The notes beneath the pieces are model-generated. The model saw only the letters and a program-made list of their open reading frames with translations, did not search any database and was not told the DNA's origin. Below, one piece after another: positions 1 to 64,000 of a stretch of 64,000 nucleotides of DNA; positions within the stretch are counted from its first letter, which is position 1, and each line of letters opens with the position of its first letter. Position numbers and translations under genes: made by a program. The stretch comes from Halocafeteria seosinensis (lineage: Eukaryota > Sar > Bigyra > Bicosoecida), in NCBI GenBank assembly GCA_001687465.1, contig LVLI01000066.1:58303-122302 (forward strand). The letters are read 5' to 3'.

Positions 1-40
1 ATATCTTGAACCGTGTTCGAACGCTTCCGTACCAGACTTT

Positions 41-508
41 GAATCAATTTATGGAAAGTGAATGAGTAAAGTAAAGTACATTTACCTTAGCAGTTACATT
101 TCAAATTGTGTCTCCTACGGTGAAATCTCAGTGCCAGATACTATATCGTAACGATCATTCAACTCTCCCGATCTAGTGTCGTATCCGACAGACAGAGAAT
201 TTGTGTCCTAGAGGACATGCCAACGACGTGTGGCGTTGCGCAACCAAGCCTACAAGGCTGACTGAGTACCAGCGCTACCTGAATCAATTTATGGAAAGTG
301 AATGAGCAATGTAGAGTACATTTACCTTAGCAGTTACTGTTCAAATTGTGTCTTATACGGTGCAATCTCAGTGCCATGCTATATCGTAACGATCATTCAA
401 CTCTCCCGATCTAGTGTCGTATCCGACAGACAGAGAATCTGTGACATAGAGGACATGCCAACGACCTGCGGCGTTGTGTAACCAAGCCTACCAGACTGAG
501 CGCTACCT
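41..508. repeat. Tandem duplication, two units of about 240 and 228 bp
   Basis: Unit 1 (41-280) and unit 2 (281-508) both begin gaatcaatttatggaaagtg and run in parallel to a shared end near cgctacct. They differ by scattered substitutions and a few small deletions in unit 2. No convincing protein is encoded in either unit. Confidence 0.85.
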
Positions 509-1008
509 CGACCAGATGGTAACTCTGAACGCACTGCACTGCAAGGATGACTTTCAACTTTGCTTACGGTAAAACGCACTTCATCAGCTTACGTCGCGTG
601 GTCGACCAGTACGAAGGGTATGCACAAGTTTTGAAGAAGTACTGTAGTTAGATGGGTGCGGAATCTGCACTGCAGATTTAAATCTCGCCCAGGCCTGCGC
701 AACCAGCAATCATTGACATCCACTAATCACGTTAAAACATTGCCCATATACATATAGTATGCCGACAGTGAATCGTGATCTGACCGGCAACGGCCACGAC
801 CGGCGGGGCCAAGCTCAGTGACCAGTGGTCACCAGCGGCAGCGGCGGCAGTGGTTCACACAGTTTACCACGCCGGAAGATACTGTATTGTCCGTCCGACT
901 GAATGTGTTGGAACTGGTACATACGTACATACATACAGCCATTCCCTACAGTCTCATCCTCATCTTGTTCTTTTACCATTACTGTACACCGTCATCATAT
1001 ATATATTG
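509..1008. other. Intergenic, no feature recognised
   Basis: No open frame here has convincing protein character. The stretch separates the tandem duplication from the retroelement tails upstream of the first NLR gene. Confidence 0.5.
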
Positions 1009-1246
1009 CTCCTACCGGAAGACGTGTCTGCTGCAGGCTACGCTAAGCCGTGTGAGGGGTGAACCCTACCCGGAACCGGTCCAATATCACGTGGTGGCGC
1101 ATCAACGTGACTGACAGTTTGGCCGTCATCAGCTTGCGGATCATCTGGTGTGTATTGGTATTGCTTCTACCGGAAGACGTGTCTGCTGCCGTGTGCGGGG
1201 TGAACCCTACCCGGAACCGGTCCAACATCTTCTGGTGGCATCGTAC
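1009..1246 (-). mobile_element. Two head-to-tail 3' ends of a non-LTR retroelement
   Basis: On the minus strand the reading contains KLMTAKLSVTLMRH followed by FRVGFTPHTA. The FRVGFTPHTA end and the following cagacacgtcttccggtag-type tail occur twice within 240 bp. The same protein end and tail recur on the plus strand near 57.6 and 61.0 kb, and a decayed copy lies near 53.1 kb. A recurring identical 3' end with variable 5' truncation is what target-primed reverse transcription leaves behind. The family is inferred from the longer copy at 60540-61065. Confidence 0.6.
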
Positions 1247-1516
1247 AAGTACAAGCTGTACAAGTACAGTATAGTTCTCGCTCGCGTGGTGTATTTCTCC
1301 AGGGAAAGCTCTCCGAAGGCCACGCCAGGAGACAGTGGAACTGGGTCTCCCCCACAACACATACACTCAAGTCTTTTCATTCCACGCGAAGAAACCAAGG
1401 GGAAGGGGCCCCCATCCCGCTTCGTGGAGCCTGTATAGGCGACTGGAGCCACCAAACAAGAAGCTAAAGAATCAACATTCTCGAGAGGGAGAACAGTTAC
1501 GTTTCTAAGCATTGTA

Positions 1517-3928
1517 ATGGTCACTGATAGCACCGAGAGTCGATTAAGAATGGAGAAGAGAGTATCCTCGGTATACAAATCGATGCTGGTTTGCATCGTA
1601 GCTTTGCTTGTGGCAAGTGGTATCTCCTCAGCCATGGCCACGGCAGCAGAAGACGAGGATATCCAGGAAGAGCAGCTATTCATGAGTTCCTACTCCCGAC
1701 CACCAACTTATTTTCTTCGACATTCCATTCCTCCTCGAGAGGAGAAGAAGCAACAACATGCGCCAGTGCATAGACGAAATCTGATTGAAACGTCAGCTCT
1801 GCCAACTTGGGCGAACTGGCTGCTTGGCGCCCTCGGCGGAAGTGGCTCTGTCGGTTTGGTAATCTTGTGGATATGGAAATCCTGTTTAAAGTATCAGTTT
1901 CGGAAAGAAGATCCTTTCTCATATCGTGTGGCCACGGAACTGGATTTGGACTCGACCACTTATGCTCCTTCCAATCCGGATGCCCAGCGCTCTCCCAATG
2001 AATACCGTCCAGATCTGTTAGTCCAATATCTTCGAGCCAATCTACAATTGTTGGTGATTTGGTCCAGAAAAGAGGGTTCAAGTATATCTTTGTTTGATTA
2101 TTTTCGTAAATATGGAGATGACGCGCGTCATCTTTGTCTCTGTTTCGGGAAGAAGGGCACAACGGCTGATCTAAGCCACTTCGCATCTGCGTTCGCGACT
2201 GCATTGAAGAATGGTCAAGGTGACCCACTTGAGATGCATGAAGCAAGTACGGACACAAGGCTTCAAGGACGGCAGCAGTTTGTCCTGAAACGGAAAGGGT
2301 GCTGTCGAAGGATGTTTTGCTTGGGTAAACTCATTTCACCGGAAGAACTACAGCCGCGGGCATCTCCAACGTTGAAGCGTGACGTTTTCCTCCGATTTTG
2401 CAAACTGATAGCCACATCGCCCGATCACTCGGTAAGTACAGCTAAATTGAGGGATCCTCCTTTGTCAATATATCTAGACTGTACTGACACTGAAATGGAC
2501 CCGGATTTTATTCCTGTGGACATTGCGTGGAGGGGTATGAACGACCTCTCCAAGAATCCGTGGGAAAACATGGGAAGTCCCTTACTGATCAATCCGTGGA
2601 CCGTCCTGCTAGGTGACGAAAACATTCAAATCTCTTTGTATGCCTACCATTCGGAGGAAAACTGCCCCATTGAATTTGCTACCAAGAGGAACGGGCAACC
2701 TGATAGGCAACGTGTCACTTCCGGCCAAAGTCATCTTAACTTGGCGACATTTAAGAGAGAAAGCTGGGGTCTGCGGCTCACTTCGAGTGCACTAGTCGAG
2801 AGACATGGTATTGAGAATGGAAACATCGTCTTCCATCTGAAGGCCACAATTCAGAATCGCGAAGAATTCCAGCTTAAGCAACTAAGCGAAAATTTATCGT
2901 ACTGCACACTACCGGCTCCGTCAATGGATCGACTTGTCTTCAAGCAGGCGCAATATCGTGAACGCTTTCGACGCTGGTGTAACGATTCCAGTGATGAAGC
3001 AATTCTTCAGGCAATCCACGCTCCTCGATTAAAGTTGAATATCCCTACCATCGAGTCTGTAAATAGCAATCTCTTAACGGATCCAATAGGGTGGGCAGAT
3101 AAGAATGAAAAGCTGTTCTGGACCGGTATCGTTCCATTGTCAGACATGTTTGTTCTGTTTTGTGACGATAGTCCAGTTGAATTCTGCGATGCAAGCACCA
3201 ATCGAGTTCCTATAGAGCGACTAGTTCAATGCCCGGAGGAGTACAGTTTGCGTCCTACCGAGTCCTCTTTATACACCGTCGACAGCGTATCTGCTCCGTT
3301 CAAGATTCAGCTTGAATGCAATGACCAAGTTCATTCCGAAATAAGACAACGGAAGTCATTCACGGTTGGTCAGAGCAGCGTTAACGTAATATTTGACTGG
3401 AGTAAGCTACCTCCTCTATATAAGTGGGATGAGCTTACTCTGCTCTATCGAAGTTGGAGACTTCACCGTCTCTTTGGGCAGCAGACAGATGAGGCTGCAC
3501 ACCCAGTCAAGCGACCGAAATTGAATAAATGCTATCAAAAGTTGACACTACGAGACAAGTACTCTAACAAAACGTCAGGGGAAGGGATCCAGACGAAGAA
3601 TTTATTTTCCCTGTCAAATCCCAACAGGAAGTGGATTCTCTTCGAAGGAGAAGCAGGAGTTGGGAAGACCACCTTATTCAAGCATTTTGCTCAGTCATGG
3701 TCTCTCGAAGAGACCGAGGGTAATGAGATAGGTGAGGTGATGAAGGATAAGTTCACGTGGGTACTATATCTTCAAATGCATCATTTGATACATGTAGAAA
3801 ATGAGTACGCGAAAGCTGATGGGGATACATGCTTGGGGATTCTTCTCTCCAAGAGCTTCATGAAGCTTAAGGAAACCTTTAGCGACGAGGTTGCTGCGTG
3901 CGATATTACCGCGCAGCAAGCAGCGTAA
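1517..3928 (+). CDS. NLR-like receptor A, 5' part (membrane segments and Walker A half of NACHT)
   Basis: This is the N-terminal 803 residues of an NLR-like protein whose full-length paralogue is at 10319-17764. A signal-like hydrophobic stretch (about residues 23-42, SMLVCIVALLVASG) is followed by a conserved RRNL motif and a second hydrophobic segment (about 95-118). Then comes a roughly 550-residue domain I do not recognise, and a P-loop GEAGVGKTT near residue 711. The frame stops at 3926-3928, just before the Walker B strand, which is in another frame of the overlapping downstream reading. NACHT NTPases are nucleotide-driven signalling switches, so this half alone should not function as one. 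Translation may start at 1517 or at the Met at 1550. The break is either a disabling frameshift, a sequencing error or an unusually short intron; I favour a frameshift. Confidence 0.8.
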   Translation: MVTDSTESRLRMEKRVSSVYKSMLVCIVALLVASGISSAMATAAEDEDIQEEQLFMSSYSRPPTYFLRHSIPPREEKKQQHAPVHRRNLIETSALPTWANWLLGALGGSGSVGLVILWIWKSCLKYQFRKEDPFSYRVATELDLDSTTYAPSNPDAQRSPNEYRPDLLVQYLRANLQLLVIWSRKEGSSISLFDYFRKYGDDARHLCLCFGKKGTTADLSHFASAFATALKNGQGDPLEMHEASTDTRLQGRQQFVLKRKGCCRRMFCLGKLISPEELQPRASPTLKRDVFLRFCKLIATSPDHSVSTAKLRDPPLSIYLDCTDTEMDPDFIPVDIAWRGMNDLSKNPWENMGSPLLINPWTVLLGDENIQISLYAYHSEENCPIEFATKRNGQPDRQRVTSGQSHLNLATFKRESWGLRLTSSALVERHGIENGNIVFHLKATIQNREEFQLKQLSENLSYCTLPAPSMDRLVFKQAQYRERFRRWCNDSSDEAILQAIHAPRLKLNIPTIESVNSNLLTDPIGWADKNEKLFWTGIVPLSDMFVLFCDDSPVEFCDASTNRVPIERLVQCPEEYSLRPTESSLYTVDSVSAPFKIQLECNDQVHSEIRQRKSFTVGQSSVNVIFDWSKLPPLYKWDELTLLYRSWRLHRLFGQQTDEAAHPVKRPKLNKCYQKLTLRDKYSNKTSGEGIQTKNLFSLSNPNRKWILFEGEAGVGKTTLFKHFAQSWSLEETEGNEIGEVMKDKFTWVLYLQMHHLIHVENEYAKADGDTCLGILLSKSFMKLKETFSDEVAACDITAQQAA

Positions 3929-6900
3929 ACAGAGTGATATTCTTTTCCTCCTGGATGGGTGCGACGAAGTAAAAACTAATCCATTTGAACTTGGTTCACT
4001 CGGTGGGAGAATGTTTTCCGTTCTTCGCCAAATGGGAGTGTTCGTTTTTGTATCGTCGCGATTCTCGAGTCATACGGCGAGTCGTCAGGATGGTATCCCC
4101 TTAGTTAACAGGTACTTTAGCTCTTTTGTAGTGGTGGAGGGACTCACACCGGAGGCTCGCAAACTTTTTGTGGAACAATATGCTCAAGAACGTTATCCAG
4201 ACAGCAGAGGTAACCAACTGCATCTTTCCCAGACACTGCAGCTCTCCTTCCGGCTCAACGATCGGCTTGACTATCTCGGTGCTAATCCGACGCTCCTGGA
4301 AGCGATATGTTTTGTATATGTAGAGAGCTCAGGAAGCTTCTTTGAATCTACAAAGAAGGACATTCGCATCACGCCAATTTACGCTCGGACTGTGAAACAT
4401 TTGGTGCACAAATGGTCGACGATATCATGCTCGTCTTCACCCGACGATGATCCCCTTGACGTGTCACTAAAAATGTTAGAGGATGTAGCCTTACGACTGG
4501 ACGAAGATGGAGAAAATCTTCATGAGGAGAACGTTTCCACTGATAAAGACGTGTCTCTACATCGTTTGCAAAAGATCTTTGCAAAGTATCGCGAGGAATT
4601 TCGGGGACCACTAAAGTCTGTAGAGCGGGTGACCGAGTTTTTCGAGCGTGTTGGTCTGTTGAGGATTGTGTGCCGCACGGGTGACGCAGATCAAACCTAT
4701 GAATTCATTCATCGTTCTTACTGGGAATATTTTGTGGCTCTAGGGGAATTTAGAAAGAGTAAGTCTCGCCCCGCCAGATACCTTATTCAATCTGAGTCTC
4801 GACTTTGGGATCGGGTTTTCGACTTCTACGTCAGCATATTTAGCGAACAGCAAAACATTAACACTATTACTGATTTGCTTCATAGCTTACATGGTTTGCT
4901 ATGTGGGGAGCATGTATCCGGTTGTACACCAGATCAAGGCCCCCATCGGTTCACCGAACTTTTACTTGAAGTGCATCCAGATAAATTGGAAAAAGTATCG
5001 CTTCACATGATAATGTCGGCTTCAGACGAAATACGATCGCTTTTGTTTTATGCAGGTGAAATAGGCAGTTTTCGTCTTGTTAGCTGGATCCTAGCTCAGA
5101 CTGCTCAGCGTAACTATCAATGTGGCGAGAAGGAAACCTATAGCGAGCAAAGAGCACTTGTCCAAGTTGCACTCGCGGGATCTTCGAAAGGAGGACGATC
5201 TGCTTGTTGCCGAAGGATACTGGATACCATGGATACTGATTTTTATCGGGTTGAGGAAACTTCGTGGTCAGCTATTTACATAGCATCGCGAGAAGCTAGT
5301 GCCCCGGGAGCTGCCGCATGTTTGCAGTTGCTACTGGCTGAAGCTAAGCTGTCCGAAACCCCGGAGTTTATTAAACAGGAATCTATGAAAATCGCAGGAG
5401 AACGGAGTCACGAACGTTGCGTCGCCCTGTTCTTAATCTGGTGTGACGGTGTTGTAGGTGAAGTCGCTGCACAAGTATTGGGTGACGCCTGGATGTCGAT
5501 GGCCCCACAAAAAAGAATAAATGCCGCAAAGAGTGAACTTAATTGTTTTGAAGAGTTAGTACAAGCGTTGCAACGGGATGATGTGGAACGACTTTACGCA
5601 CTCAATGATGGCGGAAAGGATGTAAGCTTACAGTTCTCTCGAAAGGGACATGAGAATTGCTATTCTCCCGTATGGATTGCTGTGATATTAGACAGACCAA
5701 ACACAATATTGCCATTGTATACGTGCAATGCGACTATCGACGAAGTGCTTCCATACCAGCGTGTAAAGTTGATGTTTGAGGAAGTTTATCCTCGGTCAAG
5801 TGAAATGGACTGTTGGCTGAACACCGAGCTCTCCATGGATGAAGAGACGAAACTGACGCCTTATGCTTTAGCCTCGAGCTTGGGGCGAATTGATTGTGTG
5901 GAAGCTTTGGAGCAAACAAAGGTGCCTCTCAAGAATGATAAAGCACTGAGTCTTGGTCCTCTTCGAGGAGCCATACGAACTGGCCAGTTGGCCTGTGTCA
6001 AACACTTCGTTGGCGAAGGAAGAATAGACACCGACTTAATTGAGGAGTCAATTTTGTTTGATCGAAATGTAACTTTGGAATTTTTGCTTTCTCGGAGGCA
6101 ATTGACCGAAACACCTGACCAGGACGACGAGTTTGTTAGTTATTGTTTTCATTTATGTTTAAAGAAGGACAGTGGAAAATGCCTGCTGGAATTACTGGAT
6201 GGAGCTGAATGGAGACGGTTATTGCGTGATCGGGCGGGATATTCAGACAACGAGTTTGTTAGTTATTGCTTGCATTCATGCTTAAAAAGCGATTGCGGGA
6301 AGTGCCTCGTCGAGTTGCTGAATACGTCTCAATGGATGGATATACTCTGCCAGCAGAAGGGATGCTCTTTTGCGAAACTCATCGGCTCTTGCTTGCAATC
6401 ATGCTTAGAAAATGATTGCGGGAAGTGCCTCGTCGAGTTGCTGAATACATCTGAATGGATGGATATATTCTGCCAGCAGAAGGGGTGCTCTTCCGCGGAA
6501 CTCATTGGTTTTTGCTTTCAGTCATGCTTAGAGAAAGATAGCGGAAAGTGCCTCGTGGAGCTACTGAGAACAAGTCGATTGCAAAATATTCTCTGTGGAC
6601 AAGGCGAGTCCACTGAAGATTTTACTGTTCGGTGCTTTAAAATGTGCTTAGAGAAGAATCGTGGAGGTTGTGTTGAGGGTTTGCTAAGTGTGACTCAACT
6701 GAACGACAGTATCGTCCCTACGGCTCATAGGGCCACTGTCGCTATCAATGACGCGGTGACACTCGATGCGATCTATTGCTTGGAGCCCCTTGTATATTCC
6801 TGTTTGGAGAGATTTTCTTCCGAAATAGTGGGATTGAGGGACGAACACATCATCTTAGCCGCAAAATATGGCTCGGAGCGTGTTCTACGGACATTGATTA

Positions 6901-8183
6901 CCAAGCTGAAGGTGCAACCCTCGCAATTGTTCACTGAGCAGGGACATTATTCTTTACTATTTTTGGCGGCTTTGAATGGTCATGATAAATTGATAAAATC
7001 TCTGATGGGAGACTTTGAAATCAGCACACATCAAGGAGTCTCAGAGCAAGGCGAAAGTGTTTTGTTTGCAGCAGCCTTGAGTGGGAATGTAAATTGTCTA
7101 AACGAATTGCCAAGTTCCGATGTAGCGAATCTCAAAGAGCAAAAAAGTTCGTATGGGCTGTTACCTCTTGATGTGGCTTGTCTGGTGGACTCTTCGGAAT
7201 GTATCAAATTCTTAATGCCCACTAAGCACACGGAGTCGGGCAAGAAGAGGCTGAAAATCCGCCACGAGTGGCTACGCGATCTCCCTGATACTGTCTCGCT
7301 GCCTTGTGTGCTAACTGAGCAGATTGTTCATGATAAACAGCGCAAGAGCAAAGTTCATACGGTCGAGGTAAATGCAAAGACTATTGTCGATAATCTGTTC
7401 AAAGCGCTACCTACATACACGTCTGTCGCACATGGCACGGATCAGCAGCAGCAGCAGCAGCATCATTACGATGATGATCATAAACGCAGTAACAACAACG
7501 CATATACACCTAGTACGACACCGGAATATGACAACCAAGATGAAGATGGGTTTGAGGTATTGGACATGGAAGAATGCAATCAATCCACGATTACAGATGA
7601 TGCGTTTGGACATATTGGTCAACTATCGCAATTGCGAGTATTGCGGATGTTTGGGTGCAATCAGTCCACGATTACAGATGATGCGTTCCGACACATTCGT
7701 CAGTTATCACGATTGCAAAGACTGAATATGATTGGGTGCGATCAATCCACGATTACAGATGATGCTTTCCGACATATTAGGCAATTATCACAATTGCAAG
7801 AATTGTTGGTCAAAGGGTGCAATCAATGCACGATTACAGATGATGCTTTCCGACATATCGGTCAATTATCGCAATTGCGAGTATTGTGGATGAATGAGTG
7901 CAATCAATCCACGATCACAGATGATGCGTTCCGACATATTGGGCAGTTATCACAATTGCGAGAATTGTTGGTCAAAGAGTGCAATCAAGCCACGATTACC
8001 GATGAAGCGTTCCGACATATTAGGCAATTATCGCAATTGCGAGTATTGTGGATGAGTGGATGCGATCAGTTTTCGGAGGATGCATTCCGACATGTCCGTC
8101 ATTTGTCCCATTTGGAAATACTTGGGAAGAGAGGGGCAACCACTGGTTCGGAGGGACTTGAGACAGTCCGCGAAGATAGCTAG
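3891..8183 (+). CDS. NLR-like receptor A, 3' part (Walker B, ankyrin, Cys-repeat, LRR)
   Basis: This 1430-residue reading continues the protein begun at 1517 in another frame. It opens with the NACHT Walker B motif ILFLLDGCDEV and has the NACHT-typical YEFIHRSYWEYF helix. Ankyrin-like helical repeats follow (for example SSLGRIDCVEALEQ), then four full and one partial copies of a Cys-rich 41-residue repeat (6144-6710) and further ankyrin-like repeats. A Gln/His-rich linker encoded by CAG triplets near 7440 leads into six 27-residue leucine-rich repeats of the STITDDAFRHIGQLSQLR type (7575-8060) plus a partial one. It aligns along its length with the intact copy at 10319-17764, which has more Cys repeats. 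The first Met at 3891 is not a natural start; true coding probably enters around 3890-3924 from the upstream frame. Confidence 0.8.
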   Translation: MLRAILPRSKQRKQSDILFLLDGCDEVKTNPFELGSLGGRMFSVLRQMGVFVFVSSRFSSHTASRQDGIPLVNRYFSSFVVVEGLTPEARKLFVEQYAQERYPDSRGNQLHLSQTLQLSFRLNDRLDYLGANPTLLEAICFVYVESSGSFFESTKKDIRITPIYARTVKHLVHKWSTISCSSSPDDDPLDVSLKMLEDVALRLDEDGENLHEENVSTDKDVSLHRLQKIFAKYREEFRGPLKSVERVTEFFERVGLLRIVCRTGDADQTYEFIHRSYWEYFVALGEFRKSKSRPARYLIQSESRLWDRVFDFYVSIFSEQQNINTITDLLHSLHGLLCGEHVSGCTPDQGPHRFTELLLEVHPDKLEKVSLHMIMSASDEIRSLLFYAGEIGSFRLVSWILAQTAQRNYQCGEKETYSEQRALVQVALAGSSKGGRSACCRRILDTMDTDFYRVEETSWSAIYIASREASAPGAAACLQLLLAEAKLSETPEFIKQESMKIAGERSHERCVALFLIWCDGVVGEVAAQVLGDAWMSMAPQKRINAAKSELNCFEELVQALQRDDVERLYALNDGGKDVSLQFSRKGHENCYSPVWIAVILDRPNTILPLYTCNATIDEVLPYQRVKLMFEEVYPRSSEMDCWLNTELSMDEETKLTPYALASSLGRIDCVEALEQTKVPLKNDKALSLGPLRGAIRTGQLACVKHFVGEGRIDTDLIEESILFDRNVTLEFLLSRRQLTETPDQDDEFVSYCFHLCLKKDSGKCLLELLDGAEWRRLLRDRAGYSDNEFVSYCLHSCLKSDCGKCLVELLNTSQWMDILCQQKGCSFAKLIGSCLQSCLENDCGKCLVELLNTSEWMDIFCQQKGCSSAELIGFCFQSCLEKDSGKCLVELLRTSRLQNILCGQGESTEDFTVRCFKMCLEKNRGGCVEGLLSVTQLNDSIVPTAHRATVAINDAVTLDAIYCLEPLVYSCLERFSSEIVGLRDEHIILAAKYGSERVLRTLITKLKVQPSQLFTEQGHYSLLFLAALNGHDKLIKSLMGDFEISTHQGVSEQGESVLFAAALSGNVNCLNELPSSDVANLKEQKSSYGLLPLDVACLVDSSECIKFLMPTKHTESGKKRLKIRHEWLRDLPDTVSLPCVLTEQIVHDKQRKSKVHTVEVNAKTIVDNLFKALPTYTSVAHGTDQQQQQQHHYDDDHKRSNNNAYTPSTTPEYDNQDEDGFEVLDMEECNQSTITDDAFGHIGQLSQLRVLRMFGCNQSTITDDAFRHIRQLSRLQRLNMIGCDQSTITDDAFRHIRQLSQLQELLVKGCNQCTITDDAFRHIGQLSQLRVLWMNECNQSTITDDAFRHIGQLSQLRELLVKECNQATITDEAFRHIRQLSQLRVLWMSGCDQFSEDAFRHVRHLSHLEILGKRGATTGSEGLETVREDS
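6144..6710 (+). repeat. Cys-rich 41-residue (123-bp) repeat block in NLR A
   Basis: Units start at 6144, 6267, 6390 and 6513, with a partial one at 6636. The consensus is CFQSCLEKDSGKCLVELL followed by a W and a second C-rich helix. Units 2 and 3 are nearly identical in DNA, which indicates recent duplication. The helical pattern suggests a divergent ankyrin- or TPR-like solenoid. Confidence 0.85.
7575..8130 (+). repeat. 81-bp leucine-rich-repeat array in NLR A
   Basis: Six exact 81-bp units start at 7575, 7656, 7737, 7818, 7899 and 7980, and a shortened one at 8061. Each encodes C-(N/D)-Q-STITDDAFRHI-x-QLSxL, a cysteine-containing LRR. Differences between units cluster in the few residues after the QLS motif. 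Confidence 0.9.
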
Positions 8184-8480
8184 GCGTGTCTACATGCGCC
8201 ATGACACGTGTTCATGTCAAAGACGTACGGACACCGGTTAAGTGCGCCCACGTGTATAGTGAGCTCGTTTCTGGAGAAGAGCTTGAATCGATTTAGGGAA
8301 CCCGAACGTAAACCAGAACTATGGGGTATACTAAGCTTAAACAGTTCGAAACGTAGGTATTACGATAATCTTGAGGTGGCGCCGATCTAAATAGGTGCAT
8401 TTATTATTCCTCCCATCACATGAAGCTCAATCATATCTTCACCTGTACTGTTTTAGTAACGTCAGCATGGATATATCTAG
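8184..8480. other. 3' flank homologous to the flank of NLR B
   Basis: The non-coding sequence after the stop of NLR A matches 17765-18245 after NLR B. Shared blocks include cgaacgtaaac, agtttaaacagttcg-like sequence and cacctgtactgtt. The duplication therefore extends past the coding region. The NLR B flank carries an extra insert at about 17842-18078 that is absent here. Confidence 0.6.
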
Positions 8481-9059
8481 AGCGTTCTATTAGCCAGGCC
8501 ACTGGTCAGATCTTTAGTGCATTGCCGTCCAACACCTAGCAATCCGCAATGACTTTTCGTTGTTAGACACTAGACGGAGCACCAAGAATTTGCCACGTCC
8601 TGGATTTAGGTACCGATGGTTTCACCACACGCGCCCTTCCATTCCATCATGTTCAAACCCAATTCACAGGTTTGCGCACTAGTGGTGACAAGGCACAGCT
8701 GGGGAAGTGCTGTCACATATGTGTGTGTGCTGGCAATGTGAACTCCGCAGCCGAAGTATGAGAGAAAGGAAAAGAAATGGTAGTTGTTCAACCGCACTTC
8801 CAGTTTGTGTGCAGTTCATAGAGGAGAAGGGACTGGTATGAATGCTGCCGAAGGTCATACTACGGTGCGCATGTTCAAAAAGTGCCAACCTACGCTAATA
8901 GCACCAACTACCGTACGTTGAAATGATTTGTTCAAAGAAGCAGGCACCGGTCAAGGTTCCAAAAGTTGCTGATGTTGGTCAGAACCCAGCTATACGGAAT
9001 CGGTTAACGGAGTCCGTTTTCTGTTAATCTAGCAGCTGCCAGCTATATCAGAATGACCA

Positions 9060-9450
9060 TTAGTTGTTCCAGCTGGACAGGATACGCAGCTTACAGATGG
9101 ATTTGAAACTTTGATAAATCCGCTCCAATAATATGGACTATCACACCAACGTTTGCTGGAACATATTAGCAGCTGAAGAAGTCTCTTCCGAACCTGGAGA
9201 TGTTGCTTGTGTTATGAAGATAGCCGGTTGAACAATCTGGTTGCCCTTCGGAGAAGTGTCCAATCGACCGTCCTTGGCGTTTGCGCCAGATATTGTTGTA
9301 GAATGACTAAAGTATCGCATCTATGATTCGAGGATAGGAAAAGTTCACTAGATATCCCCAGCATTGCCAAGACAGCTACCCGAATAGGGTTGTTTCGCCC
9401 ATCCTCTTTTACTAGGCTTCCTGCGAGTCACCTTCTATATATACAGTATA
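9060..9450 (-). pseudogene. Decayed fragment of the secreted PPP phosphatase gene
   Basis: This stretch aligns with about 19385-19745, the part of the minus-strand phosphatase gene encoding its C-terminal region. Shared words include atggactatcacacc, aagtatcgcatct and gagtcac in the same order and spacing. It has many substitutions and indels and no open frame. It sits downstream of NLR A as the intact gene does downstream of NLR B, so it is the remnant of the phosphatase copy from the same segmental duplication. Confidence 0.65.
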
Positions 9451-10318
9451 TGTACTTTATCCCTTGGGAACCCGTTCTCCATATTCTTCGCTCTTTAATG
9501 ACCCGAAGGTTTCGTCCGAAAAATCTCGTGACCCTGTTTTAGCGTTGATTTTGCCTACCATTTATCCTCTGCTAGGGGAAGCTCCAGAGCTCGCGAAGGT
9601 GTCGACAGCCTGACGACAGGCCTCTTCGGCGCAGTTTGTACTACATGTATGCGACTGTTCGAGTTTTGTTCCAGCTTTCTTCCGATTTTGATATAGAGGG
9701 ACCTTCCATCTCCCCTTCCACCATTGGTACATTCCCCACCGCTTGCTTGCCAACATATCTGCTCACACAATACAAAAAATATACGTACAGTATGTTGATG
9801 TTGCGAGCTGGGTTCCGCACTTCCACCAAAGGTTCACACGCAGCAAATGCTTAACAAGTTTGCCAGCATTGTCATTCATTTCTTGTTTCTATCTTCACAT
9901 ACGTATTTATCTGTCCCTCTCTCTTTGTGTCTTCCTAGCAGCCTCAGGCCCCGTGAGAGTTGTGTACAGTATCAGCTGGAGTAAGTAGGTGCCTATTGCT
10001 CTTCCTCTCATACACTATATTGAGCATTACTAGATGCAACCACTTGCGCAACACCCTACAATTGCTCCTCTGCACCAGACAGCTTAGGCGCGGTCGAAGA
10101 TTCCCGAGAAAAACGACCCGATTCGTTCCGTTACCCTTAGTGAGATCAGACAGCCTATCACCCACCTCGGGAGGAGGCAGACGGGCTGGAGCTTTCCCTC
10201 TCCTATACTGTACGGTATATCTACACAAGAAGAAGAACAAGAGACAAAGAAGGAAGGAATTATTTATTTATTTGTCTGTTTGTGTCTCTCTTTGTGGGAG
10301 TATCCTTCCTTGTTCGAC

Positions 10319-13300
10319 ATGAGAGGCAGCCGAATCCAAGCCCGCTTCGAGGAGGAGAAAGATCATCAGACCCCACCAGCGTGTTCAGAAGAGCACACCA
10401 CCACTACCACCACCTCCACATTGCGAAGACAGCATGGAATGAGGAGACTGGGGTCAGTATCATCCAAGTGGAGGTGGATGAACATCATAGCACTGGTGGG
10501 AACGCTGTTGTTCTTCTTGGCAGCGGCGACTTTGGAGCTCCAGCCTCCTGCGGATCCAGAACCAGGCTCCCAATTCCTCCGTCATACCAGTGCTCACAAG
10601 GATGATGCGAATGTGGAAGCTTCGGTGCGTCGACGGAATCTGAGTCCGTTGGAAATGTCGTTTCTCCCCGAGTGGCTGGTTTGGGTGATCCGAATACTTG
10701 TCCCCAGTGGTGTATTAGGATTCCTCGGGCGCTGGATGTGGAAGTGGTGTCTAATTCACCAGTATCGCAAAGATGATCCCTTCTGCTATCGCGTCGCCAC
10801 AGAGCTGGGGTTGGATTCAACCACATACGCTCGGGCTGATCCGAATGACATGGATGCTCCGACGGATTATCGACCCCATCTACTGCGTCAATACTTGATG
10901 GATAACTTACAATTGCTGGTTGTCTGGTCCCCCGGTCAGAACTCTTTCGTTCCGTTAATTTCCTATCTCCATGATAACAGGGATCAAATACGTCATGTTT
11001 GCGCTTGCCGAGGGAGTGGTGTGAACGACTTAGCTTCATCGTTCGCTGGGGCTCTGCAACATGGTGTGGGTAATTCAATTGAACAAAGCCAAGCAGGTGC
11101 TTTAACACCTGTGCTTGCTGTCCAGAAGTTTAGGCTTATACGGGGAGGGTGCTGTCGAAGGTTATTGTGTTTGGGTCGAGTGATAGAGCCTTGGGCGCTT
11201 GAACCAAGTCATTGCCCCGATTTGAAGCATGATGTATTCCTGAGGTGGTGCGGTGGCATTGCAAGCTCAGGAGAGTATGCTAGTCTTGTAAAGATCGCAA
11301 GGCCTCCGGTGTCTTTGTCCATAAAATGCGATGATATTATGGACCCTGACTACATTCCTGTCAACGTCGTCTGGGACAATACCCAAAGTGAATCTGCATG
11401 GACCAGTATTATAGGGGAACAGAAAATTATGATTTCGCTAGAGCCAGCTCAAACGGGTACACCATGCCCTGTTGAATTCGTTGCAAAGACTGCAGGAGGA
11501 ATTCCGGATCGTCGCCGTAGTCTAGAATCTCCGACTCAGCTTAGTTTGGAAAGACTGAAGCAAGGAAACTACGGCCTGCGTCTCACCCCGAACGCACTAA
11601 TTGAGAGACCTAGTAACGAACATGGCAATACTCCGTTTTATGTGCATGCGTTTGTAGAATCAACAGACAACTACCGGTTGGGACAACTTAACAACGTACG
11701 TGAATATCACGAACTTCAGTGCTCCTCCTGGGAACATCCGTTAGTTAAGCAAGCTGAATATCGTGAACGCCTTCGGCGTTGGTGCAATAATCCTAGCAAT
11801 AACAGCATTGTACAACCCATCCAATCCCCACAAGGATGGCTGAATTTCCCGGCGGTGACCAGCGTAGAGAACAATTACTTCAATGATGAGCCTGGATGGA
11901 AGTGGGAGGCGGGTGAGGAACCATTCTGGACAAATTTAGCTCCTACGTCGGATATGTTCATTTCCCTGTGCGAACACAGTCCTATCGAGCTCTGTCGAGG
12001 GGATAGCAACAGAATCTCTGTCGATCACCTCATTTCATGTCCTCAGAAAATTAGTGTGCATCCGACGGAAGCATCCCTTTACTCTAACAATGAAAATCCC
12101 CGACGCGTGCCCTTTGAATTTCACTTGCAATGCAGTCATAAGATGCATGCAGGGATCGAACAAACGCGTTTATTTGTATTTAGTTATATCGCAAACACGA
12201 ATAGGTCGGAAGTGCGATTTGACTGGAGCAAACTGCCTCCATTGTTCAAGTGTGATTTTCTCCGCTTGCTATATCGAAGCTGGAGGCTTCACCGTCTCTT
12301 TAGTCACGACAGGGAAAAATATTTAGGCACGAAGGAGCGACCGATGTTGAACGATTGCTATCAAAAGCTGACGCTACTAGACAAGCACTCGAAGAATCCT
12401 AACGAAGAGACCCAGACGAGGGAAATCAATGCGACGGAGCTGCTTTCCTTGCCTAGCAGCAACGGCAAATGGGTTCTTTTTGAAGGGCCCGCCGGTGTTG
12501 GCAAAACTACCTTGTTTAAACATTTTGCCCAATCATGGTCTTTATCTGGAAATGAAGCAGAAGAAAATGAAATTGGGCGTCTATTAAGAGATAAATTTTC
12601 ATGGATAATTTGTATTCAGCTTTATCACTTGATGGATATTGAGTGCCACGATAGCGCTGCGGATGGAGAGACGTACCTGGGGAGTCTTCTTTCTAAGAGT
12701 TTCTTGGCTCTAAAAGAAAGTCTCAAAGGCAATGATTCCTCTCAGCAAATTAGCAAAGAGGAAGGCAAACGGATTGTAGAACACATACTAAAGAATGGTA
12801 AGGATGTTCTCTTTCTGTTAGATGGGTGCGATGAAGTAAAGAACAATCCGTTCTCGGCGAAGTCTCACGGCAATAAAGCCTTTACGGCACTGCGGCAAAC
12901 TGCAGCCACAGTGCTTGTCTCATCGAGGTTCTCAAGTCATACGGCGAGCCGGGATCAATACGGAATTCTTCTCGCTGCTAAGTATATTAACTACTTCGTT
13001 GAAGTCGAGGGGCTTCAGCCAGAAGCTCGACGAGGTTTTATACAGCACTATGCTGCTGAATGCTATTCGGATAAGAGGAACCGTTTGAAACTTTATCGGA
13101 ATTTACAGCTGTCATTCCGACTTAATGATCGTCTTAAAGAACTGAGCTCAAATCCGACCCTTTTGGAAGGGATTTGCTTCGTATATGTGGAAAGCGAAGG
13201 TAGATTCTTTGAGTCCACAACGAAAGACTTCCGTGTGACGCCGATTTATGACCGGACAGTGCACCATCTGCTGGACAAGTGGTGGAGATCGTACACTTCG

Positions 13301-16300
13301 AGTGCCGACGAAGACCCTTGTAAAATAGCAAAGAAGATTCTCGAAGATGTAGCTTCTCAGGTGGATAGAGATGATGGCTACACTGATAAACAGATTCCTC
13401 TTAAATTATTGCAAGAAGCTTTTGATAGCCACCGAAGGAAATTCCGAGGACCGTTGAAGCGTCTGAGGGGACCGAGTGAGTTTTTCGAAGGTGTAGGCTT
13501 GTTGCAAATAGTATGTCCCAGTGGTGATGAAAACCAGACTTACGAATTCATCCACCGATCCTACTGGGAGTACTTTTTGGCGCGTCAGCAATTTAAGACT
13601 GTGGATCCAAGAAATGTTGAAAGTCTTGTCGAGGGGGGATCGCGTCTCGGGGATCGGTTTATGGATTTCGTTGTTAGCCTCTTTAGTGAACACCAGAATT
13701 TAGAGGCTGTTACCACTTTGCTTTGTAGTTTGCACAGATCCCTGACAGGTCAGGAAGACGAAGCGTCTCGCGGACGCAGTCGTTTCGTAGAGCTTCTTCT
13801 GGAAGTCGATCCCGGGGCCTTGGAGCAGATATCGCTGAGTGAAATCACGTGTACTGCTGAAGAAATGAAGCTTTTGCTATTTTGTGCGGGGCAAGTAGGC
13901 AGTCTTCGCCTCATCCGGTGGATTTTAGATAATTGCAGCGATAGCTCAGTGAACCGGTTAGAGCTGAACCAAATCGCACTCGCTGGCGCGGTAAAAGGAG
14001 CACGCTTTGATTGTTGTCGAGCTGTTTTGGATACATTAGAAACTAAATTTTACCTGATAACCGATGTCGCATGGTCGCCGATTTATATTGCATCGAGAGA
14101 TGGATGTGCTCTCTGTCTGCAGTTACTGCTCAGCTGGCTCCTGGCTCGTCCCAACCTTCCAGCTATTGCTGACTCTGTCAGGCACGAATCTTTGAAGATA
14201 GCAGGACAACAAAACCATGATCGCTGTACTTCCTTACTCTTGATCTGGTGCGAAGGCAACATTGATGATTGTAATGCGCCAGTCCTGAGTGACTTCTGGT
14301 TCTCGCTGAATAGAGAGGAAAGGATCAGTAACGCGAAGCACTATCTTGACTGTTTTGACGACCTAGTCGAAGCGTTGCAGGACGAGAATGTGGACCGACT
14401 ATATGCACTCAACGACGACGGAAAGGATGTAAGTTTGCAGTTCTCTCGGAGGGGACAAGAAAATTGCTACTCCCCAGCATGGGTTGCTGTTGCATTAGAC
14501 AAGCCAAACACAATATTACCATTGTATACGTGCAATGCGACTATCGATGAAGTTCTGCCTTCTCGACGTATCAAGTTGATGTTCCAAGAAATTTGCTCGA
14601 CGTCAACGTCAAGCGAAATGGAATGTTTGCTGGACAAGGAGCTCTCCGTGGATGAAGAGACGGAACTTACTCCTTATGTTTTAGCCTCAAGTCTGGGACG
14701 ACTTGATTGTGTGGAAGCCCTGGAGCAAACGAAAGTGTCTCTGAAGAACGATGCAGCACTAGGTCTTGGTCCTCTGCGAGCAGCCGCCCGAACGGGCCAG
14801 TTGGCATGCCTGAAGCACTTTCTCGAAGCAGGACGCATATATATAGATACAGAGGTAATCAAGGATTCCATTTTGTTTGATCGAGATGAAACTTTCGAGT
14901 TTTTGCTTTCTCAAGGGAGTCAATGGGCAATTACCATCGATTTTATCGGGTATTGCTTCCAATTGTGCCTAGAGCAACGTAGCATAGGATGTCTTGAGTT
15001 ATTGCTGGCTAACGAATGGAAAGATCAGCTTTGTCAACATGGTCAGTCCAATGAAGGGGAGGTCATGAGCCAGTGTTTGCATATATGTCTCGACGAAGAT
15101 AGTGGACGTTGTCTTGGGGCATTGCTTAGCACAAAGCAGTGGAGAGATGCGGTCTGTCGGCATGAGGGATTTCATATGGAGGAACTCGTTTATCAGTGCT
15201 TTCAGCTATCAATGGAGAAAGACAACACAAAGTGTCTTGAGGAGCTACTTGACGTCGATGAGTGGAGACAGTTGCTTTATCAACATGCGGGATACAATGA
15301 AGGAGAGTTCTTGGATCATTGCTTCCAGTTGTGTATCGAACACGACAAGAATAAGTGTCTCGTGCACTTGATAGGTTCTGAGCGGTGGAGAGGTTCTCTT
15401 TGCCAGTTCAATGGATGCAGTGAAAATGGTCTCATTAACTCTTGCTTTCAGTCGTGCTTAAACAAAGATAGTCGAAAGTGCCTAGTGGAGCTTCTGAGTA
15501 CAACTCAATGGAAAGATATGCTCTGCGAACAGGAGAGGTTAACTTTTGAAGAGCTCATCGGTTCTTGCTTTCAATCATGCTTGGGAAACGATCGCGGGAA
15601 GTGCCTCGTCGAGTTACTGAATACATCTCAATGGAAGGATTTACTCTGTGAACAGATGGGATGCTCGTTTACTGAACTCATCGGTTCTTGCTTAGAGAAA
15701 GATAGTGGGAAGTGCCTCGTTGAGTTGCTGAATACATCTCAATGGAAGGATTTACTCTGTGAACAGATGGGATGCTCGTTTACTGAACTCATCGGTTTTT
15801 GTTTTCAGTCATGCTTAGAGAAAGATAGCGTAAGGTGCCTCGTTGAGTTGCTGAATGCATCTCAATGGAAAACTTTACTCTGTGAGCAGAAGGGATGCTC
15901 GTTTACTGAACTCATCGGTTCTTGCTTTCGGTCATGTTTAGAAAAAGATAGTGTAAAGTGCCTCGTTGAGTTGCTGAATGTATCTCAATGGAAGAATTTA
16001 CTCTGTGAGCAGAAGGGATGCTCGTTTACTGAACTCATCGATTCTTGCTTTCGGTCATGCTTAGAGAAAGATAGTGAAAAGTCCCTCGTTGAGTTGCTGA
16101 ATGCATCTCAATGGAACGATATACTCTGTGAGCAGGAGGAATGCTCGTTTACTGAACTCATCGATTCTTGCTTTTGGTCATGCTTAGAGTCAGATAGTGG
16201 AAAGTGCCTCGTAGAACTAGTGAGTACTAGCCTGTGGACCGATATGCTCTGTGAACAAGGCGAGTCCGTTGAAGATTTTACTGTCCGGTGCTTTCGATTG

Positions 16301-17764
16301 TGTATAGAAAGAGATCGTGGACGCTGTGTTGAATGTTTGCTAAGCGCCACGCAACTGAGTAACAGTATCATCCCTACGGCTGACATGGGAGAGGTCGCTA
16401 TCAAAGACGTAGTGAAATTAGATGCGATCCATTGCTTGGAGCCTCTTGTATCTTCCTGTGTGGAAAAATTTTCTTCCGAAATTGTTGGGTTGAGGGAAGA
16501 GCACATCTTCTTGGCCGCAAAATATGGTTCGGAGCCCGTTCTACGGACATCAATCTCCAGACTGAAGATACAACCCTCACGATTATTCACGGAGCAAGGA
16601 CATTATTCTTTACTATTCTTGGCGGCTTTGAATGGTCATGACGAGTTAATGAAATCTCTTATGGAAGACTTTGACATTAACGCACATCAAGGAGTCTCAA
16701 AGCATCGCGAAAGTGTTTTGTTTGCGGCAGCCCTGAGTGGAAATGTGAATTGTCTAAAACAATTGCCAAATTCCGATGTAGCATATCTTAGGAAGAAAAA
16801 GACGTCGTATAAACTGTTACCTCTTCATGCGGCTTGTCTAATGGACTCTTCGGAATGTATTAAATTCTTAATGCCCACTGAACCTTGGTTGGACGACAAC
16901 AGCCAGAAGACGAGGCTGAGGATCCACCCAGAGTGGCTACGCGATCTCCCTGATACTGTCTCGTTGCCTCGCGAGTTAACTGAGCACATTGTTCATGATG
17001 GGCGGCGCAACAGAAATGTCCATATGGTCGAGGTGAATGCAAAGACTATTGTTGATAATCTATTCAAAGCGCTACCTACATACACGTCTGTCTCAAGACT
17101 CTCAACTGACACCCGTAGTACGTATGATGATCATCATCATTATCAACAGCAGCATAATTACGATGACGATCATAATTTCAGTAACAACAGTGCATATACA
17201 CCGAGTACGACCCCAGAACATGACAACCAAGAAGAGGATGGGTTTGAGTTATTGGGTATGAGTTTGTGCAACCAATCCACAATTACAGATGATGCGTTCC
17301 GACATATTGGGCAATTATCACACTTGCAACACTTGTTTATGAATGAGTGCGATCAATCCACGATTACAGATGATGCGTTCCGATATATTGGGCAATTATC
17401 ACAGTTGCGAAGATTGGATATGATTGGATGCAATCAATCCACGATTACAGATGATGCGTTCCGACATATCGGTCAGTTACCACACTTGCAAACATTGTGG
17501 ATGAATAGGTGCAACCAATCTACGATTACAGATAATGCGTTTCGACATATTGGGCAATTATCACAATTGCAAAGACTGTGGATGATTGGGTGCGATCAAT
17601 CCACGATTACAGATGATGCGTTCCGACATATTGGTCAATTATCACAACTGCAAACATTGTGGATGATCGGGTGCAATCAATTTTCAAAGGATGCGTTCCG
17701 ACATGTCCATCATTTGTCCCATTTGAAAATACATGGGAAGATAGCCGCAACAAAAGATAGCTAG
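10319..17764 (+). CDS. NLR-like receptor B: membrane-anchored NACHT-ankyrin-Cys-repeat-LRR protein
   Basis: This is one uninterrupted frame of 2481 residues from the Met at 10319; an in-frame Met also exists at 10280. A hydrophobic segment near residues 57-75, the conserved RRNL motif and a second hydrophobic segment (about 115-140) suggest a membrane anchor. An unrecognised domain of about 550 residues precedes the P-loop GPAGVGKTT (12485) and the NACHT Walker B VLFLLDGCDEV (about 12806). YEFIHRSYWEYF marks the end of the NACHT winged-helix part. Then come ankyrin-like repeats, eleven full and one partial Cys-rich repeats (14954-16360), more ankyrin-like repeats and a His/Gln-rich linker. 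Five 27-residue LRRs and a partial one (17267-17740) end the protein. By family logic LRRs or ankyrins sense a ligand and NACHT oligomerises, but the output is unknown because the N-terminal domain is unassigned. Confidence 0.85.
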   Translation: MRGSRIQARFEEEKDHQTPPACSEEHTTTTTTSTLRRQHGMRRLGSVSSKWRWMNIIALVGTLLFFLAAATLELQPPADPEPGSQFLRHTSAHKDDANVEASVRRRNLSPLEMSFLPEWLVWVIRILVPSGVLGFLGRWMWKWCLIHQYRKDDPFCYRVATELGLDSTTYARADPNDMDAPTDYRPHLLRQYLMDNLQLLVVWSPGQNSFVPLISYLHDNRDQIRHVCACRGSGVNDLASSFAGALQHGVGNSIEQSQAGALTPVLAVQKFRLIRGGCCRRLLCLGRVIEPWALEPSHCPDLKHDVFLRWCGGIASSGEYASLVKIARPPVSLSIKCDDIMDPDYIPVNVVWDNTQSESAWTSIIGEQKIMISLEPAQTGTPCPVEFVAKTAGGIPDRRRSLESPTQLSLERLKQGNYGLRLTPNALIERPSNEHGNTPFYVHAFVESTDNYRLGQLNNVREYHELQCSSWEHPLVKQAEYRERLRRWCNNPSNNSIVQPIQSPQGWLNFPAVTSVENNYFNDEPGWKWEAGEEPFWTNLAPTSDMFISLCEHSPIELCRGDSNRISVDHLISCPQKISVHPTEASLYSNNENPRRVPFEFHLQCSHKMHAGIEQTRLFVFSYIANTNRSEVRFDWSKLPPLFKCDFLRLLYRSWRLHRLFSHDREKYLGTKERPMLNDCYQKLTLLDKHSKNPNEETQTREINATELLSLPSSNGKWVLFEGPAGVGKTTLFKHFAQSWSLSGNEAEENEIGRLLRDKFSWIICIQLYHLMDIECHDSAADGETYLGSLLSKSFLALKESLKGNDSSQQISKEEGKRIVEHILKNGKDVLFLLDGCDEVKNNPFSAKSHGNKAFTALRQTAATVLVSSRFSSHTASRDQYGILLAAKYINYFVEVEGLQPEARRGFIQHYAAECYSDKRNRLKLYRNLQLSFRLNDRLKELSSNPTLLEGICFVYVESEGRFFESTTKDFRVTPIYDRTVHHLLDKWWRSYTSSADEDPCKIAKKILEDVASQVDRDDGYTDKQIPLKLLQEAFDSHRRKFRGPLKRLRGPSEFFEGVGLLQIVCPSGDENQTYEFIHRSYWEYFLARQQFKTVDPRNVESLVEGGSRLGDRFMDFVVSLFSEHQNLEAVTTLLCSLHRSLTGQEDEASRGRSRFVELLLEVDPGALEQISLSEITCTAEEMKLLLFCAGQVGSLRLIRWILDNCSDSSVNRLELNQIALAGAVKGARFDCCRAVLDTLETKFYLITDVAWSPIYIASRDGCALCLQLLLSWLLARPNLPAIADSVRHESLKIAGQQNHDRCTSLLLIWCEGNIDDCNAPVLSDFWFSLNREERISNAKHYLDCFDDLVEALQDENVDRLYALNDDGKDVSLQFSRRGQENCYSPAWVAVALDKPNTILPLYTCNATIDEVLPSRRIKLMFQEICSTSTSSEMECLLDKELSVDEETELTPYVLASSLGRLDCVEALEQTKVSLKNDAALGLGPLRAAARTGQLACLKHFLEAGRIYIDTEVIKDSILFDRDETFEFLLSQGSQWAITIDFIGYCFQLCLEQRSIGCLELLLANEWKDQLCQHGQSNEGEVMSQCLHICLDEDSGRCLGALLSTKQWRDAVCRHEGFHMEELVYQCFQLSMEKDNTKCLEELLDVDEWRQLLYQHAGYNEGEFLDHCFQLCIEHDKNKCLVHLIGSERWRGSLCQFNGCSENGLINSCFQSCLNKDSRKCLVELLSTTQWKDMLCEQERLTFEELIGSCFQSCLGNDRGKCLVELLNTSQWKDLLCEQMGCSFTELIGSCLEKDSGKCLVELLNTSQWKDLLCEQMGCSFTELIGFCFQSCLEKDSVRCLVELLNASQWKTLLCEQKGCSFTELIGSCFRSCLEKDSVKCLVELLNVSQWKNLLCEQKGCSFTELIDSCFRSCLEKDSEKSLVELLNASQWNDILCEQEECSFTELIDSCFWSCLESDSGKCLVELVSTSLWTDMLCEQGESVEDFTVRCFRLCIERDRGRCVECLLSATQLSNSIIPTADMGEVAIKDVVKLDAIHCLEPLVSSCVEKFSSEIVGLREEHIFLAAKYGSEPVLRTSISRLKIQPSRLFTEQGHYSLLFLAALNGHDELMKSLMEDFDINAHQGVSKHRESVLFAAALSGNVNCLKQLPNSDVAYLRKKKTSYKLLPLHAACLMDSSECIKFLMPTEPWLDDNSQKTRLRIHPEWLRDLPDTVSLPRELTEHIVHDGRRNRNVHMVEVNAKTIVDNLFKALPTYTSVSRLSTDTRSTYDDHHHYQQQHNYDDDHNFSNNSAYTPSTTPEHDNQEEDGFELLGMSLCNQSTITDDAFRHIGQLSHLQHLFMNECDQSTITDDAFRYIGQLSQLRRLDMIGCNQSTITDDAFRHIGQLPHLQTLWMNRCNQSTITDNAFRHIGQLSQLQRLWMIGCDQSTITDDAFRHIGQLSQLQTLWMIGCNQFSKDAFRHVHHLSHLKIHGKIAATKDS
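14954..16360 (+). repeat. Cys-rich repeat block in NLR B, about 12 units
   Basis: Units of 120-123 bp encode the same pattern as in NLR A (CLVELLNTSQWKDLLCEQ and variants). The first four units are divergent and the later ones nearly identical. One unit near 15690 lacks 12 bp at its start. The paralogue has five units, so this block has expanded or contracted since the duplication. Confidence 0.9.
17267..17740 (+). repeat. 81-bp leucine-rich-repeat array in NLR B
   Basis: Five full 81-bp units start at 17267, 17348, 17429, 17510 and 17591, with a shortened one from 17672. Codons for STITDDAFRHIGQL are almost invariant between units and between the two NLR genes, while the LxxLxM positions vary. 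Confidence 0.9.
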
Positions 17765-17841
17765 GCATGTCTACATTCGCCGTGGGATTCATTACGAAGG
17801 CGTATGAGTACAGGTTTAGTGCACGCTGATGTATAGTGAGC

Positions 17842-18078
17842 AGGATCGCAGACGTCGCTCGTTCGCACCGTGCCAGCTTGTGCTTGTACTGGCCGGCGAG
17901 CTGGAGCTCGATGGAGTAGCACTTGCAGGTGATGTAAAGCTGCATGAAGGAGTCTCTGACCATGTCGTTGTCACTGGTGGTGTGGCCCTCGGTGATGGAG
18001 TAGCGGATGGAGACGTCGTTTCCGGATTTGCCCTGTTGTGTTGGGACATTGAAATGGCCCTTACCGTATATCGGGGAT
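17842..18078 (-). other. Insert with GC3-rich reading frame interrupting the duplicated flank
   Basis: The flanks of NLR A and NLR B agree up to the shared word tgtatagtgagc and resume at the gggaa-cgaacgtaaac block. NLR B has about 235 extra bases between them. On the minus strand this insert reads without stops for about 70 residues, including GKSGNDVSIRYSITEGHTTS and LQLAGQYKHKLARCE. Most third positions are G or C, unlike the neighbouring genes. It looks like a captured exon or gene fragment. I do not recognise the protein. Confidence 0.45.
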
Positions 18079-18249
18079 AAATCATTCAGGGAAACTCGAA
18101 CGTAAACGAGAACTATAGAGTACATTAAGTTTAAACAGTTCGGAGGTATTGCGGTTAATCTTAAGGTGTCGCCCATCTAAAATGTTACATTTCTCAATCT
18201 TATCTTCACGTGTACTGTTCGTAGTAAAATCAGCAACTTTGCAGGCTGA

Positions 18250-19210
18250 ACCGAATGCCATTGATTACTGCCGAATATTCACCGTCTTACGCAGTGGCTT
18301 ACCTCACCTCGACACTTCTAAACCTGGTTGCTCATGTGTAAACTCAGAATGTTCTTCAGTTAACAACTCCAGGATCTTCGCTTTTCGGTTTTAACCGGAA
18401 CCTTGCTGCCCTCAGTCTGGTTTCTCCATTAGCCTTGGCTCTTCCTCGGATTCATGTGCTTCTTCATCCTGAGTATGCTGGGGTTGCGAAGCTGATTGCT
18501 GGAGTGTTGTTTTGTCTCTTCCTTTCTGCAGGTTATGCTCAAAGTTATCAGTATTCGCCTTGCTTCTGGGGCTTCAAACTTCTCCTCCGCAACACGTCGC
18601 CCGGCTTGTGGGCGAAAAGTATTCGTCAGTTGCCTATGCGACAGCTCTTCCACTTTGGAAGTGACGGTCGCTTCTTCGCGGGATCATGTATGAACCTGAC
18701 CCACCTTTCGACCACATGCTCTTAGCTGATCCACTGGTACATTTCGAAGTGCTTGAGCGCGCTGTTCTCAACTTTTTCACAAGCAGTACCTTCGTTAGGA
18801 ACGCCAGTGGTGACGTTTTCCTCAACGATTTCCTTCCTGGAACGTGGTTGGCTGACCTGCCGCTACATTTGGAAGAACTTGGATGCGCTCGTTTCAACTT
18901 CTTGGCAACGGTGGAAGACGGACTTGCCTCGTTTGTTCTTCTAGTTTTCAGCCACTCTCTGGGAATGTTGGATGTCCGGACCGAATACTTCTTCATCTTT
19001 TGGCTCTCAAGATTTGGAGCTTTGGTAAACTGTTTGTAGATGTCTGCTCAATTGCCTAAGGCAAACTGCGAACGAGTTCTGAGTTCTGATATTGCTGTAA
19101 CAAGATACTTCCTCGAGCAGCTAGAGTCTCGAACCAGCTTGTCCGGTTGAACCGGTTACGTAGTATAAATACTTGCTTGCCCCACAATGCTTGCTCTCAC
19201 TACCGTCTTT
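18250..19210. other. Intergenic, no firm gene
   Basis: The minus strand has an open Ser/Lys/Arg-rich stretch (18634-18996) with a loose internal duplication (KLKRAHPSSSKCS versus KLRTARSSTSKCT). The other frames over it are also open. It could be a relic of a charged protein, but nothing supports a gene. Confidence 0.3.
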
Positions 19211-19213
19211 CCC

Positions 19214-21727
19214 CTAGACGGTAACACCGAACACACTGCAAGCACGATCTCCCACGGGTGATGGTAAATCTTTGCTGCTGTCGCATTCCACTAGCTCGGC
19301 GTCGGCTAACAACAAGTAACCAGGTGGGATACCAGAGAGAGAAACGGTGGATCGAAGTGTGCTTGTGTCACTTTTGACACACTCGGAAGACTGTAGAAAG
19401 TCCATCACAGGTAGCGATGTCAGCGAGGAAGATTTTGACAAGTCCACTCCATAAACATGGACTATCACACCGAGATTGGCTGGTACATTAGCAATGGAAG
19501 ATACGCCTTCCAAACTTGGAGAGGTTAGTTGGGTTACCAACGTAACCGGCTGCACAATGTTCTTACTCGTCGGAGGAGCGTCTTTAGAGCTTGCATTATA
19601 CGATTGAAGTATCGCATCTCTCGTTAGCGGATGAGAAAAGTCCATTAGAGACTCCCAGTATTGCCATGACAGCTCTCCAAGGGAGTAATCCCTGTTCCCC
19701 GCGTTATCGTTTAGCCAGCGTCTCTTCGAGTCACTCCAAGCCATCGAACCAACTATCGATCCATGCTTGGGAGATACGATGTCGATCTTCCACTGATTCT
19801 CTGATCCCGCAGAGGCGGATGCCGCTCGCTTACGCAACCGTTCACATTGTTCAGACGCTTCAGTAATCAGCGCTTGCCTTAGTCGTGGAGGTTGATGTCC
19901 CCATGCCAAGGGGCGGCAGGTAAAGAAAATTCCATGCTGTTGCTGAGGATCGCAGACATGAGCGACCCGTGGGCGAAAACTCTGGAAGATGGATGACATA
20001 GAGCTCCACGAAGCTGCGTCCAAGCTTTCGCGAAAACTGTGCGCTTCTTGATCAGGACTACGGAACCAGCGACCATTAACGTTCACTAATTGCTTTAGAA
20101 CACTATGACGACAATGTTCTAATCGCCACTGACTCGGCCCAACTGAGCCTTCGAGATAGAGCAAACCAAACGAATCCGTATGGAAGTTAAATCCCGCACA
20201 TTCAGTAGCTGAGAGAAACGTGTATACAATGTTCGACTGTTGCCAATTATCATATAAGCCGCCATGCCCACGGAGTTCGTTTAGCATAGGGCCCGCAGTC
20301 GGTAGATTGTTGTGTTGGTGCGCGCGGATAATGGCAAATATCCCATTTTCCTGGAACCACGCTTTTGTGATAGGTTTACCAAAGATGAAGCCGCGGCCTG
20401 GGGTATACGCGAGGTCTTCATTCTCATCATGTACAAAGAAATCTGACCACATGAATCCGTTGGACACGTCCAATTTCGTCGGCTTCTGAGGCCAATGTCT
20501 CCCGTATTTGGGTGGGGATTCGTACACCCTTCCATAGTCTGAAAACAACTTTTGAAATCGCTTTCTCAAATTCCGTTGTTCAGTAAAACGGTTCCACCAT
20601 TGCTGGCGTAAAAGCGAGGGAATGGTTGAATACTGTGTCCTAACGTCCGACTCTCGCAAATATAGCATATTCGATCCCCCATCGACTAAGAATTCCAAAG
20701 GAGCATACCCCACTTCCAGACCTCCATGGCAGGCCTGAATGTACTGCGGATCGTTCTTAGCCCATTCACCGGCTAGTGTACGTGAATTAGCTTGCCCCAC
20801 AAATATCGCCATCGGCAGAAGATCATAGAAACGGAACACTTTCGTAAGATTATCTGTTGACGTCCGCGGAAATTTCCCTACTAACTCGTCATAAAATGTG
20901 CCCATTACGTTTTGCGGCTTATCTTCGTGATTTCCCCGAGAGAAAAACATGTTTTCTGGATTCGCTGCCTTGAGACGTAGTAACGTGGCAAACACCTCTA
21001 CCCCGTATGCGCCTCTATCGACATAGTCTCCTAAACATATCATGAAAAACTTTGCTTTCCACTCATCACGGATGCGGAAGGTATCATCCAGGTATCCCAT
21101 ATCTACTAAACCAGCTAGCTCTCTCAATAGGCTATGAACGCTGCCGTGGAGATCTCCAAACGTAGCCACCACTGCGTCTTGCGGGAGTAGTAATTTCTGG
21201 ACAAACGGTAACAGAGCTTCTTCTTCTTCCGAACCTTTTCCCCTGCCTCTGTAGGAAGTTCGTGCATTCAAGTTGGTAAAATGTGTCTCTTGGAGAAATT
21301 GTCGAGTATCCCAATTCGGAGGAAGTCTGGAATCCTGGTCATACCAAGATTTCTCATCCATCATTTGTTTCTCCACGAGCCCAGCTACTTCTTCTAAGAG
21401 TCCAAAAAATTCCTTCCATGATACCGATCCTTCCCAAAAACGCTTCTCTCGTATGGTATAGGCTCTGTCATTAATGGCCACTTGGACCTCCGTTTCCGAC
21501 ATTCCTTGCAAATCAGCGTGATCAAAGCACGGCAAGCGCTCAAACGAGTACCGTATCCACTGGGAAAGGTTCTGCATATTCTTGGGCACAATATTGCCCA
21601 TTGAGGGAGCCGAAGAGGCTCCACGAGGAGCCTCATGGCCCTGTTGTAGTGTTGATTCAGCGCTCGATACGGTCAGAATCAGGGCCAATCCCAGCACCAA
21701 ATACAATTTGTGCACCACTACCATCAC
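19214..21727 (-). CDS. Secreted PPP-family (calcineurin-like) serine/threonine-type phosphatase
   Basis: This is an intronless reading of 837 residues. Residues 1-23 form a signal peptide (LYLVLGLALILTVSSA), so the enzyme should enter the secretory pathway. The PPP metallophosphatase motifs are present in order: GDLHG (191-195), GDYVDRG (233-239), RGNHED (264-269), CHGG (333-336) and IIRAHQHNN (about 475). These supply the bimetal-binding Asp, His and Asn residues and imply a phosphomonoester hydrolase, perhaps acting on proteins. A region of about 300 residues after the catalytic core is unrecognised and is not part of typical PP1/PP2A enzymes. The gene lies downstream of NLR B on the opposite strand, and a fragment of a second copy lies downstream of NLR A. 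Any functional link to the receptors is only positional. An extracellular or vacuolar location is inferred. Confidence 0.85.
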   Translation of the reverse strand: MMVVVHKLYLVLGLALILTVSSAESTLQQGHEAPRGASSAPSMGNIVPKNMQNLSQWIRYSFERLPCFDHADLQGMSETEVQVAINDRAYTIREKRFWEGSVSWKEFFGLLEEVAGLVEKQMMDEKSWYDQDSRLPPNWDTRQFLQETHFTNLNARTSYRGRGKGSEEEEALLPFVQKLLLPQDAVVATFGDLHGSVHSLLRELAGLVDMGYLDDTFRIRDEWKAKFFMICLGDYVDRGAYGVEVFATLLRLKAANPENMFFSRGNHEDKPQNVMGTFYDELVGKFPRTSTDNLTKVFRFYDLLPMAIFVGQANSRTLAGEWAKNDPQYIQACHGGLEVGYAPLEFLVDGGSNMLYLRESDVRTQYSTIPSLLRQQWWNRFTEQRNLRKRFQKLFSDYGRVYESPPKYGRHWPQKPTKLDVSNGFMWSDFFVHDENEDLAYTPGRGFIFGKPITKAWFQENGIFAIIRAHQHNNLPTAGPMLNELRGHGGLYDNWQQSNIVYTFLSATECAGFNFHTDSFGLLYLEGSVGPSQWRLEHCRHSVLKQLVNVNGRWFRSPDQEAHSFRESLDAASWSSMSSIFQSFRPRVAHVCDPQQQHGIFFTCRPLAWGHQPPRLRQALITEASEQCERLRKRAASASAGSENQWKIDIVSPKHGSIVGSMAWSDSKRRWLNDNAGNRDYSLGELSWQYWESLMDFSHPLTRDAILQSYNASSKDAPPTSKNIVQPVTLVTQLTSPSLEGVSSIANVPANLGVIVHVYGVDLSKSSSLTSLPVMDFLQSSECVKSDTSTLRSTVSLSGIPPGYLLLADAELVECDSSKDLPSPVGDRACSVFGVTV

Positions 21728-21917
21728 TTTCTACCTATCTAAGTATCGTGCTCAACATTATCATGGGATCATTCTATCCAGTAGAATGACAATACGGGGA
21801 GTATTATACACTACAATGTGACTACATAACGTGTATCACGCTCTTGGAACATAACTTCAACTTCTTGTCGTATTTAGAGCCTTGGCAGCCTTGTACGAGA
21901 GGCTGTACACAATTACA

Positions 21918-22647
21918 CTAGGCTAGATAGTTAGGAATCAATCCAGTGAGAGACAGTGAACCTAAGACGGAGAGTGCAATGAGCCCTATAATAGCAACGT
22001 CGCCCCCGAGAGCCCCCATCAGTCGCCCTTTGGGACCTCCGGAACGGTATCCAATGGAGTACATGATACGCGACACGAGGTATAGGGATCCTACCATAGA
22101 TGCGTATAGAGGGTAGAAAATTCCACTAATGAGCTGCAAACCAAAGGCGACGAACACTTGTTGAGAGGTTTCTATTGTACACAACAACGTTCGACCTGAA
22201 ACTCACCAGCAGGACTTCCACCGTAGGAAGCAATTCTAGGTTATTGTAATGCCCTCTTTGAGCATTATTCAGACGATACCATTCTTCATACGTGAGCGCG
22301 TTGCTGTAGCGACCGGAGCCCATGTCAGGGTAACCTGTGGTCAATTATTTCCATAATGAATACCCCCCAGCTCCGTTGTAACATCCACGCTTCGGATAGT
22401 ACATACCAAGGTCCGAGATGGCGTTTTGTCCAGTGGCCTTCTTATGCTCCTCATTCAAACTCTGCACTTCACGTCTGGAATGGAAGTCCTTGGAATCTGC
22501 GGACAAAGACACAATGAGCTCTCGTCGAGACGGTAAGGTTGCCAACGCGCCCAACCTACTGAAGACTTCCTTCCTCGCTTTCATCACAGGCACGCATGAT
22601 AGTATGCACTGCAGCCCAATCCCGATGGCTACCAAGAACACCTGCAT
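21918..22647 (-). CDS. MGST3: Microsomal glutathione S-transferase 3 (MAPEG family)
   Basis: Three exons are predicted: 22407-22647, 22207-22334 and 21918-22133, with introns of 72 and 73 nt (GTATGT...CAG and GTGAGT...CAG). They encode 194 residues. Joining exons 2 and 3 at the second AG gives gapless similarity to MGST3, with the MAPEG signature NNLELLP followed by ISGIFYPLYAS and SRIMYSIGY. Family members are integral membrane proteins of the ER or mitochondrial outer membrane that conjugate glutathione or reduce lipid peroxides. The stretch between the first membrane helix and the RGHYNNLE helix is about 40 residues longer than usual. The gene is divergent from the p23 gene, with 430 bp between the two starts. 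Confidence 0.8.
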
Positions 22648-23077
22648 CGTAAACGAGTATTCAGGGAGTCAGAGTCGTAAAGGCGAGGTAAACATCTTCC
22701 TTCGACCTACATAACCGTGTTCGGGGGCAAGTTGGACTTCCATAATTGTCAAGCAGATTTTTTTTTTTTCTTTTCCACTCGTTCAAGTGATCTTATGAAT
22801 CGCGCTTTCCACAAAAATCGTCCCAACCAAACAATCGCTCTAATTTGCTTGGTATAGCTTGGATAACGCGATATTGAGTCGCCGACTCGCCTTCACACTT
22901 GCAACTTCAAGGCGCGATCCAAAGGACACCCAATGTCATTACAGCGATACCGTATCGGCTTGATTGACGCAGATACGCAGCTACGTTTACGTTTCCCAAG
23001 GAAGCGCAGCGGGTGTCCGAAAATCCTCCTGTTTATTAGTGTGTATCAGTGGACGCAAAGCTTAAGCATTGAGTACG
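22648..23077. promoter_or_regulatory. Divergent intergenic region between MGST3 and p23
   Basis: Both genes are transcribed outward from this 430-bp stretch, so it must hold both promoters. A long T tract lies near 22758. I see no clear TATA box or named element. Confidence 0.3.
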
Positions 23078-24248
23078 ATGACTTCAGAAGACAAGATTAG
23101 CAAAGTGAAGCTCCCCCCCATTAAATGGGCCCAGAGGAAAGACTCCGTGTATATCACCATCGATATACCCGACGCCGAGGTCAAAAAACTCGACTTACAG
23201 GGGAAATCCCTGGACTTCCAGTAAGTCCAATGTTCCCTCCCTCTGTCGAATATTGGAACATCTCCCAAAACGACAAAAAGGGTCCGGGGTTGGGAGGTCC
23301 CTTTGTCATCCCCGGGACTGAGGTACAAAGGGTCCGACCCCCCTCGGTGTCCCATCATTTTGTTCGATAATGGAGTTGTGAGCCATATGGAACGATAATG
23401 AAGCCATGGGGAGTAACCTTGATATTGTCTCTATTGTATGCAGTGCTGTCTCGAAAGGAACGGAGTACCAGTGCAAACTGGAATTCTACAAGGAACTAGA
23501 TCCGAACGACGAGGTAAGTTTATCTTTCAGATTGTTCGATGAAGTGAATTCGTCATATTTAGCTGCTATATGGACTCTCGGGTAACTCCCAAAGTACCGG
23601 CGCATAGGTTGACTTGGGTGTGCATGTATTCACGTCTTTTTTTTTCTTTGGTTTTGGGAACTTGCAGAATAGCAAATATGACATCAAGCCCCGTGAAATT
23701 CACTTCCACATCATGAAGGTAAGCTCAATGAAGTTTGCAATGATTCATGATGAACTTGATTGATTTGACGATTACAGAAAGAAAAAGAGGATGAATATTG
23801 GCCTCGCTTGCTCGAAGACAAGAAACTGGAAAAGACACATATTTCCATTGACTGGAGCCGCTTCGTGGACGAGGATGAAGAAGAAGGCGGATTTGATCTA
23901 GGCGACATGTCTGGTGGTGGAATGAACTTTGCTGACATGATGGGTGGAGGTGGCGGCGGTGGAGCCGGTGGAATGGATATGAACGCACTTCAACAGATGA
24001 TGGGACAAGGTGGAGGTGGTGAAGGTGGCGCCGGTGGCATGGATATGAACGCACTGCAACAGATGATGGGACAGCAAGGCGGCGGCGGTGGTGAAGGTGG
24101 AGCTGGTGGCATGGATATGAACGCGCTTCAGCAAATGATGGCACAACAAGGTGGTGGCGGCGGCGGCGAAGGCGGCGACGATGACAGTGATGATGAAGAG
24201 TTGCCCGATTTGGAAGGTGAAGACCAAAATAAGGGTCAACAAAAGTAA
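23078..24248 (+). CDS. p23/Sba1-type Hsp90 co-chaperone
   Basis: Four exons are predicted: 23078-23220, 23444-23513, 23668-23718 and 23778-24248, all with GTAAGT-type donors and CAG acceptors, giving 244 residues. The N-terminal CS domain starts with KLPPIKWAQRKDSVYITIDI. It continues across the junctions to HFHIMKKEKEDEYWPRLLED and WSRFVDEDEEE, which are typical of p23. In other eukaryotes p23 stabilises the ATP-bound closed state of Hsp90 during client maturation in the cytosol. The tail is unusual: instead of a short acidic end it has three copies of a Met/Gly-rich unit (GMDMNALQQMM) before a DDDSDDEELPDLEGED acidic end. The splice joins restore a gap-free CS domain, so the model is secure. 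Confidence 0.9.
23955..24175 (+). repeat. Gly/Met-rich tandem repeat in p23 tail
   Basis: Three units of about 66-75 bp encode GGMDMNALQQMM followed by a Gly-rich spacer. Spacer length differs between units, which is consistent with replication slippage. Confidence 0.85.
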
Positions 24249-24791
24249 TCACCGTAGCCTTTCGCCGAAACACTATCTACGTTAACCCAAATGTGGGGGC
24301 TTTCTGTGTTAGGAACTACTAGTACCGTTCAGGTCGCTGTATATACGAGGTAGCAGCCAAACCAAAGCACGCAGCAGATTATAGCATCAAAGGGAAAGTG
24401 CCAGTTTTTAGTGCCTATGTTTATTTGATTGACTTGCGCTTTAGTCTTTATAATGGTGTTGTTGTAGTATCCTTTCACAGATGCTCTCTTTTTCTTGCAG
24501 CTGTAGGTAGTGGTCCCAAAGAATCAAAACACACTGTACGGCAGTTCCTGCCTCTTGGTAAATAGGTGAGACTGGGCAGCATGGCCTTGCGTCCAACTCC
24601 CGCCCGGAGGGCGTATAACTTAATTGCGTCAGTCAGTCGGTCCATCACCAGGGAGGTCCCCGCGTCGATCAATCAATTACGGGCGTTGGGTTTCATAATC
24701 CAAGATGTTTTGACTTGATTCGGATTGTTTAGATTTTTTTCCCCACCACCACAGTTCTTGTTTGTAGCTTGTGCTTGTTCTGCATAAGACC

Positions 24792-26884
24792 ATGCCGGGG
24801 CACAAAGAGCACCATCAAAACCTTCGCTTACGTCGTGGGGGAGCCCAGCAGCAGCAGCAGCAGCAGCCCCCTTCGGAGGTCGCTGGTCCGGGGGAAGCCT
24901 CTTTGATTGACACCATCGAGCAGGACGACCCCACTGTGGGGACGACCTCGTATGCGCGCGGCCGGCAGTCTCGAACGTCTCCGAAAGGAGGCGACAAGAG
25001 CGAGGAGTCTGGAAAAGCCTCCACGGCGGCCGTTGGAGGCGGCGTGGGGTCCAAAGCCGTCCCTTTGGAGGCCTATGAGACCGCCATGGGTGATTTAGAG
25101 CGCCTGTTATGGGCGGCACAGCAGTATATGGTGGACAAAGTACTCGCTGCATTGCTCACAATTGTGTGCGCGATTACGCGATTTTATCAGATTTCGAACC
25201 CTCCGGGTGTCGTCTTTGATGAATTCCACTTTGGACGATTCCAGAACCAGTACTGTCGAGGTGAATATTTTTTTGATGTAAGTTCCTCGGCAAGTTTGCG
25301 ATGGTNCCCTCAAGCTNCACACGAATGGCCGTGAATGCNCAGATACACCCGCCGTTAGGAAAACTCGTGTTCTACCTCGTGGGAGCAATCACCGGATACG
25401 ATCCGGATATTTGCGAGTATAAACACATTGGATACATCTTTCGAGAAGGATGCAAGTTTTTACCACTGCGCATCACAGCGGCAACGTTTGGGGTGTTCAC
25501 ATGCCCTGTCTTATACTATGTTACTCGAAACTTTGGAGGGAGTCGAACTGCCTCCGTAGTAGCGTCGATGCTGTATATTCTGGACAATCTGTCTTTGATA
25601 GAGTCACGGTTGATCCTCGTAGGTACGTCTAACATCGTCATTGATTGGAACACTCTTTATTCAACTCATTTTAACGGTATTCTTCTTGTCTTTCCTTTCA
25701 TGACGTCAGACTCGCAATTGATCTTCTGGATGTTGACCTCAGTCCTAGTGGCGCAGTGCCTTTGGAGACGATGGAACTTACATGAAATGGCCCGCGCCTA
25801 TCACTTGTTCCCTGTATTCGAACAATTCCCTGACGAAGCAAAAGCAACTGAGGAACGCAGTGCTCTTCCCGTGACTGTGCTGCAATCTCCCGAACAAGAA
25901 CCGAAACACATGAAACAATATAGAGAAAAGCTCGCCAGGTCAGAGGCTTTGCTACAGCGAGATGGTCGATATCTCAGTACAAGGCGAAGGTTCCTGTGGC
26001 TGACGGTTTTGGCGCTTGCGTGCGCGGCTGCCGTCAGTGTTAAATGGACGGCGTTGGCCACACCGGGGATGATCGCAATTGAATGTTTCTTCGGATTTTT
26101 CTTCTTAAAACGCCCTCTGCCTCTCCTAAGTCTCTTATATATGGGTCTTGTATGTTTCGTGGAATATGCTATATGGTTTGCCATCCATCTGTGGATGCTA
26201 CCCAATTCTGGCGATGGAGATGCGTTCATGCACCCTGACTTCCAAGCGTCTCTGCGGAACAGTTCCCACTATAATCCCAATGTGCCTACTCCATCGTTTT
26301 TGTGGACGTTTATGGATCTGAATCGAGAAATGTTTGAAGCAAATGCTCGCATCACAGAACCACATCACTGGATGAGCAAATGGTATTCGTGGCCTTTGAA
26401 TCAACGAGGAGTGCTGTTTTACGCTGCGGATGTCATCAAGTATGTGCGTTCACAAGTCTACTTACTTGGGAATCCAGCAGTTTGCTGGATTGTATTCGGT
26501 ACACTGTTGTTTGCTTTTGGGGTAGAAAGCATCCTATTACGGTATCGTGCAACTGCATGGGTGACGACCAACGTTGCACTTCGACGTTACGCCCGGAGCG
26601 CTGGCTACTGCATTGCAGCGTATATCCTCAGTCTGCTGCCATACATCGCTGTGTCTCGGGCCGCGTTCATTTATCACTATATTCCTTCATTGCTGTATGG
26701 GATTATCTTGACTGGATTAAGCGTGGATGTCTTTGGATCAGGCACCCATGTGAAGCTTCTCATTTTTGCACTGATATTTAGTGTCAGTGCTGCAGTGTGG
26801 TACCATTTCAGCCCCTGGGTGTATGGCACACCGCTCCACGTTCATGAACATCAGCGTAGACAGTGGCTTTCTGGGTGGGACTGA
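24792..26884 (+). CDS. Dolichyl-phosphate-mannose protein O-mannosyltransferase, MIR-less
   Basis: Two exons, 24792-25277 and 25343-26884, are separated by a 65-nt GTAAGT...CAG intron that contains the three N bases. The protein has 676 residues. A Gln-rich cytosolic N-terminus leads to the PMT catalytic loop with the acidic pair in VVFDEFHFGRF and with HPPLGKLV, which is formed at the splice junction. Later PMT landmarks are SVKWTALATPG, GDAFMHPDFQ and HHWMSKWYSWPL, plus about ten hydrophobic segments. PMTs transfer mannose from dolichyl phosphate to Ser/Thr in the ER lumen. The roughly 180-residue lumenal MIR domain usual in fungal and animal PMTs is absent: GDAFMHPDFQ is followed directly by the distal membrane half. 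An upstream in-frame Met exists at 24771. Confidence 0.88.
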
Positions 26885-27013
26885 GAGAGAAGAATAAGAG
26901 CCTGAACACCAATTCATGTATCGATAGTAGGGAAAATGTACTAGAGCCAATGTTTATACACAGTACAATAGGTATTGTACGACGTATTCATTCAATCTTC
27001 CCGGAATGAAATA

Positions 27014-29220
<2,207 letters not shown>

Positions 29221-29535
29221 CGTTTTCGATATATTCTAGGTCGATTGTCACTCCACCTACACGCTGATGGACACTTCCAAGGATACTTGGGCGTACTGGG
29301 TCAACACATGCAGCTTTGGGAGGCCTCGGCCTCCTATAGAGCCTCCGAAAGGGCTCTTCAATGAAGATCGAACACGTCTATCTTTTCTTTCACCTAGGTG
29401 AACGTTTTGATTGTTGTGTCCCAATTCAAATCAGCCTCTTTGCTTTAAAGGCGTATTTCCGGCTGTTTTGGCTCGAATACCACTGTATGGAGGCGCGGAG
29501 GAGGAGGAAGTAGATGCTCTGGACGTGGAACGAGC
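29221..29535. promoter_or_regulatory. Divergent intergenic region between MetAP2 and the coiled-coil gene
   Basis: 315 bp separate the two outward-facing starts, so both promoters should lie here. I see no named motif. Confidence 0.3.
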
Positions 29536-32500
29536 ATGACCGACACATACGTCGTGCTGGAGGGCTTCCAGGAGAGCACAAACCACTCGCCGTGGACGTG
29601 GTACCGAGTGGCTCTAGTTCAAGAAGGCCTATTTTATTGGATTACAGCCTCCCCCGACGACAGCCACCCGTTGGTACTTTCGGAGGAGACGCTCTGCCAA
29701 TCGTCCTTGGTGTTTGCGAAAGCAATACAGCCTCGACAAAAGCACCCGCCGTGTTCAACGCTTTTTTCGTCCCCGAGGAGTCGTCGCAGGTCGCACGAGC
29801 AGAGTGGAATCAAGCCATCAAACCTCCAATATCGATTCTGGTTCGGGTTATTCGGTCCTCACAGTTTCGCCTTTGACGTCGGCAACGATGACGAAGTCAT
29901 CGACGTCGAGACCCTGGAAATGGTGCTACGGGTCCCTGTGCTTCGCGTAAGTATGCTGTGGAGGGGGGTCGTTCATTGCATAGTATGAAGTTTTGTGTGT
30001 AAGTGATCTCAGAGATTTTTCAAATTACTCAAGAATAATAACCTGCTGTATGGAAGCACAACGTCGTCGGAACGACAGACCGAAGAACGAGCTACAACAG
30101 CGGGAACCAAACGAGAGCAACTGATCCACAGACTCGAAGCGCTACGGAAAAAGGTGGTCCGTCTGCAGGTAGGTATAGCATCTGCATTTTGTTCTTTGTT
30201 GTACCTCTTTTCAAACTGTTTGAACGTGGGATAATTCCAGATTTCTGCCGTGACGTCGGCTTCGGAAAGCGACGTGGAAGGACTGACGGCTCTTCGCAAC
30301 GAGATTGTCCAAGAGCGCAATGAAATCTTACAAGCTGCAGGACTCACGTGGCAAGACGCTTTAAATCAGAGTAGCGCCGAAGAAGAAAATGATACCCCGA
30401 ATGGACCATTTGGCTCTCCACAGAGAAAGAAACAGTTCTCACAGGATATTGGCATGCTCTCCCGAATTCGGAGTTTAATTGAAACAGCAGATCTCGACCA
30501 AGGCTCCAACGCCCCTCAATCGTTTCATGATATAGAAAAAGAAACAGAGATGGAAACGCAAAAACGTATATCTACAGCCCATGTTCCAGAAATCCTACTG
30601 CTTTGCTACATATTCGATGTCGACGACCTACGAGGTCAGTGTTTGGAGATAATCAAATGGAGATGGGAAAAAATATGTGTAAATGCCCGTTCCCTCACTG
30701 TACTCTCTAGGTTCCCAAGAACGCTCGCCAAACACCTCCCGGAGACAGCCCGTCAACAAATGTCCACCTATGTAGACAAGAGTCTTTATGAGAGCACCAT
30801 CAACAATCAAAGCAGCATTTCCTCCATGAGTCAGGAAAAACATTCAGAGAAGAGAAATAATAGCACGTGCCGCAATAACGCACATAGTACACCGAGAAAC
30901 GCCCAGAACCAAAACGATAGTGGGGAATATGATCTCACTCAGAAATTGTTTACAGAAGAAGGGAATAGACTGCACGCTCCTGCAGAAGATGAATTGATCC
31001 AGTCTCCGGGAGATAGGATGGAAGCAACAGGGGAATGCGATCAGACTAATGAACATATCGCTTCGGCACTGACGCAAGCTTTGCACCATGACGAAGAAGA
31101 TTGGGAACATGACATAAGCCGTAGTCCACATCAACTTCCGTCCGAATCACCGTATGGACGAACGGCAAGCGACCTCGCATACGGAAATTCTTCCCCGCCA
31201 AACTCCCATGAAAAGGTGTCGTCCTCCTTTAGCAACAGTTATCAAAATGATAAATTGGCCGTGAGCGAGTCTAACGGTGCTGCAGATATTTTCCAGGCTA
31301 GTCCTGATAGCGAAAAGACCGTACACAAGGATCACGCGCGCTGTCAAACTCGCGACGGCACCGAATCGAAGGAACGCCGATATTCTTACGCGAACTACAA
31401 CGAAACACGTCGCATTAGCTCAAATGAGGAATTCGTTTTGTCCTTGCTCGAGCAGCACAGGGCGAGAAAGAGTGGTTATTCGCGTCGTCGTAGTAGCGCT
31501 CAAAAGACAGAAATACTCGATCAAGACGATGAGTGTGACACGTATCAGAGGTGCGCAAATGTTGGGGAATCTCAGGAAGCCGTGTATAGTAGCCCCTCTT
31601 ACCAGCCTGAGTGTTCATCAGGAACGTCGCAGGAGAATACGGGGGCTCATGCAACTGCGAACGTATCTCCCCGAGTCGCCGAGGGTTTCAAAATCGGGGA
31701 ACGACGTGCAAAACAGCAAATTCAACGGGAAAAACTAGACCGGTTGACGAAGTCAAACGAGGCCAAACTCCGTTTAGAAAGGATTCGCGAATTCGATAGG
31801 AACTTACGCAACGAAAAAGCGAAGTCCAGAAAAAATCGTGCCAGTATGTTCGGGAGCACGACGTCGACTTCTCCCGCGCAGCCGCATTCAAGCCGCCCGT
31901 CAAGGGCACCAGAATATCCACGGAGTCAATCCCACAGTCCAGAAGACGAAGCAGCAAAATCGAGAGCATTGCAGAGAATCCGCGAGTACAAGAGAAGGAA
32001 GGAACAGGAGGAACGAGAGATGCAAGAGGAACAACTTAAGAAATGGAGGGACAGAGATCGCCGCTTGGAGCGGTTCAAGAATCTCTCTGATTCCAAAGAG
32101 CAAGGTTCTTCTGGAACTAACCTTTCAAGTTCAGCCGCGGCGAATGGTAGAGCAGCATACGAGGACAGCCAACGGGCGGTACACGGTACAATGCAGCACT
32201 CTCCAAACGGTCAGCAGCCTTCAGAAGGGGATTCCAAACAGGTGTCACCTCACTCCTCGTATGTTGTACCTACTCCGCCTTCCAGGTATGTGAATATTTT
32301 GGATATTCCGATGTTGATTTTTGGCCTCATTGTGTGATCCCTTACGTCTTTCGCGCAGGAATAGGAAAAGTGAACGAAGCGAACCGACATGGATGGATTC
32401 CACAATCGACTTTGAAAACTTAGAGAATGGTATGAAAGAAAATCACGAAGACCGAGAGGTGGACCAGAAGGATCACGGCGTCAACGAAACCACCTCAAAT

Positions 32501-33157
32501 GAGGTTTTGGCTCCTACATCGAGCGCTGCTGATTGGAATCATGACGCAGCAGAGAGATTTGATTCCTGCCCTAGCGAGGGAAATATGGTAAGCGTGTCAG
32601 GATACAACGCACAAACACAAAGTCCTGTACTCCGGGCAAGTACGGAATTTGAGCGCAAGGCAGTACTAGATGGTAGAGCTGTAAAATCTGAAACAGGTTT
32701 TAGGAAGGCTCGAAAATCAGTACAGGCAAGCAAGGCAAATGAGATCCAACAGGATCTAAATGAATTCTTACAAGGAGAACGATCAACGACAGAAGAGAAA
32801 AACGAGGAGGAAGAAACTGAATCGCAGCGGAAGTCACTTCCTCATCTAGGAAGCCTTTTGAAATACACCTCTAAGCAAGCTTCGCAAAAGAAATCCAAGA
32901 AACGTTCATCCTCAAAGACGAAGGGCAGACATGGCTCTCTGAAAGAGGGGTCCGAGTACTCACCGAACTTAATGGGTGCTCTCGCTGAGAAAGCCAGGCA
33001 AGAGCCTTTGTATTCAGATACTAAAGGTGATTTGGATGAAGAGCTTGAAGCAGAATTACCGCCACATGACTCAAATGATAATGCTGGAATTCTTGAAGCT
33101 CGAAGCGCGATGATTATGCCTTCCGAATCTGACTCGTATGACGATAGCTGGAATTGA
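29536..33157 (+). CDS. Unrecognised large charged coiled-coil protein
   Basis: Four exons are predicted: 29536-29946, 30013-30168, 30241-32285 and 32359-33157. The introns are 66-73 nt with GTAAGT, GTAGGT and GTATGT donors, the phases agree, and the protein has about 1136 residues. The first 200 residues are folded-looking (YRVALVQEGLFYWITASPDD) and end in a heptad-rich helix (REQLIHRLEALRKKVVRLQ). A short globular-looking helix pair follows (PEILLLCYIFDVDDLRGQC), weakly like the end of a BTB domain. The rest is Ser/Glu/Arg-rich and disordered, with a long basic coiled coil encoded at about 31690-32090. I cannot assign a function. Such a composition is common in cytoskeletal or ciliary scaffold proteins, but that is only suggestive. 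Confidence 0.75.
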
Positions 33158-33349
33158 GCCTGGTACGTCATTTTGACCACACGAGCACATACCCGTCGAT
33201 CGGCTCAATCCAAGTTGCGAACAGACTTCTGGAGAGAAGATTATCACCAGAATCAGATTGTATGGTCTATGTAGACCTGTATTGTGGTGTGACTGCTTCG
33301 ATATGAGTCCGGTATACACTGGTGTTGAAATAATGTCACATCAAGTAAC

Positions 33350-33560
33350 CCACCGGCGAGGAACACAACACTGGTTTTGCTCAGGTGGTATCGGGAGAGG
33401 TGCTATGCCTGCGCCAACGACGTCAGGAGTGCCGTCAAGGCTCAGTCTGGGAGGAGAAGGCCCTGAGCCTGCCACAGCGACGCCCGGACCGTTGCAGCAG
33501 CGCAGTTAGGATTAAGTGTTGGTCCAGACGCAACAGTTGTGGCCAATGACAAGCCGTGTG
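33350..33560 (+). repeat. Dispersed repeat, also at 61435-61605 in inverse orientation
   Basis: The sequence caacactggttttgctcag through aggattaagtgttggtcc matches the reverse complement of 61435-61605 in order and spacing, including the ctgggaggagaaggcc block. It carries no intact gene. It may derive from a retroelement, because the 61-kb copy adjoins a chromodomain fragment. Confidence 0.6.
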
Positions 33561-34124
33561 TGGGTACCAATGCAAGATATCCTAAATGCAAACTGGTGGT
33601 GGGATGAAGTAGCGCCTTTAATAATGGAAACTGAGAGTAATTATACTGCACACGAGGTGTACTACACATCGTTGCACACCCCCTAATAAGTTTTCTCCCT
33701 GTGCGTTTCTTACGGACTCAAAAGGGCTGCTGGACTACAATTGTGTGTACGACTGGTACATATTGTACTTGTCAACAGGTTTGTCGTGTTTCTGCAGCGT
33801 GCTGACAAAAACCAGTCGAAAACGACGCTACCTTGGCGTCATAATCAACACCAAGTCACCATCCAGTCCAATACCAGCCCACCACATATTCATGTAGCAA
33901 GCCGTGGTTGTACAGTACAAGTGCATGGTATGCTGCTATACAGTATTAGCAAGATCGGCCAGTTCTCACCTCCATGATTGTTCTAAACACGTCTCTTTAT
34001 ACTCTTTGTACCGTCGCTATCGGTACCAGACATTGCTGTACGTTTACCGGTATTGATTCCGATTCCTCGATTCCAGCTGTTTCTGCCTGTTCTCACCAGT
34101 GACCGGCGGGCGTCGAGCCAGCGG
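33561..34124. other. Intergenic, no feature recognised
   Basis: Short open frames here lack protein-like composition. The stretch contains the promoter of the secreted Cys-rich gene at 34125. Confidence 0.5.
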
Positions 34125-35315
34125 ATGCCAGGAAGATTGTCCCCCTCCCTCTGCTGTTGTATGTGCCTTAGCAGTATCGTATTTCGATGCGCACATGGAC
34201 ATACCGGTACAGCGCACTTGACGTTCGAGAATGGGAATGAATGGAACATCCACCATGATAGTGTCGAATGGGAAGAGGCGACATGCGATAATGGAGCGAG
34301 CAAGAGTTTGGAGATCAGAGAAAGTTCTGTTAGTACGGACGTCGCAACCCATACGCTTACGTCTCCTCAGAAAATGAAATTCTTTTCATTCTTTTACTAT
34401 GAATGGGAGGCTAGCAATGGAGGAGGGATACGACTCATCAATGAGAACGAAGAATTGGAGCTGGGGTTCGGGACAACTAATCCCCAGTTCATGGTGGACG
34501 ATGGTAATAGAATGGCATGGGTCACCGGTGAACTAGGAGATGCCGGAAGTGCGAGCGATTTCGAAAAATGGTTTCGAGTCAGGGTTGAAATTGACTGGGA
34601 TTCAAGTTCTTTTACGGCTACGTTGGATCGGGGGAGGGATAGCACTGAAATTGTGCAATTCGATGGATCGCTCAAGGGCTCTAAGTTGCCGATTAAGAAG
34701 CTTGTCTGGGCTGACATTTCCCAGAACACGTGGTATAAAGGTTCGGCTATGCATATGCGCATTTGCAGTGTCCGATACGAGACAACTTGCTCTCCTGGAC
34801 AAGAGTTTGATGAGCAACAGAATCAATGTGTCGACTGCCCAAGGGGAACATACCACAGCAGCGAAGAAGATAAATGCGAGAGTTGTCCAGAGGGCGAAAT
34901 CAGTGACAAAGGAAGTGACGGAATCGGAGAGTGCTCTCCGTGTCCAAGAGGAACATACAATACAGGACAATACTGTGAGATCTGTCCTTCCGGAAGGAGT
35001 AGTGAGAAGAGATCCACGAGCCAGGACGACTGCACGACATGCCCTCCAGGGAAATATAGCCACCAAGGAACCGCATGCGAGAATTGTCCCGCGGGAAAGA
35101 GCAGTGAGAGGGAATCTACAAGCCAAGACCATTGTACGACATGCCCTCCAGGTAAATATAGCAATGAAGGAAGTGGATGTCTTTTGTGTCCCGAAAAACG
35201 TATTAGTTATCCTGGAGCTAGGGGAAAGAAAGACTGCTTCGTTCCACCAAGTAGGCAAGCTTCTCAATTTCCAGAGCGAAGTGTTAGAATGAGCAAGCAT
35301 CGCCGCGGCCTCTGA
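34125..35315 (+). CDS. Secreted protein with lectin-like domain and GCC2/GCC3-type Cys repeats
   Basis: The gene encodes 396 residues in one exon from the Met at 34125, chosen because a signal peptide follows (SPSLCCCMCLSSIVFRCAHG). Residues of about 90-225 form a beta-rich module (FFSFFYYEWEASNGGGIRL ... WFRVRVEIDWDSSSFTATLD) resembling a concanavalin-like or farnesoic-acid-methyltransferase-type fold. Then come five or six Cys-rich repeats of the ephrin-receptor GCC2/GCC3 kind: CxxCPRGTY, CPPGKYSHQGTACENCPAGK, CPPGKYSNEG. Such modules occur in cell-surface or extracellular adhesion proteins of protists. There is no second membrane segment, so secretion is likely. The ligand is unknown. Confidence 0.75.
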   Translation: MPGRLSPSLCCCMCLSSIVFRCAHGHTGTAHLTFENGNEWNIHHDSVEWEEATCDNGASKSLEIRESSVSTDVATHTLTSPQKMKFFSFFYYEWEASNGGGIRLINENEELELGFGTTNPQFMVDDGNRMAWVTGELGDAGSASDFEKWFRVRVEIDWDSSSFTATLDRGRDSTEIVQFDGSLKGSKLPIKKLVWADISQNTWYKGSAMHMRICSVRYETTCSPGQEFDEQQNQCVDCPRGTYHSSEEDKCESCPEGEISDKGSDGIGECSPCPRGTYNTGQYCEICPSGRSSEKRSTSQDDCTTCPPGKYSHQGTACENCPAGKSSERESTSQDHCTTCPPGKYSNEGSGCLLCPEKRISYPGARGKKDCFVPPSRQASQFPERSVRMSKHRRGL

Positions 35316-35484
35316 CAGGACTGAAAATTGCTTTACGATTTTCGTGGGTGGTATACGCGGTATGGCACATTATTTTTATAAAAACTGAGGATATGCGTCA
35401 ATTCTTCGACGACAGCATAGGAGCAAGCAAGTTGCATTCCAACGCGCTGGTGTCACTGGCAAACTACGACCATTAAGTATGACC

Positions 35485-38400
35485 TTAATGCTCACGGTAA
35501 TCATCAACTACGTGGAACCCCGGAGGAACAATTCCGGCCAGCAACTGGCGAGTGGCCGGGCCAGCTGGCAGAAAACAGCTCAAAGAGTTTCCAGCACCAA
35601 ACTTTCTCGCCCAAACGGCAGAGCTGGCTCCAGCGACAACAGTCAAAGCGCCTTGAGAAGTAATGGAAGTCATCGCATCGACAAGATCACGTGTACCTCC
35701 TTGGCATTCTTCAAGTTCAGTAGCGCCCAGGGGACCCGCCCAGACCACTGTTCCTGCTTCTCCAATGATCTCTTCGATCCTGCAAACAATTTCACACGGA
35801 TATAGCTAACAGAATAACCACAAAGCATAACGATGTACTTACATTTCCTTCGTTTTACTCCCTATATCCAAGACGAACTTCCCTTCGGGAATCGACGGAA
35901 ACACTTCCACATCTGTAGGTGATTGCTGACGAGGAGACTCCGTGCTTTTTTCTTTCGATTTCTTCCCCCGTGGTGATTTCTTCCCACTTTCAGCTGAGGC
36001 AGGAGCATTTTCCTTTGCCCCCAAATAATTTTGAACTACATTCTGTTCATCACTTGATAAGCTAGCTAAGGCCCTTAGAGACTTGTCAGCTTGAGATATT
36101 GCCCCCTTCAGTGCCAACCAACCCCTAGATGCGGTAGCATCGATCTCCATGCCCGTCATGAATTCTGATTCAAACTCACTTAGAATCGAGGACCAATCAC
36201 CATCGGTTACAGAGAGGCCAGAGCTCCCAATTAAACGCGAGACCACAAACTCCCGAAAGTATCTTAGCAACGCCAAAGACTGATAAAGGCATTGTGAATC
36301 ACTCACGGAACCGGCAGAGGCAGCAACAGATTCGATGCATTTAAAGGCTTCAGAAATAGCCATAATAGTATTGGCACTATTGCCAGTAAACATACCAGGG
36401 TTTTGTCCGATTCCCGTCTGAGCAATCTGCGCAAATATCCCGAAGTTTTCGGCATCGGGAACAACAGAATATTCGTGTAGTTCCGATCCATATTCAAATT
36501 CTTGTCCCAAACTGCAATGGATCCGTTCAGGGACATAAACTGTGATATACTCCGGTTTCGCAGCAATGTCAGGGCCAAAACGCAAAGGAGCCTTCCTGCG
36601 CTCCATTCTGTAAACTGTTTGTATGCTGTAATTACTGTAAGAGCTTGAGGGTCTAAGTAATCCCAAATATTCCTCAGGGTCCGAAGGCAATTCTGCCTCT
36701 AACAGTTCCCCGTTATAGTCTACTCCTCCACTTTCTTGTTTCGAACCGGTTGCTCTGATCGGGCTTGATCTCAGAGGTAGGTTCCGCTCAAATTCCTCAA
36801 GATCATCCTCGCCTTCCACAGGCGGCAGTTCCTCCCCAGCAGTCGAAAGTTCACTTTTCACTCGCTGCTTCCATGCATTCCGTTCAATATTTGAATCCAC
36901 ACTGATGTCATCCGAGTCTTCTTCCTCCTCTTCGTCTTCACCCTCAGATTCTGGCTCTTCTAAATAACGCAGTTGGCTTGCCTCGGATGCTCTCTTGTTG
37001 CCACATAAGAAATCCACAGGAGAGTGTATTCGCACCCCTCGACGCTCCGCAGTGGTGTTTAATTTCCGAAGAATGACACCGACACTGTACCAGACCCTTT
37101 CGCCACAGACCAACCTGGTAGATCCTACTTTGATTCCCCGAACATGCTCAACGTACGCGGCACCAATAAGTCCACCCAGTACGATTCTATCAGCCCAATC
37201 CACTGCATAAAGAGCCTGATATGCCCTTGCAACTAAAGAAGCCGGATTGCTACCACCACCCAACACGCACACCACAGGTTGTGGGGCGTCTAGTTCTGCC
37301 CGAGTGTGCGTAAACTGTTCTACTATCCGCTTAGCAAAAGAAGCCGCTCCCACAGAATAATCGGGATCTGTTGACTTTCTCGTGCTCAGATCCTTCCATT
37401 CATCTTCAAAACAGACTCCATGCTCGCTTGAGGTACCTCCAATGCAATTGGTCAAATGTTCCTTTGGCCGATCAGAGAACGAGCGCAAAAACACGGATCT
37501 CCCACGCCGAAACAAGATGCGACAAAGATCGTAACAGAGTCCTGCGGTAGAAGAGTTTATGATCCTTCCATATCTGCGTGTGGACAAGCATATATTGGGG
37601 ATCGACGGTAACGTTTTATGCTTTTTAATCACATGTTGATCTACATCGCGGATTCCATGCACTGTATCACATATACTTCGTAGCGGCCGGACACCTGCCA
37701 CAGAAGATGCGCTACTCTGGGTCACATTGACAGCATCAAACACGACAACATCAGCTAGCGAAGAAAGTGCACCTCTAAGAGCGGCTGTGTGAGACGAAAC
37801 GCGTTTCCAAAATGCACCGAATTCCGCAAAGTTTGCGAGGTTCGCTCGGACTTCACTAACATATCGATCCTCTTTGGCTCTTATGGACAAGTTGGCCAAC
37901 CCGCTGACGCATATCCCAATGTCGTCCTCAGATACACCTAAGCGACGAAAGAAACCTCGCATTTTCGTCATATTTAACCGTTCTCCACTACTTTCATTTA
38001 TGGTGTGCAGAAGCTGATTACCAGTTACCCCAGCTTCGCATAATGCCCGACAATACGATACCCATCTGGACTTGGCACTGATACCCGGGCACATGGAATA
38101 TAGCCACAAGCTTGTGTGTACAGGAGACCACTCGTGGACCGGAGTCTTATCACACATTTCTACACCGCAGGGATTGGAAAGATGCTTCCGATGCAGGTTT
38201 ATCAATGGAGAATCTACTTCGAATAGTTCAGCAATCATGCTCAAGCGCAATAGATTCTCAATCACAAGAACCGGCATTTTCGACGCTTCAGAAATCGCCT
38301 TGTCGACACGTCGCGGTAAGCTGGATATGCGTTTGACTTCTCCATCTACCTGGCTTTTCCAATCATCCCCATGAGAGTTGTCATCTGTGCTTTCACCTAT

Positions 38401-41400
38401 TAGAGTGCCGTTGAGCCCCAATGACTTAAGCACCGTTACAATCGGAGAGAGACTGGGAGTATATCCAAACCACGTTCCGAAACTATCCTCCTCTCCATGA
38501 GGTATTGTTTTCTCGGCTGCTGGTATAGCCCCCAAGCCGTATGGTTCATCGATAGAAGTCTCGGGCAAGTAAGCTTCGGTACCCGGAAAACGCCCATTCT
38601 TGATGACATCATTTGGCAAAGGCATTCTACATGTACCCGAAGTAGACAACAAGATAATGGCCGAAGGTTTTTTGTTCTTGATGTGGGAAATTGTGTTGAG
38701 CACACTCAGCAATTTGGGGGACTTCATAATGACCTCTTCAGCTGTTGGTAATCGAGATGGATCAACCTTTTTCTGCCCGTGCTGCCCTCGAAGCTGCCTA
38801 TAAACTTTCTCCCGTTCGGCAGAGATTTCCTCCGAGAAGTCCAAATCAGCCCTGATTAAAACAACCTTTCCAACAAGTGATTCCTTCTTCCGCAACGCAT
38901 TTTGTAGAGAATCTTTAGGGGACCTATGGACGAGTTGTTTCCCTTGAGAAGACCATACGTGTCGCTGTGGGAAGCCCAATTCTTGCCAGATATCAGCCCC
39001 TGTAGTGGGAGGGGTCAGCTGATTGATACCGGAGAGATGACGAGCATATACGGAGAACGAGCCTAGCATTTCTCCTAAAAATTTGCGAACGTTATCTGAG
39101 AGTGCCTGCCGGTAGGAGTCCGCTTCTCCAGAACTTCCCCCTTGATCGCCTGCTACAATTTCTGAGGGCTGTTCTTTCTTACCCTTGCCGCTTTGGGGTT
39201 TGCCTTTGGAGGAAGGCTTCTTACCTTTCGCACTTTTGTCTCCGCTGCCCTCCAGTAAACTGCGGTTACGGGAAATCAACCAGAGGGCACTGTTAGCCCA
39301 CCTTATACCACGATCTACAGATGCAAGTCCAGCTGGCAATACCCTCAATAGGGCTTGCTCTGCCATACCTGTCGCCGCAGTGTCATCGAAGTCACAACCG
39401 GCAACCTCGTTTTGGCCGTAAACTCTCCTCACGGCCGAGTCAACTGAAGCCGTAGCTCCAATATACGCCGCTTTACTCTCTGGTTGATACGACACATCTT
39501 CACCTGATATGTTGTAATCACCACTTTCGTATTCCTCAAGAAATTGTGACTCAGATTTATTCTGCTGTTGTGCCCATTCACGAGCCATCTTATCATCTGC
39601 ATTTGTTAGATCTTTACAAGCAGTAATACCACTTGCAAGACAAACATGCAGGTCCTCAAATTTGCTGCTTGCCTCATCGGAGTCGTATTCACTCTCCGAC
39701 GGCGATTCTATCTCCTCTTCACTTTCCTCACCTGCGTCCGAGGCCTGTTGTTTATCAGCTGATGCCTTCGGTAAGCCGACACGCGCTCTCACGCGTCGTT
39801 TCGCCTTCCGCCACTTCCTCCGGCGGCGAACGTCTTCTCTCAAACGAGCCATTTTGGCATCGTGGTGGCGTTTCCACAAGGCAAATTTGCCTTCAACTGC
39901 AAGCACCGCAGAGTCACCATCTGTATGTCCCAACTCAGGAGTAACATCGAAATCACGTAGAGGCAGCTCCTCTTTTTGACGGCATGCTCCTGCAAGAAGG
40001 GGAATACTCTCCGCCAACCTGAGCAGCATTGATTTAGTATATTCCTCTAACTGGTGACGTTCACGGTGTCGTTTGCTTCGAGCTTGGGTGATAAGCAGTC
40101 CAAGTCGGCTTTTGCAAGAAGCATGAAAGGACCTGACTTTCTTCCTAATTTCTTTATCTTGTCTCGAGACGGATTCCTCTTCAGTTACAGGCGGTTCTTT
40201 CCCTTTCCCTTTTCCTTTGGATTTCGGCGTCTTTTCTCGCTTATCAGACGGGGCAGCTTCAGCGTCCTCTTCTTTTGGTAGTGACTCCATCAGCTTTTGC
40301 ATTACAGTCTGATTATCTGATGTAATGAGATTTATGCCAAGTAAAAGACTTGATATACTTCCATCCCAGGTTTCTTCCGTGCCGATTAGTTCATTCACTT
40401 GTGCGTGCAGCTGCTCAAATTCATCATAGAGCTCAGGTTTAAAAGCAAGACCCGGATTCAAAGCAATGAAAAGCCTCCGCTGTTTATCTCGGATTTGCTC
40501 CTGAGTCGGTGGCTCAGGGGGAGGCTGAATCTGGCTCAGGACTTCATTCAAAACCTCTTGCGCCACTCTTTCAGCAGCTCGATCGGAAAGCCGCTGAGAA
40601 AGGTCTTCTCTCTGCGGAAGAGAATCGTCTTCTGCGATAGCAATCCCGCGCAGAGCGATTCTTATTTGATTACCGTAATTTACTGGCGGAGCGGTTTCAA
40701 GAGCCCATGTCTCCCTGAATGTACCAGAGTCGTAGCTGCGGAAATAAAACGTCAGCTCCTCAGATGTCCGCGGGAGCAGACTGCCTCGCATCTGTCCGCA
40801 CGTAAAGCGCGAAGGCACGATTTCACTGCTGTCGGTGCCCGCAAAGTTATCGTCTCCTACACCGAACATGCTACTCCGTTGTCCACCACCAGAAGAACCT
40901 CGGCTTGAGTGCCGTGAACGCTCACCATGCAAAGGACTTGTGCCACCTGGGTCTACTCTTCGCCAGGAAAAGTAGACTGCACAATCGCTCTGATTCACTA
41001 AACGAATACTGGCGTGGGCAAGAGTCATGTTAGCACTACCTAGACGGGCCTTCCGGCGCTCTTCCAATAGTGATCCACCCGCGTGGCACTTCAAAACTAC
41101 CCGCGGCCACCCTCTGGCCAGTTCCACGGGACCAGTAGCAACGCTGCTTGTTTCTTGTAGCTGGTTCGCAAAGTCTCCAAGATCCGGTCCATCTGGTCCT
41201 GTTGAAGCACCCTTGACTCCCGAAGGAGTAGTTGCATCCTCTACAATTTCGGCAACGAGTGAGGGGAGAGTCCCGATACCGGATGGACCCTCCAGCGTCT
41301 TTGAAGCCGACACACCTTCGACATTCAAAGTTGAACTGCCCTCGATAGTGGCCTCGTCATCCTGCTGCTCCGTCGTGGGAACTTCTTCGCGAGAATTCGA

Positions 41401-42483
41401 GTACTTTTGGGCCCATTGAAACAAAGGTACTCCGATTGCTACTAATTCGCCCATATCAATGTCAGTGGGGCGATAAGGCTTAAGTTTAGCCATGCGTGGT
41501 GCCAGCTGTTGCTTCCGTTCTTGATATACTGGATCGTCCCACCAAGTCCTTGGCTGATGTTTCTTCTTCTTAATGTGCCCTTCAGTAACATCCTCCTCTA
41601 CTGACTTATGCCCTAATTGATCTGTCAGACTGGCGAGGGGTTCTTCTAGGCTGTCTAGTTCCATGCTCTGCGCCAGTTTGGTGGACGCCATAGCAGATTT
41701 TTTCTTGTTGAGGGGATGGCGAATGGTTTCCCGCATCGGCTTCTCTGTCTCTCTCACAGGAACATACAAACCGCTGAATTCATTACCAACACGGATATAT
41801 CGCGTCGATCCACCACGAAGAGACATTTCCCACCCTTCGGTAGAAGGGTTATCATCTTTAGGTTTCGCTTTTTCCAAGAGGTCTTTTTCTTCCATGAGTT
41901 CTCTGTACCCCTCGGAGCGTTTCACGATGGATTCATCAGGATGGCGCTTTACCGAATTCGACAACCTTTGCTGAACCATGTCCCATTCACGCAGCCGAGC
42001 TTGATACAGTTTACGGCTTCGTGCTTCCCGTTGAATGGCCGATTTTTCAAACGGCTGCAATCCTTCCAGGCTATCTTCCTCCTCTTCTTCGCCCTGCAGC
42101 GGTGGCTGCGGCTGACTGGAAGACGAGCGAGGTTGCTCCGCCGTCTTGCCGTGAGTTGATTGGTCTTCGAATCGCACATTCCCACCACCACCACCACCGC
42201 CACTGGAGGTGTACGTCGGTGAGGATACTGGAGGTCTTCTTTGCTGCTGTGAGAAGCTCGATGTAGATTCCAGGCTGTCGCGCGTCTGCACTGTCCATTG
42301 CTCGATCTGTCGATCCGGTTTGGGAGGACTGGAAATGTGACTGGACGGGCAAAATTCTTCATCCTCGTAGAGGACATCAGCTAATTCCCCCAAATCGCGG
42401 TTCTCGTCCGCCGTCTTTACTCGTCTCGCGCTCGATGACGGAGACGCCGACCGAGCCAGTCTCTCCGAATACGGATTCGACAT
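35485..42483 (-). CDS. MYCBP-associated protein fused to a degenerate phosphoglycerate kinase (ciliary)
   Basis: Two exons, 35843-42483 and 35485-35779, are joined over a 63-nt GTAAGT...CAG intron; the protein has 2311 residues. The first 300 residues are disordered. Residues of about 310-600 match the MYCBPAP family (PYRPTDIDMGELVAIGVPLF, then an Ig-like/ASH-type part with NQSDCAVYFSWRR and EELTFYFRSYDSG). The middle is charged and coiled. From about 1200 a phosphoglycerate kinase fold is readable: KVVLIRADLDFS, VLVIENLLRL (about 1401), LADVVVFDAVN (about 1572) and VCVLGGGSNPASLV (about 1735). The C-terminal exon then gives VVWAGPLGATELEE. A SAM-like module (SPVHTSLWLYSMCPG) interrupts the kinase near 1445-1520. 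The usual GGGD nucleotide loop reads AGASS, so catalysis is doubtful. MYCBPAP homologues are axonemal central-apparatus proteins, hence the ciliary location. Confidence 0.8.
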
Positions 42484-43529
42484 GTTCCAAACTATCTTAC
42501 ACAGAAAACGGAAGAGAAAAATATCAATCAGGGAACGTGTAAGAGCCTCTTAAAGTCCTACTGGAACTTGGCCCCGTCCTTTAACGGTCAACCTGGCAAT
42601 TTTGTGAAGCTCGTTGTTGTTTCCACGTCGCAAACCAAAACTGGGTGAGAAGAAATCGAAAACGATAACCGCACAGACATTTACGCAGACACATTATTGG
42701 TGGGAAATTTTCTGCAAACGGAGGTAGGTTAGGTTGCACGTACACGCTTAACCAGACATAGTGTTGTTTGTACTCGAAGGCAGGTTGGCTAACTTGTGCG
42801 AGCAAAAGAGTATTACAACCAGATAATGTTGTACATCGTCCAACCCACCTACATGAAAAGACATGTGTCCGTTATTAGTCATAGTTGTCTTTAAGTAGCT
42901 CATATCTACATCTACAGGCACTGGATCTGTTCCAGAAAATACCGGTATGGTATGGCGTATTCTCCCCTATCAGCCTCTTCCCGTCGCTACGCTCTATGTA
43001 GCGTCTGTCTTGACAAACATCCATCGACTCCCCTAGTGCAGTGCTTGTCTTTTATGCAATAAATTTGTAGTGGCCACTCTATCTACTTTGACCTGCAGAA
43101 GATCCATCCACCACCCACTACAACCACTGGATGATCAGCCAGAATCCCTCTCTTGATTCACATCACACACAGTACGACGGACTAGTTTGCTTGTGCAACA
43201 GTTCTCAATGATCCTCTTTCGCATTTATTTGGCACATAGTAGCCAAATTTTTAGCGAAGTGAATAGCGCTCCCGTGAGAGAACTCCGTGTGCGTTCGCTT
43301 TCTTCCACAGCACCTGCTCCATCGAAATGAACGTGCTCTATGATGGCTGTGTCTGGAAATTCCGACCGGAACGCGATACAATAGCTATGTACAATCTAGC
43401 GCATATGCATTGCATCAGATACGACCCATCTCTATATGTTTGCGTCAGCCCATTTCCCATACTATGGCCCCCTGCATCCTCCAGGACGGCATTAACAGTT
43501 CCATCATCAGTCTTTCATCCTATATCCCA
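42484..43529. other. Intergenic, no feature recognised
   Basis: The promoter of the giant ciliary gene should lie just above 42483. No convincing frame or RNA gene is visible in the rest. Confidence 0.5.
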
Positions 43530-43830
43530 TTAGCCTTGTTCGCTCTCTTCTTCATCATCATCCGTTTGTTCCTCCAAATTTGGAAGCGTCTGCGCAGAGC
43601 CAACTAGCCAGAGAGTAATATTCAGCTCTTGCGTACCGCCAGAGTGGCGATACTGTACATACCAAATCAGGTTTCAAAATATGGTGCACGCACAGGTGTC
43701 CAAGGTATGCAGCGGCGATCCCAGTAGAGTAAAAGAGGACGAAATGCCATGATTTAGAGAGCCGAAGAAGATTAGCTTGATTGCGATTTCGTTGCCATTG
43801 ACGCCAGTTCTGGAGCACTGTCCGGATCAT
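43530..43830 (-). CDS. Small single-pass membrane protein with acidic tail
   Basis: Two exons, 43663-43830 and 43530-43589, with a 73-nt GTATGT...CAG intron in phase 0, give 75 residues. The N-terminus is basic (RQWQRNRNQANLLRLSK), followed by a membrane segment (WHFVLFYSTGIAAAYLGHL) and, only after splicing, a strongly acidic end (TDDDEEESEQG). A basic start plus one membrane helix would suit a mitochondrial or ER protein. I do not recognise the family. The opposite strand has a competing hydrophobic frame over exon 2, which is probably its shadow. There could be an upstream exon I cannot see. Confidence 0.45.
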
Positions 43831-44762
43831 TTCCCAATTTATTCACTCGCTCTTCCGTCCGAAACAAAGATGGTTACGTATTTTGACACGGGTCGGCACT
43901 CTGTATCAAACAGTGAGGTCCGAGTCGGAATCGCCCCAAAGACTGTATGCATCCATTTCATTCTGCCGTCCAACCCGGTTTGTGAAGGTGTTGAAGGTGC
44001 GGAAGGTGCGTATACCTACATTTCACGACAGTATACAAGCTCAGCCAAGCGGCCGCCGCTACTGGATTACTCCGCGACGGCTTTGTTTCCATCCTATCTA
44101 GTACTTGTAGCCAGTGCTTCTTTCAGGCAGGACTTGCCGGTGTACTCCGGAGCAGAGTCGGTCGTTGAACCGACGCGAAATCGTTGGCGACTAACTTGGT
44201 ACCTCTATGCAGTGTTTCTGCGCGATTCCTCCATATGACATGGATTGCTTTCGGAAAAGGATTCGTACGATATATCTACGGTGAGTCCACTTTGGTTTTC
44301 CAATTATTCGCTTTTCTCTTCTGTCTACACTGCCGGTATGAAAAGGTAGAGACTGGAGATGAGGGCAAACTCGCAAGGGATGAACGGATGAAGTTGCTCG
44401 ACCAGACGATAAGCAAGTGTGGTAGTCCGACATCTATGTTATGTGCTTGCGAGTGTGATTCAAGTTTGTTCATTAAAGCCCGGTACGGCGTGCACCTCCA
44501 CCTTAAGGGAGGTTTGGTTTGCCCGTTGTACATCTCAAGATGGCAATATTGCGGCACAGGACGGAGTGTTTGGAGATGCGATGAAGTGAAGTGGGGGAAT
44601 TAGAAATGGTGGAAAATAGTCGGACCTGTGGTATGTTGTTGCACGCTCTTGGAAGGGAACTCCCAGCCCCCGACTTTGAATGGCCAGAATTACGTATGGT
44701 TCACCGCCCTGTGAATGAATGGAGCTGTTCATGCAGATTGTATGCTCTAAAATGAAAAAAAT
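43831..44762. other. Intergenic, no firm gene
   Basis: Frames of up to about 150 codons exist on the plus strand (43777-44238, 44184-44603), but their composition is not protein-like and they have no recognisable motif or splice-supported extension. Confidence 0.4.
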
Positions 44763-46199
44763 ATGGCCTCGGCTAATAGACTCTCCGTAACGCTGGTACT
44801 ATGGCTATTCGCCATATGGACATCGGACTGCATACAGGCCAACCAGCCAGAAACAGTAGATATCCGGGAAGACATCATTGAAAGTGCTTTCCAATACAAT
44901 GACTTATGTATCGAATATGATGAAAGTAAAAAGAGTTTTCGACAAACCTGTGATAATGTTTGGCCCGGCCATGTATACATTTCACTCCACTACGGCGAAC
45001 TATTCGATGGTAATGACCATCTCATTCATTTGGATGGTATCGACGACTTTGAGGGATTGTTTACAACAAATCATGCATCGGTCGTTTCCTTGAGAGATGC
45101 TCCTTTGATCATGCGGGTACATACTAGAAATGGGAGCACAAGCTACACTGGAGGTTTCATCGTTCAGTCGAACCAGCAGTTCTTTAGAGTTGCCAATTGC
45201 AGCTCCAGTGGCTTAATTAATGGCTGGCACATGGTAAATGGAGACGGCGAGGGTGGTGGGGGCATATGTGGACAGCAATGTGGACAAAACGGAGGCTTCA
45301 GAATCTCCTATTCATACTCAACCGCGGAGATTTACGGAGGTAGAGCAGGAGGCATAGTTGGACAGCGAGCAGCGAAAGACGGATTTGCGGAAATATTCCG
45401 ATGTCACTCCACAGGAGATATTCTAGGGTATAACGCTGGAGGTATTTGTGGTGCCGTAACGGGAAGGAGGGGTCGTGTTCTCATTCAGCAGTCCTACTCT
45501 ACTGGTCTGATTGGTGGGACAGGTTCCGGAGGAATCTGTGGAGCATCAGCAGCACTGGAGTCAGAAGGGAACGTGAACATCTCTGAATGCTCCTCGCATG
45601 GGGACATCTCGACATTTTTTTGCGGTGGTATTTGTGGTCAAAGCGCCGCGGCATTTGGTGGGTCTTGTACCGTATCTGATTCCTACTCGACGGGAGGAAT
45701 ACGCGGAGAAATGTCGGGAGGAATATTCGGTGGGACCGCTGGGGCTAATGGAGGTACGGTTGTGGTACTGAATACGTACTCTAGTGGTAGGATGGCGCTT
45801 AACATTCATGACAATGCTACTCTGGGTAGAGGAATAATTGGAGCTATTGACTCCGGAATATTTGAGCTACCTGACCTAGTTGATGTACGACATTCGGTTT
45901 ACAACGGGGAAGGAGTTAATCCGATAGCAGATATTACTACGGATCCCTTCAAAGGGAAGGGTAATTCCGCTAGCATTATCAATATTACCGGAAGGCTGTA
46001 CTCAGTTAATGGCGTTCAATTGTGGAGTGATGAGAAATGGATTGTGCCCTCCGAGGATGCTCTTCCCGTCTTGCGGTTTCAGTATTCTTCATCAGAACCA
46101 CGAACTTTCCCGTCAACACCTTATAGGGGGAAACAAGTTGTGAAACGTACTATCAGGATTTCGAAAAGCAAAAGGCATGATACCCCGCAATTGGGATGA
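44763..46199 (+). CDS. Secreted GLUG-type repeat protein
   Basis: A single-exon gene of 478 residues. Residues 1-27 are a signal peptide (LSVTLVLWLFAIWTSDCIQA). From about residue 150 to 350 there are six Gly-rich repeats of about 33 residues with the pattern SYSTGxIxGxxxGGICG. They resemble the GLUG motif of bacterial and protist surface proteins and probably form a beta-solenoid. The C-terminal 120 residues lack repeats and end in a basic segment (KRTIRISKSKRHD). No membrane anchor is visible, so the product is probably secreted or surface-bound through adhesion. The ligand is unknown. Confidence 0.7.
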   Translation: MASANRLSVTLVLWLFAIWTSDCIQANQPETVDIREDIIESAFQYNDLCIEYDESKKSFRQTCDNVWPGHVYISLHYGELFDGNDHLIHLDGIDDFEGLFTTNHASVVSLRDAPLIMRVHTRNGSTSYTGGFIVQSNQQFFRVANCSSSGLINGWHMVNGDGEGGGGICGQQCGQNGGFRISYSYSTAEIYGGRAGGIVGQRAAKDGFAEIFRCHSTGDILGYNAGGICGAVTGRRGRVLIQQSYSTGLIGGTGSGGICGASAALESEGNVNISECSSHGDISTFFCGGICGQSAAAFGGSCTVSDSYSTGGIRGEMSGGIFGGTAGANGGTVVVLNTYSSGRMALNIHDNATLGRGIIGAIDSGIFELPDLVDVRHSVYNGEGVNPIADITTDPFKGKGNSASIINITGRLYSVNGVQLWSDEKWIVPSEDALPVLRFQYSSSEPRTFPSTPYRGKQVVKRTIRISKSKRHDTPQLG

Positions 46200-46786
46200 A
46201 CAGCCTGTGATATTAATTGGGGGTGTTGCAGAGCGTAGAAATATGCCCATCCGTGGGACTTAATGGAGTGACCAGAGCCAAGTGCGAGTGTGGTGTCGAA
46301 ATTTCGAATGCGGCGCCGATATGATACAGTCGGGGTGAGTCAGTCTCATACCGACTGGCGATCGCATGCAGAGATGATTGAAGAGACGAGTGACACGGAT
46401 ATCTCGCCTAAAACGATTTCCACGGATGACGCTCTTCATTAAGGCAAATATAAACAGGCGCACTGATTCCGTCATCCTCATGGTTTGCATTGGCTTTGCC
46501 GCAACGACCTTCATTTTTGCACTAAAAAGTACCACTAGCCTCTACTTTTCTTCTACACCTACCCAACCACCGGTGTAGCACGTCCCACATACACTGTTGG
46601 GTTCCTAAAAGTACCGGACCGGATCCAGACCGGCCCGGAATCGGTCCGAAAACCCGGAAAGACCATCACTCCAAGCCATTCCCCCATCTTGTAGAGGCTT
46701 GTATAGAGGCTATACACGCATTTTTTGGGTCCTATTTTCTTTCTGGGGGTGATCAAGTGTGCTAAAATTGTTTATCGGGGGAGAAA
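46200..46786. other. Intergenic, possible small membrane-protein exon
   Basis: A plus-strand frame at 46378-46578 has a basic start and one hydrophobic segment (DSVILMVCIGFAATTFIFAL). A possible short intron just upstream (gtgagt ... gcatgcag) would put other frames in use. The evidence is too thin for a gene call. The promoter of the stomatin-like gene must also be here. Confidence 0.25.
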
Positions 46787-47924
46787 ATGGCGAGTGCAGG
46801 GCTGATTGTGCTCATTATAGTGCTTGTCATTGTCGGATTTTTGGTCATTTTCGGCATCTATAAGTCCATTAACGTCGTCCGAGAGAAGCAAGCCGTGGTT
46901 ATAGAGCGGCTAGGGAAGTTTAAGGCAACCTTATCGCCTGGCATTCACTTTATCATCCCGTATTTGGACTGGCCGCGGACGTATACGCATAGATATTACG
47001 TCAGGTATGTCGTATCCGAGTGTCGTTTTGGACCGAAACAGCCTTATTTTGATGCTTTCATGGCCCTTGCAGTGACAATTTCGGACGCACAACGCTCGTT
47101 CAGCATGTCAATGAGACGAAAATCAGCCAGCAGAATGAGGTCATGGATTTCCCCAAGCAGGAAGTCATCACTCGCGATAATGCAACGATTACGTTGGATG
47201 CACTGTTGAGTTACCAGATCGTGAATCCCAAAGTGATGCTATACGCCACCAAGAATCTGCCACGTATGTTGGCTAAGCTGCTTCAGGCGCAACTAAGAAA
47301 CGTTGCGGGAACTTTGGACGTGGATCAGATGATCGAATCCACGGCGGGGTTGAGCCGTGTCGGAGCGGAAATGCAGCACATTGCCAACAGGTGGGGTGTA
47401 CATGTAAAGTTTGTTAAAATCCAGAATGTAAATGCGGGAGAACTGAGAGATGTGTTGCAACGAAAGAAGAATGCCGATCTGAATAACAAGCAAGTGCTTA
47501 TCTCTGCGAAAGCTGACAAGCAGAAAATGATCACCCGGGCCGAAGGTGAACGAGATAGTATGCAGAATCAAGCCCAGGGTGAATCTCAAGCTGAGAGAGC
47601 CAGAGCACGTGGTGATGCAAAGGCTATTATTAATGGTGCCCGTGCTGAAGCGGAATCGGTGCGAGAAGTCGCAAGAGCAATCGGTCGTACGGGTGAGAAT
47701 CCCACGAAGTATTTATTGGCATTAAAGTACATCAAGGCACTACAAAAGGTCATGTGGCAAAATGGGACGAGTATCAGACTGCTACCCAACCAGACCGCAT
47801 TCCTGCAGACTCTTCAAGGTAAGCAACACCTAAGAAGCGTAATTTCACATATTACTATTGGGATCTTTTTAATTGCACAGGCTTCGGGCTCAATACGGTA
47901 TTACCTTCCCAATCTGCAAAATAA
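46787..47924 (+). CDS. Stomatin-like protein (SPFH/band 7 family)
   Basis: Three exons, 46787-47004, 47073-47818 and 47881-47924, joined by 68- and 62-nt introns, give 335 residues. A membrane segment at residues 5-25 (LIVLIIVLVIVGFLVIFGIY) precedes the band 7 domain: VREKQAVVIERLGKFKATLSPGIHFIIPYLD, split as VVIERLGKF and LSPGIHFIIP, then DNFGRTTLVQ across the first junction, RDNATITLDALLSYQIV, and the coiled coil with ITRAEGERDS and ARARGDAKAI. The LALKYIKALQKV end matches stomatin-like protein 2. SPFH proteins form membrane scaffolds; SLP-2 acts at the mitochondrial inner membrane. Here the N-terminus is a membrane anchor rather than a clear targeting peptide, so the compartment is uncertain. 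Confidence 0.88.
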
Positions 47925-48039
47925 TCTACCGGGAAAATCATTCGTGGATTTGCCTTTGCGGCACACATTATTTGGGTGGTCATGTATACAACTGTTGATC
48001 GCCTGTCCTAGTTTCTGTTGAATGGACAACAAGTGCTCC

Positions 48040-50200
48040 TCATATCACACACAAGATAGCAACGCCGATACCAAGAGCGTCTTTTAATACGCCTGAATTG
48101 TTCAACTTTTCAGGGGCTCTCTTCCGCTTCCTTCTGTTATTGTCTTCATCGTGACGTGCTCTGTAGTCATCGTCCCTCTTCCCGCACTCCGAGGACAAAG
48201 CTTTGATCCCTACAAGTTCTGCGGCAGTGATGATATCCATACCCTTCCTATAAATATCAGTAAGTTCTTCTCGCATATTCTTTGCCTGCTGTAATCTCCA
48301 TGAAATTTGTTCCTGTGAACTGTCTGTAGCCTTTAATGCAGTTATAATTGAGTCAAACTGTTCACGAATTCCTTGAATTTGCAATACAGTGCCCTTTAGT
48401 AGATTGAGATTGTATTTGCATTCTTTCCACGAGTCCTGGATATTTTCGGAAGCTTCAAGTGGCAATATCCTTTCAAGTGTCTCCCAGCTGTCTTCAAAAT
48501 AATTGTCTGGTTCCTCTTCCGCTTCTTCACTTTCCTGGGCATCCAACTGGTTTCTGGCTTCGCTTTCCCAGCGTTGGTACTCATCGTAATCGAACTGCCC
48601 GGACTCATCCACAAAAACACGATAGATGTCAATATCGTCACCCACTTCATTTTGCCTACCCTCCTCATCGCTGGACGACCAATCATCCTCCCTCGTGAGG
48701 TTCTCATGCTCGTGCTCGGTATGGTCTACCTTTTCACTGGATGCTGCATCGTCACCCGAATCAGTCTCTCCGGGGAAGCTATCTGATTCCGAACAATTAG
48801 AAACAGCGTAGCGAGGATCAATAGCAAATGCACTAGAAGATTTTCCTTGTCCTTCTTTTTGTTCGTTTTCTCTGGGTACAGGGGATTGCTTTGCCTCGTC
48901 CTCGGATTCGCTCAAACTAGGGAAGGCTTTCATCAAAATGCCGTAATAGCGGGGACCCAAAAGAGCTTGGATTAAATTTAGAATTTCGCTGGAAAGCTTG
49001 TTGAATCTACCGATAAGTGGACTTTTCTCCTTTAGTCCTACTAACAATTTGCGAACCGCTTTCTGCTGCGACTTCATATCGGCATCCTCAGCAGATTGAG
49101 TTCTCACTGGGCGTTTTATGATACCTTGGTTATATAGATAAACCAAAGCCAAACTAACGTTAGATATCTGTTGGAATTGTTCTTCAGACCATCTCTTTAA
49201 CATATTTGCTACGACTTCCTTCATATCGACCTGGAAAGACAAAAGAAAAAAATACTGATCGCCTACTGAATCTTGAGGGGTTTGCGCGATAAGTGACATA
49301 CCGTCGCTTTCTCATTGTACTTGTCGGGAAGCGCTTTTATGCAGAGATTCACAAGCTTCTGTAAACAATCGTAATTAATTCTAGTTAGGGTTGCACCAAG
49401 AATCTTGCAAATACACACATACTTGAATGCTATTATCTACTCGCCTGAAAAACAGCGTAGTTCCCTTTCTGTTCCGTTCACTTCGGGTGACTACAGCGTC
49501 AATACAACGCACCACGGCAAGCTTTTCTTCTGGTGATTTCGACTGCTCAATCATCCCTATCAGTAGCTCTGAGGAGCCGGAAGCGTCCGTCATGGACGAA
49601 TTGACCCGGTAAATCAAGTGCTCCAACATCGAGTTGAAATGCGTTGGAGTCTCTGAGTCTGTTTGACCGCGAAACACTTCCTGTATCGAAATCTCGACAT
49701 GGCCATCATCTTGTGCACCCTTCTCCTGAGAAACTTCAGAATGCTTCGTAGATTGCTCGGAAGCCTTGTGTGAGCTTGCACCTGCAATTAACAGAGGTCA
49801 CTAATTCCAATTTCCACGTTCAACATGCATTGCCAGACTCACCTCCTCCGGAAGCTTCACGCATTTCCAGTACACTGCGATGAACGACATCCTCAATGGA
49901 AAGCGAAGATGGGTCTTCTTCTTCTTCTCTTCCTTCTGCATGCTCCTGTGCCTTCCTATTACGCTTCTTGCTCGGTTGTCTCCGAGAGCCCGACGAAGGT
50001 GTCCCTCCTTTTTTCTGTTTCCGGCGAATGTACCGAGAGCGCAGTTTCTTGATAATAACTTCACGTGTCGTCCCTACAGCCACTGCCGCGGCTGTAGGAT
50101 GGCTCAAAGATGAAGATGAAGACGATGCTGGAATGACGGAGGATGAAGTCGAGCTCGCATTCCGGCTGTTGCCATGACGTCCTGTCGATCGCGCCGCCAT
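48040..50200 (-). CDS. UVSSA-like protein (ENTH/VHS-like N-terminal domain)
   Basis: Four exons are predicted: 49843-50200, 49423-49781, 49302-49358 and 48040-49230, with consistent phases, giving 654 residues. The start MAARSTGRHGNS is followed by a low-complexity Ser/Arg-rich region. Residues of about 155-290 make a helical VHS-like domain: LLIGMIEQSKSPEEKLAVVR, TRSERNRKGTTLF, then the 19-codon exon KLVNLCIKALPDKYNEKAT, then VANMLKRWSEEQFQQISN. This order resembles the start of UV-stimulated scaffold protein A, which acts in transcription-coupled repair. A long acidic region, a helical segment and a basic cluster (NNRRKRKRAPEKL) follow. I do not see the UVSSA C-terminal domain, and the hydrophobic last residues may be read-through into an intron. 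Function is tentative. Confidence 0.6.
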
Positions 50201-50598
50201 TCTACATACACAACGTTGACCATATGGTCAGTGGCGCTACTCACTATAGTGACGGACTTAATGAGAACAATATAAGGGGGGAGGAACCATAATAACACTG
50301 CATTTCGTGCATGCGTTGAACTTCACAAACGAGTTACTGGATGAAGTTTAGAATGCTGCATATGCAGATTATGATAGTATTAGTAGGACACTCGACCCGT
50401 CGTAAAATTCTTCTTGGGTGTAATTGCTGCGTACGGTACATCATTACTGTTTACGGTGAACTTCGAATAAATTCCGCGAATCACTCAACTTGCGGGGAGT
50501 GATGTTCCAGATGCTAGTGTCCTTCCTCTTCCTCCGCGATAGAGCACTGTATCATTCGAAGAACTGCATAGCAATCTATAGTTTTTGCTGATAATCTT

Positions 50599-51520
50599 TT
50601 GGAGTTCGGATGCCACAGGGGTGGCTCGTTCTGGAAGGTTCCGACAGGGCTTGTGACGGAGCGGAGTCCCAGTTTTCGCTTCAACCTCTACGACCCTATC
50701 ATATGTAAGTATTGTTTAGCCACTACAGTTGGCACAGGTGACATATACCCTCCACTACGTCGGGAAATGGTAGTTGTTGTCTCACTCAGAGCCAACCGAA
50801 AAGCCGTTGCACACACGGTAGGTCTTGCAAGTTCTTGTGCAGGGTTCTCACCTTTCTCACAGACTTTCCCGATTCCGAACTGCCTCAGAAGGAGCCCACT
50901 AGAAGCATAGGATTTCAAACAGATATAATGGCATCGGATGACCCAGCGCTGTATTCGGAAAGGCGGGCAGACCTGGGCAGCGCTGGAGGAACGATGGGGA
51001 ACCACCACAGGTGAGCAGGCGGAGCCGAAAGGCGGGAATGAAACCACCGAGCGGTGCACGGAGTCCCAGTTTAAGAAATTCACGATTCGGTACTTAGTCG
51101 GACAATGAGAGCATTAAGGTATGAATTTCTCTCCCACATCTGTAAAGGATACAATTCCTTTGAACATCCTCTTGTTCACGTCTGGTTCCCGATCGAGCAC
51201 ATCCAGTGAACGGCTACAGCCACATCAGTCCTCGTTCTGGCAGCCTTCTCTCCCTCTTTTGCGCTTGATTTTGGGTTCTACGAGGTCTTTGTGCCGGTAC
51301 CGTTCTCTTTGCTGCAAATACGCGAGGGGATTGCGATGGTGTAGCTGTCAATGCTAACGGTTGCGTTCTTGCAGACTTCCAAGAAAACCAGACACAGAAA
51401 ATTCCTCTGTGGGGCATACTGAGCTTTGATCACTCCTTAGATCCTCTGCTATTTCTCATCAGCCAAATTCACGCATCCGCCGGGAGTTCCTTTCAGTTAG
51501 TCGCGTAGCTATTACTCAGC
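50599..51520 (+). pseudogene. Probable decayed potassium-channel gene
   Basis: A reading near 50710-50790 contains ATTVGTGDIYPPLRREMVVV, which has the layout of a potassium-channel selectivity filter (TVGYGD) and the start of the inner helix. The inner helix itself is lost. About 600 bp downstream another frame reads VNANGCVLADFQENQTQKIP and ILSFDHSLDPLLFLISQIH. This resembles the RCK domain of calcium-activated (BK-type) channels, including the CLxLAD strand. Frames change and stops intervene, so the locus looks dead. The order and spacing of pore then RCK support one origin. Confidence 0.45.
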
Positions 51521-53044
51521 GAAATACGAAGAGGTGACGTGACGCAAAGACCATCTTCACTCGATGACTTCGACGAAGTCGCTAACTGTACGTCCTAAAG
51601 TTCTTATCCTTGTGGCAAAGGAAATCTGGGTTCCTTTGCTACAATACATGTATATTTCGGTCAAATAAGCTACCTAGGGCTTGGGAAACAACACACGTGA
51701 CGTGACCCAGCGCTTCCTTGTGTTTTGTTAAGCGGCAAGATGAAGAGGTATAGTATCTTGCTGCCGAAACTAAAACGAATTGCATGTTCTCCATGCTCAC
51801 CCATGTGCATGTGGTATGTAAATGTAAATCTAGCGGCTCCTGGGGTCGGGCTTTGGTTGGTTGCCAACTGGTGCAGAATCGGTAATTTCAGAATTCCCAT
51901 AGGCAAGGGTTACCTACAGCCATGAGAATATGATAAAATTCGGAACCTTTCGCAATGAAGCTTTTAGCAATCGACGTGAACTCTTAATCTGGGCAGTCCG
52001 GGGGGAGTGTTGTACAGTGATTGTAATGTCTGGGCAAGCTCTGGAACCGAGAGAGTTGAAAGCCCCCCTAAGGGTAAACTATTGGTTTACAGGAAGAAAT
52101 AGGTGCGCTCATCAGTTTCAATTGGGAGCCAGAGCAGTGCCCGACCCGCTAGGTAAGTCAGGATAACAGTCGACCCCTTTCAAAAACGCACTCGAATTGG
52201 AGGAAATCGCATCAGGGAGTGACATGTTTGTCACATAGACAGTATCTCACACGGTTATACTGGTTGTACAACAGTGACCAATGCAGATGATCAATGGGTC
52301 ACAACTTGTTATCAGCCCTTGATGGTCTCAGTTTTCCTACAAAGTTCATAGGGGTTGAAGCTCTGAACGCAGATGCATGAATGGTGTTCGTTGGTTCGTG
52401 GACTTTTGTGGCCCCACTGAATTGCATATGGCCCCTACTGAGTCACAGAAAGTGGTGCAACACGCTAGATTGACTTATACGCACACACGGTAACTTATAC
52501 GCAACGTCTGTATCCGAATTTCTTCAACGATGGGAACAAACGATAAAGACTGACCAGGAATGCGGGTTTGGCATAAACGTTTATGAAACTTTATGGCATA
52601 CGGAGTACAACTTGGAGGTGTAATTTTCCTCACTGTGTTCTTGGTACCCTGTATGCGATATGCTTCTGCTAGAATCCTGAACGTGGCGCTATCTGTTCTT
52701 GTCAGATACCCTGTAAGGCAACAGTTTTTATTTAGCTGCAGGGAAAGCAGTTTGCAACTGGAGGGTTTCTCCTTTCCCCATCTTGTACTGTAACACCGGA
52801 TCGCATCGAATCAGTATGTATTAGATCCCGAATACTGTAGAACTCTATCGCCTTAATTAGGCAAGTAACGGCTATGGGTGCCTGCATGTACTATACTGTA
52901 TGCACTCAGTGGCAAGTTGCAGCTTGCAACGTCGCCATGTCATTGTCATGCGGTGGATTCAACACTGCGGAGTCAAAATCCGAAAGCTCTTCGCCTAAAC
53001 GTCTGAGCGACGTAGACATTGAGATCAGAGATCCGATTGCGGGG
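51521..53044. other. Intergenic, no feature recognised
   Basis: The first 150 bp may be further decayed channel sequence. The remainder shows only short, biased frames on both strands. Confidence 0.4.
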
Positions 53045-53162
53045 ATTTTTCCACAACGAGAAGATGCTGGAGCGGTTCGGGCTAGGATGAACTTCACCCC
53101 ACGCGTCCTAGCGTAGCATATAGACTAGGTGTCCTCCATGAGAGCAATACTAATACACACGT
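53045..53162 (+). mobile_element. Decayed 3' end of the non-LTR retroelement
   Basis: The stretch from gaagatgctggagcggttcg to agcaatactaatacacac matches the ends at 57.6 and 61.0 kb, with substitutions and a small insertion. The reading frame is broken. Confidence 0.55.
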
Positions 53163-53344
53163 GTCCACCTAGTAGAAGCGCTACTACTGACTTGACCAAC
53201 GCGTTTGCAATATTGTGATGGTCATTTGCGTCGTTGAGCGATCAGTCCGTTCTTCTGGCTGAATACTACTGGCGAATGACTATAGAAACGAAGGAGCGTT
53301 TACCGTGTAACATATCCGCGCAATGCAATATCGGATTCATGTAT

Positions 53345-54005
53345 TTACTCCTTCTTCTGCCGTTTTAGAGTGTCTTGAGGACCATCGCTACTTGGTGATA
53401 AGCCATACGAAGCACTGGCTGTATTCTCGGGCCTGCTGGGACTTCCAAGGCTATTTTGGGAACCAATTGCAGAGGAGTCAAGTCTGGACAACGGTGTCGT
53501 CCAGCTGGAGCTGAAAGGAGTTGAGCCGGAACTGGTACTGCTCATCGAAGAGTTCCCAACAGTGGCTGTGGAGCATGTCAGCACGAAGTTACTACCAGCG
53601 CTAAAATGTCGACAAGTAGTCATGTCATGCTCTGTCCCATGGATCTGTGGTTGCTGAGTTGGTTCTGACGACTCATGTATATTAAGAACCCAGTCCACCA
53701 GAGAGGTTTGGTCATCGATGCGAGGTGGTTCTCCAGGGAAACGGCTCACTGCAAGCCATTTCCTTTCTTTTTCATCCTTCGTTTGCACATTGATGCAAAG
53801 ATGTTCAATACCTTTCCCGGTACACCGCTGCACACATGGACAATTGCAGCAGCCATAACGACTTCTACACTCCGCGAAGATCGAGTCCCAGACTTACGCG
53901 GCATGGCCGGTGGCTATCACATTTCACCTTGCTTCTCGCGCAGGGTTGGCAAGCACGTTTTAACCTTGAATTATTCAGTTCCGTTGATGTGTCCCGAGAA
54001 GCCAT
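53345..54005 (-). CDS. Zn2Cys6 (Gal4-type) zinc-cluster protein, copy 1
   Basis: Two exons, 53898-54005 and 53345-53827, with a 70-nt GTAAGT...CAG intron, give 196 residues. The splice joins the two halves of a binuclear zinc cluster: LKRACQPCARSKVKCDSHRPC in exon 1, shown here as CQPC and KVKCD, and RCTGKGIEHLC at the start of exon 2. The six cysteines follow C-x2-C-x6-C-x5-C-x2-C-x8-C. In fungi this domain binds CGG-containing DNA half-sites as a transcription factor. The rest holds PPRID-QTSLVDWVLNIHE, shared with the second copy at 55275-55824, then a Ser/Thr-rich tail. It is much shorter than fungal regulators and lacks their middle homology region. Confidence 0.75.
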
Positions 54006-55274
54006 GTTTTCTTGCGCTTCAAGCCTGAAGTTATGACGTCACACACGACCACGTACACACGACCACGTACTAGTAGCACCTGTCAACCACCTTCCCAGGA
54101 TAACAATAACAGAGAGCACTTACTCTGAGGCAGTGTAAGTAGTTTCAACACGGACTTAAACGAAGGTTTGTGTGGCGCGCAGGTGGGCATACTTCGCCCA
54201 GGTATATGAACAATCCTTAGTTTTACCACCACACTGTTACCAAATCTCCGTGAACTTGCGCCGCAGGAGCCAGTGTGCCATCACTTACCATGATGCAGGG
54301 GTGCCAGCGCCACCTGCACCCTTCTGAGAGAAGCTCTCCAGTGTTGCGTATAAATACTGACGAAACTCCTACTTTGTATGTCTTTCTATCATTCTACGTG
54401 ATAGAGTGGAGCCGCGAGGACTCACTGCGGTAACGCGGTTACAAAAAGTCCGGTGAACTGCTGAGCGTACATCTGCATCAGTAGTGTTAACAGCTAACAC
54501 AGAACAGTCACAATGGTGCAAATGGAGACTATATTTCACTTGTATGAGCACTGAAATCTTCAGAGACGTGGCAGCCCTCAGTATGTCTAGTGTGACGTGG
54601 AATTTGTGACTCACCGGTTGACCTACTGACGTTCCCCTACTGGCCCACATTACCAGAAAATGACTCCATCAATACTTGAACTGGTAGGGGGCCTCATTAA
54701 TATGTTCTTTGAAGTTTGGTGAGGGATAGTAAGGCCCACGCATGGCTGCCGGTAATTGTTGAACAAGAATGACTCCTTAGCTGGTCAGTGGTTACACTTG
54801 AACACACTCCCTGGCGACTAAGAAACCGCTAAGCTTAGGGTTAGTTCAGTCAAAGTCAGTGATGGGAAGTGTATGGTTTAAGCTTTATGGCAACTTCTAA
54901 TACCGAAAGTGAGAGGTTCTACCACGGGGGATTTTCTTGCAGTATCGGAATACCGGTACAATGAAAATTGAACCTGTAAGAAATATGTTGGGAATAGCTA
55001 AGCCCATTTTAAAACAGCAAAATGGACAGATCTGACGCGGTCCAAGCTTGACTTGGACATAATAGCTTCATCAGGATTGATCCATTGAGTTTCTGAAAGC
55101 ATCACGATCAAAAATCGCTGACATGGTGTAGTGCTTATCCCTGTTGGAAGACCCCTCACAGCCAGTTAAGGGTTTATAATCCATTATTTACGAAGCGGAC
55201 GGTTCCCCGATGACCCGGTGATTGTATGTGCAAAGATTGATCATCATCGGGAGCCATTCAAGTTGAGCTTTGTA
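54006..55274. other. Intergenic between the two zinc-cluster genes
   Basis: No convincing gene is visible. The promoter of copy 1 should be just above 54005. Confidence 0.45.
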
Positions 55275-55824
55275 TCACTGCTTCCTCTGACATTTCGGGG
55301 ATGAAATAAAGACGTCATCGCGATACGTGCAGTGCTGAGTATTCGCTTGGGGATTCGGATATGCGTAGCCCCCCATGGCAGCCGACTCTTGGTGTGAAAC
55401 TCGACGTGTTAAACTGAAGCATGTGCTTTCGCCATCTTCCTCCAAGTGAGTCAATCCGCTATCTTTTGTTTCTTGTCTTGTTAGGTCGCTTGACTCTGAC
55501 CACTCGCGTATGTTGAGAACCCAATCGACCAAGGACGGTTGATCCTCTATTCGAGGCGGCTCTTCACGGCTCTTTAACCTTTCTCGTCCTTCCTTCTCCT
55601 GCTTCGTTTCGACATTGACGCAAAGATGTTCGATGCCTTTCCGAGCACACCGCTGCATTTGCACTGGCAATTACGGTCAACTGCGTAACTCCGCACCGGT
55701 CAGTCTAACTTACCTGGCACGGTCGACTGCTATCACATCTACTCTTGCTATCAGCGCACGGCTTGCAGGCGCGCTTTAACTTAGGCGCACGGGAAGAGGC
55801 ATCTTCATTTTGCTGAGAAGCCAT
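55275..55824 (-). CDS. Zn2Cys6 (Gal4-type) zinc-cluster protein, copy 2
   Basis: Two exons, 55714-55824 and 55275-55652, with a 61-nt GTAAGT...CAG intron, give 162 residues. Exon 1 holds RACKPCADSKSRCDSSRPC and exon 2 begins RCARKGIEHLC, giving the same C-x2-C-x6-C-x5-C-x2-C-x8-C cluster as copy 1. The intron sits at the same codon. PPRIEDQPSLVDWVLNIRE is conserved with copy 1, and the C-terminal tails differ. The two genes are tandem paralogues about 1.3 kb apart. A role as a small DNA-binding regulator is inferred from the domain only. Confidence 0.75.
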
Positions 55825-57060
55825 AGCAAATATTAAGTAGAATTCGTAAATAGGGTACAATTCTACTATACCCAGAGACTGTGTGCAGCGAGACTCAGGA
55901 GACTGACTTCCGTCACTCAGATCGTGGTCTTATGGGAGGGCAGACGGCTGGTCAGCAACGTCTGCCGCCTAGCCAAATCCTGCAACCATGCATATCAATA
56001 ACTTTACAAACCACGATTTCGCTACCACACAGTGCGTTCATGCAGTTACTGTCTGACGACAAAATCCCGAGCAGGTGAACACGTCAAGCGTGTATTTTCC
56101 GTGTGGAGTTGCGGTTGAACACCCAAGAGCCAGCGCGGTGTATCCCTGGCTATGGACTCTAACAGGCCACAGCAACGCACAACAAGGACACTATACCACA
56201 ACTTTGCTCTTGCAAGCACCAGGTACCAAGCCTTGTTATAAATATTCCTTATTGCACAGCTACCGGTTGCAGGTACAGCGTACAGCCGCTATAGTAGGTA
56301 ACGGCGCTCAGGCTGAGTCTTGCGGTGAAACATTGAAGGCCGGCACCATTCATAAAATACGCAAAATTGGTGTTATCAGTGTTGTTAAAAAAAAGTTGTA
56401 AGTGTCTACGCAAGTAGGTGAACTGTTGAACAGGCTGCGCACAGTGTCTGCTCGAACCCAACCTCTGCAAGCTGTCCACGTCACACCTGACGATTGTCTC
56501 ATTGGGTATGTGACTATCCGGGGTTACTGGCCATTTCCACCTAGATCTAACTTATGAGCTGCTATACTTTGACGCTCATTGGCACACCACTTTAAGACTT
56601 AACACGCTTCGGTAATACAGTAGACCAAGTAAGCGAGACTCTGGAGACTCGGAGACTGACTGCGGAATTCTTCAACCAAACGACTGTACATTCACGTGAT
56701 AGTGCAGAACCACTGGCCGTTCGTTCCTTCTGAATAAGCACAGTTGCAATTAGAGCTCCTCACAGCCAAGATGACCCCACTTCAATTGTTAGGGGATGCT
56801 GTTGCTTCGTGCTTCTGCGGTGTGACCGGTTTGGTTGGAAGCAGCTGTTGATCACCCGCCAGAATAAAACACGTGAAGTACGGTATATTTTATTATATTT
56901 TTCTGTTTTAATTGTTGATTTTATATATATATATATATATATTTCAGCCATTTTTATTCTGGCGGGTATCGCTGTTTGAAGCAATACCAGCAGTAGCGTC
57001 GATAAGCTTCAAGCATATAGTCGACTTCTAGCTGCTGCAAGTGCGCCCAGTGCGCGGGTT
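55825..57060. other. Intergenic, contains a TA microsatellite
   Basis: Apart from the TA microsatellite, no gene is supported. An open frame at 56075-56401 has no recognisable feature. Confidence 0.45.
56922..56942. repeat. TA dinucleotide microsatellite
   Basis: About ten uninterrupted TA steps. It is flanked by the near-inverted words cgccagaataaaa and tttttattctggcg, which could form a hairpin around it. Confidence 0.9.
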
Positions 57061-57351
57061 TTCACGAAAACCTTGGTGGGGCGACTTCGTGACAAACGTA
57101 AGGGGTCACTGAGGGCTACCCCGGGGAAACGATCGGATTCCCGGATGCGAACTACGAAGGCCACTGGAACAAACCGAAGCTACAAAACACCTGGGCAAGA
57201 CGTTGCAGAGAGTAGCTACACGGACTCTGAAAGGGACGCTGAATCCACAGCAGAAAGCGATACTGACAGCATACCAAGTGGACGGAGCAACAGCATGGCT
57301 AGTATACCATGTAGACGCAGCACCGAGGACAGGATTTACATAAACCGACGC

Positions 57352-57692
57352 CAGCGGCAGAAGCGGAGAAGATGAAGCGGACAAAATACGGGCACCTGAG
57401 AGAGCACCACACGGAAATTATCACGTTCGCGATAGAGGCGACGGGCGGCTTCGGGGAAGACGCAATCAAGTTCCTCAAGTGAATTGCCAGGAAAGCACTG
57501 GGCTCCCGCTGGGGAACAAGGGAGATGCGGAACTACCGCAAGCTGATGACGGCCAAACTGTCAGTCACGTTGATGCGCCACAACGTGAAGATGTTGGACC
57601 TGTTCCGGGTAGGGTTCACCCTTCACACGGCTTAGCGTAGCCTGTAGCAGACACGTCTTCCGATAGGAGCAAAACCAATACACACACGGGGA
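57352..57692 (+). mobile_element. 3' fragment of a non-LTR retroelement
   Basis: The plus-strand reading contains ITFAIEATGGFGEDAIKFLK, then a stop, then IARKALGSRWGTREM and KLMTAKLSVTLMRHNVKML. This matches the end of the element at 60540-61065 and the tails at 1009-1246. The GGFG-EA-FL pattern is typical of the C-terminal part of reverse-transcriptase polyproteins in several protist and algal retroelements. The in-frame stop shows it is dead. Confidence 0.65.
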
Positions 57693-57850
57693 TAGGCTGC
57701 AGCTCCCGGGGCCAGGATCATAAACATTATTACCATATATATATGGTATGTATTCCAAATGCATTGTATACACATGCAAGTGATGATGCACGGTAGGCTT
57801 ACAACAATTATCGTATTTCCTATGAAATAAGTACCAGTAGTGTGTAGTCC

Positions 57851-57997
57851 ACCTTCCGGCGTATACCTGCAATCTGGCGTCAAGCACTGTAGACGTTCAA
57901 ACGACCCTGTTTGAACCAACCACCTTCCGGGATAGGGATATACCTGCAACCTGGCGTCAAGCATTGTAGACTTTCAAACGACCCTGTTTGAATCAAC
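57851..57997. repeat. Tandem duplication of about 71-76 bp
   Basis: Units at 57851-57921 and 57922-57997 share tacctgcaa-ctggcgtcaag and ttcaaacgaccctgtttgaa. The second has five extra bases near its start. The inner word ttcaaacgaccctgtttgaa is itself an imperfect palindrome. Confidence 0.8.
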
Positions 57998-58018
57998 CAA
58001 CAGTGTCTATTACCGTGA

Positions 58019-59461
58019 ATGAATACACATAGGAGTGTCAATCAGCTACCCCTGGATCAACAATGTCACCTGGTTGTACGAGTAACCAAGAAAATGCCAG
58101 AGAAGAGAATTCGAAGGTCGTACAGGGTAGTCATTGAGGAGGCAGAGGAATTTGACGATTGTGTCGACGACGACGACGAAGACAAAGTTGCACATGATGG
58201 ACATATCACGGAAGTCACTAATGGGGAAGAACTGCGCAACTGCGCCACGGGGTTTGGAGATGTTTCCTTTCACTCAGGAAAAAAGAAGAAGCGCTACGAA
58301 CAGCCCGCCGCAATGGAAAACGGAAACCAATTCCATTTATGTTGCTCCGGCATTTCGGGGATTGGTAAATCGTTGTTTCAATTGTATGTTATCTATCGAG
58401 TGCTCAAAGAGATACACAACAATCCTGGGGAATGTCAGCTGAAAGAGATTTACTTGCGTGGGGAACACGACGCTGATACATTTCTTCAAATTTGGCCTGT
58501 TCAGCAATACGTGTTTGAGATGGCCCTCGTTTTCGCAAACTGTACCTCCCGTCTGCTCTTGATTGATGGAAGAATGGACATCAAGGCTCGGACAGCACAA
58601 GCTCACAAGTTCCTGTTTTGTTCCGAAAGGACAGATAACTACGGTGAGTACAAGAAGACGATGCTGAGGGCTTACCTACGACCTTGGACGTTTGAGGAGA
58701 TCGAAATTTTGTGCTTGGTTAAAGGTCTGACTCGTGAGACGACTGAACGTGTTGGTGAATTGTTTAAAACCTGGGGCGGTGTACCTCGCACGCTTCTGGG
58801 TGATACGCCGGACCTTGATGCAGTTGTAGACAGTTTTGAGCTCGACAAAGTAAGAATATTTAGTGGAATAGGTCCAGCTATATCAGGGCAACTGAAGGAT
58901 ACTACGACGTATAAAATATTGCACATGTTCCCGGATGGACTACTGGAAGATGGGTTTAGTGACGCTCGTACCTGCCATTATGCGTCAACTGTAGTCGCAG
59001 AGGCCGTAATGGCACGAGCTATTGCACACCAAAATGAATACATTTGGAACTGCCTCCTTGAGGGTGGAGATACTCGGAACCGTTTAGTCCATCAGGGATG
59101 GGAAATGGCCGCAATCGATTTTTTCAAGAAAAATCTTCAGGCGAACAAGAAACTTTGCAATTGGAAAGGAAAGCGAAAGTGGAAGTGTGATATATCTCCC
59201 CGTCAATGGACTTCCTCGGAAGTGAGGACGACTGACATCCCTCAGTGGGGCCCTGAGGCGGTAAAGACACTTGTGTATAATACGGTGAACCGGTTGTATA
59301 CGGAGTTGATAAAATACGATAAACAAAGGTGCTGTTTGGTTCCGTCTGCATCCAACGCGGAAACTGTTGATGCTACGCTTTATATTCCGAAAGGGAGGGG
59401 CAACACTCGACAGAGGACTATCATTTTCTTCAACCGACAACAGTGGGGAACCAGAGTTTAA
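58019..59461 (+). CDS. Crinkler/RHS-like P-loop NTPase protein, copy 1
   Basis: A 480-residue frame. After a charged N-terminus (residues 1-95, with an acidic run DDDDED) comes a P-loop NTPase: CCSGISGIGKSLFQLYVIYR (Walker A) and a strand RLLLIDGRMD followed by PWTFEEIEILC and GGVPRTLLG. This order is seen in the NTPase part of Crinkler (CRN) and retrotransposon-hot-spot (RHS) proteins. The C-terminal 180 residues are typical of the variable second domain of such proteins. The frame ends at 59461, but the neighbouring frame 59443-59709 continues with IILVFVFPPF-type sequence, so the true C-terminus is probably frameshifted. Members elsewhere include secreted or nuclear effectors and proteins linked to retroelements. 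The role here is unknown. Confidence 0.65.
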   Translation: MNTHRSVNQLPLDQQCHLVVRVTKKMPEKRIRRSYRVVIEEAEEFDDCVDDDDEDKVAHDGHITEVTNGEELRNCATGFGDVSFHSGKKKKRYEQPAAMENGNQFHLCCSGISGIGKSLFQLYVIYRVLKEIHNNPGECQLKEIYLRGEHDADTFLQIWPVQQYVFEMALVFANCTSRLLLIDGRMDIKARTAQAHKFLFCSERTDNYGEYKKTMLRAYLRPWTFEEIEILCLVKGLTRETTERVGELFKTWGGVPRTLLGDTPDLDAVVDSFELDKVRIFSGIGPAISGQLKDTTTYKILHMFPDGLLEDGFSDARTCHYASTVVAEAVMARAIAHQNEYIWNCLLEGGDTRNRLVHQGWEMAAIDFFKKNLQANKKLCNWKGKRKWKCDISPRQWTSSEVRTTDIPQWGPEAVKTLVYNTVNRLYTELIKYDKQRCCLVPSASNAETVDATLYIPKGRGNTRQRTIIFFNRQQWGTRV

Positions 59462-59709
59462 AGCTACGTGGCTTGCGTCTGATTCTGGAAACCTTAAAGC
59501 CTATCGTTGAGCCCGTACAGATAATATTGGTTTTTGTGTTCCCACCATTTCAACCAAGATGTACTCCGAAAACTCCTCAATTTTCTACGGACTTTAACGA
59601 ATGGAGAGACGAAGAGGAGATTTTGAGGAAGTTGACTGTGTTCGATGCTCAGGTAGCAGAAGATGGTCTCAAAGCATTGAAATCGTTGTTTAGCGGATCA
59701 GGTCGTTAG
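59443..59709 (+). pseudogene. Out-of-frame continuation of the Crinkler/RHS-like gene
   Basis: An 88-codon frame overlaps the end of the 58019 gene. It carries hydrophobic beta-strand-like sequence (VQIILVFVFPPF) and a helical end (LRKLTVFDAQVAEDGLKAL). It fits as the C-terminus of that protein after a small frameshift near 59450. Confidence 0.45.
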
Positions 59710-60429
59710 GCTCCCCGATATTGTTGACGTGCTCGGCAGCCAGTGAGAGCACCAACTTAAGATATTGCTCCCTTAATTGCACGCTCGACGAACTGTCGGT
59801 GCTCGTATCATAGAGATAACAGAGATGAATTGAAACACACTGGAAAAAGAGTATCTATCCACATCTGTAACGTACCGTTTGAAACTTAGCTTCAGTTGCC
59901 GAAATGTGTATACATGGCATCAAGACAAACTTTGCCCGAGCGTGTCACTGTGCAATAAGAGTTCGCGGACCAGCGGTAAATGAATGACCCTCTTCCAACT
60001 ATATTGTGGCAAGAAGAATTCTACGTAGGCAACGCAGACCCCGATTTGGCAGTAGAGCGTTAGTTTTTGGTAGAGTGTTGAAATGGGTCTTGAAAATTCT
60101 TTCCTTGTGAACAGCGTACCGAACGGAGGATGTGACACGACGCACCAACTGCGTAAACAGTTCAGAGTTTCGTGGGACATGCTGAGTAAATGCTCTACCA
60201 GCATGGATTTTGGACGGGTAGATTGCACATTGCCCATATTAGAGTGCTGCGGGATGCGTTGCGCTTATCCCGGCCCGTCACTGCTAAACACGGGCGCATA
60301 CCGCTCCTCTTACGCATAAATAATACACGCTACTACTAGAGGATGCTGTCAACCTCCCCGGAGGCTGCCTGTCACATTGTATGTGTTCCATTGATATCTT
60401 GAAACTTGCTACTGCTTCTCCCTTTGCTA
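59710..60429. other. Intergenic, no feature recognised
   Basis: Short frames on both strands lack protein-like character. Confidence 0.45.
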
Positions 60430-60512
60430 GATACCACTGAACGCACCTCTGCGACTACAGTTGATGCGTACAATGGCAGGTACGAGCATCACTAAACCCA
60501 TCCTCTAGTAGT
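60430..60512 (-). pseudogene. Fragment of a Crinkler/RHS-like gene
   Basis: The minus strand reads LLEDGFSDARTCHC, matching LLEDGFSDARTCHY of the gene at 58019-59461 at about the same DNA positions (58944-59020). Homology is lost on both sides, and the plus-strand retroelement fragment begins immediately to the right. Confidence 0.6.
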
Positions 60513-60539
60513 TGTAGTGCTGAAGCCCAGTGCCGCAAG

Positions 60540-61065
60540 GACAAGTTGCCGCTGTTCGAGAGGGCACGGACTACATGGTTCCACCCTAGGAACCTCCCAA
60601 TAGTGAAGAGCGATGAGGGAAGGAGAAGCGAGGCCAGTAATGGACCTGGTAGCGAAGGGCCCGACGAACACAGTTTATGTCGATGTGACGGTGCCAAACC
60701 CGCTTACGGGAGACAGACTAGCCACGGCAGCAGGAAGAGCCGTCACCATCGCAGCAGAAGGGGGGAAGTTGAAGCGGACAAAATACAGACATCCGCGGAA
60801 ATTATCACTTTCGCGATAGAGGCGAAGGGCGGCTTCGGGGAGGAAGCGATCAAGTTCCTCAAGAGGATTGCCAGGAAAGCACTGGGCCCCCGCTGGGGAA
60901 CAAGGGAGATGCTACCGCAAACTGATGACGGCCAAACTGTCAGTTACGTCGATGCGCCACAACGTGAAGATGTTGGAGCGGTTTCGGGTAGGGTTCACCC
61001 CTCACACTGCGTGGGGTAGCCTGTAGCATACATGGCTTCCGGGAGGAGCAATACTAATACACACG
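60540..61065 (+). mobile_element. C-terminal fragment of a non-LTR retroelement polyprotein
   Basis: This is the longest copy in the window. It reads AKGPTNTVYVDVTVPNPLTG, like the DVTV-NP endonuclease-like region found behind reverse transcriptases of several protist and algal elements. A frame change leads to ITFAIEAKGGFGEEAIKFLK and IARKALGPRWGTREM, and another change to the FRVGF-type end. The 3' tail matches the copies at 1.0, 53.1 and 57.6 kb. Frameshifts show it is inactive. Confidence 0.7.
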
Positions 61066-61159
61066 ATTAGGTTCCAGGGCTTCAAACTCGACTGCCGACC
61101 TCTTGGCTGAGACCGCGTCAAACAACCCAATGGGAAATTGTTTCTCTTGCTTAGACTGG

Positions 61160-61345
61160 GCGCCTACAGTTACACAGACGGTAGAAGATGTCGAGAGGTT
61201 TATCGACTTCAGGTTCCACGACACGACAGGCGGATCCTCGTCCACTGGAAGGCCTACCCAGAGGCAGCATGGACGTGGGAACCGAGTTCGTGGCTTCAAA
61301 AGGACCTGGGTAGCCGCATCTTCTTTGACCTTGAGCAGGAGACGT
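61160..61345 (+). mobile_element. Frameshifted chromodomain of a Ty3/gypsy-type retroelement
   Basis: One frame gives VEDVERFIDFRFHD and the next gives RRILVHWKAYPEAAWTWEPS. Together they have the chromodomain order: V-E-x-I-L-D-like strand, then hydrophobic-V-x-W-K-x-Y-P, then T-W-E-P. A one-base shift separates the halves. Chromodomains of this form end the integrase of chromoviruses. No protease, reverse transcriptase or LTR is visible nearby. Confidence 0.6.
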
Positions 61346-61434
61346 ACCACAATCTGGGCTATGTTGACGAAACTGAGGTGGACAAAACTCCTGGGGCTCC
61401 ACTTCCCATGTAGGGTGGCTGCATGTCAACGGCC

Positions 61435-61605
61435 ACAACTGCTCGTTAGGACCAACACTTGTAATCCTAACTGTGCGGCTTAAACCGGTCATGGCGTCGC
61501 TGTGGCTGGCACAAGGCCTTCTCCTCCCAGGTTGAGCCTTGTCGGTAATTCTGTAATCGTTGGCGCAGTCATGGCTGCCTCTTGAGCAAAACCAGTGTTG
61601 CACTC
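61435..61605 (-). repeat. Dispersed repeat copy inside the Crinkler/RHS-like locus
   Basis: The reverse complement matches 33350-33560. It abuts the point where homology of the minus-strand Crinkler/RHS-like gene ends (about 61630), so it probably truncated that gene. Confidence 0.6.
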
Positions 61606-61639
61606 CCTCACGGCGCATGTCAACAAGACTGCAGAAACA

Positions 61640-63113
61640 GCAGGGACCAGACACCGCAAGGCCTATTTCGGTACACACTCTCACTTTGTCGAGGTCGAAG
61701 CTGTCAATAACGTCACTCAAAACTCAAAACCTGGGTAGTTGCATTAAAATCGCGCGAGGCACACCGCCCCAGGTCTTAAACAATTCACCAACACGTTCAG
61801 TCGTCTCACGAGTCAGACCTCTAACCAAGCACAAAGTTTCGATCTCCTCAAACGTCCAAGGTCTTAGGTTAGCCCTCAGCCTCGTCTCCTTGTACTCAAC
61901 GTATTTATCTATCCTTTCGGAACAGAACAGGAGCTTGTGAGCTTGTGCTGTACGAGCCTTGATGTCCATTCTTCCATCAATCAAGAGCAGACGGGAGGTA
62001 CAGTTTGCAAAGTCGAGACTGTATCGGAAGACGTACTGTTGGACAGGCCAAATTTGAAGAAATGTATCAGCATCGCTTTCCCCGCGCAAGTAAATCTCTT
62101 TCACCTGACATTCCCCAGGATCGTTGTGTATCTCTTTGAGCACTCGATAGATAACATACAGTTGAAACAACGATTTACCAATCCCCGAAATGCCGGAGCA
62201 ACATAGATGGAATTTGCCTCCGTTTTGCATTGCGGCAGGCTCTTCATCTCCTCGCAACATGGGTACTACTAATTGATCGAAAATCCGGTCGTATTCCTTC
62301 AACACCAAGATTCTTGTAATCGTTTCGTTTCTTTCTAGAAACTCTAATCCCATGGGAACTTCCAATACGTTGTATGTACCAGCATCCGTTTCAACTGTCG
62401 TCAGTTCAGTAGTTTTCATATGTCGAACAAATTGTTTCACCCAACGAATGGGAACCGGACCAGTTGCAGCCAGTACTGCAAATGACAAGCACAATGCAGA
62501 AAGAAGGTTCTCTCTCTCAAACAGGGGTTAGGAACTTGGATTCAACAATTACTTACCCAGCAAACGATATGCATTGAGAATCAGTACAACTACCACGATC
62601 AAGAGTAGTAAGAGTACAGGGTCCTTCCGGTGTTTTTCCTCTAGGAAAAACATAAAGAACCAGCCAGTAAGAAGAACAGACAGTACAATCCAGACGTCGT
62701 ACCCTTCCACAATCACATAGCATCGGTCTACGATTTGATCCATAAGAGCTGCAACTGCACATATCGCTATGTTAGTACTCTTGTAGATGGCGGAATCCTA
62801 GAAACAAATACGAAGTCAGCTCTCTACAGTAGGCCCTCGCGGCGGAACCAATGGGACAGTGGCCCTCCATCAAAATGTACTACAGTACCTACTGCAGTAT
62901 GCCCAACATGACTTTCTACGAATACATACCGTACGTATACTTGTTTTGAACCCCACCACCGGCAGCAGCCCCATTACGGGTCTGGGCATTCAAAGCATCG
63001 TTGTTGGTGCCTTGAGCGAGAGTTCTCGTATCCTCCACGATATTATTATTGCGTTGCCCTTGTGGTGCCGACCGAGCTCTGATTCGAGGCGAGGAGCGTC
63101 TAGATGGATGCAT
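61640..63113 (-). pseudogene. Membrane-anchored Crinkler/RHS-like NTPase, copy 2, 3'-truncated
   Basis: Three exons are predicted: 62930-63113, 62557-62766 and from 62475 down. Exon 1 is a Gln/Asn-rich leader (SAPQGQRNNNIVEDTRT). Exon 2 has two membrane segments (WIVLSVLLTGWFFMFFLEE and LLLLLIVVVVLILNAY). Exon 3 gives VETDAGTYNVLEVPMG, then the same NTPase as copy 1 (CCSGISGIGKSLFQLYVIYR, RLLLIDGRMD). The frame breaks near 61745; homology resumes in another frame (VIDSFDLDKVRV) and stops near 61640 beside the dispersed repeat. The N-terminal half is open and spliceable, but the C-terminal domain is missing. A near-identical start is repeated head-to-head at 63469. Confidence 0.6.
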
Positions 63114-63190
63114 TCTTCGTTGGGAAAGTGTAACTACTGTATTATACACATATACTGGACCATCAATACTAGTACTCATCCGGTACTCAT
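62582..63190. repeat. Left arm of a large inverted repeat
   Basis: This arm is the reverse complement of about 63392-64000. Matched positions sum to 126582 across the outer 450 bp without indels, with only scattered substitutions. Similarity weakens toward the centre. The right arm reaches the window edge, so the repeat may be longer. Confidence 0.85.
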
Positions 63191-63468
63191 TTAATTCCCT
63201 TGTTTTCCCAGTTGGTTGAACAACAACAGCAACACCAACACAAACACACAGCGAAAGAAAGACAGGTAGCGGGATATATTTGTTCCACAACAAGCCTCAG
63301 AGATGTAGTTAATATATATATAAACTGGAAGGAAGTGTGGGTGTTGTTGTTCAACAACCGTTAGTCGTCTGTCGTCAAGGAAGGGAAGTCTGGTTGGACC
63401 AGGAAGGGAATTGAATGAGTATTGATGGTCCAGTGTATGTATAGCTACATACACTTTCCCAATCAAGA
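63114..63468. promoter_or_regulatory. Region between head-to-head gene copies
   Basis: The two divergent gene copies start at 63113 and 63469, so the promoters of both must lie in these 355 bp. The repeat arms converge here and the central 180 bp are not symmetrical. A short TA-rich stretch lies near 63315. Confidence 0.3.
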
Positions 63469-64000
63469 ATGGATCCTTCTAGACGCTCCTCGCCTCGAAT
63501 TAGCGCCCGATCGGCACCACAGGGGCAACGTAATAATAATATCGTGGAGGATACGAGAACTTTCGCCCAAGGCACCAACAACGATGCTTTGAATGCCCAG
63601 ACCCGTAATGGGGCTGCTGCCGGTGGTGGGGTTCAAAACAAGTATACGTACGGTATGTATTCGTAGAAAGTCATGTTAGGCATACTGCAGTAGGTACTGT
63701 AGTACATTTTGATGGAGGGCCACTGTCCCATTGGTTCCGCCGCGAGGGCCTACTGTAGAGAGCTGACTTCGTATTTGTTTCTAGGATTCCGCCATCCACA
63801 AGAGTACTAACATAGCGATATGTGCAGTTGCAGCTCTTATGGATCAAATCGTAGACCGATGCTATGTGATTGTGGAAGGGTACGACGTCTGGATTGTACT
63901 GTCTGTTCTTCTTACTGGCTGGTTCTTTATGTTTTTCCTAGAGGAAAAACACCGGAAGGACCCTGTACTCTTACTACTCTTGATCGTGGTAGTTGTACTG
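63392..64000. repeat. Right arm of the large inverted repeat
   Basis: Mirror of 62582-63190. It is cut by the end of the window. Confidence 0.85.
63469..64000 (+). CDS. Membrane-anchored Crinkler/RHS-like protein, copy 3 (5' part only)
   Basis: Exon 1 (63469-63652) and exon 2 (63816 onward) mirror those of the minus-strand copy. The leader differs by a few residues (MDPSRR versus MHPSRR, ISARS versus IRARS, DTRTF versus DTRTL). Exon 2 encodes VDRCYVIVEGYDVW and the first membrane segment WIVLSVLLTGWFFMFF. The gene is cut at the window edge before the NTPase. The exon 2 acceptor (CATAG) is inferred from frame; it lies just after a ctaac word, and a tttctag acceptor 31 bases upstream would break the frame. 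Confidence 0.55.

Follow-up and report, generated by a model that had tools for sequence, protein, structure and literature searches.

Receptors in which a NACHT domain is combined with leucine-rich repeats (LRRs) are usually discussed for animals, and receptors in which NB-ARC is combined with LRRs for plants. The animal NLRs are cytosolic, possess CARD/PYD-type fronts and are not known to carry ankyrins between the NACHT domain and the LRRs. For fungal NLRs (HET-E, HET-D, NACHT-ANK/WD/TPR), a census describes tandem repeats whose renewal involves exchange both inside a gene and among different genes, as well as selection acting on the surface of interaction; it lists ANK, WD and TPR repeats but no LRR, and speaks of high internal conservation if repeats are more than 85% identical over a length of 100 aa or greater (PMC4986451). 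In brown algae, LRR-ROCO and NB-ARC-TPR proteins are candidate receptors, with selection at concave LRR sites (PMC11378527).

The window analyzed here (the whole stretch of 64,000 nucleotides, contig C38, 58303-122302) contains two genes, A and B, which are unusual compared with NLRs in three respects, namely a predicted membrane anchor, two kinds of sensor per chain and an N-terminal region outside known effector families. Among the open-licence matches listed for literature on protist, stramenopile, diatom and algal NACHT-ANK-LRR proteins, TM NB-ARC-TPR proteins and oomycete and labyrinthulomycete STAND proteins, this architecture was not recognised.

Gene B and its broken relatives

Gene B consists of one open frame (10280-17764, 2494 codons, first ATG at 10319; a later Met at residue 54 of the ORF is also a possible start), in which a signal segment, a transmembrane (TM) segment, a 550-residue N-terminal region, a NACHT domain, ankyrins, a 41-residue ankyrin-like array, further ankyrins and 27-residue LRRs follow one another.

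10319..17764, + strand: gene B, uninterrupted CDS, 2481 aa counted from the first ATG
10484..10540, + strand: hydrophobic segment 1, predicted signal peptide or signal anchor (Kyte-Doolittle 2.29)
10664..11275, + strand: TM and juxtamembrane region, possibly a module that also occurs in five other proteins of the genome (four NB-ARC, one NACHT-ANK)
10673..10729, + strand: hydrophobic segment 2, predicted TM (net charge -1 before, +2 after)
11276..12379, + strand: segment of about 370 residues, no relative found beyond copies A, B, C and D
12473..13054, + strand: NACHT domain (Pfam PF05729, E 7e-10)
13067..14353, + strand: segment delimited by the inferred recombination boundaries near residue 930 and near residues 1300-1358
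13541..13582, + strand: YEFIHRSYWEYFLA, putative end of the NACHT winged-helix region (NLRC4 alignment E 0.25, not significant)
14612..14869, + strand: first ankyrin stretch (designed ankyrin-repeat chains are the top matches among PDB sequences, E 7e-7)
14954..16411, + strand: 41-residue ankyrin-like Cys-rich array (12 units, manual count)
16613..16873, + strand: second ankyrin stretch (Pfam Ank_2 best stretch, residues 2112-2198)
17267..17671, + strand: LRR array (5 full 81-nt units, then a partial unit)

The NACHT domain and Ank_2 (E 4.8e-19) lie above the Pfam cut-off, and LRR_4 falls narrowly below it (25.9 vs 27 bits, E 1.1e-5). Walker A is located at residue 736, the Walker B motif LFLLDGCDE at 844 and YEFIHRSYWEYFLA at 1088; motifs of the latter type we take to be the end of the NACHT winged-helix region, which reads FIHRSYWEYF in A, B and C and FIHSSYWEYF in D. 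Hydropathy, Pfam and motifs thus confirm for gene B what the initial annotation had described, i.e. N-terminal hydrophobic segments, a NACHT P-loop, a DGCDE Walker B, ankyrin-like repeats and LRRs in one chain of about 2480 residues, and the NLR-type (STAND) architecture assigned there is borne out by the NACHT domain, the winged-helix end motif and the C-terminal repeats.

Gene A shows the same domain order, distributed over two ORFs that overlap at 3891-3928 in different frames.

1517..3928, + strand: front ORF of gene A, 803 aa, with signal segment, TM, N-terminal region and the start of NACHT including Walker A (NACHT E 1.2e-4, below the Pfam cut-off)
1583..1639, + strand: hydrophobic segment 1 (Kyte-Doolittle 2.3)
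1820..1876, + strand: hydrophobic segment 2, predicted TM (net charge -2 before, +3 after)
3891..8183, + strand: rear ORF of gene A, in another frame than the front ORF, with Walker B, winged-helix end, ankyrins, 41-aa array and LRRs
6144..6755, + strand: 41-residue array (5 units)
6957..7217, + strand: second ankyrin stretch (Pfam Ank_2 best stretch, 1023-1109 of P0003)
7575..8060, + strand: LRR array (6 full 81-nt units, then a partial unit)

The frame break falls between Walker A (nt 3647) and Walker B, and because the NACHT domain is split across the two ORFs both of its pieces remain below the Pfam cut-off; the two Walker motifs are present in a single frame in B and in two frames in A. 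An intron at the break was considered and rejected, as gene A is shorter there than its relatives, not longer. The two membrane-anchored NACHT proteins initially proposed are therefore not both intact: B stands with its 2481 aa, but A is broken.

In the genome (30.6 Mb, 605 contigs) we found four copies, A, B, C and D (19 of 222 candidates scored). Copy C is located at C38:49382-56146 on the minus strand, A, B and C all lie inside 27 kb, and D is found on contig C78. Gene B is the sole unbroken copy: C, whose NACHT is above the Pfam cut-off, contains one in-frame TGA inside the second ankyrin stretch, and in D the frame is broken and Walker B missing. The N-terminal region was found in the four copies and in one fragment beside C that contains a stop (5 of 5 candidates scored, 30.6 Mb); the distinct class that had been postulated is supported as a small family. 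Three of the four copies carry a frame break or stop, and a large part of the family may thus be in decay.

A transcript-derived match was obtained for D, but none for A, B or C. The EukProt protein P0004 (transcript GECG01014195.1), which came from a protein search with the rear half (34 matches, 2 looked into), is letter-identical over 1401 aa to the 1440-codon rear ORF of D from its first Met, and this places the rear of NACHT, the ankyrins and the LRRs of D in one transcript frame. The co-occurrence of ankyrins and LRRs in one chain, as initially read, is thus seen both in the single frame of B and in P0004.

Both A and B contain tandem repeats of a 123-nt unit (41 aa) and of an 81-nt unit (27 aa). 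The 12 units of 41 aa in B include one of 37 and one of 40 residues and degenerate towards the end, and A has five by manual count. What had been called a Cys-rich solenoid is indeed a repeat array, but is better described as a 41-residue tandem array with a probable ankyrin-like pattern; its unit may be a lengthened ankyrin repeat, for which Pfam makes no call. An AlphaFold model of the rear of B (2060-2494, with gene A as the sole other alignment row) had a mean pLDDT of 51, with more than half of the model under 50. Within the full 27-residue LRR units (5 in B, 6 in A), ten-residue means in this model were 58-88, and strands recur every 27 residues (model positions 292-296, 319-323, 346-350, 373-377 and 400-404). 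Foldseek of the LRR model against the PDB gave 50 matches at E up to 0.001, with FBXL2, a Leptospira LRR protein, SKP2 and COI1 as top entries and plant NLRs and NLRC4 also present (TM-scores by query length 0.17-0.30). C-terminal superstructure-forming repeats, as expected of STAND proteins and NLRs, are thus present (ankyrins and LRRs by Pfam, together with the AlphaFold LRR stretch and Foldseek).

The N-terminal region and other receptor-like genes

Membrane topology was judged from hydropathy and flanking charge. A pair of hydrophobic segments above a Kyte-Doolittle mean of 1.5 is found in A, B and D (3 of 4 copies); the second segment is moderately hydrophobic and in copy C falls under the 1.5 cut, leaving only the first. 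The charge balance around the second segment favours a cytosolic location of the NACHT side of A and B, and membrane anchoring is supported as a prediction. By hydropathy, these proteins do not correspond to a classical cytosolic NLR with neither signal segment nor TM.

The N-terminal region matched 0 Pfam families at E up to 10, 0 PDB sequences and 0 PADLOC entries at E up to 0.1, and a single NCBIfam match was far below the cut-off. A search of viral contigs gave no match. Protein database searches with the front half were also negative, both for the 5033 candidates scored with an E limit of 0.001 and for the 7991 scored with a limit of 10, but these negatives are weak because P0004 overlaps the region searched at E up to 0.001 and yet was not returned. 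An AlphaFold model of the N-terminal region had a pLDDT of 35 and was discarded as unusable, and no effector domain of a known kind was recognised. Using hhalign, the TM and juxtamembrane profile of A, B, C and D aligned with that of four NB-ARC genes and the NACHT-ANK gene L042 with E 1.8e-4, a probability of 49% and a score of 33.95, which was reached by 0 of 100 column shuffles (best 28.5); the reversed profile gave E 0.72. This is suggestive, though not proof, of a relationship between the first ~200 N-terminal residues and the start of these five proteins of the same genome. The 550 residues, for which a possible new effector domain had been proposed, are therefore probably not one wholly new domain. 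The other ~370 residues are without a Pfam or PDB match, and relatives of them were found only among the four copies.

In addition to A, B and C, Pfam detects NACHT in two NACHT-ANK genes (contig C136) and in a further gene that combines a NACHT match with WD40 repeats, and NB-ARC at five loci, four of them above the cut-off. Four of the five NB-ARC loci, L057-L060 (L060 is the one under the cut-off), form open frames, 1146 to 1683 aa long as far as the sequence was read; the two of these that were scanned with Pfam combine NB-ARC with TPR, and L059 contains 14 TPR units on one pattern (pS 0.37, pN 0.20). Judged by eye, L057-L060 show a hydrophobic start and a TM-like segment before NB-ARC. 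Only L042 of the two NACHT-ANK genes has an N-terminal hydrophobic segment in its ORF, and the N-terminal region of the NB-ARC proteins matches L042 with E 3e-5. The LRR type of the NACHT copies (C-N-Q-x-T-I-T-D-x-A-F) recurs in P0005, an LRR-kinase-TIR protein, and in LRR-only genes (five with 24-residue units, and L024 with 27-residue units), but no NACHT or ankyrins were found in these (L025 not scanned). A six-frame genome search disregarding introns revealed no chlorophyll a/b-binding match, and the organism is thus probably not photosynthetic; its initial reading as a protist agrees with the EukProt match.

Mosaic ancestry and variation of the LRR strand face

The four copies are mosaics, in which three segments back three different trees. 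The front segment (722 codons, four copies) supports the quartet AC|BD with a bootstrap of 100, the rear of NACHT (404 codons) BC|AD with 99, and the sensor without LRR (401 codons) AB|CD with 98, or 84 if the 41-aa array is left out (357 codons); the case is weakest for the middle segment. The front of gene A is thus closest to C and its sensor half closest to B, and recombination boundaries in a window-based analysis fall near residues 930 and 1300-1358. Between A and B, silent sites are near or at saturation up to about B residue 1373, and dS is 0.3-1.0 beyond. At fourfold sites with a shared codon box, third bases agree at 78 of 246 positions before and 181 of 258 after residue 1271 (interval of the change point 1207-1376; lnL gain 38.2 vs 8.0 for the best of 500 shuffles). 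The two proteins share 0.44-0.61 of their residues up to position 1374 and 0.68-0.79 beyond it.

Constraint was rejected as an explanation of how similar A and B are in the sensor half, because the identities of D to A (0.36-0.54, then 0.42-0.53) and of D to B (0.34-0.55, then 0.33-0.55) do not rise there, and composition was rejected because GC3 is 0.42-0.48 throughout. The change point is weak in the other copy pairs except B-C, whose agreement increases in the sensor half from 94 of 288 to 106 of 198 (lnL gain 10.6, no shuffles). The 3' flanks of A and B align with 70% identity over 185 bp, but their 5' flanks do not, and the flanks of C and D match neither. LRR units are no closer within genes than between them (nucleotide identity 0.831 vs 0.824). 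Exchange between paralogues, i.e. concerted evolution as in fungal-type NLRs, is thus evident in this family.

Selection was analysed at positions 21, 22, 24, 26 and 27, the x of LxxLxLxx, in the complete LRR units of genes A and B (11 in total); the five columns match the LRR consensus, but were chosen after the alignment had been seen, and all estimates derive from counting methods. At these columns pN is 0.444 vs 0.062 elsewhere, and pS is 0.23 vs 0.34. Only 2 of 80730 five-column sets, the real set included, are as extreme, and sliding the pattern around the unit gives a pN of at most 0.32. Dividing dN at the five columns by the dS of all columns gives 1.63; bootstrapping over units yields 1.13-2.26, and in 0.8% of the 1000 replicates the ratio does not exceed 1. 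The five-letter combinations are distinct in all 11 units, as are the 22-letter remainders, in which 13 columns are invariant and 9 vary at least once. Columns 22, 24 and 26 lie inside predicted strands, which are flanked by columns 21 and 27.

Considered separately, pN and pS at the five columns are 0.45 and 0.16 in A, 0.39 and 0.39 in B, 0.50 and 0.61 in C, 0.56 and 0.86 in D (in the latter two pN is below pS, and silent sites are near saturation), 0.59 and 0.65 in the LRR-only gene L024, and 0.52 and 0.40 for A, B and C pooled. At the strand face, pN thus exceeds pS for gene A by itself and for the pools A+B and A+B+C, but for no other of these sets; in other words, the excess of amino-acid over silent change appears where the young array of A takes part. 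The corresponding columns of the five LRR-only genes that have 24-residue units also rank as the most variable or nearly so (3 to 418 of 42504 five-column sets are as variable), and pN stays below pS in every one of these genes. Selection as a trait of the NLR copies only was rejected, since L024 and the 24-residue genes vary at similar columns; LRRs of this type have a variable face throughout the genome. No selection was found on the recent 41-aa units (pN 0.25 vs pS 0.43 at variable columns). Positive selection at an interaction surface, a feature of fungal-type NLRs, is therefore indicated by counting for the LRRs of A and B and not for the 41-aa repeats, and the LRR strand face of A and B appears to behave as in a diversifying, presumed binding face.

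Proposed function, rival explanations and known systems

We consider it likely, with a probability of roughly two in three, that these proteins are membrane-tethered STAND receptors, NLR-type by virtue of switch and sensor, in which a ligand would switch the NACHT domain, the LRR face would act in sensing, and specificity would be renewed by turnover and exchange. The domain order, the mosaic ancestry, the selection pattern of A and B and the transcript-derived match for D are supported computationally; topology in vivo, ligand, switching, output and an immune or allorecognition role are what we infer from them. That the proteins may sense pathogens or self/non-self is backed by the diversifying selection seen at the LRR face in A and B, as well as by the mosaic exchange. 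With a signal segment and one TM, a short stub would be lumenal or outside and everything else cytosolic. In the resting state, the ADP-bound NACHT switch would be restrained by the protein's own repeats. A ligand or modified self might then contact the LRR strand face, with the ankyrins as scaffold or second binding site, and release the NACHT domain for nucleotide exchange and subsequent oligomerisation, which would cluster the juxtamembrane module at the membrane and lead to signalling or perforation. Specificity would be renewed in three ways, as the tandem repeats turn over, the LRR face is under selection and paralogues swap whole segments.

More tentatively, and at somewhat less than even odds, the genome might encode an NLR repertoire of its own, in which a single N-terminal module anchored in the membrane, composed of a stub on the lumenal side, the TM, a juxtamembrane motif centred on R-x-x-x-P-F ... 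G-L-S-x-x-x-Y and a helical region, is plugged into NACHT or NB-ARC and into ANK plus LRR, ANK or TPR sensors, with sensor halves exchanged between genes. This would be a convergent, combinatorial counterpart of the plant and animal NLRs, with the anchor as effector.

Several other explanations are conceivable. The target of recognition might be self/non-self in the sense of allorecognition or fusion incompatibility rather than pathogens, polymorphic LRR faces reading partners of other strains in analogy to HET-D and HET-E. Repeats that turn over, paralogues that exchange segments and an interaction face under selection fit the regime described for the Podospora NLRs, but the fungal proteins are without LRR (PMC4986451), and we regard this restriction as unlikely. 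About equally doubtful is that the family is a relic, an old receptor set that is dying, with A, C and D as pseudogenes, only B possibly working, and the mosaics as products of ordinary gene conversion. The frame breaks in A and D, the in-frame TGA in C and the stop-bearing fragment beside it are what this explanation predicts; however, each long gene has a single visible break, and the pN of 0.06 outside the five LRR columns of A and B, together with the excess at those columns, speaks against it. It would, moreover, be compatible with the receptor reading.

A non-immune STAND signalling protein, acting for example in development or membrane traffic and with LRR variation due to repeat drift, seems less probable still. 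The LRR-only genes vary at similarly placed columns, as such drift might suggest, but drift would neither focus change on five exposed strand positions while 13 of 22 other columns stay invariant nor lift dN above dS at the strand positions. That the large chain is an artefact of the gene model, joining ankyrins and LRRs from separate transcripts, a risk pointed out in the initial annotation, is hardly credible: no transcript of A or B was found, but B is one open frame, and the transcript-derived P0004, identical to part of D, unites the rear of NACHT, ankyrins and LRRs.

A probably non-photosynthetic protist in which NACHT-ANK-LRR receptors are membrane-anchored and mosaic, with a diversifying LRR face, would bear directly on the question of whether NLR systems arose more than once. 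It suggests an NLR-style detection system that unicellular eukaryotes built up independently. The four-copy set allows segment swapping to be read from silent sites, and the N-terminal module is testable as an effector.

With the animal NACHT-LRR NLRs such as NLRC4, the proteins share a NACHT domain followed by C-terminal LRRs, a sequence match at the winged-helix end (E 0.25, non-significant) and a Foldseek LRR match (E 6e-4 to 9e-4); in contrast to the animal proteins, their LRRs most resemble the FBXL2, SKP2 and COI1 entries. The brown-algal candidates are likewise protist receptors with selection at LRR sites, and NB-ARC-TPR genes occur in the present genome too, but the LRR-ROCO proteins have a Roc-COR GTPase instead of NACHT and LRRs that are shuffled as exons (PMC11378527), whereas the LRRs described here lie in a single frame and are altered by repeat turnover and exchange between genes. 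The fungal NLRs with high internal conservation resemble our proteins in the NACHT switch, the exchange of tandem repeats and the selection on a surface (PMC4986451). They differ in that a single chain here combines ankyrins with LRRs and is preceded by a predicted signal segment and a predicted TM, and in that the LRR units of A and B, to which we applied the fungal definition, are on average 76% identical (range 67-89%) and thus stay under the 85% over at least 100 aa set there (PMC4986451).

Breaks in the gene copies

A visible break is present in three of the four copies of the NACHT gene (A in the window, C outside it on the same contig, D elsewhere in the genome), and two of the three lie near Walker B:
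Window 3891-3928, break in copy A
L021 1949-1951, break in copy C
L023 3863-3914, break in copy D
These breaks may be due to chance, assembly error or selection.

Upstream (5') of gene A there is a direct repeat, whose copies are ~220 bp each, 92% identical and spaced ~240 bp apart:
Window 40-499, direct repeat, two copies

Relatives of the repeats elsewhere in the genome

LRRs of the A/B type are also found at other genome sites in the LRR-only genes L022 (~18 kb from copy C), L024, L025, L027, L028 and L029, with units of 27 residues in L024, as in A and B, and of 24 residues in the other five. These genes are possible donors or partners. The 42-residue TPR units of an NB-ARC gene are almost identical to each other, with few variable columns:
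L059 3-5051, minus, NB-ARC gene with long TPR array

Other open reading frames of the window

34053-35315, plus, ephrin-receptor-like cysteine repeats
35839-42483, minus, 2214 aa, MYCBPAP domain (E 1e-34)
44763-46199, plus, GGICGQ-type repeats
58019-59461, plus, P-loop ORF 1
61724-62494, minus, P-loop ORF 2

The MYCBPAP ORF, whose domain we take to suggest an organism with cilia, also contains a phosphoglycerate-kinase stretch scoring slightly under the cut-off. A Pfam scan gave no matches for the GGICGQ-repeat ORF, the start of which is hydrophobic as judged by eye, or for either P-loop ORF. The latter two share a nearly identical P-loop block, FHLCCSGISGIGKSLFQLYVIYRVLKEIHN, which is reminiscent of Crinkler/RHS-type proteins.
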